This document shows, piece by piece, positions 1 through 64,000 of a stretch of DNA of 64,000 nt. Each line of letters begins with the position of its first letter. Position 1 is the stretch's first letter. Made by a program: the position numbers and the translations under genes. The notes beneath the pieces were generated by a model. The model made no database searches, was not told the origin of the DNA, and saw only the letters and a program-made list of their open reading frames with translations. Source of the stretch: Shouchella hunanensis (GTDB lineage: Bacteria > Bacillota > Bacilli > Bacillales > Bacillaceae_D); assembly GCF_028735875.1 (NCBI RefSeq), contig NZ_CP117834.1, positions 62,001-126,000 of the forward strand, read 5' to 3'.

Positions 1-192
1 CCGAACCGATCACAAATACGAAAAGCACAGCGAACAAGCACCGTAAAGCCTCAAACAAAAAAAACATTCTCTCCTTCTGTTAAGCAAAGAGAATTAAATC
101 AAAAACAGTTAAAAAAAGTTCCAAAGCGTCGATCTTCTCCTCATTTAACGGTTATCGAAGGAAAGAATACGAAAAAGAAGAAAAAAGCGTAA
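1..192 (+). CDS. C-terminal end of a basic protein, possibly YqhP/SA1362 family (partial)
   Basis: The reading frame is open from base 1 and stops with TAA at 190-192, giving the last 63 residues of a protein that starts outside the window. The tail is very rich in Lys, Arg, Gln and Ser and ends in a run of lysines, which looks like a disordered cytoplasmic tail. In B. subtilis the gene beside yqhO is yqhP, so YqhP/SA1362 is the positional guess; no domain is visible here to confirm it. It converges on yqhO across a shared terminator. Confidence 0.5.
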   Translation, partial: PNRSQIRKAQRTSTVKPQTKKTFSPSVKQRELNQKQLKKVPKRRSSPHLTVIEGKNTKKKKKA

Positions 193-213
193 CTATGCTT
201 TTTTCTTCTTTTT
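172..213. terminator. Bidirectional terminator between the partial gene and yqhO
   Basis: Perfect 17-bp inverted repeat (172-188 and 197-213) with an 8-base loop. A- and T-runs are built into the arms, so it can work in both directions. The left arm encodes the lysine-rich end of the upstream gene. Confidence 0.8.
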
Positions 214-1110
214 TTATCCGCTCCAACTTGTTAAAAATTGTGCCGTTTTCTCCTTACCTAATCTAATCATCTTCTGTTTTTCTTCATCAGTTAAATCAAA
301 ATCAGTTGCTTTAATATGTTCAACCGGTATAAATACAATATTGCGCGCATGATCCTGACTTATGTAACGTGCGTCATGTGCATGCGTCATTGTCTCAAAA
401 ATCGCTTTATACAAATCAAAAGCATTGTGCACTTGATTAATAGGACGTTCCCCTTCTTTAGGGGATAATTGAAATCCAATGACTGGCCTTTTATAACCAC
501 CTCGCACACCATCTTTGAAAACCCACATCGGAAAATTACTTAATAAACCGCCATCCACAATATAGGAAGGCTTGTTCCCAACAGCTTGATTTTTTAATTT
601 AACCGGTTCAAAAAAATAAGGAATGCTACAACTCATTCGTACAGCAGTCGCCACACTAAATCGGTTTGGGTCTAATCCGTACTTCGGTAAATCATCTGGA
701 ATGACCACCATTTGACCTCTTGTGACATCTGATACAACGACTCGTAACGAACTCGGGGCTAAGTCACTAAACGTTCTGACTCCTTTTTGTTCTAATTGTT
801 CTTTAATCCACTCTTCTAATTTATCCCCTTTATAGAGACCCATTCGGAAATAGAGGTTTAACCATTTCGTAATTTTAAAAGGCATAACCGCAAGACGTTC
901 ATCTCGAAATGTTGCTACATCAAGAGAATTTAACATCGTGAAAATGTCTTTACTTGAATAACCGGCCATTAGAAATGCCGCCACAATTGAACCGGCACTT
1001 GTACCTGCAATGCGTTCAAATAAAAGCCCTCTCCTTTCCGCTTCATCAATGGCTCCAACAAAGGCAAAAGCTTTCACCCCACCACCAGCAAAGACAGCAT
1101 CGACCTTCAA
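214..1110 (-). CDS. yqhO: Patatin-like phospholipase family protein YqhO
   Basis: A 298-residue patatin-fold protein, predicted to be a serine acyl hydrolase acting on lipids. The N-terminus carries the glycine-rich oxyanion loop (GGGVK, residues 9-13). The nucleophile elbow GTSAG is at 36-40 with Ser38, and the catalytic Asp is in VDGG near 186. The open frame runs further upstream, but the TTG at 1110-1108 sits six bases after AAAGGGGGG and puts the patatin fold at the very start, so I take it as the start. It follows mntR on the same strand. Its physiological substrate is not known. Confidence 0.85.
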   Translation of the reverse strand: MKVDAVFAGGGVKAFAFVGAIDEAERRGLLFERIAGTSAGSIVAAFLMAGYSSKDIFTMLNSLDVATFRDERLAVMPFKITKWLNLYFRMGLYKGDKLEEWIKEQLEQKGVRTFSDLAPSSLRVVVSDVTRGQMVVIPDDLPKYGLDPNRFSVATAVRMSCSIPYFFEPVKLKNQAVGNKPSYIVDGGLLSNFPMWVFKDGVRGGYKRPVIGFQLSPKEGERPINQVHNAFDLYKAIFETMTHAHDARYISQDHARNIVFIPVEHIKATDFDLTDEEKQKMIRLGKEKTAQFLTSWSG

Positions 1111-1238
1111 TACGATCCCCCCTTTTACTTTAACTGTATGAGCAAAAGGGGTTGACTCATTTCTTATCAACCAAAAAGCAATGAAAACAAAAAAGATGCA
1201 AGGCATTGTTAACCCTTGCATCTCCCTTAAAAACCCTA

Positions 1239-1664
1239 TTAATCAGCTTGATCGTTTCGTTTCTGAATATCTCTTAATGTTTCCAGTCTACTTTCTTTTT
1301 CTTGAAAGTACTGAACTAAATCACCGATTCGATCGATCGCATCCCAGCTAATATGATGCTCAATCCCTTCAACATCTTGATAGATATGATCTTCATTCAC
1401 ACCAATAATTTTCATGAAATCTTCCAACAGTTCATGTCTGTAGACTAACCGCTTTCCAATTTTATTTCCTTTTGCTGTTAGCATCAAACCTCTATATCGT
1501 TCATAAACAAGATAATCGCTTTTGTCTAGCTTTTGTACCATTTTCGTTACCGAAGAAGGGTGGACTTCAAGTGCTTCTGCAATATCAGATACACGGGCAT
1601 AGCCTTTTTCTTCAATCAACATATAAATACGTTCTAAATAATCTTCCATGCTCGGTGTTGGCAT
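1239..1664 (-). CDS. mntR: Manganese-dependent transcriptional regulator MntR
   Basis: A 141-residue DtxR/MntR-family repressor that senses Mn(II) and controls manganese uptake genes. An N-terminal winged helix ([20 protein letters not shown]) is followed by the dimer/metal domain. All six metal ligands known from B. subtilis MntR align by position: Asp8, Glu11, His77, Glu99, Glu102 and His103. The ATG at 1664 follows a GGGGGGATT ribosome site; the extra 13 residues of open frame upstream are rejected because the family starts at MPTPSMEDY. It lies between splB and yqhO. Confidence 0.97.
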
Positions 1665-1742
1665 AGAATCCCCCCAATCCAAAGCGGACATAAATCCATT
1701 CACTCTTATCTTACTATAAAATGGGAGGAAGAACCAAGGAGA

Positions 1743-2768
1743 TTACGTGAAGTATTCAATTTTCGCTTGTGGGAAAAAGCGATCAATATAGTCAGTTAAC
1801 GTATTACGCAGCTCACCGGCTTGTTCATCTTGGTAGACATATTTCCCTCTACCGTAGCGTCCCCACTTGTATTTGCGTTCTTCCTCTTCCATTTCAAGCT
1901 TTGATTTCGGATAGCGTTTTTGAATAATTCGCTTTGCCGTTTTTGTAAACCGGTGCTGAATCATTTCAAACGTGAGGTCTTTTTTGGCATAAGCAGGTAA
2001 AATCGCTTCTAGTCGCTCAAACAATTCGAGATAGCCTTCTTCCCAACCTTCATGCCAAATAATTGGCGCAACGATAAATCCTAATGGATAATCCGCTTTC
2101 GCTACTTTTCCTGCTGCTTCTATTCGTTCTAAAAAAGTAGATGTCCCCGGCTCGAAGTATTTAATGACATGTGCCGCATTAACGCTAAAACGGAAACGAG
2201 TATTCCCGTTATGCTTGGCATCAAGTAAATGGTCAACATGATGATATTTTGTAACAAACCGTAAACGAGCGTGATCGCGCTCACCCATAAACTCAATTGT
2301 CTTCTTTAAAGAGTGGGTTAAATGATCGATGCCAACAATATCAGATGTACAAGCCGCTTCAAATCGAGTTGCTTCTGGGGCTCGTTCTTTAATATATCGA
2401 TCAGCAGATTCATAAATATCTTCTAAATTTACATATGTGCGAATATATGGCTTATCTCCAAGAGTCGTCTGCAAATAACAGTAATGACAGTGACCCATAC
2501 AGCCAGTCGCTAAAGGAATCGCATATTCTGCTGAAGGCTTTGATGTATCAAATTTTAACGTCTTACGAACACCAATAACGAGTGTAGATTTAGCATTTCG
2601 GTATTTTTGATTATCATTCTTTCCTGGAATATTCCGCACTTGGTTGTGAGAGGTTGTTTCTCTAATTTCAACGCCCTCTTTTTTAAACTTTTCATATAGC
2701 TGTTTTCCTAACGGATAGTCAAGAGCACGTGGCTCAATATATACTAGCTGAGGATAAAAGGGTCTCAC
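1743..2768 (-). CDS. splB: Spore photoproduct lyase SplB
   Basis: A 341-residue radical SAM enzyme that repairs the UV lesion 5-thyminyl-5,6-dihydrothymine in germinating spores. The 4Fe-4S cluster cysteines are Cys90, Cys94 and Cys97 (ATGCMGHCHYC). The H-donor cysteine is Cys140 (EAACTSD), and the radical-relay tyrosines Tyr96 and Tyr98 are present. Numbering matches the Geobacillus enzyme if the GTG at 2768 is the start; it lies six bases after AAAGGAAG, while the upstream TTG at 2774 abuts the ribosome site. No splA gene is adjacent. Upstream there is a weak sigma-G-like pair (GTATG, then CACGATA about 17 bases later). Confidence 0.96.
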   Translation of the reverse strand: MRPFYPQLVYIEPRALDYPLGKQLYEKFKKEGVEIRETTSHNQVRNIPGKNDNQKYRNAKSTLVIGVRKTLKFDTSKPSAEYAIPLATGCMGHCHYCYLQTTLGDKPYIRTYVNLEDIYESADRYIKERAPEATRFEAACTSDIVGIDHLTHSLKKTIEFMGERDHARLRFVTKYHHVDHLLDAKHNGNTRFRFSVNAAHVIKYFEPGTSTFLERIEAAGKVAKADYPLGFIVAPIIWHEGWEEGYLELFERLEAILPAYAKKDLTFEMIQHRFTKTAKRIIQKRYPKSKLEMEEEERKYKWGRYGRGKYVYQDEQAGELRNTLTDYIDRFFPQAKIEYFT

Positions 2769-2912
2769 GCTCAACTTCCTTTCCTACTTTGATACTACTA
2801 TCGTGCTTAAAAATCAAAATTTCATACAAAGGTTTTTGAACGTTATTGACAAATTGTTAAGGATTACGGAAAATAATAAGGTAAATACGATAAAAAAAGC
2901 GAGGGCATCTTA

Positions 2913-3767
2913 ATGACATACGTTCTCTATAACGATTCAATTCTTGATGAAAATGACGTGGCAATTTCTTATAAAGATCGTGGCTATCATTTTGGGGATG
3001 GCGTCTATGAAGTCATTCGCGTTTATAACGGCCAATACTTCACCCTTGATGAACATTTAACTCGACTTTATGAAAGTGCAAAAAAAATTGAGTTAGAAAT
3101 TCCTCATTCATTTGAAGCATTTAAAACACTGCTACACGATTACAAAGAAACATTAAAAACGGAAAACGGCTCGATTTATGTGCAAATTACCCGAGGTGCT
3201 AGTGACCGCAATCATTTGTATACGAAAGAAGAAAAGCCGGTTATCCTTGGCTTTGAAGTAAAAGGAAAAAGTGTGGACACTAAGCAAGAACAAGGTGTCG
3301 CTGCTTATGTAACAGAGGATGTACGCTGGCTTCGATGTGATATTAAGTCATTGAATTTACTTGGAAATGTTATGGCTAAACGAAAAGCGTTTGATCATGA
3401 TTGTGAGGAAGCCATTCTCTATCGTGAATCAGGTGTAACGGAAGGATCATCTTCCAATTTATTTTTAGTTAATAATGAGACTCTTTATACCCATCCAGCT
3501 AACAACCTCATATTGAACGGGATTACACGGCAAGAGATTTTAGCGATTGCAAAAGAACTCAAAATTGGGGTTATAGAGGAACCATTCCCTAAAGAAGTAC
3601 TCCTGCACGCAGACGAAGCATTTATTACCAGCACTTCACTAGAGATCGTGCCTGTTCATACGTTTAAAGGTGATATTGAAGCGACTATTTCTGTTGGTAC
3701 TGTAACGAAAAAGCTTCAGCAAGCATTAAAAGAACATGTACAAAAGAAAACAAACGCATCCGTTTAG
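2913..3767 (+). CDS. dat: D-alanine aminotransferase
   Basis: A 284-residue fold-type IV PLP enzyme that interconverts D-alanine plus 2-oxoglutarate and D-glutamate plus pyruvate, supplying D-amino acids for peptidoglycan and possibly spore cortex. Family landmarks are the N-terminal YKDRGYHFGDGVYEV segment, the PLP lysine region DIKSLNLLGNVMAK and the phosphate-binding VTEGSSSN loop. It has the usual length. It is transcribed away from splB, and a TTGACA lies upstream near 2850 without a good -10 partner. Its last codons form the left arm of the terminator shared with helD. Confidence 0.9.
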   Translation: MTYVLYNDSILDENDVAISYKDRGYHFGDGVYEVIRVYNGQYFTLDEHLTRLYESAKKIELEIPHSFEAFKTLLHDYKETLKTENGSIYVQITRGASDRNHLYTKEEKPVILGFEVKGKSVDTKQEQGVAAYVTEDVRWLRCDIKSLNLLGNVMAKRKAFDHDCEEAILYRESGVTEGSSSNLFLVNNETLYTHPANNLILNGITRQEILAIAKELKIGVIEEPFPKEVLLHADEAFITSTSLEIVPVHTFKGDIEATISVGTVTKKLQQALKEHVQKKTNASV

Positions 3768-3782
3768 GATAGCGTTTGTTTT
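3747..3782. terminator. Shared terminator containing both stop codons of dat and helD
   Basis: Inverted repeat AAAACAAACGC (3747-3757) / GCGTTTGTTTT (3772-3782), with an inner ATCC/GGAT pairing. The dat stop (3765-3767) and helD stop (3766-3764) overlap in the loop, so the hairpin is made entirely of coding ends. Confidence 0.8.
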
Positions 3783-6067
3783 TTGTAGGCAGACTCATCA
3801 ATTTCCTGCAAGAAACGAGACGGCGCTCCTACAGAGAACAGCGCAAGCTCATGCATCGCTCGTGTACATGCTGTGTACAAATGAAACCGTTCTTGCTCCG
3901 TATGAAACTGCTGGTCCGACGCATTAAAAACAAGAACGGAATCAAATTCTATTCCTTTTGCTAAATAAATTGGTAGCACTACAATCCCCGTATCGTATTC
4001 ATGATGATCCTCTGTAACAAGCTGAATCGTTAGCCATTCACTTAACGTCGCATGGGCTTTTTTCGCTTCTTCAGCTGTTTTTGTTAAGATTGCAATGGTT
4101 TGATACCCTTCGTCTTGTGACGATTCAATGAACTCTACCATAGGCTTAATGACGGTTACTTGATTGGCCGCCTGAACAATGGTCGGCTGTTTTCCGTCTC
4201 GATCAAACGGCTCCACTTTCTTCGGCTCTGGCAATAGTTCACGGCTAAACGACATAATCGGTTTTGTCGATCGATAACTCTTTTTAAATTCAATGTACGT
4301 GGATTCTTTAGGAAGACCTATTCCAGCTAATAATTCTGCAGCCGTACCGAACTGATGGTTTAAGGATTGCGAATAATCCCCAACGATTGTAAAACGGGCA
4401 CGCGGATATAACATCTGCAAATACATTAATTGAAATGACGAATAATCTTGAGCTTCATCAATAAACACATGTTTAATTGATCGGTCTACTTGCAACCCTT
4501 TTAATTGATCCAACAAGTATAAATAAGGTGTGGCGTCTTCATAGGGCATTCGTCCTTCGCCAAGCTCGTGGACGGTAAACAAAGCTACTTCTGAAAACCC
4601 ATCAATCTTCTTATGACGATCCGAAAGTAGAAATTGTTCGTACATTGCATCACTATCTAAAAACGAAAACGACCGCACAAGTCGCTGTAATGGCTTAAAT
4701 GCTGCTTTAGCAATCCGTTTTGCCAGCAATTTTTCTTGTTGCTCTTCAAGATCAAATGTATCGCTATTTAATTGCTTCCCGTCTACTTGATGGTAAGTCT
4801 GCATTAATGTCTCTTTATCGGCAAGCTCTCGTTCTTGTTCCACCCAATCACTGGAGCGCTCTTTACCTTCTTGCTTAGCAAGCTCCTTTAACAGCCACTC
4901 AGCCGTAAGTTTTAAGCGGTTTTGAAGCGTAATGGAATGATCTAAGCAGTAAAAGTACGTTTGAATATCTGTTTTTTTCACAATCGTACTGCCTTTAAAG
5001 CGTAGGTCTTTAAACAAAACACCGTCAATTTCAAGTTCAGCCAAATAATCGTCCAAATAGTGTTTGAATAAAGGGCTCGATTTTAATTCAATACTACGTT
5101 TCCGTGTACGATAACGCTCTGTTGTCTCATTTGAGAGCATAAACTCCAACTGTTCAAAATGATTCTCGACTTCAAATTTTTTCCCTAACCGTTTATATAA
5201 GTAACCTTTTAAAGTTTGCTGAGTCATATTTTCTTCACCTAATTCCGGAAGCACAGTCGAAACATAGTTTGAAAACAACTCATTTGGAGAAAACAATATC
5301 AACTGCTGCGCATCCAGCTGCTCTCGGTGTCGAAATAATAGATAGGCGGCTCGCTGCATTGCAACAGACGTTTTACCGCTACCAGCTACTCCTTGCACAA
5401 TTAAAAAGCGGTTTTTTTCATTTCGTATCGCTTTATTCTGCTCTTTTTGAATGGTAGATACAATGGTTTTCATGGAAGTGGACGCTTGATCACTTAGCGC
5501 ATCCTTTAATCGTTCATCTCCAATCGCAAGAGAGGTATCAAACATCGCTTTCAGCTGACCTCTGCGAAACACATATTGCCGCTTCCCAACTAAGTCAGCC
5601 TCTATCTTACCAGCAGGCGCATTGTAGGAAACTGGTCCAATCTCTGCGTCATAATACACACTTGAAATTGGCGCTCGCCAATCATAGATAAGAAACTCTT
5701 CTTCCGACTCGTTCATTAATGAGGCTAACCCAATATAAATAGGATCTTCTTGCTTCTGTCCTTCTTCTTTTAAATCAATCCGTCCGAAATAAGGGGCGTT
5801 AGCGAGTCTACGTAGCGTCTTCATTTGCTTTTTCATAACATCGCTGCTACGCTCTCGCTCATGTAAAAGCTCTGCTTGCTGACGGATACTAGAGATTGTT
5901 TCTTCAGCATCCTCCGTATTGGAAAAATTCATTGTTACATTATCCCAAAAGGTTTCTTTTATTTCTTTTTCATCTTCGTGCACACCTTCAAGCTGTTGCT
6001 TTAATAGCGTTTGTTTTGTACGAATAAAGGCATGAATAAATGCCGCACGTTCATATTCATATTGCAA
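3764..6067 (-). CDS. helD: RNA polymerase recycling motor HelD
   Basis: A 767-residue UvrD-like superfamily 1 ATPase. HelD proteins bind RNA polymerase rather than DNA, pry stalled polymerase off the template and promote recycling. The N-terminal 90 residues are charged and helical, as expected for the arm that enters the secondary channel. Walker A is GVAGSGKTS near residues 226-234, Walker B is IDEAQD, and a C-terminal helicase domain follows. TTG at 6067 is chosen because GGAGGG lies nine bases ahead; the longer TTG frame at 6088 directly abuts its ribosome site. Length equals the B. subtilis protein within a few residues. Confidence 0.93.
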   Translation of the reverse strand: MQYEYERAAFIHAFIRTKQTLLKQQLEGVHEDEKEIKETFWDNVTMNFSNTEDAEETISSIRQQAELLHERERSSDVMKKQMKTLRRLANAPYFGRIDLKEEGQKQEDPIYIGLASLMNESEEEFLIYDWRAPISSVYYDAEIGPVSYNAPAGKIEADLVGKRQYVFRRGQLKAMFDTSLAIGDERLKDALSDQASTSMKTIVSTIQKEQNKAIRNEKNRFLIVQGVAGSGKTSVAMQRAAYLLFRHREQLDAQQLILFSPNELFSNYVSTVLPELGEENMTQQTLKGYLYKRLGKKFEVENHFEQLEFMLSNETTERYRTRKRSIELKSSPLFKHYLDDYLAELEIDGVLFKDLRFKGSTIVKKTDIQTYFYCLDHSITLQNRLKLTAEWLLKELAKQEGKERSSDWVEQERELADKETLMQTYHQVDGKQLNSDTFDLEEQQEKLLAKRIAKAAFKPLQRLVRSFSFLDSDAMYEQFLLSDRHKKIDGFSEVALFTVHELGEGRMPYEDATPYLYLLDQLKGLQVDRSIKHVFIDEAQDYSSFQLMYLQMLYPRARFTIVGDYSQSLNHQFGTAAELLAGIGLPKESTYIEFKKSYRSTKPIMSFSRELLPEPKKVEPFDRDGKQPTIVQAANQVTVIKPMVEFIESSQDEGYQTIAILTKTAEEAKKAHATLSEWLTIQLVTEDHHEYDTGIVVLPIYLAKGIEFDSVLVFNASDQQFHTEQERFHLYTACTRAMHELALFSVGAPSRFLQEIDESAYKKQTLS

Positions 6068-6110
6068 AAAAACACGTCCCTCCAGCAAACTCCTTTTAAC
6101 CGTATCGTCT

Positions 6111-6140
6111 ATAGTAGCACAAACAATTTTTCCTCTTCAA
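6111..6140 (-). promoter_or_regulatory. Sigma-A promoter for helD
   Basis: On the minus strand TTGAAG and TACTAT are 18 bases apart, with an extended -10 (TGC before TACTAT). It sits between the lipM stop and the helD start, so helD need not depend on lipM read-through. Confidence 0.55.
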
Positions 6141-6145
6141 GGTTT

Positions 6146-6979
6146 TCATCTCTTATAATTCCACTCGTCGTTTTCATACCGATCTTTTGCAAGCTGCTGG
6201 ACTTCCTTTTCTTCCTCCGCTGTTAACGTATAAGGTTCAAGGATAATCCCTAGTCCTTTTTCAAATCCGCTTTTAAATGCATGAACAGCTTCTTGCATAG
6301 AAACAGGCTTTTCCCTTAACTCATTAATGGCTACAGCTTTTTTTAAAAATTGCTGCTGCATTCGTTCTCGCAATCGGTTCGAGCGATAATGAAACAAATC
6401 GAACAGCTTGTCGACGTCAAAATTGAATACGATTGAGCCATGCTGTAAAATGACCCCTTTTTGTCTCGTTTGAGCGCTTCCAGCAATTTTTCTACCTTCT
6501 ACAACAAGTTCATACCAAGACGGTGCATCAAAACAAACAGAAGAACGAGGGTTTTTTAACGCTTCCTTTTCTTGCTTACTTTCAGGAACAGCAAAGTAAG
6601 CAGAGAGCCCTAACTCTTTAAACCCTTCAAGTAGACCGGTAGAAATGACACGATACGCTTCTGTTACAGATGCAGGCATAGCGGGATGCTGCTCTGAAAC
6701 GATAACACTATACGTTAATTCATGCTCATGAAGTACACCTCTCCCTCCTGTGGGACGACGTACAAAACCTAACTCTTTTTCTTTTACTTTTTCCATATTG
6801 ATTTCTTTTTCTAACTGTTGAAAGTAGCCAATGGATAGCGTCGCGGGATTCCAACCATAAAACCGAATGGTTGGGGGAATGGCACCGCTACTATGCCAAT
6901 TTAATAACGCTTCATCTAAAGCCATATTGTAAGAGGGTGTTTTGTTTCCGGAATAAATAAATCTCCAAATTTCAGTCAA
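6146..6979 (-). CDS. lipM: Octanoyltransferase LipM
   Basis: A 277-residue member of the biotin/lipoyl ligase-like fold. LipM transfers octanoate from acyl carrier protein to GcvH, the first step of lipoate assembly in Bacillus. The [18 protein letters not shown] block, the catalytic Cys149 (SSVCFDAPS, equivalent to Cys150 in B. subtilis) and the GRKIAGSAQ lysine loop are present. The start is TTG, eight bases after AAGGAAG. It sits close to the gcv genes, whose GcvH partner needs lipoylation, as in B. subtilis (yqhM). Confidence 0.94.
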
Positions 6980-7027
6980 CTAAATCGCTTCCTTCTTGTT
7001 GTTGTTTTCGTTTTGCCATACTTACGA

Positions 7028-7056
7028 TTGAAAAACCTACGCCCTATCGATATAAT
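7028..7056 (+). promoter_or_regulatory. Sigma-A promoter for yqhL
   Basis: TTGAAA (7028-7033), 17-base spacer, perfect TATAAT (7051-7056), about 40 bases before the yqhL start. One of the best sigma-A matches in the window. Confidence 0.8.
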
Positions 7057-7095
7057 AAAGAAAGATGAAACATTGAAGGGGAGTTCGCTAGAATT

Positions 7096-7482
7096 ATGGA
7101 ATTACAGACTATTATTCTTATTGTGCTTACAGTTGCATTACTTACATTTATCGTTGTCCGGTTACGTACACCAAACTATTTAAAAACACTATCTCAAGAT
7201 GAGTTTATTAAAGGCTACCGAAAAGCGCAACTTATAGATGTTCGTGAGACCCGTGAATTCGACGGCGGCCACATTTTAGGCGCACGAAATATTCCAATGT
7301 CTCAGCTTCGTCAGCGACAAAACGAAATTCGCAAAGATCAACCTGTGTATATTTACTGTCAATCAGGGGCTCGAAGCAAACAAGCAGCAAAACTTATTAA
7401 AAAGAAACGAGGAGCCGAAGATATTTCTCATCTAAAAGGCGGCTTCCGAAAATGGACAGGTAAAGTAAAAAAGAAAAAATAA
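7096..7482 (+). CDS. yqhL: Membrane-anchored rhodanese-like sulfurtransferase YqhL
   Basis: A 128-residue protein. Residues 5-22 form one hydrophobic membrane anchor, followed by a single rhodanese domain facing the cytoplasm. The persulfide-carrying cysteine is Cys88 in the loop YCQSGARSK. The family can carry sulfane sulfur, but the acceptor of YqhL is not known. It is divergent from lipM, with its own strong promoter, and converges on gcvPB across a shared terminator. Confidence 0.9.
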   Translation: MELQTIILIVLTVALLTFIVVRLRTPNYLKTLSQDEFIKGYRKAQLIDVRETREFDGGHILGARNIPMSQLRQRQNEIRKDQPVYIYCQSGARSKQAAKLIKKKRGAEDISHLKGGFRKWTGKVKKKK

Positions 7483-7484
7483 AC

Positions 7485-7515
7485 GAAAAGCAGCTGTTGT
7501 GCACAGCTGCTTTTC
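7485..7515. terminator. Bidirectional terminator between yqhL and gcvPB
   Basis: Perfect 13-bp arms (7485-7497 and 7503-7515) around a 5-base loop, flanked by A- and T-tracts on the two sides. Confidence 0.85.
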
Positions 7516-7526
7516 TTTGTTTCTAA

Positions 7527-9011
7527 CTACGAATGCACCGTTTCTCCATGCCGTTCATATTTTAAAATCGGTTTTCTAGCTGCCAACGTTTCATCAAGTC
7601 GGCTCACAACGGTGTGGTGTGGTGCTTCCTGAACCACTTCAGGTGTTTTTTCTGTTTCCTCAGCAATTTGAATCATTGCGTCTATAAATGCATCAAGGGT
7701 TTCTTTTGATTCTGTCTCTGTTGGCTCAATCATCATGCATTCTTCAACATTTAACGGAAAGTAAATGGTTGGTGGATGGTAGCCAAAATCAAGCAATCGT
7801 TTTGCTATATCAAGCGTACGAACACCCAGTTTCTTTTGTCGTCTTCCAGATAGCACAAACTCATGTTTACAGTGCTGTGTATACGGTAAATCATAAAAAG
7901 GTGCTAATCGTCTCATCATATAGTTTGCGTTTAAAACGGCGTATTCAGATACGAGCCTTAATCCTTCTGCTCCCATTGTGCGAATATAGGTATATGCCCG
8001 TAAATTAATGCCGTAGTTTCCGTAGTAAGGCTTCACACGACCAATAGACTGGGGACGATGATAATCGAATTCATATTGATCTGCTTTTTTCACTAGAACC
8101 GGTTTTGGTAAAAACGGCAACAAATCTTTTTTCACACCAACAGGACCTGAACCTGGTCCACCGCCTCCGTGAGGACCAGTAAATGTTTTATGCAAATTTA
8201 AGTGAACGACATCAAAACCCATATCTCCTGGACGAGTAATTCCTAAAATCGCATTTGAATTCGCACCATCATAATAAAGCTTCCCACCTGCTTCATGAAT
8301 GATTGCCGCCATTTCAACGATATCTGCTTCAAACAATCCGAGGGTATTCGGGTTTGTTAGCATTAACGCTGCTGTTTCTTCATTAACAACTTCACGTAAA
8401 TGATCCAAATCAACAAGACCAAACTCATTTGTTCTGACTGTTACCGAATCAAATCCTGCTACTGTTGCTGATGCCGGGTTTGTACCATGAGCAGAGTCAG
8501 GCACAATGACTTTCGTCCGTTTAAAGTCTCCGTTCGCCTCATGATACGCACGAATCATCATTAGTCCTGTCCACTCACCATGAGCACCGGCTGCTGGCTG
8601 AAGAGTGACTTCATCCATACCTGTAATTTCTGCTAGTGACGTTTGAAGCTGATACAACATCTTAAGAGAACCTTGAACTTGATATGCTGGCTGGTAAGGG
8701 TGTACGTTGCTTAGTCCAGATATTCTTGCGACATCTTCATTCACTTTCGGATTGTATTTCATTGTACACGAGCCTAGCGGGTAGAATCCTGAGTCTACAC
8801 CGTGATTTCGTCTCGATAAAGCAGTATAGTGCCGCATAATTTGTAGTTCTGATACTTGAGGTAACTCAGGTTCTCGCTCACGCAAAAACGCTTCCGGAAT
8901 AAGAGAACTCATATCTTCTTCAATAATGTCGAGTTCTGGTAAACTATGTCCGAGTCGCCCTTCTTTGCTTTCTTCAAAGATTAGTGCCATTCCTCCGTTT
9001 TGTACTGTCAT
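7527..9011 (-). CDS. gcvPB: Glycine dehydrogenase (decarboxylating) subunit 2
   Basis: A 494-residue PLP-binding half of the glycine cleavage P-protein. With GcvPA it decarboxylates glycine and loads the aminomethyl group on lipoyl-GcvH. The conserved [22 protein letters not shown] segment and the PLP lysine in [16 protein letters not shown] are present. The ATG at 9011 overlaps the gcvPA stop (ATGA); 22 upstream residues of open frame are rejected because they lie inside gcvPA and lack family similarity. Last gene of the riboswitch-controlled operon. Confidence 0.97.
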
Positions 9012-10354
9012 GCGAACGCCCCCAGTTCTTTTGCAAAGTGGTCCAACTCTTCTTTTGAACGTAGCTCTGTCACACAAATGAGCATTTGATTTTCACGAGT
9101 ATCATCGACTTCAGCCAAATTAAATCCGCCAATAATCCCTCTTTTGAAAAGCTCTTTGTTTACAAGTTCAACCGATTGATTCAGTTCGACTACAAATTCA
9201 TTAAACGTTGCTCCATAAGCTTTAATAGCGACGCCTTGTTGCTGGAGCTGTTTCTTTAAATAGTTTGTTTTTTGTACATTTTGTGTGGCCATTTCTTTTA
9301 CGCCTTTTTTCCCAATAGCTGTCATAGCTACAGAGGCAGCTAACGCGTTTAATGCTTGATTAGAACAAATATTTGACGTTGCTTTGTCACGACGGATGTG
9401 CTGCTCACGGGCTTGCAACGTTAACACAAAGCCTCGATGGCCATTTTCATCAACCGTTTGACCAACAAGACGTCCTGGCACTTTACGCATTAATTTTTTT
9501 GTTGTTGCAAAATACCCACAATGCGGACCGCCAAATTGCGTCGGTATACCGAATGGTTGAGCATCGCCAATAACAATATCTGCCCCGAATTCACCAGGGG
9601 GCTTTAATAAACCGAGTGCAAGCGGATTACTTGAAACAACAAATTGCGCTTTTGTTGAATGAGTGATTTCCTCAATATCGGCTAACGGCTCTAAACTTCC
9701 AAAGAAATTCGGATGTTGAACAATGACACAGGCCACATCATGATCATGAAGCTGCTTCAAAGCTTCTACATCCGTTACACCGTCTTTTGTATCAATTTCT
9801 TTTACTTCTAAATTTTGTCCATATGCGTTTGTTCGCAGTACGTCTCTTGCTTCTGGATGAACCGACTTTGATACTAGAATCGTTTTCTTTTTCGTATGCC
9901 CTGCTGAGAGCATTGCCGCTTCTGCTAAAGCGGTTGGTCCATCATACATAGATGAATTGGCTAAATCCATTCCCGTTAACTCACAAATCATCGTTTGAAA
10001 TTCAAAGATCGCTTGTAGCTCACCTTGTGAAATTTCTGGTTGATAAGGCGTATACGCTGTATAAAATTCAGATCGAGAAATGACGTGATCAACGATAGAA
10101 GGAATATAATGTTCATAAACACCGGCACCTAAGTACGATGGAAATTCTTTAATGGATGTATTCTCTCTAGCAAGTTGCTGAAAAAACGAAAGCAACTCTG
10201 GCTCTTTTAACGCCCGTTCAATTGCTAATGTCCGATTAAAGCGTGTATCCTCTGGTATATCTGATAACAAATCTTCAATTGATTGAACACCAATTGCCTG
10301 TAGCATCTCTTGTTTATCTTCTTCAGTCATTGGTAGATAACGATGTGCTTCCAT
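9008..10354 (-). CDS. gcvPA: Glycine dehydrogenase (decarboxylating) subunit 1
   Basis: A 448-residue N-terminal-half homologue of the P-protein, forming a heterotetramer with GcvPB. Typical segments are [15 protein letters not shown] at the start, [27 protein letters not shown] and [13 protein letters not shown]. Its stop overlaps the gcvPB start by four bases, which suggests translational coupling and equal subunit production. Strong AGGAGG site before the ATG. It lies 20 bases downstream of gcvT. Confidence 0.97.
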
Positions 10355-10374
10355 TCAAAATTCCTCCTATTATC

Positions 10375-11469
10375 TTAAACACCACGTTTATAAAATGGCG
10401 TTTTCACTACTTTGGCTGCAATGTTTTTACCTCGAATATGAACGGTAACTTCTGTATCTAATGCGGAAAAGCTGGCATCCATTAATACGAGTCCAACATT
10501 TTTCCCTAGAGTCGGTGATTGAGTGCCAGACGTTACAACCCCTACCTTCTTATCATCTTTATACACCTCGTATCCATGTCTAGGAATGCCTCTTCCAATC
10601 ATTTCAATTCCGACTAGCTTTCGAGCTGGGCCTTCCGTTTTTTGTGCTTTTAATGCATCTTGACCAATAAACGAAGTCGCTTTATCTACTTTAACTGCAA
10701 AGCCGATGCCAGCCTCAATAGGGGAAATTTCACGATTAAGTTCTTGACCGTATAGTGCCAATTTTGCTTCAAATCGCAACGTATCTCTGGCTCCTAATCC
10801 ACATGGAAGCAAGCCATACTGTTCTCCTGCTTTTAAAATGTTGTTCCAAAGCGCTGGCGCATCATTACTGGATACATACAGTTCAAAACCATCTTCTCCT
10901 GTATAACCTGTTCTTGAAAGAAACGTCGGTACAGTCCCAAGGGATACACCTTCTTTGAAACGAAATGGTTTGATGCTCCCTATAGTCGTCTCCGTAAGTG
11001 TTTGTAAAATGTCCATTGCTTTAGGTCCTTGTACAGCAAGTAGCGCCGTTTCTTTCGACACATTGTTCAAACGTACATTGCCTTGAATGTGCTCTTGAAT
11101 CCAAGCAATATCCGATTCAATATTAGCAGCATTTAGAACAAGTAAATACGCATGTTCTGAGCGACGATAAACAATTAAATCATCCACTGTCCCTCCATTT
11201 TCTGTGCACATTGCATGATACTGGGCCTGACCATCTTCCATTTTTGAAAGATCATTTGTCAAAAGTCTTTGTAAATTAGCTAGTGCATCTGGTCCCTCTA
11301 CTTCTAATTCACCCATATGTGATACATCAAATAGTCCAGCTGCTTCGCGAACCGCAACGTGCTCTGCTTTAATTCCACTAAACGAAACGGGCATTTCCCA
11401 ACCACCAAAATCAACTGTTTTCGCAAGATTTTGATATTCTTCAAATAAAGGTGTTCGTTGTAACGTCAT
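10375..11469 (-). CDS. gcvT: Aminomethyltransferase (glycine cleavage T-protein)
   Basis: A 364-residue tetrahydrofolate-dependent aminomethyltransferase. It takes the aminomethyl group from lipoyl-GcvH to make methylene-THF and ammonia. Conserved features include the start [20 protein letters not shown], the [13 protein letters not shown] motif and the catalytic Asp region [19 protein letters not shown]. First gene of gcvT-gcvPA-gcvPB, preceded by an AGGAGGG site and the tandem glycine riboswitch, so glycine should switch the operon on. Confidence 0.97.
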
Positions 11470-11498
11470 ATGTACCCTCCTCTAAGTTCTTGACCGAT

Positions 11499-11540
11499 AA
11501 AAAGGACAGAGCAAACACATCTGTGTCTGCTCTGTCCTTT
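11499..11540 (-). terminator. Intrinsic terminator of the glycine riboswitch
   Basis: On the minus strand the RNA contains AGGACAGAGCAGACACA pairing with TGTGTTTGCTCTGTCCTT and ending in T's, just after aptamer 2. The 5' arm overlaps the closing segment of the second aptamer (CAAAGGACAGAG), which is the usual switching geometry. Confidence 0.85.
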
Positions 11541-11725
11541 GAACCAGAAAGTTTCATTCAGATTTATCTATTCTGAATTGTCTTCGTAGGTGGCTTGCTC
11601 ATCAAGCTCTCTCCAGAGATGCGTCCAGTAAAAGTCTTCTTTGCCTGAGAGATTCACATTTGTTTGCTCCTTCGGCGCTATGCTAATGAATCACATAGTC
11701 TCTCCCTTTACTATCATCCGCTTTA
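11505..11725 (-). ncRNA. Tandem glycine riboswitch controlling gcvT-gcvPA-gcvPB
   Basis: Two glycine aptamers are read on the minus strand. Aptamer 1 has GGGAGAGAC, GCGCCGAAGGAGCAA and the downstream CTCTCAGGCAAA. A short linker leads to aptamer 2, with CTGGAGAGAGC, CCACCTACGAAG and the degenerate AACTTTCTGGTTCAAAGGACAGAG. A terminator follows and then the gcvT ribosome site. Glycine binding is expected to prevent the terminator. The rest of this intergenic stretch, up to yqhH at 11876, holds divergent promoter sequence that I could not assign precisely. Confidence 0.95.
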
Positions 11726-11875
11726 TTCAATTCATTTACCGTTTAAAAAGCTGGAATTCGTACATACTAAAAAGAGTCTGTTAACACTTCTAATCCTACC
11801 AACGGACAAATAAATAAGCAACAGATTTTTCTTAATTTCAGCATATTTTTTCTTAATATAAAGGATGTGAACCCG

Positions 11876-13552
11876 TTGGATATTAACATTAATTTCGATA
11901 AAGACTGGAATGTTCGGTTTTTAGAAAAAATGGATCATGATGGTCCTTGGTCAGACTTTGAAACCTATAAACTTGCTTTTGAAGCGCAACAACATTTACA
12001 AATACCAGAATTTAGCGGCCTTGTTGCGCCACGATACCTTCCGCAGCTTCAGCCTTATCAACATCAAATTGAAGCGGCAGAAACCGTTATTGAAGAGATG
12101 CACGGAAAAGCGATTCTTGCTGACGAAGTAGGACTAGGGAAGACCATTGAAGCAGGCCTTATTTTAAAGGAGTACATGATTCGTGGTCTAGTGAAAAAAG
12201 CCCTTATTTTAGTACCCGCTTCCCTCGTTTCTCAGTGGGCAAACGAGCTCAATTCAAAGTTCTTTATTCCAGCTATCCCACAAAAAAAAGCATATGTGTG
12301 GGAACAGTGCGATGTGGTCGTTGCCTCCATTGACACCGCGAAACGGGCACCACATCGTGACATTGTCTTAGATCAACCGTATGATATGGTTATTATTGAT
12401 GAAGCACATAAATTAAAAAATCCTAAAACAAAAAACTATGAATTTATCCGATTGCTAAAGAAGAAGTACTGTTTGCTTTTAACAGCAACCCCTGTTCAAA
12501 ACAAGCTTGAGGAAATTTTTAATCTTGTATCCTTGCTTAAGCCTGGACATCTGGGGAACATTGAAAGTTTTGATAAAGCCTTTCGCTCTGACAAACGCTC
12601 AGCTAAAAATGATGAACAACTGCGTTCCCTCGTTCAAAAAGTAATGGTACGAAACAGACGTGAAGATACAGGTATTGAATGGACAAAGCGCGTTGTCCAA
12701 ACGATCCCTATTCATTTTAGTACAAGTGAGCGTCAGTTCTATGAAAAGCTAGAACAAAGTAAAGGGGCAATTAACCACTTCACTTTGCTAACCTTAAAGC
12801 GAGAGTTGTGCTCAAGTCGAGAAGCAGTGTTTATGACACTAAAAAATACGATTGAAAAAGCCCAAGAAAACGAAAGCGATCCTAGCTATGCAATCAATCT
12901 TCTAAACGAGGCGGCTACGATTGAAGGCCATGCGAAAGCAGAAAAAGCGTTGGAGCTTATTAAATCAATTGATGATAAAGTGATCATTTTTACTGAGTAC
13001 CGTGCGACGCAACTTTATTTACAGTGGTTTTTTAAACAGCATCACATTACATCGGTACCTTTCCGAGGCGGATTTAAACGTGGAAAAAAAGATTGGATGC
13101 GTGAGCTCTTTAAAAACCATGCTCAAGTATTAATTGCAACAGAAGCAGGTGGTGAAGGGATTAACTTGCAATTTTGTCACCACATTATTAACTACGATCT
13201 TCCGTGGAATCCGATGCGTATTGAACAACGAATAGGACGTTTACACCGCTTAGGTCAGCAACATGATGTGCAAATCTATAATTTCGCTGTTCAAGATACC
13301 ATTGAACAGAAAATATTAGACTTGCTGTACGATAAAATACATTTATTTGAATCTGTCATCGGTCAACTAGATGACATTCTTGCCAAAATCGAACTGCCTG
13401 ATTTAGATGAACATGTCAACAACATATTCGAACATTCTTCTTCAGACGGTGAAATGAAAATTAAATTCGATCATCTTGCTGCGGTGATTAATGAAGCTCA
13501 AGAAGAACTGAAGTCAGAAAACGAGGAGAAAGAGGATCATGAATCAGCTTGA
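11876..13552 (+). CDS. yqhH: SNF2-family DEAD-like helicase YqhH
   Basis: A 558-residue SNF2-type ATPase. Walker A is LADEVGLGKTIEAG (near residue 80), the DEAH box is IIDEAHKLKN, motif III is LLTATPVQN, and the C-terminal helicase half ends with IEQRIGRLHRLGQ (motif VI). The target is unknown; relatives move on double-stranded DNA or remodel RNA polymerase. TTG at 11876 is nine bases after AAAGGAT; the GTG at 11867 abuts the site. It overlaps yqhG by 14 bases and is divergent from the gcv operon, as in B. subtilis. Confidence 0.9.
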   Translation: MDININFDKDWNVRFLEKMDHDGPWSDFETYKLAFEAQQHLQIPEFSGLVAPRYLPQLQPYQHQIEAAETVIEEMHGKAILADEVGLGKTIEAGLILKEYMIRGLVKKALILVPASLVSQWANELNSKFFIPAIPQKKAYVWEQCDVVVASIDTAKRAPHRDIVLDQPYDMVIIDEAHKLKNPKTKNYEFIRLLKKKYCLLLTATPVQNKLEEIFNLVSLLKPGHLGNIESFDKAFRSDKRSAKNDEQLRSLVQKVMVRNRREDTGIEWTKRVVQTIPIHFSTSERQFYEKLEQSKGAINHFTLLTLKRELCSSREAVFMTLKNTIEKAQENESDPSYAINLLNEAATIEGHAKAEKALELIKSIDDKVIIFTEYRATQLYLQWFFKQHHITSVPFRGGFKRGKKDWMRELFKNHAQVLIATEAGGEGINLQFCHHIINYDLPWNPMRIEQRIGRLHRLGQQHDVQIYNFAVQDTIEQKILDLLYDKIHLFESVIGQLDDILAKIELPDLDEHVNNIFEHSSSDGEMKIKFDHLAAVINEAQEELKSENEEKEDHESA

Positions 13553-14339
13553 TATTCACAGCTATTTAAAGCGCTATTTCCTTACTCATGACAGTACTCT
13601 AGTAGAAGAATCTCCAGCTCATTTAACGGTTAAACTGTCAATCAAACTCGATAAAGCGCTTATGAACCGTCCTTTTTATTGGCATTACCAAGAGAAAATC
13701 GGTTCTGAACCTAATCCGATGACCATCACTCTCATTACAGACCAAAATCGCTGTCCAGAAGATCTGCAGGGAGAAGTTATTCATTTCGGTTCTCCTCGTT
13801 TATCGCAAATCTTTGAATCAGCCAATGAACTCGGCTCTTTTATACGTATGTATGAAACAAAATCAAACGTTAGTGCAGGCTCACATCCTTTACACCCTTG
13901 GCTTTCAATTAATGCCAATATTTCGTTTCAGTGCGATCGAAAAAAGGACATTCTCCTTTCACTAGGACTGAATTTAATTCACGGACAAATTGTTCCTCAA
14001 TTTTTTGATAAAGTGCAGCAACTTACATTGACGCCAAAAATTCCTGATTACTGCTTTACCCTTTCTCCTCTTATTAGGATAGAGTCTGGCATCACTCGGC
14101 TTCAAAAAGTGATGAAAACCTATATTGAAAACGAACCAACGGAGTGGGCTTTATCTGCTAATAAGCGTTGGGCTTATGACGAAGCGTTATTAGAGTCCTT
14201 TTATGAAGGTATTGATGATAAGCCAGACAGTTACTTTGCTGAAAAAGAGGCGCTGCGCGAACGCTACGAACCTCATATTAACGTTTCGATTGTCAATGGG
14301 GGCATTTTTTACCTGCATCAACAATTGTTCCAACAATAA
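13539..14339 (+). CDS. yqhG: YqhG family protein of unknown function
   Basis: A 266-residue soluble protein with no catalytic motif that I can see. It starts inside the end of yqhH (GAGGATC, then ATG), so the two are translationally coupled and probably work together. Composition is mixed alpha/beta with several conserved aromatic residues (RPFYWHYQEK, WALSANKRWAYD). It is followed by a strong terminator. The name rests on synteny and length. Confidence 0.85.
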   Translation: MNQLDIHSYLKRYFLTHDSTLVEESPAHLTVKLSIKLDKALMNRPFYWHYQEKIGSEPNPMTITLITDQNRCPEDLQGEVIHFGSPRLSQIFESANELGSFIRMYETKSNVSAGSHPLHPWLSINANISFQCDRKKDILLSLGLNLIHGQIVPQFFDKVQQLTLTPKIPDYCFTLSPLIRIESGITRLQKVMKTYIENEPTEWALSANKRWAYDEALLESFYEGIDDKPDSYFAEKEALRERYEPHINVSIVNGGIFYLHQQLFQQ

Positions 14340-14340
14340 C

Positions 14341-14376
14341 AAAACCCAAGCTGCTTGAACAGCTTGGGTTTTGTTT
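14341..14376. terminator. Terminator after yqhG, also usable by yqgW
   Basis: AAAACCCAAGCTG / CAGCTTGGGTTTT, 13-bp perfect arms around CTTGAA, followed by T-rich sequence. Confidence 0.85.
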
Positions 14377-14381
14377 TCGTC

Positions 14382-14567
14382 CTATTCTAAAGGAACTCCT
14401 CCACCACGAACAATATAAGAATAGATTGTTGCGATTGAAAAGAATCCAAAAACAAGTACAGATACGCCACTAAAGCCTACAGCGAAAAAGTTTTTTCGCT
14501 TTAAACTGACGATGGCACCTGCAACAGAAAAAATTGCTACTAATAATGCTAAACCTGCAAAAACCAT
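14382..14567 (-). CDS. yqgW: Small membrane protein, DUF2759 family (YqgW)
   Basis: A 61-residue protein made almost entirely of two membrane helices (residues 2-22 and 29-50) linked by a basic KRKN loop. Good GGAGG site before the ATG. Size, sequence and position next to the YqgX hydrolase fit YqgW of B. subtilis. Function unknown. Confidence 0.8.
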   Translation of the reverse strand: MVFAGLALLVAIFSVAGAIVSLKRKNFFAVGFSGVSVLVFGFFSIATIYSYIVRGGGVPLE

Positions 14568-14691
14568 GAGCTTTTCCTCCAGTATGTATTTGATTTTATT
14601 GTACTCGTTTTCATTACGTTTGTCGAGCGCTCTTCTTTTCTAATAAGTAGCGCTATGATACACTTTACTTCACAAGTAAAGGAGGTTCCAT

Positions 14692-15324
14692 ATGTTTAAA
14701 CAAATTCCATTAGGTCCTATTCAAACTAATGCGTACGTACTGTATAACGATGCAAAAGAAGCCGTCATTTTTGACCCGGGCGGAGATGCTGAAGCACTTA
14801 TTAATTGGTTGAAAAGAGAACAGCTTACTCCACTTGCTATTTTACTTACACATGCACACTTTGACCACATTGGCGCTGTCGATGCCGTTCGAGATACTTA
14901 TTCCATACCCGTATACTTACATACGAAAGAACGCCGCTGGTTAGAAGACCCTGACTTGAATGGTTCCTCTCGCCTGACGGGACGTCCCATCACAACCGCT
15001 AAGCCCGCAGATATTTTGCTTACAGAAGACAAGTCATTAACGATCGGTTCCTTTACCTTTTCTGTCTTCCATACACCTGGACACTCACCTGGAAGCGTCT
15101 CCTTTTATTATCAAAAAGAAGCTGTTTTATTTTCAGGAGATGTTTTATTCCAACACAGTATCGGCCGAACAGACCTCCGTGGAGGCGATCACGCTTTATT
15201 ATTAGCTAGCATTCATAATAAGATACTACCTTTACCTGAGGGCACTGTTGTTGCATCCGGACATGGTCCGCTTACCACCATTGGACAAGAAATGGATCAT
15301 AATCCGTTTCTCTCAGGTTATTAA
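14692..15324 (+). CDS. yqgX: Metallo-beta-lactamase-fold hydrolase YqgX
   Basis: A 210-residue glyoxalase II-like hydrolase. Metal ligands are in THAHFDHIG (near residue 58), HTPGHSPGS, FSGDVLF and the C-terminal SGHGPLT. Relatives hydrolyse thioesters such as S-lactoyl-glutathione or bacillithiol conjugates; which one is used here is not shown by sequence. AAAGGAGG site five bases before the ATG. Single-gene unit with a terminator after it. Confidence 0.9.
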   Translation: MFKQIPLGPIQTNAYVLYNDAKEAVIFDPGGDAEALINWLKREQLTPLAILLTHAHFDHIGAVDAVRDTYSIPVYLHTKERRWLEDPDLNGSSRLTGRPITTAKPADILLTEDKSLTIGSFTFSVFHTPGHSPGSVSFYYQKEAVLFSGDVLFQHSIGRTDLRGGDHALLLASIHNKILPLPEGTVVASGHGPLTTIGQEMDHNPFLSGY

Positions 15325-15327
15325 AAG

Positions 15328-15362
15328 AAACCGCTGCTTACTTACGTTAAGCGGCGGTTTAC
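15328..15362. terminator. Bidirectional terminator between yqgX and yqgY
   Basis: AAACCGCTGCTTA (15328-15340) pairs with TTAAGCGGCGGTTT (15347-15360) around a 6-base loop, with one G-U pair. Confidence 0.75.
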
Positions 15363-15374
15363 TGTATGTATATA

Positions 15375-15620
15375 TTAGTGCCCAAAGCTCGGTACATTGA
15401 TAAAGAGAGCGTAGTATGTAAAACCTACAAAAAACACCGTACAATAGCCTGCAAAAATATACACATATACACGTTCAGACAGCTTCAGGTAGCCAAGCGC
15501 AATTAAAATAAACGTTTGCGCAAAAAACAGGAGAGACATATTATACATATTGCCAATGTAAAATAAAACTGCAAAAATTCCTGTCCAAAACCCTAGGCCT
15601 CGATACATGCGATCCATCAT
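15375..15620 (-). CDS. yqgY: DUF2626 family membrane protein YqgY
   Basis: An 81-residue hydrophobic protein with about three membrane helices. The RMYRGLGFWTGIFAV start and FVGFTYYALF near the end are typical of the family. Two ATG codons are adjacent and both are within reach of the GAGGAGGGG site. Function unknown. Its orthologue also lies next to yqgX in B. subtilis. Confidence 0.82.
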   Translation of the reverse strand: MMDRMYRGLGFWTGIFAVLFYIGNMYNMSLLFFAQTFILIALGYLKLSERVYVYIFAGYCTVFFVGFTYYALFINVPSFGH

Positions 15621-15689
15621 GTCTACCCCTCCTCTTCTTAGACGGCTGTCCTACCCATTATATACGAGAATATGATTTTTTGTAAATGC

Positions 15690-15875
15690 TTACTTACGTC
15701 TTAGCTGTCTTTTAAAGACCGAAAGAGCAAATGGAGCTATACCGAATGCCCAATGAGAAAGAGGTTCTCGCTCCATCTTCTTTTGTTCACGTTTTTCAGT
15801 TCGCTCAGATTTAGGTTGATCAATTTTCTTCACTGCTTCTTGGGTCGCAAATTTTAATAAATCTTGAAAAGACAT
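15690..15875 (-). CDS. yqzE: YqzE family protein, last gene of the comG unit
   Basis: A 61-residue protein with a highly charged middle (EKREQKKMERE) and a C-terminal hydrophobic stretch followed by basic residues. In B. subtilis yqzE closes the comG operon directly after comGG, and the position and sequence pattern here are the same. GTGAGGTGAG ribosome site. Role in competence is not established. Confidence 0.8.
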   Translation of the reverse strand: MSFQDLLKFATQEAVKKIDQPKSERTEKREQKKMEREPLSHWAFGIAPFALSVFKRQLRRK

Positions 15876-15921
15876 ATTCTCACCTCACCCTTTAGTCTTC
15901 CCAAGATCATTTGATCATATG

Positions 15922-16284
15922 CTAATCCTTTTCCATCTCATCACGCATCTCATCTACTGAATCCAACATAAAGGTAGCAACTCGTTCTTTGCCGTTGCGC
16001 AGTGTTGCTTTCAGCTTATACGCCCTTTCACTCTTATCCAAGCGTTCTCCTAAAACGTCACCAATTGGAAGCTGTATGAAAAAAGCATGTTCGTTGTCTG
16101 TCACTACTTTTTGAACTCCTATATGGAGTAAATTCTCAAGTTGCATAAGATCTTTTTGGTCCTGCAAATAAGCTTGTTCACGCTGATAATGATCCACTTG
16201 CCATAAAAGATACAGTGTTAACAGAAGCAAAAAAAAGAGGGTTGGCAAAAAGACCATCCCTTCATCTGATTGTTTGATACGCAT
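15922..16284 (-). CDS. comGG: Competence minor pseudopilin ComGG
   Basis: A 120-residue protein with one N-terminal membrane helix (FLPTLFFLLLLTLYLLW) after a short charged leader. It lacks the canonical GFTLIE cleavage motif, as ComGG does in B. subtilis, where it acts as a minor pseudopilin with ComGE and ComGF. ATG at 16284 follows GAGTGGGTG; a start 24 bases upstream is possible. It overlaps comGF. Confidence 0.8.
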   Translation of the reverse strand: MRIKQSDEGMVFLPTLFFLLLLTLYLLWQVDHYQREQAYLQDQKDLMQLENLLHIGVQKVVTDNEHAFFIQLPIGDVLGERLDKSERAYKLKATLRNGKERVATFMLDSVDEMRDEMEKD

Positions 16285-16729
16285 GCACCCACTCTTTCGT
16301 CGAAACAAACAGTCTTTTATAGTGTTGACCCGTTTCTAGTGTAATGGAACAATGGAGCTGCCCATACAACTGGCGATCAGATGATGGCGGAGAGCAATGA
16401 AACGTGGAGACATCATCTAATACGATTACTAGGCCTTTTTTATCTTTAAAGCGCTGTATTCTTGATTCCATCCTTAACTCATACGAAATGACTGCACCAT
16501 CAATAACGATTTCTAAAGCTTCATTATGCCACCTTATTGTTTCCGCTTCTTTTACGTCTTGATTAACATGATTCAAAAAACGAATAACATCAACATTGCT
16601 ATGGTTCACATCCGTTTGAACGAACAAAAAAAGATTGGTTAAAAGAAGAACGATAAAGCTAACAATACTTAAACCAATTAACTGTTCTACGTACGTAAAC
16701 CCTTCATGGTTGTGCCAACGCATAGACAC
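16262..16729 (-). CDS. comGF: Competence minor pseudopilin ComGF
   Basis: A 155-residue pseudopilin with the prepilin-type start EGFTYVEQLIGLSIVSF: a peptidase site after Gly, Glu at +5 and a hydrophobic helix. The body carries two Cys that may form a disulfide. It overlaps comGE by 26 bases and has no clear ribosome site, so translation is likely coupled. The start could be GTG 16729 or the ATG two codons later. Confidence 0.82.
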   Translation of the reverse strand: MSMRWHNHEGFTYVEQLIGLSIVSFIVLLLTNLFLFVQTDVNHSNVDVIRFLNHVNQDVKEAETIRWHNEALEIVIDGAVISYELRMESRIQRFKDKKGLVIVLDDVSTFHCSPPSSDRQLYGQLHCSITLETGQHYKRLFVSTKEWVHAYQTIR

Positions 16730-16997
16730 ATAGCAATTCTTGTTTTTTCACGTAGCTTATCGCACAGCTTTCTACAATGGAAGTATCTGAAGTCGTTGGA
16801 CGCCACCCTTCATTCAGTGGTAAAAGCAATCGTCTCTCTTCTAGCTCATACAAGAGGGTTAATTCTTCGACAATGGTTTGTCGCTTCTCCATTATCCATA
16901 AACAAGTTGGCAACAGTGTAAGTCCCATAATACTTACAAGCAATAGTGCAGCCATTGCATCTATTAAGATAAACCCTTTATTGTTGCCGATAAACAA
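16704..16997 (-). CDS. comGE: Competence minor pseudopilin ComGE
   Basis: A 97-residue protein with the N-terminal segment NNKGFILIDAMAALLLVSIMG, a degenerate prepilin signal and membrane helix. TTG at 16997 is preceded by AAAGGGG and matches the short leader of the family; the longer open frame overlaps comGD deeply and is rejected. It overlaps comGD by 20 bases and comGF by 26. Confidence 0.78.
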   Translation of the reverse strand: MFIGNNKGFILIDAMAALLLVSIMGLTLLPTCLWIMEKRQTIVEELTLLYELEERRLLLPLNEGWRPTTSDTSIVESCAISYVKKQELLCVYALAQP

Positions 16998-17409
16998 TAC
17001 GCCCCTTTCCAATTTGAATCGTAAATCGAGTGTGGTAATGTTCCGTACGTACATCCCAAGAACCAGACTTGCGTGGATGTCCATTCGCTAAAAACGCTAC
17101 ATCCTCTAACTGTATGGTAACAGGTTCAATTTCTATACTTGTCGGGTAAACAACACGACGTTTTTCTTTTTGATCGACAAATAAAATGAGGGTATTGTCT
17201 TCAAAAAGTACCGTAGCCACTTTCCCTTCTGTCATTGCTAAATGTTGTGCATGCACTAGATCATTTTTAAATTGCTCGATGGTTTGTTTTTGAACGGTTT
17301 TGTCTTGTGATTGGAAATAGAGTATAGGGAGGAATAGAAACAGTGAAAGCAGGAGAAGAGTAAAAAGTAATTCGATAAGCGTAAAACCTTCATTCGTTTT
17401 CAATAACAA
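16978..17409 (-). CDS. comGD: Competence minor pseudopilin ComGD
   Basis: A prepilin-like protein of about 143 residues with the leader KTNEG|FTLIELLFTLLLLSLFLFLPIL, processed by ComC. The start is uncertain: TTG 17409 is spaced after GGAAG, while ATG 17421 and TTG 17403 are alternatives. Its 5' end lies inside comGC, so it is coupled to it. Confidence 0.8.
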   Translation of the reverse strand: MLLKTNEGFTLIELLFTLLLLSLFLFLPILYFQSQDKTVQKQTIEQFKNDLVHAQHLAMTEGKVATVLFEDNTLILFVDQKEKRRVVYPTSIEIEPVTIQLEDVAFLANGHPRKSGSWDVRTEHYHTRFTIQIGKGRIVYRQQ

Positions 17410-17701
17410 CTTGTCTTCCATTTAATACTAGTTTTTTGCCGGATGCACATGTAATGTGATCTACATACTTTTCAGCTACTAATACATCTAGAGAATCGGG
17501 TAATTTTCCGTGTTCCACTTCATAAGCGCCCACTTGGGTTTGGACAAGCTTTTTCGTGGCGTCACAGCTCTTTCCACCGGCCATGTCTGTGTTTTTACTC
17601 ATATTCGGCAGGGCAATCAAAAGCAACACAGAAATAATCATTAAGACGACAAGCATTTCAATTAATGTAAACCCTTCGTCTCTCTTACTTGTTTTTTTCA
17701 T
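17390..17701 (-). CDS. comGC: Competence major pseudopilin ComGC
   Basis: A 103-residue major subunit of the competence pseudopilus that brings DNA across the wall. Leader MKKTSKRDEG, then FTLIEMLVVLMIISVLLLIALP: cleavage after Gly10 and Glu at mature +5. Two body cysteines (KSCDA and ITCAS) match the intramolecular disulfide of B. subtilis ComGC. GAGGTGATCT ribosome site. It is the first gene of the second comG half; its normal upstream neighbour comGB lies 1.4 kb away behind a tRNA cluster, so it must have its own promoter. I see no clear sigma-A promoter or ComK box there. Confidence 0.92.
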   Translation of the reverse strand: MKKTSKRDEGFTLIEMLVVLMIISVLLLIALPNMSKNTDMAGGKSCDATKKLVQTQVGAYEVEHGKLPDSLDVLVAEKYVDHITCASGKKLVLNGRQVVIENE

Positions 17702-17823
17702 AGATCACCTCATCATTATCGTAAGTATAAATCCATTTCCTCCTTTCTTTTAAGCTTAGAACTTAATTAGACAAAACCTTCCATATTCCTGCAAACTTTT
17801 TAACTTTTTCTCGTTCATTTATT

Positions 17824-17832
17824 TGTTATACT
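17824..17832 (+). promoter_or_regulatory. Extended -10 promoter for yidD
   Basis: TGTTATACT, an extended -10 about 32 bases before the yidD GTG. The -35 region is weak (T-rich). Confidence 0.45.
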
Positions 17833-17863
17833 AAGAGAGAGCTCGCATGAAAGGATTTTCTAC

Positions 17864-18106
17864 GTGAAATTTATTTTATTAAGTTTAATTCGATTTTATC
17901 GAAACTATATCTCCGTTGCATTGCCACCTAGATGTCGATTTTATCCTACCTGTTCTCAATATGGGCTAACAGCTATTGAACAGCATGGTGCAATTAAAGG
18001 AAGCTACTTAACGATTAAACGGTTATTAAAATGTCATCCTTTTCATCCAGGTGGCTTTGATGAAGTACCGAGTCCCAAAACCTCAAAAAAAGACAACGAC
18101 ATTTAA
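17864..18106 (+). CDS. yidD: Membrane protein insertion efficiency factor YidD
   Basis: An 80-residue YidD-family protein that aids membrane protein insertion near the YidC/Sec system. The diagnostic block [19 protein letters not shown] and the second motif [13 protein letters not shown] are intact, with all three conserved cysteines. An amphipathic N-terminal helix precedes them. GTG start after AAAGGA. It points against the comG and tRNA genes and ends in a terminator shared with the tRNA array, an unusual place between the two halves of comG. Confidence 0.93.
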
Positions 18107-18120
18107 ATGTCGTTGTCTTT
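18089..18120. terminator. Terminator shared by yidD and the tRNA operon
   Basis: A 32-base perfect palindrome, AAAGACAACGACATTT followed by its complement, flanked by A's and T's. The yidD stop codon lies at its centre; the tRNA-Leu end is 10 bases away on the other side. Confidence 0.85.
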
Positions 18121-18129
18121 CTTTTGTAT

Positions 18130-18211
18130 GCGGGTGAAGGGACTTGAACCCCCACGTCATAAAGACACTAGATCCTAAGTCTAGCGCGTCTGCCAATTCC
18201 GCCACACCCGC
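18130..18211 (-). tRNA. tRNA-Leu (anticodon TAG)
   Basis: Type II tRNA of 82 bases with acceptor GCGGGTG/CACCCGC, anticodon loop CTTAGGA and GGTTCAAGTCC T-arm. CCA is not encoded. Last of nine in the array. Confidence 0.95.
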
Positions 18212-18221
18212 GCATTAATGG

Positions 18222-18309
18222 CGGAGAAGGAGGGATTTGAACCCTCGCGCCGCTTACACGACCTACACCCTTAGCAGGGGCGCCCCTTCAGCCACTTGGG
18301 TACTTCTCC
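18222..18309 (-). tRNA. tRNA-Ser (anticodon GCT)
   Basis: Type II tRNA, acceptor GGAGAAG/CTTCTCC, anticodon GCT, T-arm GGTTCAAATCC. CCA is encoded at 18219-18221. Confidence 0.95.
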
Positions 18310-18324
18310 GTAATCTATAAGGGA

Positions 18325-18398
<74 letters not shown>

Positions 18399-18419
18399 CT
18401 TTTATTAACAAAATAAAAA

Positions 18420-18490
18420 AGCGGGTGATGAGAATCGAACTCACATCATCAGCTTGGAAGGCTGAGGTTTTACCACTAAACTACACCCGC
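18420..18490 (-). tRNA. tRNA-Gly (anticodon TCC)
   Basis: 71 bases, acceptor GCGGGTG/CACCCGC with discriminator T, anticodon loop CTTCCAA. CCA not encoded. Confidence 0.95.
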
Positions 18491-18515
18491 ATGGTAAAAA
18501 TAATTTTCATAAAAG

Positions 18516-18587
18516 AGCGGAAGACGAGATTCGAACTCGCGACCCCCACCTTGGCAAGGTGGTGTTCTACCACTGAACTACTTCCGC
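18516..18587 (-). tRNA. tRNA-Gly (anticodon GCC)
   Basis: 72 bases, acceptor GCGGAAG/CTTCCGC with discriminator T, anticodon loop TTGCCAA. Second glycine tRNA of the array. CCA not encoded. Confidence 0.95.
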
Positions 18588-18597
18588 ATATAAATGG

Positions 18598-18669
18598 CTG
18601 GGCTACCTGGGATCGAACCAGGGAATGACGGAATCAAAATCCGTTGCCTTACCGCTTGGCTATAGCCCA
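18598..18669 (-). tRNA. tRNA-Gln (anticodon TTG)
   Basis: 72 bases, acceptor TGGGCTA/TAGCCCA, discriminator G, anticodon loop TTTTGAT. CCA is encoded (18595-18597). Confidence 0.95.
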
Positions 18670-18676
18670 AAGTTGG

Positions 18677-18750
<74 letters not shown>

Positions 18751-18800
18751 TCGTTATATTGCATTTGTACATTGCTTATTCACAAAGGAATTAAATATGG

Positions 18801-18890
18801 CGGAGGAAGAGGGATTCGAACCCCCGCGGGCTTTGACACCCCTGTCGGTTTTCAAGACCGATCCCTTCAGCCGGACTTGGGTATTCCTCC
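18801..18890 (-). tRNA. tRNA-Ser (anticodon TGA)
   Basis: 90-base type II tRNA, acceptor GGAGGAA/TTCCTCC, anticodon loop CTTGAAA, long variable arm. CCA encoded at 18798-18800. Confidence 0.95.
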
Positions 18891-18898
18891 GTATAAAG

Positions 18899-18971
18899 TG
18901 GAGCCTAGCGGGATCGAACCGCTGACCTCCTGCGTGCAAAGCAGGCGCTCTCCCAGCTGAGCTAAGGCCCC
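18899..18971 (-). tRNA. tRNA-Ala (anticodon TGC)
   Basis: 73 bases, acceptor GGGGCCT/AGGCTCC with a G-T pair, anticodon loop TTTGCAC, discriminator A. First tRNA after the promoter at 19023-19051. Confidence 0.95.
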
Positions 18972-19022
18972 ATAAATCATGACGTATGTAAGTCGTAAGT
19001 GATTACCTTAGCGACATTTAAT

Positions 19023-19051
19023 AATATAGCATATAAAAATCATAAGCACAA
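19023..19051 (-). promoter_or_regulatory. Sigma-A promoter of the nine-tRNA operon
   Basis: On the minus strand TTGTGC (19051-19046), 17-base spacer, TATATT (19028-19023), with TGC just ahead as an extended -10. It lies between the comGB stop and tRNA-Ala, so the tRNAs are transcribed independently of comGAB. Confidence 0.75.
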
Positions 19052-19109
19052 GGCTTTTTTAAAATTTTTATTGGAAACTCTTTCGTCTCTTTATTTTACC
19101 TATTAAAGA

Positions 19110-19140
19110 AATCTCATGCAAGTTTTGCCTACATGAGATT
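19110..19140 (-). terminator. Possible terminator after comGB
   Basis: AATCTCAT...ATGAGATT with an inner GCAA/TTGC pairing encloses the comGB stop codon; the minus-strand RNA then runs TCTTTAATA. The U-tract is poor, so termination may be partial. Confidence 0.45.
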
Positions 19141-20166
19141 AAACATTTCATACATTGGCAGCATGATAATCAAAAATAAAAAGAAAATAAAACTACCAAT
19201 GAAAAGAAATAATAGCGGCTGTACAGCCTGCAAACCTCGTTCGATTTTTTGATCAAGTTCTTCCAGTATCCAACTACTAAAGAACTGTAAATCAGATGCT
19301 AACTTACCCGTGCGACTTCCATTTTCAACGATAATGCGTAACTCCTCCATATAATATGGCTGTGTTTCTAAATAAACGGCAAGGCTGTAGCCGTCCTTTA
19401 AGGATTGATTTATTTGATTCGCTTCATCTTTGAAAAATGGCATGTAAGATTGTTTCTCAAAAATGAAAATCGCTTCATGAATCGACATCCCTGTCTGTAA
19501 CAGTTTCCCTAATTGCAATGAGAAATAAAATGTGATTACTTGTCTTATCATTGTGTTAGTTGGCTTCCATTTCATTAGCAAACGTACCTTTTCATGTGGC
19601 GTTTGCTTTTGCACATATTTTCTAAACACAGCGTACATCATTATGGCGAAAAGAAGGAAGCTAGCTAAAATAATTGGAAGGTTTGTTAGGAAGGCAAAGA
19701 AATACTTAATAAAGCGTGGGGGTGTTTGATTCATTGTTACAAACAGTGATTGGAAATGAGGCACGATATAGAGATTTAATAAAACGAGGGCGACGATAGC
19801 ACCAAACAGTAAAACAAGGGGATAGCGTACTAATTTCTGAAGCTGCAGGCTCGTTTGTAACCTTTTTTGATAAAGCTTGCTTGCTTCCATTAGTCCCTCT
19901 GCGGCCTTTCCCTGCTCTTCATAAAAGAAAATATACGATTGAACATCAAGTGGCAACTCCATATCCAATAGGCTGGAGGAAAGAGCCTCTCCTTTTGTTA
20001 ACTTGTGCTCCATAAGTTGAATGATACGTTGCGTTTCTTTTGTTGATTGAACAGATAAAAAAGATAAAGCCTGTTCTGTACTATACCCACTCTGCAATAG
20101 TTCTCCTAATTTCATAATAAAGGAGATCTTCATTAACTTTGTCATACGTTTACGTTTTTTTATCAT
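19129..20166 (-). CDS. comGB: Competence pilus membrane platform protein ComGB
   Basis: A 345-residue GspF/PilC-family inner membrane platform protein for assembly of the competence pseudopilus. Two repeated T2SSF cytoplasmic domains (with motifs MKLGELLQSGYSTEQAL and LGKLLQTGMSIHEAI) alternate with membrane helices near 115-135, 165-190 and 320-345. GAGGTAGTCC site and ATG, three bases after the comGA stop. It normally leads straight into comGC; here a possible terminator, a promoter and nine tRNA genes follow instead. Confidence 0.93.
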   Translation of the reverse strand: MIKKRKRMTKLMKISFIMKLGELLQSGYSTEQALSFLSVQSTKETQRIIQLMEHKLTKGEALSSSLLDMELPLDVQSYIFFYEEQGKAAEGLMEASKLYQKRLQTSLQLQKLVRYPLVLLFGAIVALVLLNLYIVPHFQSLFVTMNQTPPRFIKYFFAFLTNLPIILASFLLFAIMMYAVFRKYVQKQTPHEKVRLLMKWKPTNTMIRQVITFYFSLQLGKLLQTGMSIHEAIFIFEKQSYMPFFKDEANQINQSLKDGYSLAVYLETQPYYMEELRIIVENGSRTGKLASDLQFFSSWILEELDQKIERGLQAVQPLLFLFIGSFIFFLFLIIMLPMYEMFNLM

Positions 20167-20169
20167 GGA

Positions 20170-21168
20170 CTACCTCGTCTGACTTAAACGCATGCAAGTC
20201 TCGTCATCAATCATACCTATTGCCCATGCCTTTTTTGTGACAGTTAGAAACGGAGCTTGCAGCTGCACTCCATCCATCGCTTCCTTTAACTCTTTCCCTA
20301 GTAGCCAGTCAAATATAGCCATACGATTGCCTCCCTCTTTTTGTGTAACGAGCTTTTGATAAAGAATAGCTTGAATACACGAAAGGCTACTTTCTATCCC
20401 TAAATCCCTTAATCTTTCTAACGTTGAAAATGAATTTGTCACATGAAGGCTAGCAATAACAACATGACCAGTATTGGCAGCTTGGACAGCTATAGCTGCG
20501 GTTGCTTGATCTCGAATCTCACCAATCACGATAATGTCTGGGTCATGCCTTAAAATGGCCCTTAACGCATGTTTAAAAGAAAGACCACCCCTTGTTTGAA
20601 TTTCAACTTGGGTCATGCCTTCAATCCGATGTTCAATAGGGTCTTCTACGGAAATAATTCGATAGCGTTGTTTTTCAACAAGTTGCTTTATGATGGAATA
20701 GATGGTTGTCGTTTTCCCTGAACCTGTTGAACCGGTTACTAGGACTAGTCCTGGTGTCGCATTTAACAGCTGATTAAAATGATGTTTGTCTTTCTTGAAA
20801 GGAGAAAGAGTTTGTAATGGTTGGAGGCTTGCGCTGTTCAAAATTCGAATGGCGATACTTTCTAAAGGGGTTGTAGGGAGGGTAGAGATTCTCATTGCAA
20901 TGGGCGTTTCATTCCACTTGTATTCAAATGCCTTACTTTGTGAGTGCCTTCGTTCACTAATGTCCATTCCAACAACGTATTTAAAATGATTCGAAAGCTT
21001 TTTAGATTCTTCAATACTAATACGCTGAACAAAGGTCATTACGCCTGTTATCCGATAATAGACGCAATAGCCGTCGTTGCTAGGACTAAGGTGAACATCT
21101 GTCGCTCCTACTTTTAATGCCTGTATAAGTAGCGCATCACTAATAAACGTGTTTGTCTGTATATGCAT
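20170..21168 (-). CDS. comGA: Competence pilus ATPase ComGA
   Basis: A 332-residue PilT/GspE-type traffic ATPase that powers pseudopilus assembly on the cytoplasmic face. Walker A is VTGSTGSGKTTT, Walker B is LRHDPDIIVIGEIRD, and the His box is ASLHVTN. The usual N-terminal PAS-like lead (VGATDVHLSPSNDGYCVYYRI) is present. AAAGGAGTAGTGG then ATG. It is 61 bases downstream of the yisB-like gene on the same strand; a separate promoter is expected but I could not place a ComK box. Confidence 0.95.
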   Translation of the reverse strand: MHIQTNTFISDALLIQALKVGATDVHLSPSNDGYCVYYRITGVMTFVQRISIEESKKLSNHFKYVVGMDISERRHSQSKAFEYKWNETPIAMRISTLPTTPLESIAIRILNSASLQPLQTLSPFKKDKHHFNQLLNATPGLVLVTGSTGSGKTTTIYSIIKQLVEKQRYRIISVEDPIEHRIEGMTQVEIQTRGGLSFKHALRAILRHDPDIIVIGEIRDQATAAIAVQAANTGHVVIASLHVTNSFSTLERLRDLGIESSLSCIQAILYQKLVTQKEGGNRMAIFDWLLGKELKEAMDGVQLQAPFLTVTKKAWAIGMIDDETCMRLSQTR

Positions 21169-21229
21169 CCACTACTCCTTTCTGTTTCGTTGACCTATTT
21201 ATTCTACGGTTCTTTCTTCAATCCCTGCT

Positions 21230-21529
21230 TCACCTTCTTTTTTTTCGATTTCTTGCTGTTTTTGTTTTTGGAATGGTTTCTGGTGGTTGTTTTCGAATCC
21301 ATTTTAGAAACTTTCTTAGTTTATCATCTTGTTTTAAATCAAGAATGGTTGTTAAGCGTGAAGCAAGTTCTTTATTTGTATACAGCGCATGAATCTGTTT
21401 GTGGCAAGGGATACAAAGATTCGCCGTTTCTGCAAACGTCCCTCCTTCATCCTTTGGTAGTAAATGGTGAACTGTTGTGGTGACATTTTCTCGCTCACAC
21501 AGTTCACAACAGCCTTGTTTCTTATTCAT
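21230..21529 (-). CDS. HNH endonuclease family protein, YisB-like
   Basis: A 99-residue HNH nuclease-fold protein. Two CxxC zinc pairs (CELC and CIPC) frame the VHHLLP and HKQIHALYT segments, which give the beta-beta-alpha metal site. Similar to B. subtilis YisB, especially around TANLCIPCHKQIHALY. The ATG at 21529 follows AAAGGAGGG; 39 residues of open frame upstream are discarded. The substrate is unknown; it is not next to a restriction system. Confidence 0.82.
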   Translation of the reverse strand: MNKKQGCCELCERENVTTTVHHLLPKDEGGTFAETANLCIPCHKQIHALYTNKELASRLTTILDLKQDDKLRKFLKWIRKQPPETIPKTKTARNRKKRR

Positions 21530-21604
21530 CCCTACACCCTCCTTTATCTTTATATTGAAGTCTACCCTTTTCATTGGTACGATAAAAGCTTGAAAGGAGC
21601 GCTC

Positions 21605-23893
21605 ATGCATACAGCACGATATTTTAATCAAACCGTTAACATACACACACTTGAACGATCTGAGTGGAATAAACTGTACTTAGCTAGTAAGCAAGGTAAA
21701 CTGACTTGCATTCACTGTAAAGCTCCTTTACGCATGGCACTATCCATTCACAAAAAACCGAGCTTTATTCACCCTGATCCAGTAAATGAGGCTTGTTATA
21801 CAGAGACCAGTTCAACCATGACTGTTCAAAAAGCGCGGACACAACCAAGAGAGTTTTCCGGCTTTCGCTTACCAACGAATAGCCAAATTGAAAAGGAACC
21901 AACAAATGAAACGGATTGGAAAGAGCCAGAACCATTAGTTGTCCGACATCGTTTTCAGGAACCAAAACGCTCCGACCGCCCAGACGATTCTTACCGCCGC
22001 ACTCTTGAAGATGCATCGCTGTCGTTTAATGATGATCAATGGCGCAGCATAAAAAAAACAGACGGTCCTTTGCTTATTCTTGCAGGAGCTGGTAGCGGAA
22101 AGACACGTGTCATAACAGCAAGAGCTGCGTATATGATCACAGAGCTTGACATTCCGATTAATCGCATCGCGCTCGTTACCTTTACATCGAAAGCAGCACA
22201 GGAAATGAAGGAACGCATGCTACTTTATCCTGGTATTACGAGGGAAATTGGCGAAAAAATACTCATTCGGACATTTCATAGCTTGTTTTTACAAATGCTT
22301 AAACACCATCAGAGCGAGCAATGGCACCACTCACGATTAATTCAATCCCCTCATTACCTTGTTAAACAAATAGGTATGACCCTTGGACTTGATGAAAATG
22401 AATTTGCATACGATTCAGCGGTTACGCAAATAAGTTATTGGAAGAATCATATGATACCCCCTGAACAGGTACAAGCCAAAACCGCTTTTGAGGAAAAAGT
22501 AAAAACGATTTACCAAGAATATGAACAACAAAAGCAGTTTCAGCACTATTATGATTTCGACGATATCTTATTAGGTTGTTTAGAGCTCTTAAAAGAGAAC
22601 TCAGCTTTACTTGAAAAATACCAAGAACGATTTTCTTACTTATCTGTTGATGAATTTCAAGATATTAATTTACTTCAATTTGAAATTGTGCGTTTGCTCT
22701 CTCAAAAGAACAATAACCTTTGCGTAGTCGGTGATGATGATCAATCCATCTATGCCTTTCGTGGGAGTGATCCGTCCTTTATTCAGTCGTTTCAATCATA
22801 TTATCCATCGGCAACGGTTGTGACGCTTGAAGATAATTACCGTTCAACCCATGAAATTATTGGGACAGCCAACACGGTTATACAAAAAAACCAGCAACGA
22901 TTATCGAAAACCTTACGAGCTCAAGTAACAAAAATGGACAATACACCAACAATTTTTTATCCCTACAATGAGGAAGAGGAAGCATCAATTATTGTTGAGG
23001 AAATTGCTTCTACATTGGCAACCGGTCAATCTATCGAGCAAATTGCCGTTCTTTTTCGAACTAGCGCCGGGGTACGTGCGCTAACAGAGCGTCTCATTGA
23101 TGCCGACATTCCCTTTCAATTAGATCAAACAGCTGGGACGTTTTATGATAAGCCAATCGTTCAGAAAGCACTTGCTTTTTTAAGGCTTTCTCTTTATGAG
23201 GATCATGATGAAGCCGCTCCTTATGCTTTACAAGCTTTATTCTTAAAGCAAGATAAACAACAAGAATTAATCGCTATCAAGCAAAAACGAGCTTGTACAT
23301 TACTTGAAGCATTCCCATTTTTAACCGGAACACAACCGTTTCAGAAAAAAAAGTTGCAACAGCTACCAGAGTTATGTAGAAAATTAACGACACTCACTCC
23401 TATTCAAGCGCTTGAAAGTATTGAACAAGATATCGGTTTTAAAGATACACTAAAGAAACAAGCTCAAGAAGGAAATCAGCTGGACAAAGGAAGCGATTCG
23501 TTTAGACAATTAAAAGCATTAGCCAGGCAACATGATACTGTTGCTTCCTTTCTCCATTATATTGACTGTATGACGGTAAAAATAAAAGAACATAAGTACC
23601 GTCCCCATTCTTCAGGTGTACAGTTATTAACCATTCATCGTGCAAAAGGGCTAGAGTTTGAGCATGTCTATATTATTGGCTGTGTGGATCGGTCTCTTCC
23701 ACATGATTATGCCTTAGACGCTTTAAAAGAAGGAGACGAAGCCCCTCTACAAGAAGAGCGACGCTTGTTGTATGTAGCGATGACACGAGCAAAATCACGC
23801 TTGTACCTTTCTTCTCCTCTTTATTATTTTGAGAATAGAAGCTTCGCGTCTCGCTTCTTGCTTCCTGTATTAAAAAACCGCTCACGGTCGTGA
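21605..23893 (+). CDS. yjcD: UvrD/PcrA-like ATP-dependent DNA helicase, YjcD type
   Basis: A 762-residue superfamily 1A helicase. The N-terminal 100 residues carry a CIHC element resembling the CoiA N-terminus and a disordered acidic linker. Then come Walker A (LAGAGSGKTRV), SVDEFQDIN (motif II), VVGDDDQSIYAFRGS (motif III), LLTIHRAKGLEFEHV (motif V) and LLYVAMTRAKSRL (motif VI). It is divergent from the HNH gene with a 75-base gap. The AAAGGAG site fixes ATG 21605; the 47 residues of extra open frame overlap the HNH gene. Probably a repair or recombination helicase. Confidence 0.9.
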   Translation: MHTARYFNQTVNIHTLERSEWNKLYLASKQGKLTCIHCKAPLRMALSIHKKPSFIHPDPVNEACYTETSSTMTVQKARTQPREFSGFRLPTNSQIEKEPTNETDWKEPEPLVVRHRFQEPKRSDRPDDSYRRTLEDASLSFNDDQWRSIKKTDGPLLILAGAGSGKTRVITARAAYMITELDIPINRIALVTFTSKAAQEMKERMLLYPGITREIGEKILIRTFHSLFLQMLKHHQSEQWHHSRLIQSPHYLVKQIGMTLGLDENEFAYDSAVTQISYWKNHMIPPEQVQAKTAFEEKVKTIYQEYEQQKQFQHYYDFDDILLGCLELLKENSALLEKYQERFSYLSVDEFQDINLLQFEIVRLLSQKNNNLCVVGDDDQSIYAFRGSDPSFIQSFQSYYPSATVVTLEDNYRSTHEIIGTANTVIQKNQQRLSKTLRAQVTKMDNTPTIFYPYNEEEEASIIVEEIASTLATGQSIEQIAVLFRTSAGVRALTERLIDADIPFQLDQTAGTFYDKPIVQKALAFLRLSLYEDHDEAAPYALQALFLKQDKQQELIAIKQKRACTLLEAFPFLTGTQPFQKKKLQQLPELCRKLTTLTPIQALESIEQDIGFKDTLKKQAQEGNQLDKGSDSFRQLKALARQHDTVASFLHYIDCMTVKIKEHKYRPHSSGVQLLTIHRAKGLEFEHVYIIGCVDRSLPHDYALDALKEGDEAPLQEERRLLYVAMTRAKSRLYLSSPLYYFENRSFASRFLLPVLKNRSRS

Positions 23894-23902
23894 GCGGTTT
23901 TT
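23873..23902 (+). terminator. Terminator overlapping the end of yjcD
   Basis: AAAAACCGCTCAC / GTGAGCGGTTTTT, 13-bp arms with GGTC loop. The yjcD stop (23891-23893) is in the right arm. Confidence 0.85.
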
Positions 23903-23968
23903 CCTTTGGACTAGTACAACCTTCCCTGCTCATAGATTGATAAAGGAGAATAAAATGAAAGGTAGGAA

Positions 23969-25357
23969 ATGACAATGAAGCGACTAACAAGCATTATTAT
24001 GTTAACGTACAATCAGTGGTCTTTAACGAAGCTATGCTTAGATAGTTTGTTTAAGCATACTGATCAGTCAATGATTGAAGTAATCGTAATTGACAATGGA
24101 TCCACTGACGAAACCAAAAGAGAATTGGAAAAAGAAGAACGTATTACGTTTATTGCCAACGACCATAATAAAGGATTTGCAGGCGCATGTAACCAGGGAG
24201 CCGATCTAGCAAAAGGAGATGAGCTGCTCTTTTTAAACAACGATACAATTGTTACCCCGCAGTGGCTCACTCGTATGCAACAAACACTAGACTCGGATCA
24301 GCATATTGATTTAGTTGGACCGGTTAGTAATTACGTTAGCGGAGAACAGCTTATTCAAGATCCATACCATTCTCTTGATGACATTGATGAGTACGCTAAG
24401 AAAAGACGCGATGTATACGACAAACAAAAGAAATACGTCATGCGTCTCGTCGGCTTTTGTTTACTCGTTCGTAAAGCTGTTTTTGATCAAATCGGTGGTT
24501 TTGATGAACGGTTTGCCATTGGCTCCTTTGAAGATGATGATTTTTGCTTACGAGCCGTTCAATCTGGTTCTCGATTAGCGATTGCCCTTGATGCCCATGT
24601 GCATCATCACGGTCATGCTACGTTCACCGGTAGCCCAGAAATTAATTTCAATCAAACTTACGCAGAAAATTACGCACGCTATGTAAATAAATGGGGCACC
24701 GATCTCTCTTATTTTATGCACGGAAGACCAGAACTTGTTCAAGTCGTGCCTCAAGATGCAAAACGTATTTTAGATATTGGATGCGGCGCAGGTGCAACTG
24801 GTCTACAGTTACTAAATCGGCAGCAATGTAAGCTGGTTGGCATAGAAGGAAATGAAAAGATGGCACAGATTGCTCGTAGCTATTATGAGTCCGTCTATAC
24901 CATCAACATTGATGAAACGATCCCTCCACTGGAAACAGAATCCTTTGACGTTCTTTTATTCGCTGACGTTTTAGAACATTTAAAAGACCCTTGGAAAACG
25001 ATTCAAGAATATAGCAAGTTTCTAAAAAAAGACGGAGCTATTATTGCGAGTATCCCAAATATTGCTCATGCTGAAGCACTAATTCCACTTTTAATGGGCC
25101 GTTTTGATTATCGTGATGCCGGTATACTAGACCGCACACATTTACGCTTTTTCACACCACAAACATTGTATACGCTGTTTCCAACTGACCAATTCTCTAT
25201 TCGCCAACAATTTTCCACACACATTCCTGTCGATGCTAAAATAAGTACATTTTTTCATGAAGTTAGTTTATTAGGCAAAAAGTTCGATTTAGAGTTAAGT
25301 GGATTGTCAGACTTAATCAAAACCTACCAATCAGTCGTTTTGTTTAAGAAGTTGTAA
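23969..25357 (+). CDS. Glycosyltransferase family 2 fused to a SAM methyltransferase
   Basis: A 462-residue two-domain protein. Residues 1-245 form a GT2 (GT-A fold) transferase: SIIMLTYNQ, VIDNGSTDET, the nucleotide-sugar motif LFLNNDT and GSFEDDDFCLR. Residues 260-462 form a class I methyltransferase with motif I ILDIGCGAGATG and the later FADVLEHLKDPW. The likely role is adding a sugar and then methylating it on a cell- or spore-surface glycan; acceptor and sugar are unknown. ATG at 23969 or 23975 follows AAAGGTAGGA. Its last 27 bases overlap the opposing GT2-TPR gene. First gene of the accessory glycan region. Confidence 0.85.
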   Translation: MTMKRLTSIIMLTYNQWSLTKLCLDSLFKHTDQSMIEVIVIDNGSTDETKRELEKEERITFIANDHNKGFAGACNQGADLAKGDELLFLNNDTIVTPQWLTRMQQTLDSDQHIDLVGPVSNYVSGEQLIQDPYHSLDDIDEYAKKRRDVYDKQKKYVMRLVGFCLLVRKAVFDQIGGFDERFAIGSFEDDDFCLRAVQSGSRLAIALDAHVHHHGHATFTGSPEINFNQTYAENYARYVNKWGTDLSYFMHGRPELVQVVPQDAKRILDIGCGAGATGLQLLNRQQCKLVGIEGNEKMAQIARSYYESVYTINIDETIPPLETESFDVLLFADVLEHLKDPWKTIQEYSKFLKKDGAIIASIPNIAHAEALIPLLMGRFDYRDAGILDRTHLRFFTPQTLYTLFPTDQFSIRQQFSTHIPVDAKISTFFHEVSLLGKKFDLELSGLSDLIKTYQSVVLFKKL

Positions 25358-26419
25358 TTGTTCTTTAAAATAAGAACGGTTGTATTCAATTCGGCTATCA
25401 TCTGGAAGAAACGTTGCTGCCTGTTCATTGTGCTCGTTTGCTTTTTCTGTAAACCCAAGCTTGTCGTAACATACCGCTAGTTGAAGATTTGGAATCCATG
25501 TTTCGCATGCGACATTTTGGAAGTAAGCATTTTCTTCTTTATTACGTATCGCCATTTCATACCAGAATACCGCCTCTGAAAATGCTTGCTTCTCCATAAA
25601 GGAGTGACCAATACGGCAGCACGTTTCTGGTTTTGGTTTTCCGTATTCTAATGCTCGAAATGTCCAATCTTTTGCTACTTTCGGCAAGCCTAGGTTTATA
25701 TAGCAATCAGCTAATTTGTTACAAGAACGAATGAGGTCTTCTGACCAACCTTTATCCGTTTTAATGAATTTCAAATAATACTCAACAGCATCTTCAAACC
25801 GACGATGATCTGTTAACTCATTCGCGTAATAAAGCAAGTCTCTTGGAGTAAACGCTTCCCCTGACGCTTTCATCCCTTCATAAATATCAAGGTTGCGTGT
25901 TAAATCGTGGCCATCATCAGCCGATAAGTGGGTTACAGCAATATCACTATGATGCAATTCTCCGTATACTTCTAAATATTCGTGAACCGCTCCGTGCCAG
26001 ACAAAGCCACGTTCTTTCTTTACGATTCGAAATCGTCTGATACTCGATGTCACCCCTCCATTCCCATCAAAAGCTAAATGATAATCCATTGATACAGCAT
26101 CAACCTTTTCTTCCAGGGTAGACTTTAGTAATTTAAGCTTTTGACGGTCCTCTTCCTTTAAAATATCATCCGCATCTAGCCACATGACATACGGTTTCGT
26201 TGCATAAGAGAACGCTTTGTTTCGTGCTTTAGCGAAGTGATTTACCCAAGTAAAGTCATACACTTTATCTGTAAACGAAGTAGCAATCTCTTTTGTCCGA
26301 TCAGTAGAACCTGTATCTAGAATAATAATCTCATCTACTACCTCTTTCACGCTGGACAAGCAGCGCTCTAACACGGCTTCTTCGTTTTTCACAATTAAGC
26401 ATAAACTGATTTCAATCAT
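25331..26419 (-). CDS. Family 2 glycosyltransferase with C-terminal TPR-like region
   Basis: A 362-residue protein. Residues 1-110 are a GT2 domain (SLCLIVKNEEAVL, LDTGSTDRT, NHFAKARNKAF, MWLDADD). From about 200 onward the chain is helical with tetratricopeptide spacing (aromatic/Gly-Ala repeats such as CNKLADCYINLGLPKVA and CCRIGHSFMEKQAF). This layout is common in SunS-like and Bacillus surface glycan transferases, where the TPRs bind the acceptor. ATG at 26419 follows GGAGGTG. It is 23 bases downstream of the next transferase on the same strand, forming an operon. Confidence 0.83.
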   Translation of the reverse strand: MIEISLCLIVKNEEAVLERCLSSVKEVVDEIIILDTGSTDRTKEIATSFTDKVYDFTWVNHFAKARNKAFSYATKPYVMWLDADDILKEEDRQKLKLLKSTLEEKVDAVSMDYHLAFDGNGGVTSSIRRFRIVKKERGFVWHGAVHEYLEVYGELHHSDIAVTHLSADDGHDLTRNLDIYEGMKASGEAFTPRDLLYYANELTDHRRFEDAVEYYLKFIKTDKGWSEDLIRSCNKLADCYINLGLPKVAKDWTFRALEYGKPKPETCCRIGHSFMEKQAFSEAVFWYEMAIRNKEENAYFQNVACETWIPNLQLAVCYDKLGFTEKANEHNEQAATFLPDDSRIEYNRSYFKEQLQLLKQND

Positions 26420-26442
26420 CCGAAACACCTCCACAGCCCATT

Positions 26443-28080
26443 TTATGTGTCAGCATGCTGGGATGTGCCTGTATACACATAGGATAAAGATAGCTTTCTA
26501 CTGTCTACCTTAAGTCTAGATTCTTCGATTGCCACATTTTGGAGTAGCTCTCGTCTCCTTCCCTCATCACTAAAGCCACCTCGAACGGTTTTTTTTGTAA
26601 ATAGATAACGAAAGCCGAGAAGCAACTCACGTATAAGTTCATCCTCAAACATATGAAGAAATGGCTGCACATTTACCTCTGGCCCAGCAAACATTGATAC
26701 GTCTTCAAGTAAAAGGTCAATCTGCAATCTTTCAGGTATGCCAACTTGTTGTGCCTTCATTTGCGGCAAAAGAAACGGCGGTAGAAGCAGGCTTGATAGA
26801 TGCGCACTTGCTGTAAGATTTAACATGGTTACTAACTGCTGGCCAGAAAAAAACACTGACATGTCTTCGAGTGAAGTAAACAACTGCTCCTGGTTATTGT
26901 AAATAAGTGCATCTGGGTGAATCATCGCTTGTTCAACAAACTGAGCGATATGGTAAACGGTTAATGGTATACAGCCGTGATGAAAGAGACAATAATCTCC
27001 TCGCGAAAACCGCTGACCAACTTTAAAAGCAGGCCCCATTTTTTCAATTTGTTGAAGACGGAGGTAAGGTTGTTTCATTTGCTCTAATTGCCAGCATAGT
27101 ACAGAGCATTCTCCTGAAACAACTGGAATCACTTCTACCGTTTCATTGTGCTGTAATTGAGCAATCGTTGTTACAAGTGAAGTGTCGTAATGATCATCAA
27201 TATAGACGACAAAAGACACAGGTTTTTTTGGCTGATCTTTGCACCACGCCTCTCTGCATTGTTCAAGCTCTTGCTCATCCCACACTACTTGTATTTCTAC
27301 GAGATCACGATTACCGTGATGAATTACGTAATGAAGGGCTTCTAACATATCACCTTGCATACGCTGCATCGCAGTAGAAAGCTGACCGCTTCCTTTTGCT
27401 ACATGATTCTTTCGAGGTTTATTCATTTTTAAGACATCAATTGTAAAAGGGACTGTTACGTTCTTTGTTTTCTGTAAAGCCATACTGTTGGCAAGCATCG
27501 GATTTACCAATGCAGAAACGCCGATTTCTTGAATTAAGTGATGGCTCATTGTATGTGGAATGGTTAAGAGATTTTCTGCTCGAAGGTCTTTTCGACCCTG
27601 GATGTGATTTAAAAAATAGCGTCCAGCTGAAATCGTATCTGCTTTATCAAAATGGGTAATCCAATCAATAGAGTTTAAACTTAAATCTTCTCCGTTTTCA
27701 ATGGCTACTATAAAAGGGATGTATTGCTCTGCCTGTATAACAATATCGGCGTCTGTAAACAAATAAATATCTGCATTTGCTGCTTCTGCACCGATAGCAC
27801 GACCTACATCATTTCCTAGCGGGTAATGAAATTGAATGACTTTAGCACCTTTTCCACTGGCAACAGCGGCTGTCTGGTCCTTCGAGCCATTTACAACAAC
27901 AATCAATTCATCAGGCATGAGCCGATTGATTTCATCAAGCACTGCGCCCAACGTATCTTCTTCATTCATAGCCGGCACAATAACAGCTAATCGATAGGCA
28001 TGATTCCGCTGGACTGGCTGTTTTTGCAGGGGGTGCTCTTTCTTAACACGGTTTTGATTTTTGCGCTGGAAATATTGCAT
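26443..28080 (-). CDS. Large glycosyltransferase with GT2 N-terminal domain
   Basis: A 545-residue protein. After a basic 28-residue lead, residues 29-140 carry a GT2 fold (LAVIVPAMNEEDTLG, ELIVVVNGSKDQT, YLFTDADIVI). The second half begins near 270 with a weaker GT2-like start (SFVVYIDDHYDTSLVTTI) but lacks a clear DxD, so it may be a degenerate second transferase or acceptor-binding domain. Good AAAGGAAGG site. First gene of a two-gene unit with the GT2-TPR gene. A spore-surface role is inferred from the locus only. Confidence 0.75.
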   Translation of the reverse strand: MQYFQRKNQNRVKKEHPLQKQPVQRNHAYRLAVIVPAMNEEDTLGAVLDEINRLMPDELIVVVNGSKDQTAAVASGKGAKVIQFHYPLGNDVGRAIGAEAANADIYLFTDADIVIQAEQYIPFIVAIENGEDLSLNSIDWITHFDKADTISAGRYFLNHIQGRKDLRAENLLTIPHTMSHHLIQEIGVSALVNPMLANSMALQKTKNVTVPFTIDVLKMNKPRKNHVAKGSGQLSTAMQRMQGDMLEALHYVIHHGNRDLVEIQVVWDEQELEQCREAWCKDQPKKPVSFVVYIDDHYDTSLVTTIAQLQHNETVEVIPVVSGECSVLCWQLEQMKQPYLRLQQIEKMGPAFKVGQRFSRGDYCLFHHGCIPLTVYHIAQFVEQAMIHPDALIYNNQEQLFTSLEDMSVFFSGQQLVTMLNLTASAHLSSLLLPPFLLPQMKAQQVGIPERLQIDLLLEDVSMFAGPEVNVQPFLHMFEDELIRELLLGFRYLFTKKTVRGGFSDEGRRRELLQNVAIEESRLKVDSRKLSLSYVYTGTSQHADT

Positions 28081-28168
28081 TTGCCGCCTTCCTTTCTCTT
28101 TTTTGCATCATGAATCGCCTCTTTCGTTCATAAGATGATAGAAATGCCAGCTGAGAGGACTGAGTAAA

Positions 28169-28579
28169 ATGACACAATCCACTTCACGGCTAACACCCGT
28201 ACAGCTTCATCAACGTCTCATCCATGCAGAATCAGAAATTGTCCGCTTAAATAAAGAACTAGAGCGTTATAAAAATGATTATCACTACAACATGATTGAT
28301 GAATTGCTTGCAGAAAATCAAGACCTTCTTGAAGAGTGCGCGCGATTAAAAGAACAGGCATCGGATAACAAGTCGCCTAAAACAAGCCAACAAACGGAAA
28401 GTGTTGAACCCGCACCTGAAGTTGAAAAGAAACAGGATGAACAGCAGCACCCTCATTCACCAGATGAATCCGTCTTCTTTTCTAGTAAAGCCAGTTTACC
28501 GAAGCAACAAGATACGCAAGAAGATTCAAGTCAAACTAGTTGGTTCGCTCGAAATATGAAAACTAGATCAAAGAAATAA
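28169..28579 (+). CDS. Coiled-coil protein of unknown function
   Basis: A 136-residue soluble protein. Residues 8-70 form a heptad-patterned coiled coil (LHQRLIHAESEIVRLNKELERY and beyond); the rest is polar, acidic and low-complexity with a basic end. Ribosome site GAGAGGACTGAG before the ATG. Transcribed alone, opposite to the transferases, and overlapping the epimerase gene tail by 12 bases. No family recognised; a structural or scaffold role on the spore surface is a guess. Confidence 0.65.
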   Translation: MTQSTSRLTPVQLHQRLIHAESEIVRLNKELERYKNDYHYNMIDELLAENQDLLEECARLKEQASDNKSPKTSQQTESVEPAPEVEKKQDEQQHPHSPDESVFFSSKASLPKQQDTQEDSSQTSWFARNMKTRSKK

Positions 28580-29524
28580 GCGATAATACCGAATAGTGTC
28601 TTTTAGCCCATCTGTTAAGGAAACAGATGCCGGATAGTGAAGTATCTTTTCCATCTTTTCCGTACAAGGTACGCGCTTCCTCATATCTTCAAAGCCACTC
28701 TTATAAACCTGTTTATATGGTATAAACTGGATATCCGATTGGCTATTTGTGAGCTGAATAATCGACTGTGCAAGTTGTAAAATGGATATTTCCGTGGAAG
28801 ACCCAATATTAATCACTTCACCATTGCAATGATGGCCAACTGTTCGACTCGTCGCTTCCACTGTATCTTTCACATACGTGAAGCACCTTGTTTGCTTACC
28901 ATCGCCATGAACAGAAAGGGGCTCATTTCGTAAAGCAGCTGAAATGAAAATTGGAATGACCCCTCCATACAAACCCGACTTTGCCCTCGGTCCATACGCA
29001 TTAAAATAGCGTAAAATTGTCACCGGCAATCCTTTCTTTGCAGCGGCCAAAAACATGTGCTCTTCTAACGCTTTAACTGTCGCATAGCACCAGCGATGGG
29101 TACTCGTTGCTCCCACTAACCGATCACCATCTTCTTTATAGGGCAAGTTCTCACTTTTTCCGTACACTTCAGAAGTGGATGCAAAAACGACTTTCGTCTT
29201 GGAGTTGACTGCTTTCTTCAACACGACTTGCGCAGGGATTAAGTTTCCTGCAATAATTTCATCTGGTTCCTCTACACAACGGCGAACACTAAGTGAAGCA
29301 GCTAAATGAAACACGACATCAGCCCAGTTAATCCAGCGCTCGGTTACATCAGCATCTTCTACCCGACTTTTAATAAAAAAGAACCGTTTTGAGCGAACGA
29401 ATTCTTCCACTAGACGTGTATCTTCCACTTGATCCATGACGCATACCGTGTGCCCTTCCTGAAGTAGCTTTTCTGTTAAGTGAGAACCAATAAACCCCAG
29501 TCCCCCTGTCACCAATATGTTCAT
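28568..29524 (-). CDS. NAD-dependent sugar-nucleotide epimerase/dehydratase
   Basis: A 318-residue extended SDR enzyme. The NAD-binding motif TGGLGFIGSH is at the N-terminus; the catalytic Ser/Tyr/Lys are in ASTSEVYG and CYATVKALEEH; RYFNAYGPR and the GDGKQTRCFTYVKD loop are typical of UDP-sugar 4-epimerases and UDP-glucuronate decarboxylases. Product cannot be set by sequence alone, but pairing with the dehydrogenase gene directly upstream suggests it acts on a UDP-uronic acid. GGAGGAG site. Ten bases separate the two genes. Confidence 0.83.
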   Translation of the reverse strand: MNILVTGGLGFIGSHLTEKLLQEGHTVCVMDQVEDTRLVEEFVRSKRFFFIKSRVEDADVTERWINWADVVFHLAASLSVRRCVEEPDEIIAGNLIPAQVVLKKAVNSKTKVVFASTSEVYGKSENLPYKEDGDRLVGATSTHRWCYATVKALEEHMFLAAAKKGLPVTILRYFNAYGPRAKSGLYGGVIPIFISAALRNEPLSVHGDGKQTRCFTYVKDTVEATSRTVGHHCNGEVINIGSSTEISILQLAQSIIQLTNSQSDIQFIPYKQVYKSGFEDMRKRVPCTEKMEKILHYPASVSLTDGLKDTIRYYRLFL

Positions 29525-29533
29525 ACGCTCCTC

Positions 29534-30787
29534 CTATAACTTGTGAATATGCGGACCTTCGACGCTCAAACATTGTTTTGTATCAAAAATGCATTTACTG
29601 TGCTGTACAACCTTGTTATAATCAAGATCATCATGATCGGTCAGTAAAACAACAAGATCAAAGACAGCCAACGTATCTTCTGCGATCGTAATAGATTGAT
29701 ACGCTTGATCGCACAAGGTGTAAACCGGTACAAAAGGATCGTGGTAAGCAATAGTAAAGCCTGCTTGAATGAGTCGCTCCGCCACTCCTATCGATTTAGA
29801 CTCTCTCGTATCCCTAGTATTCTTTTTGTAAGAAAGCCCAATTAATAAAATGGCAGCCTCTTCCACCGAATGAATGAGGGACCGTATTCGCTTGACAATA
29901 TAATCCGGCTGCTCATCATTAACCGCTTTAGCTAGATCAATAAACCGTGTTGTCGCTCCAACTTGATTAACCTTCCATTTAAAATAAAGAGGATCAACTG
30001 GTATACAGTGCCCCCCTACACCTGGTCCAGGACGATATGCTGAAGATCCATATGGCTTCGTTTCAGCAGTGAGTAAGACTTCTTCAACGTTAATCTCTAA
30101 TTCGTAACAGGCACGCGCCATTTCATTCACAAACGATAGATTAATAAAACGCTGGGTGTTTTCAAACATCTTCACCGCTTCTGCCACTCTTGTTGAACTG
30201 ACAGGCACGAGCTCTTTAAATATGGTTTCATAAACATCTTTCACTCTCTGTAAACATTCCGAAGTCATGCCACTTATTACTTTTGGAACATCGGTTAAAT
30301 GGAATTGTTTATTCCCTGGGTCGATTCGTTCTGGTGAATAGCCAACAAAAAACGTTTTTCCGATAAGAAATCCTTCTCTTTCAATAAGAGGCACAACGAT
30401 TTCTTCTGTTGTTCCTGGAAACGTAGAACTTTCCAATATAAGAAGCTGACCTTGTTGCAAGTGTGGCGCTAATTGTTTTAAAGCGGTTTGCACGTAGCAT
30501 AAATTGGGAGTCCCGGTACTAGCTAATGGTGTAGGGACACACAAAATAATAACCGTCGCTTGTTTTGCTTCTTCACACTGGTCTGTTACTGTGAACGATT
30601 CGTTCATTAACGCCTCAATCGCTTTATCGTCCACTTCGTTTATATACGAGCGTTGTCGATGTAAGTCATGTACCTTCCCTTGATCTTGATCAATGCCAAT
30701 GACACGGTGCCCTCTACGACTACATTCAATGGCTAAAGGCAGCCCAACGTATCCTAAGCCAACAATGGCTATATTCTGTTTCTTCAT
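29534..30787 (-). CDS. Nucleotide-sugar dehydrogenase (UDP-GlcNAc/UDP-ManNAc dehydrogenase type)
   Basis: A 417-residue UDP-glucose/GDP-mannose dehydrogenase family enzyme that oxidises a UDP-hexose C6 to the uronic acid in two steps. It has N-terminal Rossmann motif AIVGLGYVGLPLA, LCVPTPL, SPERIDPG, the central AEAVKMFENTQRFINLSFVNE helix and catalytic Cys in GVGGHCIPVDPLYF. The ENTQR and GGHCIPVDP variants fit the WecC/WbpA (N-acetylhexosamine) group rather than TuaD. The start is either ATG 30787 or GTG 30796; spacing from AGAGAGG is poor for both. Likely operon with the epimerase. Confidence 0.87.
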   Translation of the reverse strand: MKKQNIAIVGLGYVGLPLAIECSRRGHRVIGIDQDQGKVHDLHRQRSYINEVDDKAIEALMNESFTVTDQCEEAKQATVIILCVPTPLASTGTPNLCYVQTALKQLAPHLQQGQLLILESSTFPGTTEEIVVPLIEREGFLIGKTFFVGYSPERIDPGNKQFHLTDVPKVISGMTSECLQRVKDVYETIFKELVPVSSTRVAEAVKMFENTQRFINLSFVNEMARACYELEINVEEVLLTAETKPYGSSAYRPGPGVGGHCIPVDPLYFKWKVNQVGATTRFIDLAKAVNDEQPDYIVKRIRSLIHSVEEAAILLIGLSYKKNTRDTRESKSIGVAERLIQAGFTIAYHDPFVPVYTLCDQAYQSITIAEDTLAVFDLVVLLTDHDDLDYNKVVQHSKCIFDTKQCLSVEGPHIHKL

Positions 30788-30941
30788 GTCACACAAACCT
30801 CTCTTATTTATCTTTCTGGTACATTTGCCTAATGATCTACACTATTCACCTCAAAAGCAAAACGTTCAGTAAAGCCCTTTTTTAGCGAAAAAAGCTTTTC
30901 ATAAAGAAACGATTTTAGAGAACTGGAGAGCCGAGAGAAAC

Positions 30942-30985
30942 AAAAAACCGTTTATCTCTATAGAATAGAAACAAACGGTTTTTCT
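30942..30985 (-). terminator. Terminator after the 36-residue CCG peptide gene
   Basis: AAAAACCGTTT / AAACGGTTTTT arms, with an inner TCTAT/ATAGA pairing in the loop, begin just after the small gene stop. Confidence 0.75.
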
Positions 30986-30987
30986 CA

Positions 30988-31098
30988 TTAAGGTCTTTTC
31001 TTACCACAACAGCCAGTGTTGTGTTTCTTATCTGCTGCTGGCTTAGCGACTGGTCTTTGTGTCACGAAATACCCATGTGGATTCTTTTTATATTGCAT
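30988..31098 (-). CDS. 36-residue basic peptide with a CCG motif, sigma-K-type promoter
   Basis: Reading ATG (31098-31096) to TAA gives 36 residues, starting MQYKKNPHGYFVTQRP and ending GCCGKKRP. The evidence for a real gene is context: AAGGAGA ribosome site seven bases ahead, a sigma-K consensus promoter (31135-31162), and a strong terminator right after the stop. Composition is basic with one Cys pair, as in some small coat or exosporium proteins that cross-link. No family recognised. Confidence 0.72.
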   Translation of the reverse strand: MQYKKNPHGYFVTQRPVAKPAADKKHNTGCCGKKRP

Positions 31099-31134
31099 TA
31101 TAATCTCTCCTTATCTAGAAAAATGAACGCCTTC

Positions 31135-31162
31135 TATTCTATGCAAAGAAAAGAAAGTTTGT
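31135..31162 (-). promoter_or_regulatory. Sigma-K-like promoter for the 36-residue peptide gene
   Basis: On the minus strand: AC (31162-31161), 17-base spacer, CATAGAATA (31143-31135), an exact fit to the published AC-N17-CATANNNTA pattern for mother-cell sigma-K. It lies 36 bases before the ATG. Confidence 0.6.
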
Positions 31163-31183
31163 TTAAGGTTTAAAAATAAGCGC

Positions 31184-31210
31184 ACATATTTAGACAACAG
31201 TCATACTATA
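31184..31210 (+). promoter_or_regulatory. Sigma-K-like promoter for the cysteine-rich SPOCS-like gene
   Basis: AC (31184-31185), 16-base spacer, CATACTATA (31202-31210), 80 bases before the ATG at 31291. Divergent partner of the promoter at 31135-31162; two hits back to back make chance less likely. Confidence 0.6.
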
Positions 31211-31290
31211 CAGTAGTCCGAACGCCTTTAGTTGCTTTGTTATTTTTAACAACTGCCTACTAACGGTTAAAATTAAAAGGAGGTCCCTCC

Positions 31291-31992
31291 ATGAGTCACG
31301 ATCATGAAAAACACAATGTTTGCATTAGTGTCCCGAAGGTCTTTGATTGGGTGACACGTCAAGTTGATTTACCAACACTTAGCTTTAGAGAGCCTGAACT
31401 TTCAACGCTCTTCCCTGATTGCACAGGTCCAACACCGGGACCAGGCTCACTATGCGCTTTACTACAGGCATTCCCGAACTACCAAACGGTTTGCCGTGTG
31501 TTAGAAAATTCACTTCTAACAAACGAAGTAACAAACCCATTCGGCCGTACAGAAGTTGAAGTTACGTTACCGAACGGTGAAGAAGTATGCTTAGAAAAAG
31601 TAAAAGTATTAGCGAAAGGATTAATCGAGGTTGATATTCTAGATGAGCTTGGGAACCTAATCTGTACCTCAGATCCAATTGATTTCGCAACGATTCAAAC
31701 GTTTTATCTTTGTGCTCCTGAGGGCACATCTGTAGATGCATTTATTTCTGCAGGTCAGTGCGACGCGGAAGTAGTTTGTGATGCCAACTTCTCCCAACTC
31801 GATATTTCATTCTCGTTCTGCTTAGATGTTCACGTATTTGCTGATGTTCGCTTAGAAATTGAAGCAGCTTACTGTAAGCCAAGACATGAGTTCCCAGTAT
31901 CTGATGTCATTTGCAGCGAGAACAAATTCCCACCTCAGTGCCCGGTTGTATTCCCTGGCAAAGGGTTCGGAAAGAAATCGCCTGTTAACTAA
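31291..31992 (+). CDS. Cysteine-rich SPOCS-like (DUF3794-like) protein, probable spore surface protein
   Basis: A 233-residue protein with 13 cysteines and no signal peptide. It opens with the segment KVFDWVTRQVDLP. Residues 90-195 have the alternating beta pattern of SPOCS/DUF3794 domains (VKVLAKGLIEVDILDE, then a DPIDF loop, then VFADVRLEIEA). The C-terminus is Pro/Cys/Lys-rich. Such domains occur in spore-associated proteins such as SipL; the many Cys and the sigma-K-like promoter suggest a cross-linked coat or exosporium component. AAAGGAGG site. The assignment to DUF3794 is from pattern only. Confidence 0.6.
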   Translation: MSHDHEKHNVCISVPKVFDWVTRQVDLPTLSFREPELSTLFPDCTGPTPGPGSLCALLQAFPNYQTVCRVLENSLLTNEVTNPFGRTEVEVTLPNGEEVCLEKVKVLAKGLIEVDILDELGNLICTSDPIDFATIQTFYLCAPEGTSVDAFISAGQCDAEVVCDANFSQLDISFSFCLDVHVFADVRLEIEAAYCKPRHEFPVSDVICSENKFPPQCPVVFPGKGFGKKSPVN

Positions 31993-32000
31993 ACAAGCGT

Positions 32001-32030
32001 AGGTCGCACTCGAATAGTGCGGCTTTTTTT
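32001..32030 (+). terminator. Terminator after the SPOCS-like gene
   Basis: GTCGCACT / AGTGCGGC stem with CGAAT loop followed by seven T's. Confidence 0.75.
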
Positions 32031-32134
32031 CTGTTCTTACGTTCCAAATGGACAGATGCACAGCTTTTTCTTCTTATTTTCGAAACTGTCTCATAGACTG
32101 TAGCAAGGGAAATTAAAAAAGTGAGGCGGTTTAA

Positions 32135-32863
32135 TTGACGGAAAAACGAATGAATACGTTAGATAAAAAAATCATTCAACTTAATCAAAAAATTCTTCAC
32201 TATCGTTCAGAGGTAGTAAAACAAGATCGACTATTAACAGATCAACGTAAACGAATTCATGACCAAGATGCGGTGATTGAAGAATTAACACTTCGTTTAG
32301 AGGAATTAGCGAATGATCCGGCTGTTTCGGAAGCGATCTCCTCACCAAAAGTAGAGGATCCCCCTTCGTTAGGGGAAAATGACATTCAAGTAGACTCGTT
32401 TTTTACGTATGCAATTATGGCCCCCTTTGAAACAAATGAAGAGGAGCCCTTCGTCATTAAAGGACATATGATCATTGAAAACCGAGGAGCATCTCCTTTA
32501 GTTAATCCAGTAATTTGTTTAAGTTTCAATAAACCCGAACTCGCCAATTTATCAGGAAGGATCGAACGTTCAAAGAACAATCTGCAGCACTATTCCGTAT
32601 CTCGAGAAGGCGTAACAGATACGTGGAAATTTGTTGAGGAACAAGCCGATAAGCACGCAAAACAAACAGGACAATTCTGGCTATCACCTCCTATTGACGA
32701 AATCCCACCACGATCATCTATAACCTTTTCCGACTTTGAAGTGGTGATTCCAGCAGTTAAAAAAAACACTTCCCTTTCTTTACAAATTACAGGGTTTGTA
32801 TATGGAGCGGATTTAACTGAAGGAAAAGCGTCTTTAAATACGATTGCCTTAACCGTGTCATGA
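32135..32863 (+). CDS. Coiled-coil plus beta-domain protein of unknown function
   Basis: A 242-residue protein. Residues 6-70 form a coiled coil (LDKKIIQLNQKILHYRSEVVKQ pattern and on). Residues 85-242 look like a beta-sandwich (FFTYAIMAPFE, FVIKGHMIIENRG, SFNKPELANLS, FVYGADLTEG). TTG start after GAGGCGG. Its TGA overlaps the ATG of the CgeB-like transferase, so the two are coupled; it may be the partner or substrate of that enzyme. No family recognised. A CATAGACTG box near 32091 is a poor sigma-K match. Confidence 0.65.
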   Translation: MTEKRMNTLDKKIIQLNQKILHYRSEVVKQDRLLTDQRKRIHDQDAVIEELTLRLEELANDPAVSEAISSPKVEDPPSLGENDIQVDSFFTYAIMAPFETNEEEPFVIKGHMIIENRGASPLVNPVICLSFNKPELANLSGRIERSKNNLQHYSVSREGVTDTWKFVEEQADKHAKQTGQFWLSPPIDEIPPRSSITFSDFEVVIPAVKKNTSLSLQITGFVYGADLTEGKASLNTIALTVS

Positions 32864-33801
32864 ATCTTTTATTCCTTACATCTCCTTTTGGTGGGGTCTA
32901 TCCTTTTTTTGAAAACGCATTAAAAAAAGGATTAACGGTATTTGCTACTGTCTACTCCCAATCTTATACTGCCTGTAACGGTCAAACACTGGTCCGATTT
33001 TGTCGACAAAACCAGGTCGATTGGATCGTAACATTTAATGGTTATTTTTTTTCAGCTAAAGACAAAGACCTTTTTCATGCTAATCAGCTTCCTCCATTAG
33101 CAGTTTGGTTAACGGAAGAGCCTTATTACACTTCATCTTCGCTCGATGTGCTTACATTCGCTACAGTAGCATGGTCTGTCGAATCTGCGTCCGCTGCATT
33201 TTACAACAATCATTCTACACCCATTTCTGTCACTTATGTACCCCTTGGTTACGATGATCAATCGTTTTATCCTGCAAAGAACAACGGTGTTCCACACTAT
33301 GATCTTACGTTTGTTGGCTACCCATATGAAAGTCGAATGACTTGGTTAAAGCAAATTGACCAGCACTTTTCGTTAAAGGTGGCCGTTGTTGGACCTTGGC
33401 AGAAGGATGACCTTCCATCTAAAGCCGACCACATCGCCACCTGGTTATCACCTGAAAAGGTAGGCAGGCTCTATCGCCAATCGCGCGTTGTCTTAAATAG
33501 TTATCGAACTGGAAACAAAGACATTGAAGCTAGAAGTATAAACAATCGTACGTTTGAAATTGCCGCTACAGCAACATGTCAACTTAGTGAATACCGAAGT
33601 GGAATTCGAGATTTTTTTTCACCAACGGACATTGCCACATTTACGAATTCAGAGAATTTGCGAACCCAACTTCAGAAATTATTAGAAAACGACGATATTC
33701 GTACTCAGTACGCCCTTTCAAGCTACCAAAAAGTTGCAGAGCATACGTTTTACCATCGGGCTCAGCAACTTTATAAAGAGCTTCACTCTTACTACTCGTA
33801 A
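32860..33801 (+). CDS. CgeB-like glycosyltransferase
   Basis: A 313-residue GT-B type transferase related to B. subtilis CgeB, a late-sporulation protein linked to spore-surface glycosylation. The N-terminal half has WIVTFNGYFF and LAVWLTEEPYY; the C-terminal half has YDLTFVGYPYESR, LNSYRTGNKDIEARSINNRTFEIAAT and EYRSGIRDFF, the family signature around the nucleotide-sugar site. It starts by ATGA overlap with the upstream gene. Its 3' end overlaps the opposing GT4 gene by 10 bases within a strong terminator hairpin. Confidence 0.8.
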   Translation: MNLLFLTSPFGGVYPFFENALKKGLTVFATVYSQSYTACNGQTLVRFCRQNQVDWIVTFNGYFFSAKDKDLFHANQLPPLAVWLTEEPYYTSSSLDVLTFATVAWSVESASAAFYNNHSTPISVTYVPLGYDDQSFYPAKNNGVPHYDLTFVGYPYESRMTWLKQIDQHFSLKVAVVGPWQKDDLPSKADHIATWLSPEKVGRLYRQSRVVLNSYRTGNKDIEARSINNRTFEIAATATCQLSEYRSGIRDFFSPTDIATFTNSENLRTQLQKLLENDDIRTQYALSSYQKVAEHTFYHRAQQLYKELHSYYS

Positions 33802-33814
33802 GAGTGAAGCTCTT
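33776..33814. terminator. Shared terminator in the overlapping ends of two glycosyltransferase genes
   Basis: Perfect 17-bp stem (33776-33792 and 33798-33814) around a TACTC loop. Both stop codons lie inside it, so coding sequence of each gene doubles as terminator for the other. Confidence 0.85.
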
Positions 33815-34850
33815 CTTTTGTTAAGCATCTTTTTTTGAGCTGTTCATAAAGAGCTGCTCCTGAGACCTCTTCCACGACCCATCCTCTCCCAATGGTTTTA
33901 ACAGCTTCTGCTTGTGCACCTAAATTGAAAACAAGAACAGGATAACCTAACTTAATTGCTTCGTGTGTGGTGTAAGAAAAGGTTTCTGGAACGACGGACG
34001 GGATACAAATCAAATCAATTTGATCTTCGATTAACAGTGCTTCTAAATTTTCTCCATTATAAGGACCACGCTCAATGATTCTTCTTCTCTGCTTTAATGA
34101 TGATGCGAGATCCCCATAGGAATAGAGTGCTAACGGAAGAGGGGCTTGATCAAGGTGATCTAGCAGTTGAGCCACAACATCCTCTCCCTTATGTAAAAAG
34201 AGGTTGCCCAGAAAGCCAAGACGAAGTTGCTTATGGTTCTGTTGGTCATGCTTTCGAATTTGTTTTTGTTTCAAATGGGGCAAGGAGTGGGGAATAACAG
34301 TAATTTGTAAATCAGGGAAATAGGTTAGGTACATCTCTTTTGTCGAGACACTAGGGGCAACAATGGCAGATGCTTTTTTATAAAGCGAGTGGTAGCGATT
34401 TCTCCATTCATCGACCGTAAAAGAAGGACCTCCTGCTTTTACCAATATAGATCTAGTTGCTGTTTCTGTTATGCAACCTTCGCAAACTGTACTATCTTTT
34501 TCCATTCCACAATAGCGACGGTTATTATTAATAAAAAAAACATTTGGACAAACCCCAAAAAAATCATGAAGACATACCGTATACGGACAACCAAGCACTT
34601 GCAACAGCATCTCAACGTCACCAAATGGAAAGCCCCATAAATGATGAAGCTCTATTTTTTTAATGGAGAGATTTTTTAATCGATTGATAAGCGGATAAAT
34701 GGATGAGTAGGTTTCCTTTTTAGCATTGCTCCATACAAGTCGGAACTGGCGCGCAGTTGCAACGCATTCAATTGTCATATCATCTAATCGTGTTTGGATA
34801 TACTGACTAACGCCCCCGCCACCGTTATGGTGCATAAGAAGGGTGTACAT
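33792..34850 (-). CDS. Family 4-type (GT-B) glycosyltransferase
   Basis: A 352-residue GT-B enzyme. The N-terminal half has LHHLWGFPFGDVEM, CLHDFFGVCPNVFFI and a cysteine cluster (YCGMEK...CEGCIT) often found in transferases acting on surface polymers. The C-terminal half has LRLGFLGNLFLHKGEDVV and the donor-site segment SVVPETFSYTTHEAIKLG (E-x7-E motif). The start ATG lies three bases after the YjcA-like gene stop, so they form an operon. Sugar and acceptor unknown. Confidence 0.83.
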   Translation of the reverse strand: MYTLLMHHNGGGGVSQYIQTRLDDMTIECVATARQFRLVWSNAKKETYSSIYPLINRLKNLSIKKIELHHLWGFPFGDVEMLLQVLGCPYTVCLHDFFGVCPNVFFINNNRRYCGMEKDSTVCEGCITETATRSILVKAGGPSFTVDEWRNRYHSLYKKASAIVAPSVSTKEMYLTYFPDLQITVIPHSLPHLKQKQIRKHDQQNHKQLRLGFLGNLFLHKGEDVVAQLLDHLDQAPLPLALYSYGDLASSLKQRRRIIERGPYNGENLEALLIEDQIDLICIPSVVPETFSYTTHEAIKLGYPVLVFNLGAQAEAVKTIGRGWVVEEVSGAALYEQLKKRCLTKEELHSYE

Positions 34851-34853
34851 TTG

Positions 34854-35180
34854 TTAAATCCTTCTTGAGACGGACTCAATAATAGCGGCTCCATACGCAA
34901 TGCTGAGACAAAGAAAAATCGGAAAAAAGAAGCTTGGCAGGCACCAAAAGCCAATAAAAAAGAATACTGCTACCCACACACTTGTACACCAATAACACGA
35001 CAGTAATGAGCCAATAAACTTACGTAAACCTTTCCCTTTCGGGTATGCATACAAGGTTCCATCTTCTTCTTTCAACTGAATAAAAGAATTGCGAAACCAT
35101 TCCATAATATCGTCGGTGACAAAGAGCCTTGTCATTCTTGCTGTTGCTAATAATAAAATCAACCATTCAAACCACGTCAT
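34854..35180 (-). CDS. DUF1360 membrane protein, YjcA-like sporulation protein
   Basis: A 108-residue membrane protein. Helices lie near residues 3-20 and 62-100; family motifs are LLLATARMTRLFVTDD and LLSCYWCTSVWVAVFFF. DUF1360 proteins include B. subtilis YjcA, a sporulation protein encoded between the crust genes and yjcD, which is the equivalent position here. ATG at 35180 is eight bases after GAGGAGG; a longer frame of 22 residues is rejected. A CATATACT box upstream resembles a sigma-E -10 without a good -35. Confidence 0.75.
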   Translation of the reverse strand: MTWFEWLILLLATARMTRLFVTDDIMEWFRNSFIQLKEEDGTLYAYPKGKGLRKFIGSLLSCYWCTSVWVAVFFFIGFWCLPSFFFPIFLCLSIAYGAAIIESVSRRI

Positions 35181-35251
35181 TGCCGACGCCTCCTCTCCTT
35201 TATATATATGAGTATATGAAAGGAGATATGAAGATAGGGTTTGCATAAAAC

Positions 35252-35279
35252 AAAAAAGCGACCGATTACTTCGGTCGCA
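35252..35279 (-). terminator. Terminator after fabI
   Basis: GCGACCG / CGGTCGC stem with a 7-base loop, followed on the minus strand by TTTTTTG. Confidence 0.85.
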
Positions 35280-35286
35280 TTAAAGA

Positions 35287-36066
35287 TTATACAAGAGATA
35301 GCGTGCTATAACCGCCATCTACATGAATGATTTCACCTGTAATTCCACGAGATAAATCGCTAGCAAGAAAGAGGGCTGTGTCGCCAACCTCTTCTTGTGT
35401 CGTCGTTTTACGTAATGGTGCTTTTTCTTCAATCTCTTTTAGAACATCATTAAAGCCGCCAATTCCTTTTGCAGCAAGGGTACGAATCGGTCCAGCTGAA
35501 ATGGCATTAACACGAATACCATCTTTTCCTAAATCATTTGCTAAATATTTTACACTTGCATCAAGTGCTGCTTTCGCTACGCCCATCACATTGTAGTTTT
35601 TCACAACGCGTTCGCCACCTAAGTACGTTAACGTCATCACGCTTCCACCTTCTGTCATAAGCGGACGTGCTGCTTTACAGACAGCTGTTAGTGAATAGGC
35701 ACTAATATTTTGAGCTAAAAGGTAGCCATCACGGGTAACGTTTAAATACTCGCCTTCTAATTCCTCTTTATTGGCGAAAGCAATACAGTGCGCAACACCA
35801 GAAATGGTTCCAACTTGTTCTTTAATGTCGTTAAACGTTGCATCAATTTCTTCGTCACTCGAAATGTCACAAGGAAGAACGAGATGCTCTCCTTCAAGAG
35901 ATTCAGCTAATGTTTTTACATTTTTTTCTAATCGTTCTCCTGCGTATGTAAAAACGAGTTTTGCACCGGCTTCGTCTAGTGATCGTGCAATTGCCCATGC
36001 AATGCTTCGCTTGTTCGCTACACCCATTACTACATATGTACGTCCAGTTAAATCAATTGATTTCAT
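35287..36066 (-). CDS. fabI: Enoyl-[acyl-carrier-protein] reductase FabI
   Basis: A 259-residue NADH-dependent enoyl-ACP reductase, the last step of each fatty-acid elongation round and the triclosan target. It has the SDR pattern of FabI: VMGVANKRSIAWAIA, LPCDISSDEEI, the catalytic Tyr/Lys arrangement YNVMGVAKAALD, and IRVNAISAGPIRTLAA. GGAGG site. A FapR operator lies at 36085-36104. It is 54 bases downstream of yjbO on the same strand. It marks the end of the accessory region. Confidence 0.97.
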   Translation of the reverse strand: MKSIDLTGRTYVVMGVANKRSIAWAIARSLDEAGAKLVFTYAGERLEKNVKTLAESLEGEHLVLPCDISSDEEIDATFNDIKEQVGTISGVAHCIAFANKEELEGEYLNVTRDGYLLAQNISAYSLTAVCKAARPLMTEGGSVMTLTYLGGERVVKNYNVMGVAKAALDASVKYLANDLGKDGIRVNAISAGPIRTLAAKGIGGFNDVLKEIEEKAPLRKTTTQEEVGDTALFLASDLSRGITGEIIHVDGGYSTLSLV

Positions 36067-36084
36067 CTGTTAAGCCTCCAATTT

Positions 36085-36104
36085 TTATTATCAGGTACTA
36101 ATAG
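36085..36104 (-). promoter_or_regulatory. FapR operator upstream of fabI
   Basis: On the minus strand ATTAGTACCTGATAATAA, close to the FapR consensus ATTAGTACC-N-GGTACTAAT. A TTGACT (36128-36123) about 20 bases upstream is a plausible -35. FapR releases this site when malonyl-CoA rises. Confidence 0.8.
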
Positions 36105-36120
36105 TTTATCACATTATTAA

Positions 36121-37062
36121 TCAGTCAACTAGCTTAGAAGGGAAAAAATCTTGATTCGTATCTTCTATCGCCATATCGGCACAAACCCGTTTCCAAGCTT
36201 TAGGCAGTGGGCTTTTGATTACATACCTTTCTCCAGTTAGCGGTTGTGTGAATGTTAGCTGGTAACAATGCAATGCTTGATGGGAAAAACATCGTTGATC
36301 GCCTCCGTATAAGCCATCTCCTAAAAGAGGAAAACCAATCGATTGAAGGTGAACGCGAATTTGATGCGTTCTCCCTGTTTGCAATTCAAGTTGAAGAAGA
36401 CTTTCTTTCTGATTAGAGGCAATTCGTCTGTAATATGTAAGAGCTGGCTTGCCGTCAGCCCGTACTTCTCTTTCAATAATGCTTGAAGCTTTGCGACCGA
36501 TTGGTGCGTTTATCGTTCCCTTTAATTTCGGTACACCCGTGACTACTGCTGAATAATAACGTTTCAATTCACCTTGTTGCTGCGCTTTAGAAAGTAGATC
36601 GTGCGCATGACGATGTTTGGCAATCATTATTAATCCACTCGTTCCCCGATCTAGTCTGTTAACCGCATGAAACGTTGCCGCAATGTCTTGTTTTTGGTAA
36701 TAGTTCAACACTGCATTGGCTAGCGTATGATCAGGATGATCGTGGGAAGGAATGGTTGCCATCATGGCTGGCTTTTCCACGACGAGAAGGTCTGTGTCTT
36801 CATAATGAATGGTAAGTGCTATGTTTTGTGGCTTTAAAGATGAACTCACCTGCTCATTAGGTAGACAAACTCGTACGTGATCTCCTTCTTTCACATATGC
36901 TCTAACAGTAACAGGCACATCGTTTAAAAAGATTTCCCCACCTTGAAACTTTATCGCAGACAGCAAGCGCTTGGAGAGCTGTTTTTCTTCACGTAAAAAA
37001 GCGCGCAGTGAGAGATTTGCCTCACTTTTCCTAACGCGCCATTTTAGCTCCTTTTTATTCAC
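36121..37062 (-). CDS. yjbO: RluA/RluD-family RNA pseudouridine synthase YjbO
   Basis: A 313-residue pseudouridine synthase. Residues 15-75 form an S4-like RNA-binding lead; the catalytic motif is [18 protein letters not shown] with the nucleophilic Asp; [13 protein letters not shown] and GDGLYGG follow. RNA target (23S rRNA or tRNA) is not determined. Overlaps nadK by 8 bases, as in the yjbM-yjbN-yjbO operon of B. subtilis. Confidence 0.93.
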
Positions 37063-37855
37063 TGATAAACGACTCCTTCACACGCTTCCAAAACGGAAAC
37101 GGACGAAAGCGTGCAAAACGAACTTTTTCTTCCGCTACTCGACATTGAACGGTATCAACATTTTCCTCATAATTTGGCACATTGAAATGATCAATCGTTA
37201 CTTGAACGGATACATCATTTAATAATTTCAATAAACACGTATGATGTTGAGGCAACACAAGTGGCGAACCCAACGTACGATAAACTCGATTATTAATCGA
37301 AGCCATCTCAGAAAGCTGAATCGATGCTAAGGATGGATGCAAAATAGCCCCACCTAATGCTTTGTTATAAGCTGTGCTTCCTGACGGAGTTGACATACAA
37401 AGCCCGTCTCCTCTAAACGTTTCAAAGACCTCACCTTTTATTTCGACATTACATACTAGAGATCCTTCTGAACTTTTAATCGTTGACTCATTCAACGCTA
37501 AGTAGCGCCTTGAGGCTCGTCCATCTCGATACCGTATCACCACTTCTAATAAAGGATACTCAACAATTTGATAGGGCGTTTTAATGATATGTGTGACTAA
37601 GTGATCCGCTTCTTCTGGTACCCAATCTGCATAAAAACCAAGGTGCCCCGTATGTATACCTACAAAAGCAGTTTCTTCTAACCGGTGTGCATATAAATGA
37701 AATGCTTCAAGTAACGTGCCATCTCCACCTACAGTAATGACAATATCTGGTTCTTCATGATCGAGAATTAAATCCGCCTTAAGCAACTTTTCTTTCATTG
37801 ACTCACATAAATCATTCGAAAGGTTATCCCCTCTCGAAGCAACTGAGAACTTCAC
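37055..37855 (-). CDS. nadK: NAD kinase
   Basis: A 266-residue ATP-dependent NAD kinase that makes NADP. The [11 protein letters not shown] motif (about residues 53-63) and the NE/D loop [19 protein letters not shown] are present, with [14 protein letters not shown] near the end. GTG at 37855, eight bases after AGGAGG, gives exactly the B. subtilis NadF length. Middle gene of the relQ-like/nadK/yjbO operon. Confidence 0.96.
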
Positions 37856-37871
37856 GCCATTAGCCTCCTGC

Positions 37872-38495
37872 CTATCCTCTATTTTGGCGTTGTTTCGCGG
37901 TAATAATCCGCTGCGCCTCTTGAACTTCATCCCGAATAATGGACATTTCCTCATCTAGCCAAAATGCAGCTTCAGACGCTCGTTGCAACCGCATGTTAAT
38001 ATCATCAGGGATCTCTCCACTGTACTTATAACGTAATGAATGCTCAATCGTTGCCCAAAAGTTCATTGACATCGTTCGAATTTGCAATTCGACAATGACA
38101 TTTTCTCTACCCTTAATCGTATGAACAGGATATTGGAGCATCATATGATAGGACCGATAGCCACTCGGTTTCTTTTCTTTTATATAATCACGCTCAGAAA
38201 CAATCACGAAATCCGTTCGAGATCGAATTAAATCAATAACTTTATCAATATCTTCTACAAATTGGGTGACAATCCGAACACCACCAATATCTTGCATTTC
38301 CCCTAAACGATCAAGAGGGATTTGCTTGCGTTCTGCTTTATTTAAAATACTAGATATTGGTTTTACTCGACCAGTAACAAATTCAATCGGTGTATGGAGA
38401 GATGTTTTTTGATATTGCTCACGAATTCCCTTTAATTTCACTTTTAACTCGTCTACCGCTTGCTTATAAGGAGTTAAGAAAGAATCCCAATCCAT
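37872..38495 (-). CDS. yjbM: Small alarmone synthetase YjbM (RelQ/SasB type)
   Basis: A 207-residue single-domain (p)ppGpp synthetase without a hydrolase domain. Synthetase motifs: [26 protein letters not shown], the substrate loop [12 protein letters not shown] and [23 protein letters not shown]. It is tetrameric and pppGpp-activated in B. subtilis. First gene of the nadK operon, 17 bases ahead of nadK; GGTGATG site. Confidence 0.95.
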
Positions 38496-38516
38496 TTTTC
38501 ATCACCTGCTTTTTCG

Positions 38517-38894
38517 CTATTCAAACACAGACTTCACAGCCAGTTCAAATGCTTCTCCGTAGTTTCCATTCCCTTGTATATTTTCTAACAAAAACGTCAT
38601 TTCATCATTAAATTGCGCTAATGTCAAACGAGTACTTTCGTTCAATTTTAAATAGAAGGTTGTTTCGCTTTCATAACCTTTTTTCAACTCGGGCCAAACT
38701 TGTTCATCGAACCGTATGCCACGGAAGCCTTTATGATCTTCAATAATATACAAAAATGCAAATTGATCAGAGTCCACTAAGATCCTCTCGCCGTCCTTTA
38801 AGTCATTCGCACTACGCTCGCTAACCTCCTGATTTAAATAGACCGTTGTTACCTCGTTTCCTACTTCAATTGATTGTACGTGTAAGTATTCCAT
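38517..38894 (-). CDS. yjbL: UPF0738 family protein YjbL
   Basis: A 125-residue soluble acidic protein without catalytic motifs. Sequence and position between yjbM and yjbK match B. subtilis YjbL. AGGGGT site before the ATG. Function unknown. It ends 21 bases before yjbM, so it may be co-transcribed with it. Confidence 0.85.
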   Translation of the reverse strand: MEYLHVQSIEVGNEVTTVYLNQEVSERSANDLKDGERILVDSDQFAFLYIIEDHKGFRGIRFDEQVWPELKKGYESETTFYLKLNESTRLTLAQFNDEMTFLLENIQGNGNYGEAFELAVKSVFE

Positions 38895-38908
38895 CTGACC
38901 CCTCCAAC

Positions 38909-38938
38909 TTGCCTCTTTTTCCGATTATATCTTATCAT
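38909..38938 (+). promoter_or_regulatory. Sigma-A promoter for yjbK
   Basis: TTGCCT (38909-38914), 18-base spacer, TATCAT (38933-38938); start codon 57 bases later. Confidence 0.55.
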
Positions 38939-38994
38939 AAATGAGAGCCAAAACACACATGATGAGTATAAGCGAACGAAGGGTGAGACGATTA

Positions 38995-39576
38995 ATGACA
39001 ACAGAAATGGAATATGAAGCGAAATCTCTTCTGACAAAAGAAGAATACGAGCAATTACAACACGTCCTCGGTAAGAAACAACCACTTACTCAGCGAAACG
39101 AATATTTTGATACACAAGCATTTCATTTAAAGGATAAAACGGCCGCATTACGCATACGAACGAAGGAAGGAAAAGCTGTCTTAACGTTAAAGCAACAAAC
39201 AGACGAAGGTATGGTGGAAACCCATCAAAAACTAGAAGAAACCGATCAAGCTTTATTACTTTCAGGAACATTGCCTGAAGGGGCTGTAAAAATAGCCATA
39301 GAATCCCTTCTTCCAAATACGTGCGTTTTTTATCCATACGGACAGTTGACTACACACCGAATTACGTATCCATATAAAGACGGGTTACTTTGTCTCGATC
39401 ACAGTGAATACAACCATCGAGAAGATTATGAGATTGAGTATGAAGGTACCTCGATGATCCAAGCAGTTGAAGTGCTGACAGAGCTGTTACATCAACAGCA
39501 GATAACGTGTAAACCTGCTGCCAACAAAGTCGCTCGCTTCTTTTCCACCTCTCCTCACTTTACCGATAGTAACTAA
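38995..39576 (+). CDS. yjbK: CYTH-domain triphosphatase-like protein YjbK
   Basis: A 193-residue CYTH (triphosphate tunnel metalloenzyme) protein. The ExExK signature is EMEYEAK at the N-terminus, followed by the alternating charged strands of the tunnel (ALRIRTKEGKAVLTLKQQ, YEIEYEGTS). In B. subtilis it is next to the alarmone synthetase and hydrolyses triphosphate substrates poorly characterised in vivo. ATG 38995 follows GGGTGAG; the 18 extra codons upstream cover the promoter. Confidence 0.85.
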   Translation: MTTEMEYEAKSLLTKEEYEQLQHVLGKKQPLTQRNEYFDTQAFHLKDKTAALRIRTKEGKAVLTLKQQTDEGMVETHQKLEETDQALLLSGTLPEGAVKIAIESLLPNTCVFYPYGQLTTHRITYPYKDGLLCLDHSEYNHREDYEIEYEGTSMIQAVEVLTELLHQQQITCKPAANKVARFFSTSPHFTDSN

Positions 39577-39587
39577 TTCGCAAGTAA

Positions 39588-39626
39588 CAAAAGGAACCAA
39601 GCGCACGAAACGTTTGGTTCCTTTTT
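39588..39626. terminator. Bidirectional terminator between yjbK and yjbJ
   Basis: AAAAGGAACCAA-CG / CG-TTGGTTCCTTTTT stem, A-tract and T-tract on either side. Confidence 0.85.
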
Positions 39627-39627
39627 G

Positions 39628-40269
39628 TTAGGCTTGCTGATAAGTACTCATTACTTTCGGTACATACGCTTGAGTTTCTTTAAATGGCGGTATTCCGTTG
39701 TATTTATCAACGTTACCTGGACCTGCATTATAGGCGGCTAGCGCTAGAGATACATTACCATCGTAACGATTGAGCATATCTTTTATGTAACGTACGCCGC
39801 CTCGGATATTTTGTTCCGGATCAAATATCGATGTCACGCCAAGCCCTCTTGCAGTTCCGGGCATAAGCTGCATTAACCCGCTCGCCCCAGCAGAACTTAC
39901 CGCTTTTTCATTAAAATTTGACTCATGCTTTATTATAGCCATCGTCAGCTTCGGATCCACTTGATATTCATTCGAAATCCGTTCAATTAAAGGCATATAG
40001 GCTTGAGCGTTTGCATCGACATTTTTAGATAAAGAAGCCCCATTTATCGATGAAGAGGCACCACTTCCTGCAGGCACCTGCTCTAACTGCTGATTAAATA
40101 AGGGCAATAAAAAAGGTAACGATAAAGAAGAAGATTGCGCAGAAGATGTTTGTTGCATCGCCGTTGCCAAAAACGTGCTAAAATCAGTTTGATTCAAGGG
40201 CACTGTTTGAGCAGTGCTAGTGCTCACGCTATCATACCCTTGTGCTAGTGGCCAAAAATGAATAGTCAA
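39628..40269 (-). CDS. yjbJ: Lytic transglycosylase YjbJ (CwlQ-like)
   Basis: A 213-residue protein with a Ser/Gln-rich N-terminal 95 residues and a C-terminal SLT goose-lysozyme-like domain: catalytic Glu in [49 protein letters not shown]. It cleaves the MurNAc-GlcNAc bond. No signal peptide is evident, as noted for YjbJ/CwlQ. TTG start six bases after AGGTGA. Confidence 0.88.
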
Positions 40270-40370
40270 CCTAGTTCACCTGCTTTTCACGTACATTTTC
40301 TTCTATTGTACAGGGATCTCCAAAAATAGACAATATGATTACCCTTTTTACTCGTTCTAAAACACATGAT

Positions 40371-40399
40371 TTGCCCAACGTCGTAAACGTTGCTACAAT
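40371..40399 (+). promoter_or_regulatory. Sigma-A promoter of yjbI-spxH with an inverted repeat in the spacer
   Basis: TTGCCC (40371-40376), 17-base spacer, TACAAT (40394-40399). The spacer contains CAACGT-CGTAA-ACGTTG (40376-40392), which could be an operator. Confidence 0.65.
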
Positions 40400-40437
40400 A
40401 GAACTATGGTATTGATGTAAAAGGAGCGAGGGTAACC

Positions 40438-40833
40438 GTGCCTGACCAAAACAAAACTAGCCCTTATGCTTTAATCGGTGGAGAAGCGACACTTGATTCT
40501 CTCGTTGAAGCTTTCTATGGCTACGTAAAAAACCATAGTGATTTAACTCATTTATTTCCTGACGATTTAACAGAAACAAAAGATAAGCAAAAAAAATTCT
40601 TAACGCAATTTTTTGGTGGTCCACAAGCATATACAGAGGAGTACGGTCATCCACGACTGAGGGCTCGTCACATGCCATTTGTCATTAGCCCTGTTCAAGC
40701 GGATGCTTGGCTTGCCTGTATGGAAAAAGCGATGGACGACGTGCATTTATCAGGTGATATTCGTGAATTTATGATGCAGCGACTTACACTTACCGCTCAT
40801 CATATGGTAAATCACGCATCAGCACCAAGGTAA
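40438..40833 (+). CDS. yjbI: Truncated hemoglobin YjbI (group II)
   Basis: A 131-residue group II truncated globin. Proximal His lies in RARHMPFVISPVQADAW, and the distal pocket has FYGYV and FFGGPQAYTEEYGHP. It binds O2 and is co-transcribed with spxH in Bacillus; a role in peroxide or nitrosative handling is proposed for the family. GTG start after GAGCGAGGG. 17 bases ahead of spxH. Confidence 0.92.
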   Translation: MPDQNKTSPYALIGGEATLDSLVEAFYGYVKNHSDLTHLFPDDLTETKDKQKKFLTQFFGGPQAYTEEYGHPRLRARHMPFVISPVQADAWLACMEKAMDDVHLSGDIREFMMQRLTLTAHHMVNHASAPR

Positions 40834-40850
40834 AAGAAAGGAGTTGTACC

Positions 40851-41744
40851 ATGAACCTTAAACGTCATTCTTTCGAAGAGTGTAATCAAGAAATGGGTAT
40901 TTGTGGCATCTCCGACTCACGTGAGCAATTGCCACTAAAAAAGCCGATTGAAATTTATTTCTTCATTGATCCACTTTGCCATGATTGTTGGACCATTGAG
41001 CCGATTATAAAAAAGTTTCAGATTGAATATGGTCATTACTTTAAAGTACGAATTCTTTTAGCAGGGAAATTATCGTATTGGAACGCTTTTAACCGCTCTT
41101 TAAAAAAGAAAAGCAAACAAGAAACACAACTTGATCCTACGATGTGTTGTGCAGGTAAAGTTGAACTAAACAAAATGGATATCAATCCATATAACGCGTA
41201 CATTGCGGTTAAAGCAGCCGAACTTCAAGGACCTCGTGCTGGTTTACGTTTCTTAAGAAAACTACGGGAAGCGTTGTTTCTCCGAAAATGTAACGTGACA
41301 GATGAAGCCATTTTAAAGCAATGTTCTAGAGAAGCTGGACTAGATGTAGATGTCTTTTTAGATGACCTGCATTCTGCGACTGCTACAAAAGCGTTGCAAT
41401 GTGATATTCAGACAACGTCAGAAATGGATGTTGAGTCTGTACCGAGTCTCGTGTTTTTTAACGGCAACTCTGAAGAAGCCGGTATAAAAATTTCTGGTCA
41501 TTACCCTTATCACATTTACGTACAGCTATTGGAAGACATGTTAGGTTTTACTCCTGAGCGCGCATCCCATCCAAACTTGGAGGCGTTCCTTTGTCATTAT
41601 GGATTTTTAGCAACCTCAGAAATTGCTACTGTTCTTGATAAATCGCCTGAAGAAGTAGAGCGTTCATTAAAATCGTTAATGCTCCAGCAAAAAGTAGAAG
41701 CGGTCCCGTTTAAATATGGCACTTTTTGGAAATGGATTGCATAA
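40851..41744 (+). CDS. spxH: ClpXP adaptor protein SpxH (YjbH)
   Basis: A 297-residue DsbA-like adaptor that delivers Spx to ClpXP. CxxC site PLCHDCW at residues 43-47 region; a second Cys-rich patch (PTMCCAGK) follows. Spx, its client, is encoded 4.3 kb downstream on the other strand. AAAGGAG site; terminator after the stop. Confidence 0.93.
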   Translation: MNLKRHSFEECNQEMGICGISDSREQLPLKKPIEIYFFIDPLCHDCWTIEPIIKKFQIEYGHYFKVRILLAGKLSYWNAFNRSLKKKSKQETQLDPTMCCAGKVELNKMDINPYNAYIAVKAAELQGPRAGLRFLRKLREALFLRKCNVTDEAILKQCSREAGLDVDVFLDDLHSATATKALQCDIQTTSEMDVESVPSLVFFNGNSEEAGIKISGHYPYHIYVQLLEDMLGFTPERASHPNLEAFLCHYGFLATSEIATVLDKSPEEVERSLKSLMLQQKVEAVPFKYGTFWKWIA

Positions 41745-41745
41745 G

Positions 41746-41783
41746 AAAAGCTACGTATCTTTGACTAGATACGTAGCTTTTTT
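41746..41783 (+). terminator. Terminator after yjbI-spxH
   Basis: Perfect 15-bp arms AAAAGCTACGTATCT / AGATACGTAGCTTTT, loop TTGACT, followed by T's. Confidence 0.9.
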
Positions 41784-41897
41784 ATATTGCAAAGAGAATG
41801 TGACATGCAAAATCTATCTTAACGTATAATGAAAGTAGAATGCAAGTTTTTCTTTATGATCCTTCGCTATCTCGTTTAACAAAGGAGCGTTTAACCA

Positions 41898-42083
41898 ATG
41901 AAAAAAAGCATGTTTTTCCTTCGTTTAGTGCTATTGTTTGTTGCATTTGGCCTTTACTTGATGAGTTTGTTGCATTTATTTCCCATTTGGATTGCAACAC
42001 CGTTATTATTTGGTGCCAGCTACTTTCTCTTTCGACCGAATCAAAAGAAAAACCGGTTTAAAGGCTATCGATCTCGGGGTTAA
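41898..42083 (+). CDS. Small two-helix membrane protein
   Basis: A 61-residue hydrophobic protein with helices at about 5-22 and 26-45 and a basic cytosolic tail (KKKNRFKGYRSR pattern). AAAGGAG ribosome site nine bases before the ATG supports it over the overlapping frame at 41840-42061. It converges on pepF with only three bases between stops. No family recognised. Confidence 0.65.
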   Translation: MKKSMFFLRLVLLFVAFGLYLMSLLHLFPIWIATPLLFGASYFLFRPNQKKNRFKGYRSRG

Positions 42084-42086
42084 CTA

Positions 42087-43892
42087 TTATTCAGCAAGCA
42101 TTCTCTCAAGCTCATCTAATGTTTCTTCAAAGCGCTTCATCGTCACTTGTACAGGTTCTTTTGCTGTCATATCAACACCCGCTTCTTTCAGAAGCTCAAT
42201 AGGAAAATCTGTCATACCTGATTGTAAAAACGTGATGAATCGGTCAGCTGCAGGCTTTCCTTCTTCATGAATGGCATCTGATAAAGCGACAGCAGCACTA
42301 TAACCGGTTGCATACTGATACACGTAGTAGTTCATAAAGAAATGAGGTATTCGTGCCCACTCATAGGCGATGGCGTCATCTGTAATCACATCTGGCCCAT
42401 AATACTTTTCATTTAACTCTTTATAAGCTTTTGCTAGTACGTCTTTTGTAATCGCCTGACCTTTTTCATTTTGACTATGAAGGAAATGCTCAAATTCTGC
42501 AAACATTGTTTGACGAAAAACAGTTGTTCTCATCCCATCTAATAATTGATTTAGTAAGTAAATCTTCTTTTGTTTATTTGTTTCTTTTTTTATTAAATAA
42601 TCGTGTAACAACAGCTCATTTAAGGTTGATGCTACTTCAGCCAGAAAAATGGTGTAGCGTCCATACACAGGAGGCTGATTTTCTCTCGTGTAATAGCTAT
42701 GAACACTATGCCCAAATTCATGTGTGAGAGTCGACAAACTCGTATGCGTGTCCTGCCAATTCATTAAAATGAACGGTTTCGTTCCGTAGCTCCCTCCACT
42801 ATAGGCACCACTATCTTTCCCTTTATTTTCATACAAATCGACCCAACGTTCATTTAGACCTTTTTGAACAATGGACACATACTCTTCTCCAAGAGGCGCA
42901 AGGGATGAGAGCATCGTTTCTTTCGCTTCCTCATAGGTAAAAGGCAGTTGAACATCTTGTACAATGGGCGTGTATAGATCGTACATATGTAAATGTTCAA
43001 GTTTTAACAAGCGTTTTCTAAGGCGCATATAGCGGTGTAAAAGCGGCAAACTCTTTCCAACCGTTTCAACTAGCTGGTCATACACACGTTCTGAGATGTA
43101 ATTTTCATCAAGGGCTGCTGCTCTTGCTGAATCATAGCCTCTCATCGTTGCTTCAAACTGCTTTGCTTTTACCTCTCCACTTAAAATTGAAGCGATTGTA
43201 TGGCTAAATTGCTCATAAGTAGCATAGTAAGACTCATATACTCGCTTTCGGACAAAACGATCCGGTTGCGCCATAAGCGTTATAAATCTTCCAGGCGTTA
43301 CAGTAATGTCTTCTCCCTTTTCGTCTTTAACCGTCTTAAACGTAATATCAGCATTTGTTAGCAATGAATAGGTTTTTCTAGATGCTGCAAACGGTTCTTG
43401 CAAGCGGGATAATAACGCTTCTTCCTTCTCCGATAAAATATGGTCTTTTCGATGATGGATGAAAGCAACATATTGCTTGTACTTTTGTAACGGCTCATAC
43501 GATTGTAAAAAGTGGGCTAAGTCCGACTCATTCATTTGCAAGATCTCTGGTTGCAAAAAGGCGGTCTTATCATTAAAATTTACATAGAGCTGTGATCCTT
43601 TTTCACTGCGCTCTTGTAAAACAGAGTTGGTCGTGTCTACATCACTACTATGACGAGCATAAACCAAGATCTTTGTAGCCTCTACCTCCAAATCATAATA
43701 CCCTTCTAAAACTTGAAACAATATGTTTGCTGAAGAGACCACTTTCCCTTTATACTTTTGGAAATCCTCAACTTTTTCACGCAACTTCATACAAGCGTGT
43801 TCCCATTCTTCAGGTGTACTATAAATGGACTCCAAATCCCAAGTTGACTCTTTCGGAATTTCTTCTCGTCTTAACACTGTTTCTTCTGCCAT
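42087..43892 (-). CDS. pepF: Oligoendopeptidase F
   Basis: A 601-residue M3-family zinc endopeptidase that cuts 6-17 residue peptides in the cytoplasm. Zinc motif LTHEFGHSVHSYYT (HExxH) with third ligand in LAEVASTLNE. In B. subtilis PepF (YjbG) overproduction affects the sporulation phosphorelay peptides. AAGGAGGT site. Located between spxH and coiA as in B. subtilis. Confidence 0.95.
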   Translation of the reverse strand: MAEETVLRREEIPKESTWDLESIYSTPEEWEHACMKLREKVEDFQKYKGKVVSSANILFQVLEGYYDLEVEATKILVYARHSSDVDTTNSVLQERSEKGSQLYVNFNDKTAFLQPEILQMNESDLAHFLQSYEPLQKYKQYVAFIHHRKDHILSEKEEALLSRLQEPFAASRKTYSLLTNADITFKTVKDEKGEDITVTPGRFITLMAQPDRFVRKRVYESYYATYEQFSHTIASILSGEVKAKQFEATMRGYDSARAAALDENYISERVYDQLVETVGKSLPLLHRYMRLRKRLLKLEHLHMYDLYTPIVQDVQLPFTYEEAKETMLSSLAPLGEEYVSIVQKGLNERWVDLYENKGKDSGAYSGGSYGTKPFILMNWQDTHTSLSTLTHEFGHSVHSYYTRENQPPVYGRYTIFLAEVASTLNELLLHDYLIKKETNKQKKIYLLNQLLDGMRTTVFRQTMFAEFEHFLHSQNEKGQAITKDVLAKAYKELNEKYYGPDVITDDAIAYEWARIPHFFMNYYVYQYATGYSAAVALSDAIHEEGKPAADRFITFLQSGMTDFPIELLKEAGVDMTAKEPVQVTMKRFEETLDELERMLAE

Positions 43893-43975
43893 TCCGCCTA
43901 CCTCCTTCTATATGTTTTTTCATTATAACAAGTATTTTGAACAATAGCACGACTGTTCCATAATAGATCGTACCA

Positions 43976-45154
43976 TCACGACAAATACGCCTCTTGCTTT
44001 TTATTTACTTCTGACCATTTTTGCACAAGAACCGTTTCACTTTCAATCGTTTCTTTTGCCGAATAGACTCGTTTATATACGAGGGACGAAACAGCTGATT
44101 TTTCCAAATAACGGAAGGAAATGAGAAGATCCATGTATTGTGTGACTAATTTGGGAACAACACTACTGTAGGTACATTGGGCTCGCAGCCCCCATTGAAA
44201 TCGTTGAACTAGGGCAGTCAATCGTTGGTTTATAGTTGTATAGGAGAACGGTTTATGAAGGGGAAACTGTTCTAAAATATCAAAAACGAAAAAGGTTTGC
44301 CATACATGAGGGGGAGCTGTCACATATAATTGCACGGGTAATGACCATCCAATCAACGGAGGTATTCGATCTAAACGCATTTGTTGGTAATAAGGAAGGA
44401 GGAAGGGATATTGAAGCATCATTTGTGTAGCTGCTTTTTTACGGTATCGTACATATTCATCGTTTAAAGAGATCGCGGATCGCCAAGGAGGTGAGAATAA
44501 GCGCTGCGGCGTTAATTGATTCAATTTGATATAATCACAACTAGCAAGCACGACGTTGCCATGAAGACTAAACAAATTTGATAAAAAGCAAAACAAGTTA
44601 CATAGGGGGTCAAAATAATAGAGGTATCGACGGTGGTTGTATAGATAGATGGCGTAAAATTCAAATTCATGAAGAAGAAATTGAGCAGCTCGTTTTCGCT
44701 TTAATCGCTGTGCACCGAGTACCCATACAGGCACAATATTTAATGAACGGTAGGCATCGTTACGCGAAATCATATCTTCAGCACTTATAGCAGAACACTG
44801 ATATTCAATCGCAATACTTGTATTGCCAGCTTGGATGTGAATATCTGGTCGTTGTTTTGTTTGGGGTAAGTAATGTTCCAGTGACGTTTTTGGGAAGGTG
44901 TGTAAGAAGAAAGCGTGGAGTAGTTCCTTTCCTTGTTGGTGAAGTAGCGATTCGTTCGTTGAGCTCCCTTTGCACGCAGTTAATTTGCGATGAGCAAAGT
45001 GCCAACGACGTTTCTTTCCTAGTCGTACGACAACTTCTTGCTTACAACTTTGACAAAAGAACGTCTCTTCTCGTCTTTTTTTTAACCAGTATTGTTTTGA
45101 TTGCGAATTGTGAATGTGGACTTGCGCGTCGTTTTGATTTTTCGCAGTGTACAA
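43976..45154 (-). CDS. coiA: Competence protein CoiA
   Basis: A 392-residue CoiA homologue needed for recombination of taken-up DNA. An N-terminal zinc finger-like segment (FFCQSCKQEVVV... WHFAHRK) is followed by a PD-(D/E)xK nuclease-like core: RPDIHIQ and IAIEYQCSAIS. TTG 45154 is seven bases after AAAGGAG; the ATG-started frame 11 codons longer covers the ribosome site. In B. subtilis it is ComK-controlled; I could not place a ComK box. Confidence 0.9.
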   Translation of the reverse strand: MYTAKNQNDAQVHIHNSQSKQYWLKKRREETFFCQSCKQEVVVRLGKKRRWHFAHRKLTACKGSSTNESLLHQQGKELLHAFFLHTFPKTSLEHYLPQTKQRPDIHIQAGNTSIAIEYQCSAISAEDMISRNDAYRSLNIVPVWVLGAQRLKRKRAAQFLLHEFEFYAIYLYNHRRYLYYFDPLCNLFCFLSNLFSLHGNVVLASCDYIKLNQLTPQRLFSPPWRSAISLNDEYVRYRKKAATQMMLQYPFLLPYYQQMRLDRIPPLIGWSLPVQLYVTAPPHVWQTFFVFDILEQFPLHKPFSYTTINQRLTALVQRFQWGLRAQCTYSSVVPKLVTQYMDLLISFRYLEKSAVSSLVYKRVYSAKETIESETVLVQKWSEVNKKQEAYLS

Positions 45155-45223
45155 ACCATCTCTCCTTTCTTTCTTAATAAGACACATTCTCGCTATCGTC
45201 TCATTAATCCTTCTTCCATCACG

Positions 45224-45250
45224 AAAAAAAGGAACGTCAACGGACGCTCC
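45224..45250 (-). terminator. Terminator after mecA
   Basis: GGAGCGTC-CGTT-GACGTTCC stem on the minus strand followed by seven T's. Confidence 0.85.
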
Positions 45251-45253
45251 TTA

Positions 45254-45883
45254 TTAAAACGCTTGCTTAATAACACTTAATGCATTTGTAACAGCAATTT
45301 CTTTTCCATACTCTTTTAGCCTATGGATCGTCAATTCTGATTCATATCCAAACTCTAACATACGACTTAATAAGTTATCTTGTTCATCTTCTGTATAATG
45401 ATCGTTATTAAAGTGGATATGCAAATAGTAACGACCTTCGTAATGATACAAGCTATTTGTCAAAAACTCAGGCTGAACGGATTGACTCAGAGAAATAACA
45501 TCTTCGAATTCTCTGAAACCAATAATAATCTCAAGTTGGTCGTACTGTGAGTCCACTTGCTTATTTAATTCGTCTAGCTCCGTGTTTTCTTCCTCAACAT
45601 CTTCTTCTTTAACAGGAATCTCAAGCTTCATATTTCCATCAGAGATTTGGCCACGTGTCACGAGAATTTCTAAGCCTTTATCGTGTGCATGGACTTGAAT
45701 CCATAGAGGCCCATCAAGCTCAAAATCATCACGATCACTTGCTTCATTCATCATGTCATAAAAGAGTTCTTCTCCTCGTTCACGATTATACCAGATCTCT
45801 TCACGCTCGAAACCACGTTCCTCAATATCTTTATAGGTAATAAAAAATCGAATTGTTGTATCGTTTACGCGTTCAATCTCCAT
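45254..45883 (-). CDS. mecA: Adaptor protein MecA
   Basis: A 209-residue ClpC adaptor that targets ComK and ComS-controlled substrates for degradation, so it holds back competence. N-terminal substrate domain (MEIERVNDTTIRFFITYKDIEERGF), acidic linker near 95-110, and C-terminal ClpC-binding domain (YEGRYYLHIHF). AGGAGGGGG site. Single-gene unit between coiA and spx. Confidence 0.96.
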   Translation of the reverse strand: MEIERVNDTTIRFFITYKDIEERGFEREEIWYNRERGEELFYDMMNEASDRDDFELDGPLWIQVHAHDKGLEILVTRGQISDGNMKLEIPVKEEDVEEENTELDELNKQVDSQYDQLEIIIGFREFEDVISLSQSVQPEFLTNSLYHYEGRYYLHIHFNNDHYTEDEQDNLLSRMLEFGYESELTIHRLKEYGKEIAVTNALSVIKQAF

Positions 45884-46043
45884 TCTCGCTCCCCCTCCTA
45901 ACGGATTATGGTTGTCACACTCAAGAAGTGAGCAGATCCTCTATTTCTATTGTATGATAGATCAGAAAAAAATGAAATGAATCTGCATGCTTTCGGCGAG
46001 ATTATTGATTAATAATTTTCTCTTATTGAAAGAAAAAAGTCAA

Positions 46044-46072
46044 GAAAAAACCTTCTGTATCCAACAGAAGGT
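46044..46072 (-). terminator. Terminator after spx
   Basis: ACCTTCTG / CAGAAGGT stem, 7-base loop, followed on the minus strand by TTTTTTC. Confidence 0.8.
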
Positions 46073-46074
46073 CA

Positions 46075-46815
<741 letters not shown>

Positions 46816-46953
46816 TTAAGCACTACATTTTTTTGATTGAGGATACGGATGGTCATGTAGACGACGTTTCCGAAACTTGCCAAAACGCTTCCGCAATAAA
46901 TCTTCCCAAATCCGACGTTTCTTATTATTTTTTTGCTTCTTTTTCTTTTGCAC
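46816..46953 (-). CDS. 45-residue very basic protein downstream of yjbC
   Basis: GTG (46953-46951) to TAA gives 45 residues. The start is KKKKQKNNKKRRIWEDLL and about half of the residues are Lys or Arg, ending in SKKCSA. AAGGTGGT ribosome site seven bases ahead; the GTG lies 15 bases after the yjbC stop, so it reads as the second gene of that operon. Charge suggests nucleic acid or ribosome binding. No family recognised. Confidence 0.65.
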   Translation of the reverse strand: MQKKKKQKNNKKRRIWEDLLRKRFGKFRKRRLHDHPYPQSKKCSA

Positions 46954-46968
46954 ACAAACACCACCTTT

Positions 46969-47538
46969 TCAAGAAGGTTTCACAGGTTTGCTTTCTTCCT
47001 CATACGTTAATACTTTATTTACTGGCTCATAGGATTCTCCATATAAATGTTTATCTTTATACGTATGAATCGTTTCGTACGTGTGCTTCATTTGTTCATA
47101 AATTGTATTCTCATCATCGTTCTCTGGTGACCAAAAAAGAATCTCTAATTCATTGACTTCATTCGTCGCTAGAGAACGCCGACGATAGCCGATTGATTTA
47201 GCATGAGTAAAGCCTTCTCGCTTATAGAACCGCTGTCTTTTTTTTGTATCTGTGTCTTCGTAATCAACGGGCTCTACTTCTAGTATAATCGGCTTCTTCT
47301 TATTTTTCAATTGGTCCAACAATTTTTTCCCTAAACCTTCCCCTCTCGCATTGCTTGATACAAACAGATAATCAACAAATACAAACTCGTCTGTTTCCAC
47401 ATACATTAGTACATGTTGATCACTCTCGTCTTTGTGATAAATATCGCTTTTTTCCTTTAACAAAAGCTTCATATGCTCTTCCGATTTCATTTCCTCAATA
47501 GGGAAATACTCTGCAAGTTTATCATACCAAGTTTTCAT
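46969..47538 (-). CDS. yjbC: GNAT acetyltransferase family protein YjbC
   Basis: A 189-residue GNAT-fold protein. Acetyl-CoA loop is SSNARGEGLGKKLLDQL near residue 78-95, followed by strand PIILEVEPVD and YKREGFTHAKSIGYRRRSLAT. In B. subtilis yjbC lies directly upstream of spx in the same operon; here a basic small protein and a hairpin intervene. Substrate unknown. AGGAGG site. Confidence 0.88.
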   Translation of the reverse strand: MKTWYDKLAEYFPIEEMKSEEHMKLLLKEKSDIYHKDESDQHVLMYVETDEFVFVDYLFVSSNARGEGLGKKLLDQLKNKKKPIILEVEPVDYEDTDTKKRQRFYKREGFTHAKSIGYRRRSLATNEVNELEILFWSPENDDENTIYEQMKHTYETIHTYKDKHLYGESYEPVNKVLTYEEESKPVKPS

Positions 47539-47642
47539 TACACATTTCCTCCTTTTTATTTACTATACCGTCATTTCATCATTTACAAACCTACTCTCTA
47601 GTAGTATTTCCTGACGAGCCCATCTTATGAATAAGCGGTTCC

Positions 47643-47686
47643 TAAAAAAAAGTTGCTCAACTAGGTTTACACCCAGTTAAACAACC
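47643..47686 (-). terminator. Terminator after the DUF4015 glycosidase gene
   Basis: On the minus strand GTTGTTTAACT pairs with AGTTGAGCAAC (two G-U pairs) and runs into TTTTTTT. Confidence 0.7.
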
Positions 47687-47698
47687 TCTTTGTTTAGT

Positions 47699-48928
47699 TT
47701 AAGGATTCACGTAATTAACGCCTTCTGTATACGTGTTACTTGCATTCCAAAGTAAAAATTCATGAATATCATTGTCATGAAGTGCTTTAATTTGTGCTTC
47801 AACTTCATTTACACCATAGTTTATATAGTTCCCAGACCCTAAATAACTGGCTGTAAAATCTTGCAACCAAGGTCTTTGAACAGGTTTTTCATCACCTAAT
47901 TCAGCTAACACATCGTTTTCTAACTGAGAATACTCGTCCATAACTTCATATGGATACAAATCAGGCTTATCAATATCTCCAATGGAAAATGGTCCCCAGT
48001 GACTCGGGTACGGCATTGACGAAATAACGTCAACATTTCTAGAGATTTTCACGAAATCTTGTCCAACATTTTCTTCAAAGCCACGAGCTGCAGCACCGAA
48101 GATATCAACAGATACATCTACACCAAATGGCTGTAATTCTTCTCGTGCATAGCCAACAAAATCTGCAACTGCATCAATTCGGCTTTCAACGGTAGCCCCA
48201 TTACCGTCATCATAGTTTCCTAAACCATACTCTAAGCTGTCTGAACGACTTAAGAAACCTTCTGGGAAGCGAACATAATCAAACTGAATGTCTTTAAAGC
48301 CCATTTTCGCAGCTTCTTTTGCGACTTCTACATTGTAATCCCACACTTCTTCTAAGAATGGATTTACAAACGCATCATTATTTCGGTTTTTCCATAATTG
48401 ACCATTGCTTTCTCTAAAAGAAAGCTCAGGCCTTAAGTCAGCAAGTACCGAGTCTTTAAACACAACAATACGCGCAATAGGATAAATATCATTCTCTTCT
48501 AATACTGACATCATTGCCGCTGGATCATCAATATAGTTTTTGGCAATATCATAAAATGGTGAATCCTCTTCAGGCATGTACGTAATGTTTCCAGTATCAT
48601 CCTTAATATCGATGACCATTGAATTAATGTCTGTCTCATTTACAAAGTCAACAAGTGTATTTAACCTGGAGCCGCCTGCAGAGTGAGCTGTTAAAAAGAT
48701 CCCTCTTACACCGTCCTCAGGATAGTCAAATTGATAGCCAGATTGATAGACAAATCGAGCAGATGACGAAGGGATTTCAAATGCTTTGCTGTCGCTTGTT
48801 ACTTTTTGTGAATGCATCAATGCCATACCAGAATCTGCCTTTGCTTCTGATGTTGCCATTAATAACAACGCAGATCCTAGTGCCCCTGCACCGATGGTAT
48901 AACATGTTCGTTTTAAAAAGTTATTCAT
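47699..48928 (-). CDS. Secreted putative glycoside hydrolase, DUF4015 family
   Basis: A 409-residue exported protein. A signal peptide (FLKRTCYTIGAGALGSALLLMATSEAKA) leads into a TIM-barrel of the DUF4015 type: VRGIFLTAHSAG, MVIDIKDDTGNITYMPE, IARIVVFKDSVLA, GFKDIQFDYVRFPEG, VDISSMPYPSHWGP-like segment and LLWNASNTYTEGVNYV. These proteins resemble polysaccharide hydrolases; the substrate is unknown and an attachment or cell-wall polymer is plausible. AAGGAGTG site. Confidence 0.82.
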   Translation of the reverse strand: MNNFLKRTCYTIGAGALGSALLLMATSEAKADSGMALMHSQKVTSDSKAFEIPSSSARFVYQSGYQFDYPEDGVRGIFLTAHSAGGSRLNTLVDFVNETDINSMVIDIKDDTGNITYMPEEDSPFYDIAKNYIDDPAAMMSVLEENDIYPIARIVVFKDSVLADLRPELSFRESNGQLWKNRNNDAFVNPFLEEVWDYNVEVAKEAAKMGFKDIQFDYVRFPEGFLSRSDSLEYGLGNYDDGNGATVESRIDAVADFVGYAREELQPFGVDVSVDIFGAAARGFEENVGQDFVKISRNVDVISSMPYPSHWGPFSIGDIDKPDLYPYEVMDEYSQLENDVLAELGDEKPVQRPWLQDFTASYLGSGNYINYGVNEVEAQIKALHDNDIHEFLLWNASNTYTEGVNYVNP

Positions 48929-48952
48929 ACCTACACTCCTTATTTTTAATCG

Positions 48953-49180
48953 CTAATCTTCATCTTTAGCATCCCAATCTTCTTCTAACTCTAGCTGCTC
49001 TTTTAAAAGCTGTTTTCGTTTTTGTTCTAGCCGATCTTTATGCTGAACAAATTGTTCTTTGTTAAAAAGCCATCGATTCCCGTCGTAAACACCTTTAATG
49101 TTTCCTAAAAGAAGCTGTTCTTTTATGTACGATTCAGTAAGTCCTAAATATGTGGATAACTGCTCTAACGTAATATACAA
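48953..49180 (-). CDS. Small excisionase-type helix-turn-helix protein
   Basis: A 75-residue protein. Residues 1-45 form an excisionase/MerR-like winged HTH (ITLEQLSTYLGLTESYIKEQL and GNRWLFNKEQF), followed by a charged helical tail ending in acidic residues. TTG start eight bases after AGGAGG. 24 bases ahead of the glycosidase gene on the same strand, so it may regulate it. No integrase is nearby. Confidence 0.72.
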   Translation of the reverse strand: MYITLEQLSTYLGLTESYIKEQLLLGNIKGVYDGNRWLFNKEQFVQHKDRLEQKRKQLLKEQLELEEDWDAKDED

Positions 49181-49389
49181 ATTACGAGCCTCCTCGACAT
49201 AAAGTATAACGTCCTTGGTTCATTTATGCCATCAAAAAGGCAGAAAAAAATCTAATTTTTTTCAAGAACCTTCCTTTTTTCCCAACACGCTTTTTTCAAC
49301 TAATTGGAAATTGGTAAACCTTCTTGCAATTTTTCTCGATTTGAATAAATTCTTTTTATTCGTCGCAGCCACTTGCCCTTTTGCCCAAA

Positions 49390-49440
49390 AGAAAAAAGCG
49401 CATTTGACATGGCACATACGTCAATGGCGCTTCGTTTTTT
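49390..49440 (-). terminator. Terminator after the HlyIII gene
   Basis: AAGCGCATTTGAC (49396-49408) pairs with GTCAATGGCGCTT (49420-49432); T- and A-tracts on both sides. Confidence 0.8.
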
Positions 49441-49449
49441 ATTACTTCA

Positions 49450-50100
49450 TTACAAACCTACTGGTAACACATGATGGAGGATTAAAAAGAAATGGAAAAC
49501 CGAGCCGGCTATAACAAACAAATGCCATACCGCATGATGATAGGGAAATCCTCTCCACATATAAAAAATCGTACCAACTGAGTAAAAGATACCACCAATG
49601 AGTAAATACCAAATACCCGTAGTTGAAAGTGAATGAAAAATCGGCCCTATTGCAAGCAATGCAAGCCATCCCATTAATAAGTAAATCATTGTTGATATGA
49701 ACAAGAATTTTTTCACGAAAAAGATCTTAAAGATCACGCCACCAAGGGCAAATCCCCAAGCAATTCCAAATAAGGTCCATCCTAAGCCGCCACCTACTAG
49801 AATAAGTGCAATAGGCGTATACGTCCCTGCAATAAACACGTAAATGGCTGCATGATCCATTATTTCAAACACATCTTTTGCTTTACCAGGTGGAAAGCTA
49901 TGAACCATTGTTGAGGAAATATATAGGAGCAACATACTTGCCCCATAAATGGTAAATGTCACAACATGCCAAGCAGTACCATACAAGCTCGAATAGACAA
50001 TGAGCAACGTTAGGGCAGCGATACTCAGCAGTGTACCAACACCATGTGTAATGGCATTTGCAATTTCTTCTCGTTTTGTAAAAATATGCGTCTCCGCCAA
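49450..50100 (-). CDS. Hemolysin III family (PAQR-like) membrane protein YplQ
   Basis: A 216-residue seven-helix membrane protein of the HlyIII/PAQR superfamily. Start motif KREEIANAITHGVG, the MVHSFPPGKAKDVFEIMDHAAIYVFIAGTYTP block and C-terminal HHAVWHLFVIAGSVFHFF with conserved His and Asp that bind zinc in PAQR proteins. B. subtilis YplQ is the closest named relative. TTG start after AAAGGAG, spacing eight. Confidence 0.9.
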   Translation of the reverse strand: MAETHIFTKREEIANAITHGVGTLLSIAALTLLIVYSSLYGTAWHVVTFTIYGASMLLLYISSTMVHSFPPGKAKDVFEIMDHAAIYVFIAGTYTPIALILVGGGLGWTLFGIAWGFALGGVIFKIFFVKKFLFISTMIYLLMGWLALLAIGPIFHSLSTTGIWYLLIGGIFYSVGTIFYMWRGFPYHHAVWHLFVIAGSVFHFFLILHHVLPVGL

Positions 50101-50181
50101 CTAAACCTCTCCTTTACAAACGCTTTAAACCATTATAGCATAGGTAATTAAAACTGCATATTGCTTGGAAGGAGTGAAAAG

Positions 50182-50697
50182 ATGAGAGATGTTACATTAA
50201 CTCAAGTCTTTGACCATCATATTACACAAAAATACATTAATCGTTCAGGTATGGCTCATGCAATTCGTGTGGCTTATCACGCGTACGCCTTAGCCATTAA
50301 TCATAAAGTTGACGTTGATTTAGCTACTAAGGCGGCATTCTTGCATGATATCGGTCATTACACATGGTATAAAAATGGAAAATGGGACTATTCACTTTAT
50401 AAAGCGTATGACATTCATCCCATAAAAGGTGCTGAACGTGCCCATAAACTATTAATTCGACTTGGTGAACATCCAAAAAAAGCAAAAGAAATTGCCATTG
50501 CTATTCTTCTTCACACCGATTCACATTTACCTCCAAGTCAGTTATCTTTAACACCGCTTCAACAAATTGTTGCTCAAGCGGATACGCTCGATGAAGAACC
50601 AGGAGGCGATCACCATTATCGTTCAATTACAATGGAACGCGCCCGTAGCCTTCTTCAAGACCTTGATGTACAAATTGATGCGCTTTTGAATGAGTAA
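50182..50697 (+). CDS. HD-domain phosphohydrolase-like protein
   Basis: A 171-residue HD-superfamily protein. Metal residues: His in GMAHAIRVAYHAY, HD pair in AFLHDIGHY, further His in HPIKGAERAHK and HTDSH. These hydrolase domains act on nucleotides or RNA; substrate unknown. ATG 50182 follows AAGGAGTG. It converges on the TlpA-like gene with three bases between stops. Confidence 0.82.
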   Translation: MRDVTLTQVFDHHITQKYINRSGMAHAIRVAYHAYALAINHKVDVDLATKAAFLHDIGHYTWYKNGKWDYSLYKAYDIHPIKGAERAHKLLIRLGEHPKKAKEIAIAILLHTDSHLPPSQLSLTPLQQIVAQADTLDEEPGGDHHYRSITMERARSLLQDLDVQIDALLNE

Positions 50698-50700
50698 GCT

Positions 50701-51210
50701 TTACGATTGTTCGCTAATGGATAAAAACTCTTCTTTATTAATAGGACCGTTTATCCGTTGAATAATCGTTCCATCGGCATTAATCACAATCGTTGTGGGT
50801 ATGCCAAAAATTTGAAACCCCTTTTGCAAAGATCCGTCATTATCTAAGAGTGGATCAAATGTTGCCTCATATTGTTGTAAAAATGGGGTTAACGCTTTTA
50901 CGCTATTTTCTGAGCTAGTTAAATTTATGGGGATAAATTGACTCTTTGGTTGCTGGTTTAATTGTTCACTTAAGCTAACAATAGCAGGCATTTCTTCTTG
51001 ACAGGGATAGCACCAAGTCGCAAAAAAATGAATTACCGTTTTATCATATGCACCAATCTCATAATGGATTGTTTTTCCATTTAGTGTTGAGCCACTAAAG
51101 GGTGCCAATACTTGGTTCATGTGAGGCCCTTCTTCCCGAGCTTCAGCTGTAGATGTCACGAGTAGGAGCCCTATTAGCCAAAGTACGCCGAGCCATTTTC
51201 CTTGCTTCAT
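50701..51210 (-). CDS. Exported TlpA/ResA-like thiol-disulfide protein
   Basis: A 169-residue thioredoxin-fold protein. Signal peptide or anchor at residues 5-23 (WLGVLWLIGLLLVTSTAEA), active site WCYPC in FFATWCYPCQEEMP, cis-Pro loop GIPTTIVI. Acts outside the membrane, as ResA/StoA-type reductants for cytochrome c or spore proteins do; the partner is not clear here. GAGGGA site. Confidence 0.85.
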   Translation of the reverse strand: MKQGKWLGVLWLIGLLLVTSTAEAREEGPHMNQVLAPFSGSTLNGKTIHYEIGAYDKTVIHFFATWCYPCQEEMPAIVSLSEQLNQQPKSQFIPINLTSSENSVKALTPFLQQYEATFDPLLDNDGSLQKGFQIFGIPTTIVINADGTIIQRINGPINKEEFLSISEQS

Positions 51211-51240
51211 TTTATCCCTCTTTCCTTAAGGAGCTTTTTT

Positions 51241-51402
51241 ATGACCCTATTACATGTGTATCAGTTCGTCGCTGTTCTTGCTTTCTTACTATTTGTTTTC
51301 TTTTTTCAAGATATACCTTTTTCTTTACTTTGGTTTTCGCTTTTACTTGCATTAAACATCGGTCTTTTTATTTTGCGAAAGAAAAAGAGTCAGCATCGTT
51401 AA
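51241..51402 (+). CDS. 53-residue small membrane protein
   Basis: ATG at 51241 with TAAGGAG eight bases ahead. Two membrane helices (residues 5-22 and 27-45) and a basic tail RKKKSQHR. Divergent from the TlpA-like gene with a 30-base gap. No family recognised. The longer frame from 51202 overlaps the other gene's start and is rejected. Confidence 0.6.
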   Translation: MTLLHVYQFVAVLAFLLFVFFFQDIPFSLLWFSLLLALNIGLFILRKKKSQHR

Positions 51403-51475
51403 TGGACATCCTTCACAAACCTGAGATAAACAGAATAGGTCCATTTGCAATTATAGATAAACTGAATTAGGATAA

Positions 51476-52495
<1,020 letters not shown>

Positions 52496-52501
52496 GTCAT
52501 T

Positions 52502-52533
52502 GCCCCCTCATGAATCATGTGGGGGGTTTTTTA
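52502..52533 (+). terminator. Terminator after trpS
   Basis: CCCCCTCAT / ATGTGGGGG stem (one T-T mismatch), loop GAATC, followed by six T's. Confidence 0.8.
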
Positions 52534-52542
52534 TAGTTGGAA

Positions 52543-52576
52543 CACAAATAAAACGCCTTCTCTAATTGAAAGCGTT
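52543..52576 (-). terminator. Terminator after the marR gene
   Basis: On the minus strand AACGCTTTC / GAAGGCGTT with an AATTAGA loop, then TTTTATTT. Confidence 0.6.
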
Positions 52577-52590
52577 CTGTGTCGATCGAT

Positions 52591-53067
52591 CTATTTATCA
52601 AGCGATTGCTTGTGTTCGCTAATTTTCACTGAGCTATATTGGCGCAATCTGTCCCTAATTTTATTCATTAATTGATAAAACTGAGCCACTTCTTGTGCCT
52701 CAAAATCTGAAAACAAAGCGGTAAAGTAAGTATGTACCTCTTCTTGGTACGCCTTCATTTTCGCTTTTCCCTCTTCTGAGAAATGAACATATTTTAAGCG
52801 ACTATCTTTGTCACTCTCTTTAAATTGAATTAACTTTTTTTGTTGTAATTTTTTCAATCGATTGGATACTGCGCTTTTATGTGTCCGTTGGTATTCTGCA
52901 ATCTCTTTTGATGTTAATGGTCCTGTTAAATCAATTATAATTAGTACAGCAAGCTGTTCAGGAGAAAGCTCCCTAAATTCATGCGAAAGTTCTTCTTCAA
53001 TTATTTGATGGCCATAAAAAAATACATCTTTAAAGACATCCATAGCTTCTAAAAGCGTATTTTTCAA
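52591..53067 (-). CDS. MarR family transcriptional regulator
   Basis: A 158-residue MarR-type winged-helix dimeric regulator. DNA-binding helices LTSKEIAEYQRTHKSAVSNRLKKL and wing IQFKESDKDSRLKYVHFSEEGK. It has no cysteine, so it is not of the OhrR/YodB redox type. TTG start after AAAGGATG. Target not evident; a 39-residue membrane protein gene lies upstream on the same strand with its own terminator. Confidence 0.85.
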   Translation of the reverse strand: MKNTLLEAMDVFKDVFFYGHQIIEEELSHEFRELSPEQLAVLIIIDLTGPLTSKEIAEYQRTHKSAVSNRLKKLQQKKLIQFKESDKDSRLKYVHFSEEGKAKMKAYQEEVHTYFTALFSDFEAQEVAQFYQLMNKIRDRLRQYSSVKISEHKQSLDK

Positions 53068-53106
53068 GTCACCACATCCTTTTATCTATCCATTTTTAAC
53101 ATGATG

Positions 53107-53133
53107 AAAAAAAGGCTTCCGACTATGGAACCC
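53107..53133 (-). terminator. Terminator after the 39-residue membrane protein gene
   Basis: GGCTTCC / GGAACCC-type stem (one G-U), 6-base loop, and seven T's on the minus strand. Confidence 0.75.
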
Positions 53134-53144
53134 TTCTTTTTTGT

Positions 53145-53264
53145 TTAATAGCCGTTTTGCTTTTTCAATACTTTTCCAACGAAAAATGACAATCCGAGTG
53201 TACCGACTAATAAAACAACTGAAAAGATTTGCATGACTAAATAGGCCATATCGTTTGTATCCAA
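53145..53264 (-). CDS. 39-residue single-helix membrane protein
   Basis: TTG (53264-53262) to TAA gives 39 residues: DTNDMAYLV, then one hydrophobic helix (about 10-31) and a basic end KVLKKQNGY. AAGGAGGGG ribosome site with seven-base spacing and a terminator right after the stop make this a good small gene. Function unknown. Confidence 0.7.
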   Translation of the reverse strand: MDTNDMAYLVMQIFSVVLLVGTLGLSFFVGKVLKKQNGY

Positions 53265-53342
53265 CCGACTTCCCCTCCTTCTTACTTATTATTATTATAA
53301 GAGAAAGCCGATTTGATGTAAATAAAACGCTTTAGAAAAGAT

Positions 53343-54089
53343 TTACTTTACTCGTTCAGGGTGCTCAAGCTCCCACAGTTTTTCAAAAAACGTATGGCCC
53401 TTAACCATCCCCTTGCACAACTGATAGTGTTCAGTAGACCAACCTGCGCCTACACCATCTAATAAGTAGGCCCAAACATCTTCCCGTGCCTTATTTTTCA
53501 ATTGTTCATAGGCATTTGGATCCCATTCCGTACACCAATAAATCAGCTCAGCATCAGAAGCAGTAGTATAGAGTTGATCCAATACCATAAACAATAATTG
53601 TTTTAATTGACGCTCACTTCTTGTTAAGCCTTGTAAATCATTTGGGCTCAATGACAATAAGTGATAGTCTTTGTCAGGCAAAGGAGCCAATAATTCAAAA
53701 TATTGAACTTCTTGATCGTTCAGTGCATCGTAGACGAGCTGTTCCTGCCTTGGCGTTAACCGGCTCTTTCGTATCGGTGTTTTATATCCCATCGTATCAA
53801 CCGCTAAAATTCTTGTGCCATCTGTTATGATAAAACAGTAGTCTAACTGAATACGAGACATGTTCTTTCTTAAATAGCTCTTTTGGTGCACAGCATCTAA
53901 CAGGTTCTGTGGTAAATCCAGCAACTGATTTTCAATATAGGAAAAAAGATCGCTGCTTCCACGGATTAGTTTTACTTGATCCAACACTTCAACACGATCT
54001 ACACTTCGCCACTCATGGAACTCGCACACATTATAGCCGTTTTCTTCACCTTCAAACCAGTTAACCCAAACATCACGCATCATCACCAT
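53343..54089 (-). CDS. yjbA: UPF0736 (DUF3603) family protein YjbA
   Basis: A 248-residue soluble protein without known motifs. The start [24 protein letters not shown] is typical of YjbA. GAGGAGG site. In B. subtilis yjbA lies between the app operon and trpS; here it is on the same side of trpS but the transporter genes are missing. Function unknown. Confidence 0.85.
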
Positions 54090-54130
54090 ACTTTTTCCTC
54101 CTCGCTAGTTTGTTCTTGATCACAGTATGG

Positions 54131-54970
54131 TCATGGCTTATCGTTCTTAAACCCATTTTCTATAGATCCATAGCGATAGATTTTTTCTGCAGGTGTTGTA
54201 AGAAGCCCAATCGTTTCTTCTTTTAAATGAGAGGCAGCCTGTTGACATAATTGATAGCCAAAGTAGTAGCCAAGCATAGGGGGTATGTGCTTTTTGGCAT
54301 TTCCATATAAATGATCCTTATACCTTCTCCTGCCCTTTAATTGGAGCTTTTTATGAATAAAGATGACCGCCCATTTATCGTTCCATGTCTTGTCATATAA
54401 AGAAGTCCACGGTGCTAAATACGCTTCTCCTAACCATTCCTTCACAGCTAGCTCTGCCAATCCCTCCATTACCATCGATTCCAATAACGTAATGGTTTCT
54501 TCATTCTCTTTTGTATGAGACAACCTGCAAACATGGTGATATTCATGAATTAAAAGGGCAAAAAGATCGTTTGCTTCAATGGTTTCCGGAACAATTAAAA
54601 CAATGCCATTTTGAAAACTGAGACCCATCATACCTTTCACATCGGTCTGTCTTTTCTTTAATTGCTCGTTGGCAAGTAAAAGATATACAGGTACATTTGG
54701 CCCATTCCAGGCCTCTTTTAGCTGTAAAAACTTTTCTTGCAAAACGGACCAATAGTTTTTAGTAATAAACAGAGAAAGTGCATCTGTATCTTTTATTGTA
54801 AATAAACCTACTTTCTCCAAATACATGGCCAGCTCCGTATCCGTTCCAAACTGAAAAAGCGGCTGCAACGGTTGAGCAAATAAACGTTGATACGTTAATT
54901 CACTGTCCTTCTGAGCACGAACATGCTTTAAAAACATTTCACCCCATTTATTTGTGCGAATAACAGCCAT
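54131..54970 (-). CDS. yjaZ: DUF2268 putative zinc protease YjaZ
   Basis: A 279-residue protein with the HExxH zinc motif HEYHHVCRLSH near residue 165-175, and a downstream Glu in ESMVMEGLAELAVKEW as third ligand, the usual gluzincin layout. ATG 54970 follows AAGGAGG; 22 upstream residues of open frame discarded. Position near yjbA and fabF matches B. subtilis YjaZ. Substrate unknown. Confidence 0.82.
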   Translation of the reverse strand: MAVIRTNKWGEMFLKHVRAQKDSELTYQRLFAQPLQPLFQFGTDTELAMYLEKVGLFTIKDTDALSLFITKNYWSVLQEKFLQLKEAWNGPNVPVYLLLANEQLKKRQTDVKGMMGLSFQNGIVLIVPETIEANDLFALLIHEYHHVCRLSHTKENEETITLLESMVMEGLAELAVKEWLGEAYLAPWTSLYDKTWNDKWAVIFIHKKLQLKGRRRYKDHLYGNAKKHIPPMLGYYFGYQLCQQAASHLKEETIGLLTTPAEKIYRYGSIENGFKNDKP

Positions 54971-55133
54971 CTTCTCCTCCTTATGCTTTCTTACGTCTCC
55001 AATGGACAAACTTCTGTATAAAACATACGCTTTCATTTACACTATGCAAGAAAGACTCCGATCTTGATTATCCGATCTGACCATGCTACGCTTCTGATAC
55101 ACATGTTAAGAATTGGCCGTAAAGGAGATCCAT

Positions 55134-56084
55134 ATGACAACGGATGAGCTGACAAAAACACTAGATGCTTTTACACGGCTAACTCGAAAAGAGTGGGCCA
55201 CATTGAATAAAGGATTGCGTTCAAATTTAACGGAACAAGAGCGAAAAGAGATAGAAGGAATTTATGAGACGATTTCCGCTTCTGAAGTAAACGATGTGTA
55301 TATGCCATTATCTGAATTACTTTACAAACGAATGTATCATAATGTAAAACTACATCAAGATATGAATGAATTTTTACAAAGGAGCCGAAAACGGGTTCCC
55401 TTTATTATCGGCATCGCTGGAAGCGTCTCTGTTGGAAAGAGCACCACGGCTCGTTTAATTCAAGCACTTGCAAAAAGGTGGCCGAATCAACCAACTGTCT
55501 CGCTTGTGACAACCGATGGCTTTTTATATCCAAATGAGGTTCTAGAAGAAAGAGGTTTAATGAAACGAAAAGGGTTTCCGGAAAGTTATGATATTCGTCG
55601 ACTGATCTCATTCCTAACTGAACTTAAATCTGGGGTAAATGAAGTTGAAGCGCCTGTCTATTCCCACCTAACATATAATATTGAAGCAGCTCAAACACAG
55701 AAAATCGTTCAACCTGATGTTGTCATTGTTGAAGGGATTAACGTTTTGCAAGTAAACCGCAAAGGAAAACGGATGCCGCCTCTATTCGTATCTGACTTTT
55801 TTGATTACAGTATTTATGTTGATGCTGATGAGGAAGACATTATTTCCTGGTATGTGGAACGATTTCACTTACTAAGAAATACTGCCTTTCAAGATCCAAG
55901 CTCTTACTTTCATCGCTACAAAAACTTAAATGATGCAGAGGCAACGGAAATGGCTAAATCGATTTGGCACTCAATTAACGGTGTAAATCTTGAGAAGAAT
56001 ATTAAGCCGACACGATTGCGCGCAGACTTAATCTTAACAAAAGGAAAGCAACATCAGGTTGAACACATTCAACTTCGAAAATAA
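55134..56084 (+). CDS. coaA: Type I pantothenate kinase
   Basis: A 316-residue P-loop kinase for the first step of coenzyme A synthesis. Walker [17 protein letters not shown] (about residue 95), conserved [37 protein letters not shown] and [16 protein letters not shown] 55134 sits after AAAGGAG; the longer frame is rejected. B. subtilis places coaA elsewhere, so this is a local difference. Confidence 0.95.
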
Positions 56085-56085
56085 A

Positions 56086-56123
56086 AAACACCTTGTTCCG
56101 TTAAAACGGAATAAGGTGTTTTT
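56086..56123. terminator. Bidirectional terminator between coaA and the CAP gene
   Basis: AAACACCTTGTTCCGTT / AACGGAATAAGGTGTTT long stem (one G-T pair), with A- and T-tracts at either side. Confidence 0.85.
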
Positions 56124-56127
56124 GTCA

Positions 56128-56781
56128 TTACCCTTTAAACAATTGAACGAACATTTTTCCATAAGGACCGCCATCAACAATGCCGATTCCTACTTCTGAA
56201 TAGTTACTACTTAAAATATTTTCTCTATGACCTTGAGAGTTCATTAAAGCAGTATGAGCTTGCTCAACCGTTTGATTTCCTGCCAAATTTTCACCAGCTG
56301 TCTGGTATGTAATACCAAAGTGGTCCATCATTTGAAAAGGAGAACCATAAGTAGGAGATTCATGAGCAAAATAGTTGTTGTCAATCATATCTTGAGCTTT
56401 CACACGAGCTACTTCTGTTAACTCTTGATCAATTTCAAGCGGAGCTAAGCCGCTTTCAGCGCGTGCTGAGTTAACAAGATCAACCATTTGCTGCTCTTCT
56501 TCGCTAACGTCGCTTGCTTCAGCAACCTCTTCACTAGCATCTGACTCTTCTTCTACTACTTCAGTTTCTGACTCTGGTGCCTCTTCTTCTACCTCAGGCT
56601 GTTGCCAATCGCCAGTAGACCAATTTATATCACCATATGATGGAGCTGAGGAAAAACAATCGCCACTCCATTGTATTGGTGCAGTGTTATATTGATGACC
56701 TGTTGACGCCTCTGCACGATCAACGTGGTTCAATCCTAGAGCTAGTGTTGCTACGAATGTTGCAATCGCAAGTTTCTTCAT
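56128..56781 (-). CDS. Secreted CAP-domain protein
   Basis: A 217-residue exported protein. Signal peptide (KKLAIATFVATLALGLNHVDRAEA), a 45-residue acidic Glu/Ser/Val linker (residues 60-95), and a C-terminal CAP/SCP domain of YkwD type: MVDLVNSARAESGLAPLEID, YFAHESPTYGSPFQMM, AGENLAGNQT, NSQGHRENILSSNYSEVGIG. CAP proteins are cell-wall or extracellular factors of unclear activity. AGGAGG site. Confidence 0.88.
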   Translation of the reverse strand: MKKLAIATFVATLALGLNHVDRAEASTGHQYNTAPIQWSGDCFSSAPSYGDINWSTGDWQQPEVEEEAPESETEVVEEESDASEEVAEASDVSEEEQQMVDLVNSARAESGLAPLEIDQELTEVARVKAQDMIDNNYFAHESPTYGSPFQMMDHFGITYQTAGENLAGNQTVEQAHTALMNSQGHRENILSSNYSEVGIGIVDGGPYGKMFVQLFKG

Positions 56782-57160
56782 TCCAGTATCCTCCTAAAAT
56801 AGATCAAGTTGCGTTGCCCAATTACTTGAGCACATGGCAATCCTAGCATAGCTTTTTTTTTGAGACGATGGAAAAATGTTCATGTGTATCCATGTTGAAA
56901 TGAATTGTAATAGTGGTTTTGGCTCGATAATACAGGTCTTTTTTGCTGTCAACTTTTCTTTTTTTAACTGGAAATTGCGTCGATAATGTTATGAAGCTGT
57001 AATCTTTGTTTTATCTGTTACATACTTGTCATATTTGGTACAGACCCACTGCGATCATACTCTTCACTAATTGGAAAACATTCCTAGGTGCAACGGCTTC
57101 TTTTTTTGTTAAAGTTAGATCGTGCGTTTTTTACTAAACATTCTAGGAGTGAATCATGTT
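56782..57160. other. Intergenic region between CAP and LysM-hydrolase genes
   Basis: 379 bases without a gene. It must hold divergent promoters. The only specific element is a WalR-like box at 57016-57032. I looked for a c-di-AMP (ydaO-type) riboswitch, common before such genes, and did not find its conserved segments. Confidence 0.6.
57016..57032 (+). promoter_or_regulatory. WalR-like direct repeat upstream of the cell-wall hydrolase
   Basis: TGTTAC-ATACT-TGTCAT, 11 of 12 fixed positions of the TGTWAH-N5-TGTWAH WalR consensus, 129 bases before the hydrolase start. Confidence 0.4.
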
Positions 57161-57754
57161 ATGTTTAAAAAAATAACTCTTTCATTCGTTGCTTTTTTTG
57201 GTATCAGTTTGTTTTCATCTGCTTCAATAGATGGTAAAACGATTAAGCATCCGGTACAAGCTGGAGAATCACTGTATACAATTAGCGAACGTTATGGCGT
57301 ATCACAAGCTTCTATCCAACGAATTAATCAGTTACAAACGAATCAGCTTGAAGCTGGAACTACCTTAACCATTCCGACAGCCATCACAGCTTCCGATCGT
57401 GAATGGATGGCGAAACTCGTTTATGCTGAAGCAAAAGGAGAATCCTATGAAGGAAAAGTCGCGGTAGCTACTGTTTTACTCAATCGACTCGACCACCAAG
57501 ATTATCCTGATACAATGTATGATGTGATTCATCAAGTAACACCATCAGGTCACTATGCTTTTTCTCCTGTATTAGATGGTGCCATTCATAACGATGCCGA
57601 TGAAGAATCACGTCGAGCTGTCAATGAAGCCATTGCTTATCGAGGGTTAGGTCAACAGTCCCTGTATTTTTATAATCCTGCTACCGCAACAAGTGGTTGG
57701 GTGGCTACAAGAGAGCAAACAATTGTTATTGGTAACCACGTCTTTGCAAAATAA
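57161..57754 (+). CDS. LysM and SleB/CwlJ-type cell wall hydrolase (YkvT-like)
   Basis: A 197-residue exported protein. Signal peptide (KKITLSFVAFFGISLFSSASI), one LysM domain (residues 30-73: HPVQAGESLYTISERYGVSQASIQRINQL) and a C-terminal Hydrolase_2 domain starting WMAKLVYAEAKGESYEGKVAVA with the catalytic Glu, as in SleB and CwlJ. It resembles YkvT, which has no known germination role. ATG 57161 is 11 bases after AGGAG. Followed by a terminator. Confidence 0.87.
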   Translation: MFKKITLSFVAFFGISLFSSASIDGKTIKHPVQAGESLYTISERYGVSQASIQRINQLQTNQLEAGTTLTIPTAITASDREWMAKLVYAEAKGESYEGKVAVATVLLNRLDHQDYPDTMYDVIHQVTPSGHYAFSPVLDGAIHNDADEESRRAVNEAIAYRGLGQQSLYFYNPATATSGWVATREQTIVIGNHVFAK

Positions 57755-57761
57755 ATAGTGA

Positions 57762-57797
57762 AAAAACACATTGTCTGCAAAAGCAATGTGTTTTTTT
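57762..57797 (+). terminator. Terminator after the LysM hydrolase gene
   Basis: AAAACACATTG / CAATGTGTTTT arms followed by a T-run. Confidence 0.8.
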
Positions 57798-57836
57798 CAT
57801 AGATATGGGTATGGATAAACGAAAGAGGTGATTACA

Positions 57837-58262
57837 TTGAAGACGATTACACGTTATGATCGAATGGTGGCTGGTGCTCTTAGTAGCCGTTTTGAACCAC
57901 AAGGGGTTGAAACCATTAAGCGTATCTCAAAAACAAGTCCTACGTTACGAACAGCAAGATCCGTTTCTGAAAACGACATTTACAGTTATGGCTTCGCTTT
58001 TTATAAGAAAGAAGCGCAAAATCCTTCGAAACGAGCCTATTCGTTGCCGAATGAATCCCTTCATCTTTTGCAAAATCACTACATTTTTAACACTCTTTAT
58101 CATAAAATCAAACCGTTCATTCACTCATTATCGACAAGCCCGTTTCACAATGATCAACAGCATGACATCAAAGTTCTCGCAACTCACATTCACGGGTTTA
58201 ACGAAACATCGAAGCTGACACCCTTTGTTCAGGATGGCTTTGTTATCGACTCCTACCGATAA
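57837..58262 (+). CDS. Conserved-looking protein of unknown function
   Basis: A 141-residue soluble basic protein. TTG at 57837 with GAGGTG six bases ahead is the start; the GTG at 57828 abuts the site. A competing 120-codon frame (57856-58218) lacks a ribosome site. Terminators on both sides make it a single-gene unit. No motif recognised; repeated Tyr/Ser-rich stretches only. Confidence 0.55.
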   Translation: MKTITRYDRMVAGALSSRFEPQGVETIKRISKTSPTLRTARSVSENDIYSYGFAFYKKEAQNPSKRAYSLPNESLHLLQNHYIFNTLYHKIKPFIHSLSTSPFHNDQQHDIKVLATHIHGFNETSKLTPFVQDGFVIDSYR

Positions 58263-58264
58263 GA

Positions 58265-58291
58265 ACAGCGGCTAAAACCGCTGTTTTTTTG
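58265..58291 (+). terminator. Terminator upstream of the DHH-CBS-CCA fusion gene
   Basis: ACAGCGG-CTAAAA-CCGCTGT then seven T's; the T-run abuts the next promoter. Confidence 0.85.
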
Positions 58292-58298
58292 TTATACT
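58290..58298 (+). promoter_or_regulatory. Extended -10 promoter for the DHH-CBS-CCA fusion gene
   Basis: TGTTATACT, starting in the T-run of the terminator, 43 bases before the ATG. Confidence 0.5.
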
Positions 58299-58341
58299 AA
58301 TATGATAAGTGAATCGCCTAGGGCATGAAAGGAGTGGTGAC

Positions 58342-60801
58342 ATGAGGCTCATTGTTAGCCATACTAATCTTGATTTTGACGGGCTCGCCTCGTTAGTAGC
58401 TGCGCATAAATTCGATCCTAAAGCCGTTTTAGCGCTCCCACCTAGTCTAGGAGAGCGAGTAAAACAATTTTTACATTTTTACAGCGATTCCTTTGATTGG
58501 TACACGTATAAACAGATTGATTGGAGTAACGTCAGTGCTATTACGTATGTCGATTGCTCCACAGATGAGCGAGCGGGCGTTGCCTCTTTTTTAGTTAATA
58601 ATGAAATCGAGCGTTCTTATATTGACCACCACCAATCAGAAGCTACTGGTGCAAATATTACATTATTACTCCAACCAATTATTCATCAAGGAATCGCCGT
58701 ATCCCCTATAGAAGCTACGTTATTCGGCTTAGGCTTATATAGCGATACAAATCGACTTACAAATGATACTGTTACGATTGCCGACATGAAAGCGGCGGTC
58801 TTTTTACATGAAAATGGTATGGATTTAACGGTTATACGGGAGTTTTTACAAGCACATGCCGGCGAACACCCTTTGTTCAAGACACTTTTTAATGCGGTCG
58901 ATATTCAGACGATTGCAGAAAAACGAATTGTTTTTTCAACTTGTATAGCCGATCAGTATATCGCCGATATCGCAACGGTAGTAGAAGAAATTCACAGCCT
59001 GTATGCACCAGATGCAACCATTGTTCTTTGCCAACTGCACCATCACACGTATATGATTGCACGCGCTACGAGTGCAGACATTCCCATTCAAATTCTTGCG
59101 CAACAGTTAGGTGGAAATGGGCATGATTATGCAGCTTCTGCCATTTGTCGAAACGAGCCACTCGCTAAAGCCTATGCAACCGTACGCCATTTGCTCACAG
59201 CGTGCATCCAAGTTAAAACCCCTATCCGTTCTATTATGCACTGGCCAGTTCAAACTTTTTTTGCTTCCTCTACTGTAGCGGAAGTATTTCATGAAAGTAA
59301 CCACTTACCGTATAAGGGATTTCCTGTTGTGAATGATAGGAAGCAGGTTATAGGAATGCTAACAGCAGCAAAGCTTAAAAAGGCGATTGGTTTAAACCAA
59401 GGGACTGAATTAGTAGCATCAATCATGTCTAAAAAAGTTCTTACATTAAAGGCAACCGATTCAATTGAACAAGGAAAAAAAGTAATGATGGAAAACGAAA
59501 TTGGTCGCATCCCCATTTGCCAGAGCGATGGAACATTAGAAGGAATCATTACTCGCAGTTCGATCATTACGAGTCCATTTGAACATCCGCCTCATTACAG
59601 CGATAGCGAACTCACTCGCTACTTCGGGGAGAAACGCTTTACCTTTTTGCGGAAAATTGGAGAGCTTGCTGATGCACAAGATGTGCAAGTATACATCGTT
59701 GGCGGTATTGTGCGTGATTTTATTTTAAACCGTCTTTCAAAGGATATTGATTTGGTTGTAGAAGGAGATGCGATTTCGTTTGCACGTACCCTCGCCAATC
59801 AATTTGGAGGAGAGGTACAACAACACGATCATTTCTTGACTGCCACGTGGATCATTCATAGCGTTCCCATTGATCTTGTAACAGCAAGAAGGGAACACTA
59901 TCGCACACCCGGTGCTCTGCCAGACGTTCAACCAGCTAGCATAAAGGATGATTTAGCTCGCCGTGACTTTGCAATAAATGCGATTGCCGTTTCGCTTAAC
60001 GCGTCCTGCTTTGGTGAAATATTGGATCCGTTTCAAGGTCGTCAACAGATTCAAGCAAAAACCGTTTCCGTTTTGCATCCATTAAGTTTTATTGAAGACC
60101 CGACACGCTTGTTTCGAGCACTTCGCTTTGCAAAAAGACTAGGCTTCCAATTAGGCGACGAAACAAAAAAACAGGCAAAGATAATGGGACATGCTATCCA
60201 GACTATTAGCAAGCAACGTCTTTATCATGAGTTGGAGCTCAGTCATAGAGAAGATCAGCTTCCTTGGTTGTTTAAAGCACTTAATGAATATCACGTTTGG
60301 AAAATCTTCTTTGGTGCAAACATGAGTGAAAATGCGTATAAACACATTCAACACTTGTTTCGTGAAGGTGTTAACGAATCCATTTTTTTGGCTATTGCCG
60401 CCATTGCTTACGAGCAACATTCGTTAGAGTCCCTGCACGCATTCGCATTAACCAAGTTAACTAAAAAGCTTTTAACCGATATCCAACTTATTGAAGACTA
60501 TCAAGACGAAACCTCTCTCGACAACTTACATGGCTCACTTTTTTCAGTAAAGGACGCCGCCATTTTCTTTTTTATTACCCTACCAAATAAAGAGAATGCG
60601 ATGCTGTCACAGTATCGGAATGCACGAGAGATGCTAACACCTCTCGTTACTGGAAGAGATTTAATTGCACTAGGGTTTAAGCCGAGTCCACTCTTCTCAA
60701 CATGGCTTTTAGACATTGAAAAACGACAGTTAACTGGAGAAATAAAAACGAAAGCAGATGCGCTAGCATGGGTAAGCAAAAAAAACAAGCATGAGAGCTA
60801 A
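58342..60801 (+). CDS. DHH phosphoesterase - CBS pair - tRNA nucleotidyltransferase fusion
   Basis: An 819-residue four-part protein. Residues 1-150 are a DHH phosphoesterase (NLDFDG at 10-14, VDCST at 70-74, DHH at 95-97); a DHHA1 part ends in GGNGHDYAA near 258-266. Two CBS domains span about 305-415. From 445 on it is a class II nucleotidyltransferase: YIVGGIVRD (451-459), catalytic DID (468-470), RRDFAINAIA and DPTRLFRALRFAKRLGF (586-602). Such fusions are the A-adding half of split CC-/A-adding systems in some Bacillus; the CC-adding enzyme is not in this window. AAAGGAG fixes the ATG. Confidence 0.92.
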   Translation: MRLIVSHTNLDFDGLASLVAAHKFDPKAVLALPPSLGERVKQFLHFYSDSFDWYTYKQIDWSNVSAITYVDCSTDERAGVASFLVNNEIERSYIDHHQSEATGANITLLLQPIIHQGIAVSPIEATLFGLGLYSDTNRLTNDTVTIADMKAAVFLHENGMDLTVIREFLQAHAGEHPLFKTLFNAVDIQTIAEKRIVFSTCIADQYIADIATVVEEIHSLYAPDATIVLCQLHHHTYMIARATSADIPIQILAQQLGGNGHDYAASAICRNEPLAKAYATVRHLLTACIQVKTPIRSIMHWPVQTFFASSTVAEVFHESNHLPYKGFPVVNDRKQVIGMLTAAKLKKAIGLNQGTELVASIMSKKVLTLKATDSIEQGKKVMMENEIGRIPICQSDGTLEGIITRSSIITSPFEHPPHYSDSELTRYFGEKRFTFLRKIGELADAQDVQVYIVGGIVRDFILNRLSKDIDLVVEGDAISFARTLANQFGGEVQQHDHFLTATWIIHSVPIDLVTARREHYRTPGALPDVQPASIKDDLARRDFAINAIAVSLNASCFGEILDPFQGRQQIQAKTVSVLHPLSFIEDPTRLFRALRFAKRLGFQLGDETKKQAKIMGHAIQTISKQRLYHELELSHREDQLPWLFKALNEYHVWKIFFGANMSENAYKHIQHLFREGVNESIFLAIAAIAYEQHSLESLHAFALTKLTKKLLTDIQLIEDYQDETSLDNLHGSLFSVKDAAIFFFITLPNKENAMLSQYRNAREMLTPLVTGRDLIALGFKPSPLFSTWLLDIEKRQLTGEIKTKADALAWVSKKNKHES

Positions 60802-60818
60802 TTCTCATGCTTGTTTTT
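60781..60818. terminator. Bidirectional terminator between the fusion gene and fabF
   Basis: AAAAACAAGCATGAGA / TCTCATGCTTGTTTTT, 16-bp perfect arms around GCTAAT. The fusion gene's last five codons and stop are in the hairpin. Confidence 0.88.
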
Positions 60819-60822
60819 ATTA

Positions 60823-62064
60823 CTACTCTTCAAAGCGTTTAAAGACGAGGGATGTGTTATGCCCTCCAAACCCTAATGAGTTGCTTAATACAGCTTCTAC
60901 ATTCATTTTGCGTGCTTCATTTGGTACATAATCTAAATCACACGCTGGGTCTGGTTCCTCTAAGTTAATTGTCGGTGGGACAATCCCTTCTTCTATTGCT
61001 TTAACAGAAAAGATTGCTTCTACTGCACCTGCAGCACCAAGCAAGTGACCTGTCATCGATTTTGTCGAGCTAACAGCTACTTTATACGCATAGTCACCTA
61101 ACACCGTTTTAATCGCGTTTGTTTCATAAGGATCGTTTAAATCCGTACTTGTTCCATGTGCATTAATGTAGCTAATTTGCTCATTCTTTAAACCAGCATC
61201 TGCAATTGCAGCTGCCATTGCACGAGCTCCACCCTCACCATCTGGTGCTGGCGCCGTCATATGATGTGCATCACCAGTAGAGCCGTAACCAACGATCTCA
61301 GCATAGATTTTCGCTCCACGGGCTTTCGCAGACTCTAAGCTTTCTAAAATAAGAATTCCCGCACCTTCACCCATGACAAAACCACTTCGATTTACATCAA
61401 ACGGTCGTGACGCTTTCTCCGGATTATCAGACGTTGTAATGGCCTTTGCAGATGAGAATCCGGCTACTGCCATGTTTGTAATAGGTGCTTCACTTCCACC
61501 AGCAATCATAGCATCTGCATCGCCACGCTGGATTGTTTTAAACGCATCACCAATTGAGTTTGCGCCAGAAGCACATGCTGTTACAGAGCAAGAGTTAGGT
61601 CCTTTTGCCCCAGTAAAAATGGAGACTTGACCACTTGCCATGTCAGGAATCATCATTGGCACAAAAAATGGACTTACCCGTCTTGGACCTTTTTCAAGTA
61701 ATGTCCGAAACTGTGTTTCATACGTTTCCATTCCACCTATACCGGAACCAATCCATACACCGACACGTGCAGCATTATCATCGTTTATTTCTAGTCCCGA
61801 GTCGGCAAGTGCCTGTTTTGCCGAGGCCACGGCAAATTGTGTAAAGCGGTCCATGCGTCTTGCTTCTTTTTTATCAATAAAATCCGCTGGATCGAAGTCA
61901 TTAATTTCGGCAGCTACTTTCATTGGATAAGACTCCGCATCAATCCTTGTTAAATAACCAATCCCTGACTTGCCAGCAATAGCGGCTTCCCAAGAGCTTG
62001 CTGCATTTAGTCCCAATGGTGTAACAGCACCAATACCTGTAACAACTACTCGTCGTTTCTCCAC
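60823..62064 (-). CDS. fabF: 3-oxoacyl-ACP synthase II
   Basis: A 413-residue condensing enzyme (KAS II) that extends acyl-ACP with malonyl-ACP. Catalytic Cys in [13 protein letters not shown], His in [12 protein letters not shown] and in [16 protein letters not shown] start nine bases after AAAGGAG. Second gene after fabH, 43 bases downstream, under the FapR-controlled promoter. Confidence 0.97.
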
Positions 62065-62107
62065 TATAGTTCGCTCCTTTATTTACGTTTAATAATCTAA
62101 CTTTTCA

Positions 62108-63043
62108 TTAACGTCCCCAGCGCAAAGCAACAGAACCCCATACAAGACCTGCTCCAAAGCCTACTAGCACTAGTACATCACCGTCTTTAATTTTCCCAGC
62201 CTCAAGTTCCTCTACCATAGCCATTGGAATGGATGCGGATGAGGTATTTCCAAATTTATTTACGGTGACTGACATTTTTTCTTTCGGTAATTCTAATCGT
62301 TCACGAGATGCTTCCATAATTCGAATATTCGCTTGGTGAGGAACAAGGAAATCAACATCTTCCTTTGTTAAGCCAGCTTTCGTTAGTGCTCGAATGGATG
62401 AATCTCCCATTTGACGAACAGCAAACTTAAATACTTCGCGACCATTCATTTCAATAAATTCATTTTTCTTATTAATATGCATGCCGCCAGATCCATCTGA
62501 ACCTAGGTCAAATGCTAGGATACCACGATCTTCTGAGACTGGTCCTACGACACACGCACCTGCTCCATCACCAAATAGAACGGCTGTATTTCGATCGTTC
62601 ATATCAGTTACTTTTGTTAACTTCTCCACGCCTATAACAAGAACATGTTGATAAGCACCTGTTTCAATAAACTGTTGTGCTGTAGCAATTCCGTATATAA
62701 AACCAGCGCAAGCAGCACTAATATCCATTGCTGCTGCTTTTGTCGCCCCTAAGCGATTTTGTACAATCGACGATACACTTGGAAACGGCATGTCAGGTGT
62801 AACAGTTGCAACTAAAATTAAATCAATCTCTTCTGCCTTTACTTCTGCCGATTCAAGGGCTTTTCTTGCTGATTGATAAGCCATTTCTGACGTTTCTACG
62901 TCTTCAGCAAAACGTCGTTCTTCAATACCGGTTCTTGTACGAATCCATTCATCTGACGTTTCTAAAAAGGATTCAAAATCTTTATTTGTAACTACTTTTT
63001 CAGGAACAAAGCGTCCCATACCGAGTAAGCCTGCTTTAGCCAT
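62108..63043 (-). CDS. fabH: 3-oxoacyl-ACP synthase III
   Basis: A 311-residue KAS III that starts fatty-acid synthesis from acetyl- or branched acyl-CoA and malonyl-ACP. Cys in [14 protein letters not shown], His in [12 protein letters not shown], Asn in [11 protein letters not shown]. First gene of fabH-fabF as in B. subtilis (fabHA), with a FapR operator and promoter upstream. GGAAGGGG site. Confidence 0.97.
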
Positions 63044-63070
63044 GGATATTCCCCTTCCATATCGAACAGA

Positions 63071-63092
63071 AATTAGTACCTGATACTAATAT
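63071..63092 (-). promoter_or_regulatory. FapR operator of fabH-fabF
   Basis: AATTAGTACCTGATACTAAT, a near-perfect FapR palindrome (17 central bases fit TTAGTACC-N-GGTACTAA with one change), just downstream of the -10, where bound FapR blocks transcription. Confidence 0.88.
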
Positions 63093-63118
63093 TAGCAAAC
63101 AATTTAAGAAACTGTCTA
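63089..63118 (-). promoter_or_regulatory. Sigma-A promoter of fabH-fabF
   Basis: On the minus strand TAGACA (63118-63113), 18-base spacer, TAATAT (63094-63089). A second TAGTACTAAT half-site flanks the -35. Confidence 0.7.
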
Positions 63119-63153
63119 GTACTAATTCTATTCAATTAGAATGGAACCCTTTT

Positions 63154-63465
63154 TTAAACGTCATTTAGCCCTTTTAACAGCGCCTCAAACCATTTATCCA
63201 AATCTGTTTTCATCTTCTCTTCCGCTTCATTTGCAGCCGTTTGCTGTTTTATTTTTTCATACGAAGACATAAAAGGTTCGATTTGACCTGTTTTAAATTG
63301 AGCGACTGCATAATAATAGAAGATTTGAATTGGTAAGTGATCCGCTTGCTCTAACATGCCAATAAATGGCGCCATCGTCTCTAGTCCTTTATCATACTCA
63401 CCTTTCTTTATGTATGAAATCCCTTCCTGAACCGGCTTCATAAAGCGCTGCAATGGCTGTGTCAT
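63154..63465 (-). CDS. TPR-like helical protein downstream of comZ
   Basis: A 103-residue all-helical protein. EGISYIKKGEYDKGLETM and IFYYYAVAQFKTGQIEPF look like tetratricopeptide helix pairs. Its ATG overlaps the comZ stop (ATGA), so it is coupled to comZ. Not recognised as a named family; it stands where B. subtilis has yjzB. Confidence 0.7.
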   Translation of the reverse strand: MTQPLQRFMKPVQEGISYIKKGEYDKGLETMAPFIGMLEQADHLPIQIFYYYAVAQFKTGQIEPFMSSYEKIKQQTAANEAEEKMKTDLDKWFEALLKGLNDV

Positions 63466-63650
63466 GCTTCTTCGCTATCTTTCTGCCCTAACTCATACGC
63501 TTCATTCATCACTTTGGTAAACAATGCTAACATGGGCTGCAAATCGTCAAATCCTAGTTCAATCCCTTTTCCTTCTAACAATTCTTTAGCCTCTGGCACA
63601 TATTTCATTGCAATCTGCATAAATGCCATGTTTTTTTCTTGTTCAGTCAT
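63462..63650 (-). CDS. comZ: Competence regulator ComZ
   Basis: A 62-residue ComZ homologue, a negative regulator of comG expression in B. subtilis. Diagnostic segment FMQIAMKYVPEAKELLEGKGIEL and LFTKVMNEAYELGQKD. ATG 63650 follows AAAAAGGAGG; the 62 upstream codons of open frame are noise. Its target comG lies elsewhere in this window. Located upstream of fabH as in B. subtilis; med is not seen. Confidence 0.88.
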   Translation of the reverse strand: MTEQEKNMAFMQIAMKYVPEAKELLEGKGIELGFDDLQPMLALFTKVMNEAYELGQKDSEEA

Positions 63651-63754
63651 CTGTACAGCCTCCTTTTTATCTTTCTTAACGTAACTGATTGTATTTTGAT
63701 TCGCAAGTGAATTGCCCCAATCTAAAAAAGGAAAGTGAAACGGAAAGAAAAACT

Positions 63755-63763
63755 TGTTATAAT
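63755..63763 (+). promoter_or_regulatory. Extended -10 promoter for prfC
   Basis: TGTTATAAT, a perfect -10 with extended TG, 32 bases before the ATG; no clear -35. Confidence 0.55.
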
Positions 63764-63795
63764 AGGTAAATCGACGTTTGGAAATGAGGATGAAC

Positions 63796-64000
63796 ATGAA
63801 CGGAACATTAACAGATAAAATTAATTCAAGACGCACATTTGCGATTATTTCTCACCCAGATGCAGGAAAAACAACGCTTACGGAAAAACTATTGCTTTTT
63901 GGTGGTGCGATTCGTGAAGCTGGAACTGTAAAAGGAAGAAAGAACGCGAAACATGCAACAAGTGATTGGATGGAAATAGAAAAGCAACGTGGGATATCTG
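63796..64000 (+). CDS. prfC: Peptide chain release factor 3 (5' part)
   Basis: The first 68 residues of RF3, a translational GTPase that removes RF1/RF2 from the ribosome; the gene continues past the window. G1 P-loop [17 protein letters not shown], switch [16 protein letters not shown] and [13 protein letters not shown] are typical. ATG 63796 follows GAGGA; ATG 63790 is two codons upstream. Confidence 0.95.

Follow-up and report, generated by a model that had tools for sequence, protein, structure and literature searches.

The outer layers of spores govern their adhesion, spread and recognition, and models of how a spore shell is built lean largely on the CotZ/CotY-type shells of the Bacillus subtilis and B. 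cereus groups. In B. subtilis, the interval between fabI and yjcD presumably reads cotO-cotZYXWV-yjcA, the crust cluster. Elsewhere, cotO and cotY/cotZ are listed among the genes of most bacilli in passages of PMC3533761, and passages of PMC4656864 place the founding member of another coat-protein family, BMQ_0737 of B. megaterium, outermost on spores. Spore-surface glycans are a further part of this picture: passages of PMC7439481 describe sps, ytdA-ytcABC, yfnHGFED and cgeAB-cgeCDE as the B. subtilis spore-glycan operons, which act on crust morphology and the spore surface. How does the yjcD–fabI slot of Shouchella hunanensis compare with these systems? In the window (the whole 64,000-nucleotide stretch of DNA analyzed), the slot contains what is likely an outer spore-shell scaffold locus with exchangeable glycan cassettes.

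Gene content of the yjcD–fabI slot

The slot encodes five glycosyltransferases, a dehydrogenase of the NDP-HexNAc type, an SDR epimerase/decarboxylase, a CCG peptide and a YjcA-like protein, as judged from ORFs and profiles, together with a BMQ_0737-family coat protein and two coiled-coil proteins. The names yjcD, yjcA and fabI for the window ORFs follow the original prediction. The features are as follows.

21464..23893, + strand: yjcD-like UvrD-type helicase, left anchor, outside the system (ORF; homologues at the same position in many loci)
23969..25357, + strand: GT2 glycosyltransferase fused to a methyltransferase, 462 aa (PF00535 100 bits, Methyltransf_23 60 bits)
25331..26434, - strand: GT2 glycosyltransferase with TPR repeats, 367 aa (PF00535 83 bits, plus TPR)
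26443..28080, - strand: GT2 glycosyltransferase, 545 aa (PF00535 53 bits)
28169..28579, + strand: short coiled-coil "rod," 136 aa, with an N-terminal VQLHQRLIHAESE motif and a C-terminal WFARN tag
28568..29524, - strand: SDR nucleotide-sugar epimerase/decarboxylase, 318 aa (PF01370 158 bits)
29534..30796, - strand: nucleotide-sugar dehydrogenase, UDP-HexNAc type, 420 aa (TIGR03026)
30942..30984, no strand: terminator-like hairpin between the CCG peptide and the dehydrogenase (inverted repeat read directly)
30988..31098, - strand: 36-aa CCG peptide with 2 Cys (translation)
31135..31162, - strand: sigma-K-like promoter of the CCG peptide, AC-N-CATAGAATA, moderate
31184..31210, + strand: sigma-K-like promoter of the BMQ_0737 gene, AC-N-CATACTATA, very strong
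31291..31992, + strand: BMQ_0737-family morphogenetic spore coat protein, 233 aa, 13 Cys (NF052457)
32135..32863, + strand: conserved partner, 242 aa, with an N-terminal LQQK-IH coiled coil and a C-terminal domain of unknown fold
32860..33801, + strand: CgeB-like glycosyltransferase (PF13524 90.3 bits, cut-off 25)
33792..34850, - strand: GT4-type glycosyltransferase, 352 aa, directly behind yjcA (PF00534 37 bits, PF13692 32 bits)
34854..35180 (ORF extendable to 35246), - strand: YjcA-like gene (homologues in 69/92 loci)
35287..36066, - strand: fabI, right anchor, outside the system (ORF; conserved neighbor)

The original prediction of a spore-surface locus in the slot of the crust genes is well supported by the spore-coat family, the sigma-K-like promoter and the presence of CotX in the same slot of the S. 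clausii group. Its gene inventory and placement between fabI and yjcD hold up against ORFs, Pfam and NCBIfam: Pfam recovers the five glycosyltransferases, including the CgeB-like one and the methyltransferase fusion, while profiles, ORFs and translation agree with the UDP-sugar dehydrogenase, epimerase/decarboxylase, CCG peptide and YjcA-like gene. Of the 13 PF00535 matches that exceed the cut-off in this genome, three fall within the slot's 11.2 kb, where 0.036 would be expected (P ~7e-6 for a fixed interval, ~0.003 allowing for the choice of interval); thus, the clustering exceeds chance. No flippase or polymerase families were found among the Pfam matches in the slot, which counts against the cassette reading. 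Comparison of 15 slot genes with S. oshimensis, the CCG peptide left out, gave dN/dS values of 0.01 to 0.30, indicating purifying selection.

A conserved set of probable shell-protein genes

The central protein scores 221.9 bits against NF052457, whose curated cut-off is 71, placing it in the BMQ_0737 family. That it contains 13 cysteines, as originally stated, is confirmed by its translation; the accompanying label "SPOCS-like" had to be dropped in favor of BMQ_0737 family, as the protein has no match to PF12673 (SPOCS) at E 1, and a single member of 52 in the family matches that profile (E 0.043). Solved relatives were absent up to E 10. The family occurs in 34/41 genomes of the host's taxonomic family.

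Around this gene, two further proteins recur in our sample of 92 BMQ_0737 loci from Bacillaceae and related groups. The partner is codirectional and no more than 1.5 kb downstream in 86 loci, and it had no family over cut-off in Pfam and NCBIfam-type profile searches. Rods sharing the N-terminal LQQK-IH motif are found in 76 loci and range from 87 to 1286 aa, the window's copy being a short member; the rod family profile finds an equal-length copy in locus L069 at E 7e-25. Rod and partner share their N-terminal motif (hhalign E 1.3e-7). The coiled-coil proteins of the original prediction are therefore present and are better read as conserved parts of the locus. Homology of the rod to CotO was rejected, the hhalign probability being 0.0 against the cluster that includes L085:17362-17775, which is CotO by Pfam.

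Are the B. subtilis-type shell proteins present in this genus? Neither CotZ/CotY (PF10612) nor CotO (PF14153) was detected in any of 13 Shouchella genomes, with positive B. subtilis controls for both; CotE was found in all 13. CotX (PF07552) lies inside the yjcD–fabI slot of the S. clausii group. By genome, it was located there in G029, G034, G038 and G039, and G036 has it in the yjcD-side part of the slot. The window genome carries CotX outside the slot (G000:C1:3839270-3839626), with no obvious glycan genes around it when the N-termini of the surrounding ORFs were inspected by eye. That Shouchella, without detectable CotZ/CotY or CotO, keeps the genes for rod, shell protein and partner points to another way of building a shell.

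Sigma-K-like promoters and the glycan genes

Sigma-K-like sites precede 87/105 BMQ_0737 genes (21/105 on the opposite strand); the same scan found none before fabI, yjcD, rluD or ppnK. None of 758,442 control sites scores equal to the window's BMQ_0737 site, close relatives of which are in the training set, and the -35/-10 layout given for sigma-K in passages of PMC517825 agrees with it. On promoter sequence, then, the BMQ_0737 gene is predicted to belong to the sigma-K regulon. The CCG peptide, with tblastn identities of 92% in G032, 86% in G037 and 54% in G040, has a site with a matrix score of 10.7 (background rate 1.8e-5 per site). The claim that sigma-K-like promoters drive the center of the locus stands for these two genes; it does not extend to the dehydrogenase block, the three GT2 genes, the GT4 gene or the rod, before which the window scan gave no convincing sites. 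Across loci, strict sites precede 1/31 dehydrogenases, 1/68 SDRs, 7/69 yjcA genes and 6/75 rods. Sigma-K control of all glycan genes was accordingly rejected, as the promoter scans gave no sites before most of them.

These scans are what favors an alternative that we regard as unlikely, namely that only the scaffold belongs to the spore and that the glycan genes form a separate cassette for cell wall or exopolysaccharide in a tolerant slot. The hairpin fits it too: with a terminator-like stem standing between the CCG peptide and the dehydrogenase, the glycan block may use another promoter and not be co-regulated with the scaffold (alignment by eye gave the same stem in S. oshimensis and a stem of other bases in G037). 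However, the start of the CgeB-like gene overlaps the partner's stop, and such a gene follows the partner in 35/92 loci. The GT4 gene lies behind yjcA, whose B. subtilis relative is under sigma-E control according to passages of PMC517825, which also argues against an independent cassette.

Glycan enzymes and their variation among genomes

The dehydrogenase (416 bits against TIGR03026, cut-off 190) scores best as a UDP-HexNAc 6-dehydrogenase of the WecC/TviB/WbpA class, with 233 bits for WecC, 213 for TviB and 131 for TuaD, none reaching an equivalog cut-off. Its best solved relative is Cap5O (192 bits, vs. 126.5 for UDP-glucose dehydrogenase). The "uronic-acid-containing" glycan originally proposed remains plausible and, given the HexNAc-type scores, would better be called amino-uronic. 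A plasmid search with the dehydrogenase returned 985 records, every one below 60% identity. The SDR carries TSEVYG and YxxxK, read directly; UDP-glucuronate decarboxylases (UXS) are its nearest solved relatives (151 bits), 4,6-dehydratase models score almost equal to ArnA, and no NCBIfam cut-off was reached among the best 25 matches listed. CgeB carries an N-terminal DUF3880 domain (PF12996). The protein at 32860-33801 has no match to it at E 0.1, and 9/100 sampled cargo ORFs of other loci do.

YtcA is TuaD-like, and the scores count against a dehydrogenase of this type here. They likewise weigh against the locus being a rearranged copy of the B. subtilis ytdA-ytcABC, cge and sps operons and nothing more. 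The CgeB-like domain, and the role in crust morphology and surface that passages of PMC7439481 assign to those operons, speak for such an origin. Yet beyond the distance from TuaD, the window genome has no strong NeuB-type synthase of the sps legionaminic pathway (the best match covers part of the domain with 38 bits, still above the Pfam cut-off of 22; strong ones occur only in G033 and G036 of the 13 Shouchella genomes), and the BMQ_0737 family was found in 0/14 control genomes, B. subtilis among them. We therefore consider this reading improbable.

How constant is the glycan gene set? The full set occurs in 5/13 Shouchella genomes; among the loci examined, the particular combination is confined to four Shouchella species. 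Homologues of the GT2-methyltransferase fusion lie in the slots of G030, G032, G037, G040 and G033 and beside yjcD in G036, and S. clausii-type slots, such as that of S. clausii AKU0647 (L077), have the scaffold without any of the window's glycosyltransferases, which counts against the preferred reading. In other genera, the slot holds Wbp-like, rhamnose-type or TuaD/GalU-like genes, including a Wbp-like set in Alkalihalophilus marmarensis. At locus L090, a dehydrogenase adjoins UDP-GlcNAc 3-dehydrogenase-like, DegT aminotransferase and NeuD/PglB-type acetyltransferase genes, the latter three scoring below their own NCBIfam cut-offs. PF13524 was matched in 14/100 sampled cargo ORFs and in at most 1/100 control ORFs. 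The glycan genes are variable cargo, and what is conserved more widely is the scaffold to which exchangeable cassettes are added; the spores of related bacteria thus probably share a protein frame but differ in the sugar coat upon it.

This variation also touches the cell-wall cassette alternative. The S. clausii group has a 43%-identical dehydrogenase elsewhere in its genomes with other sugar genes, so the enzyme need not serve the slot. Other genera have different scaffold neighbors, such as the SpoVAD, SpoVAC and DUF421 clusters in Anoxybacillus and others; SpoVAD and SpoVAC are, however, sporulation proteins too, though unrelated to glycans. Also against that alternative, Wbp-like genes adjoin a CotX gene on another contig in S. 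shacheensis.

A model for shell assembly

We return to the preferred reading, a shell scaffold with exchangeable glycan cassettes, in which we infer when the genes are expressed, where on the spore their products lie, which sugars are made, what accepts the glycan and what the rod does. Late in sporulation, in the mother cell, sigma-K would turn on a single operon that encodes the BMQ_0737-family protein, its LQQK-motif partner and the CgeB-like enzyme. The rod, bearing the partner's N-terminal motif, would be brought to the same site, where it may help to tether or space the shell and stand in for the CotZ/CotY/CotO morphogenetic proteins missing from Shouchella. The dehydrogenase would supply a UDP-amino-uronic acid, with UDP-GlcNAcA and UDP-ManNAcA as the most likely candidates, and the SDR would epimerize or decarboxylate a nucleotide sugar. 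The glycosyltransferases, among them the methyltransferase fusion, would then assemble and cap a glycan carried by the shell. More speculatively, the yjcD–fabI slot might be an order-wide locus of spore-surface variation with an O-antigen-like logic, its variable-length rod fixing the coat-to-shell distance in the manner of a ruler or strut. Rods of variable length offer a directly testable spacing hypothesis in editable strains, markerless editing being described for S. clausii DSM 8716 (PMC12885165), and linked glycan cassettes would let one locus reveal spore-glycan diversity.

Comparison with known systems

No description of this locus appeared among the matches listed in a literature search. 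The BMQ_0737 passages of PMC4656864 describe no glycan genes, rod or partner beside that gene, and "glycosyl" does not occur in the main text of PMC4674009. A close known counterpart of the central protein is BMQ_0737 of Bacillus (Priestia) megaterium, which belongs to the same NCBIfam family, the window protein passing the curated cut-off threefold. With the B. subtilis crust cluster, the locus has in common the slot and a retained YjcA, and CotX is still there in the S. clausii group; it differs in that the 13 Shouchella genomes lack CotZ/CotY and CotO and the window genome's CotX lies outside the slot. The Wbp-type pathway, which we take to be the route to UDP-2,3-diacetamido-uronic acid, also uses a HexNAc dehydrogenase, but the window has only this step and the SDR. 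The likeness to the B. subtilis spore-glycan operons lies in enzyme genes for a spore-surface glycan and a CgeB-type domain, whereas the window has a HexNAc-type dehydrogenase and glycan genes intermixed with those of the shell proteins.

Gene content of the yjcD-fabI slot

What occupies the interval between yjcD and fabI in Shouchella hunanensis? ORFs and family profiles place five glycosyltransferases, an NDP-sugar dehydrogenase, an SDR, two coiled-coil proteins, a 36-aa CCG peptide, a 13-Cys protein and a YjcA-like gene between these borders, as originally predicted. The borders, and the genes discussed most below, are as follows.

21464-23893: yjcD, slot border
28169-28579: 136-aa coiled-coil protein (rod)
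28568-29524: SDR
29534-30796: dehydrogenase
31291-31992: 13-Cys protein
32135-32863: 242-aa protein (partner)
35287-36066: fabI, slot border

The genome is complete (4.06 Mb) and has 13 matches over the cut-off to PF00535, three of them inside the slot, where 0.036 are expected for 11.2 kb (P ~7e-6 for a fixed interval; P ~0.003 once genome-wide choice of interval is allowed for). The dN/dS ratios against S. oshimensis range from 0.01 to 0.30 across 15 genes (0.02 for BMQ_0737, close to the 0.01 of fabI); dS was mostly saturated in comparison with two more distant species. S. miscanthi AK13 (G030, locus L069), which a genome search classed with the window's species, differs from the window by 61 substitutions and four indels over 20.7 kb. 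The three coding indels all fall in AK13 glycosyltransferase genes (window 26443-28080, 32860-33801 and 33792-34850), and these three copies are frameshifted; strain variation, domestication or an error of assembly may each account for this.

The 13-Cys protein had been taken for SPOCS-like, an assignment we reject: the SPOCS domain test was negative, and the protein instead scores 222 bits (cut-off 71) with the NCBIfam model "BMQ_0737 family morphogenetic spore coat protein." Of 41 genomes from the taxonomic family to which the window belongs, 34 have a member. In B. megaterium, a BMQ_0737-GFP fusion was located in the outer layers and bound anti-GFP antisera strongly, which its authors read as an outermost position (PMC4656864).

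A conserved scaffold around BMQ_0737

Which genes accompany BMQ_0737? We collected 92 loci selected for holding it (78 named, distinct loci from the best 80 of 96 confirmed stretches, and 14 further), several of which share a species or genome. A codirectional homologue of the partner lies downstream of BMQ_0737, within 1.5 kb, in 86 of the 92; in three of the six partner-less loci (L078, L096 and L122), the stretch ends no more than 0.6 kb from the BMQ_0737 match. A CgeB-like gene follows the partner in 35 of the 92. Tandem BMQ_0737 paralogues flank the partner gene on both sides in Alkalihalobacterium elongatum (L111 8134-13453), Alkalihalobacillus sp. BA299 (L113 8884-14400) and Anaerobacillus alkalilacustris (L127 9980-13178).

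The 136-aa and 242-aa proteins have in common an N-terminal motif, roughly hQLQQ[KR]hIHhxSE (hhalign E 1.3e-7), which as a regular expression had no match in control DNA (759,924 six-frame residues). A profile of this N terminus detects a further coiled-coil protein, the rod, in 76 of the 92 loci, a detection that is not independent because the profile seeds came from the same loci. A WFxRN-like C-terminal tag is carried by 58 of the 76 rods, and eight are weak (E 0.0017 to 0.023). Rod length runs from 87 to 1286 aa (106 to 1286 with the weak ones excluded), individual values being rough since the longest possible start was used and some loci are cut short. In 71 loci the rod is found upstream of a BMQ_0737 gene, divergently in 53; in the window 2.7 kb separate the two, a gap occupied by the SDR, dehydrogenase and CCG peptide. 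An NCBIfam scan of six rods gave SMC-like or other coiled-coil matches far under the cut-off, or none. Among the papers and passages listed from the accessible literature on BMQ_0737, spore crust, exosporium, interspace, uronic acid in spores, CgeB and the Shouchella coat, with most subscription work outside this coverage, we found no description of the slot locus or the rod family, which is weak evidence of novelty. Long filaments are mentioned for B. clausii spores in one report (PMC4219348).

Sigma-K-like promoters

Is the locus expressed during sporulation? Sigma-K-like promoters had been predicted to drive its centre, and such sites lie before BMQ_0737 and, in weaker form, before the CCG peptide; a matrix scan gave no outstanding site for the dehydrogenase, the GT2 genes or the rod. 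The strict pattern occurs 18 to 84 nt upstream of the start of 87 of 105 BMQ_0737 genes, versus 21 of 105 in an opposite-strand control, and before none of the fabI (0/39), yjcD (0/31), rluD (0/25) or ppnK (0/23) genes. The derived consensus (gCACA, ~16 nt, CATAcTATA) agrees with the sigma-K -35/-10 layout given in PMC517825. An isolated matrix score of 14.2 within the dehydrogenase gene, ahead of the SDR, was given no weight. A terminator-like hairpin separates the CCG peptide from the dehydrogenase, and the GT4 gene comes immediately after yjcA, a gene with a sigma-E-controlled relative in B. subtilis (PMC517825). Taken together, the scaffold operon, CgeB-like gene included, is well tied to sporulation, and the remainder of the cassette is linked to it through position and conservation only.

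Window positions 31202-31223 (CATACTATACAGTAGTCCGAAC), which take in the BMQ_0737 promoter's -10 box and the bases that follow, are identical in four of five aligned Shouchella, including S. lonarensis, and one Shouchella genome (G037) differs at one base; this conservation exceeds what a promoter needs.

Variable cargo

How widespread is the window's gene set? The full set was recovered in 5 of 13 Shouchella genomes, representing four species (G000, the window genome; G030; S. oshimensis G032; G037; and S. xiaoxiensis G040), and in part or not at all in the rest. Two of the window's glycosyltransferases are kept in G033 and likewise, within the part covered, in G036, and S. lonarensis (G031) retains the dehydrogenase, CgeB-like and GT4 genes. 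None of the set's glycan genes is kept in the slots of G029, S. rhizosphaerae (G034), S. clausii (G038) or S. tritolerans (G039), and none shows in S. shacheensis (G035), where the covered stretch runs into the end of a contig short of yjcD. Genomes of the S. clausii group do encode a dehydrogenase with 43% identity at another site, close to other sugar genes, and two further dehydrogenases lie outside the slot in the window genome. In the slots of other genera, cargo includes the following.

Alkalihalophilus marmarensis (L090): Wbp-like set
Halalkalibacter oceani (L072): rhamnose-type; RmlB and RmlD exceed the cut-off, an RmlA-like gene does not
L102: TuaD-like dehydrogenase, below cut-off
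L085: GalU-like gene, just below cut-off

We scanned 100 of 167 cargo ORFs (150 aa or longer) taken from 29 loci chosen by hand, counting as cargo what lay within 6 kb wherever an anchor gene was missing, and found PF13524 (14), SDR (PF01370; 7), GT4 (5), GT2 (5) and dehydrogenase (3) families. The control, 100 scanned of 302 ORFs from 19 arbitrary regions in eight genomes of the window's family, had at most one PF13524 match (14 versus 1, Fisher P 6e-4); glycosyltransferase families were absent from its 18 families with at least two members, among the first 25 listed, single matches being possible beyond these. SpoVAD, SpoVAC, YhcN and DUF421 clusters form another kind of cargo. A weak sulfotransferase-like gene (L116 11069-11740, E 4e-4), whose cluster occurs in 11 loci, lies directly behind a CgeB-like gene.

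On a contig separate from the slot, S. shacheensis (L180; G035 contig 10) has a CotX gene followed by relatives of the acetyltransferase, dehydrogenase, DegT aminotransferase and Gfo/Idh clusters, and also ORFs resembling glycosyltransferases (all by BLAST to locus clusters), a putative second case of spore-coat genes coupled to amino-uronic ones.

Predicted glycan and relation to the B. subtilis crust

What might the cassette make? The dehydrogenase scores as HexNAc type, and the SDR is nearest to UDP-glucuronate decarboxylases, with no firm assignment from scores. The product would be a glycan that is methylated, contains amino-uronic sugar and sits on a shell of BMQ_0737. Because no strong NeuB was found in the window genome, legionaminic acid of the B. 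subtilis type is unlikely.

With B. subtilis positive as control, neither CotZ/CotY nor CotO was found in any of the 13 Shouchella genomes; CotE is present in all 13 and CotX-type genes in nine. CotX lies inside the slot, adjoining the rod, in G029, G034, G038 and G039, and outside it in the window genome; it was not found in G031, G032, G037 or G040. In G036, yjcD is followed by the GT2-methyltransferase and GT2-TPR genes and then by a CotX gene, and this contig is not the one that carries BMQ_0737. In S. lonarensis (L070), an inversion around the slot has exchanged the fabI-ppnK and yjcD-comGA flanks of the shell genes. In Anoxybacillus (L083), a CotO-cluster ORF (19441-19836) adjoins fabI (from 20008), the Pfam assignment having been made on the L085 member of the cluster. 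A. flavithermus is stated to be without cotO in PMC3533761, at odds with the cluster member at its locus L097. Given CotX within the slot in some Shouchella and a CotO-type gene beside fabI in Anoxybacillus, the slot looks homologous to a crust-gene slot, with intermediates.
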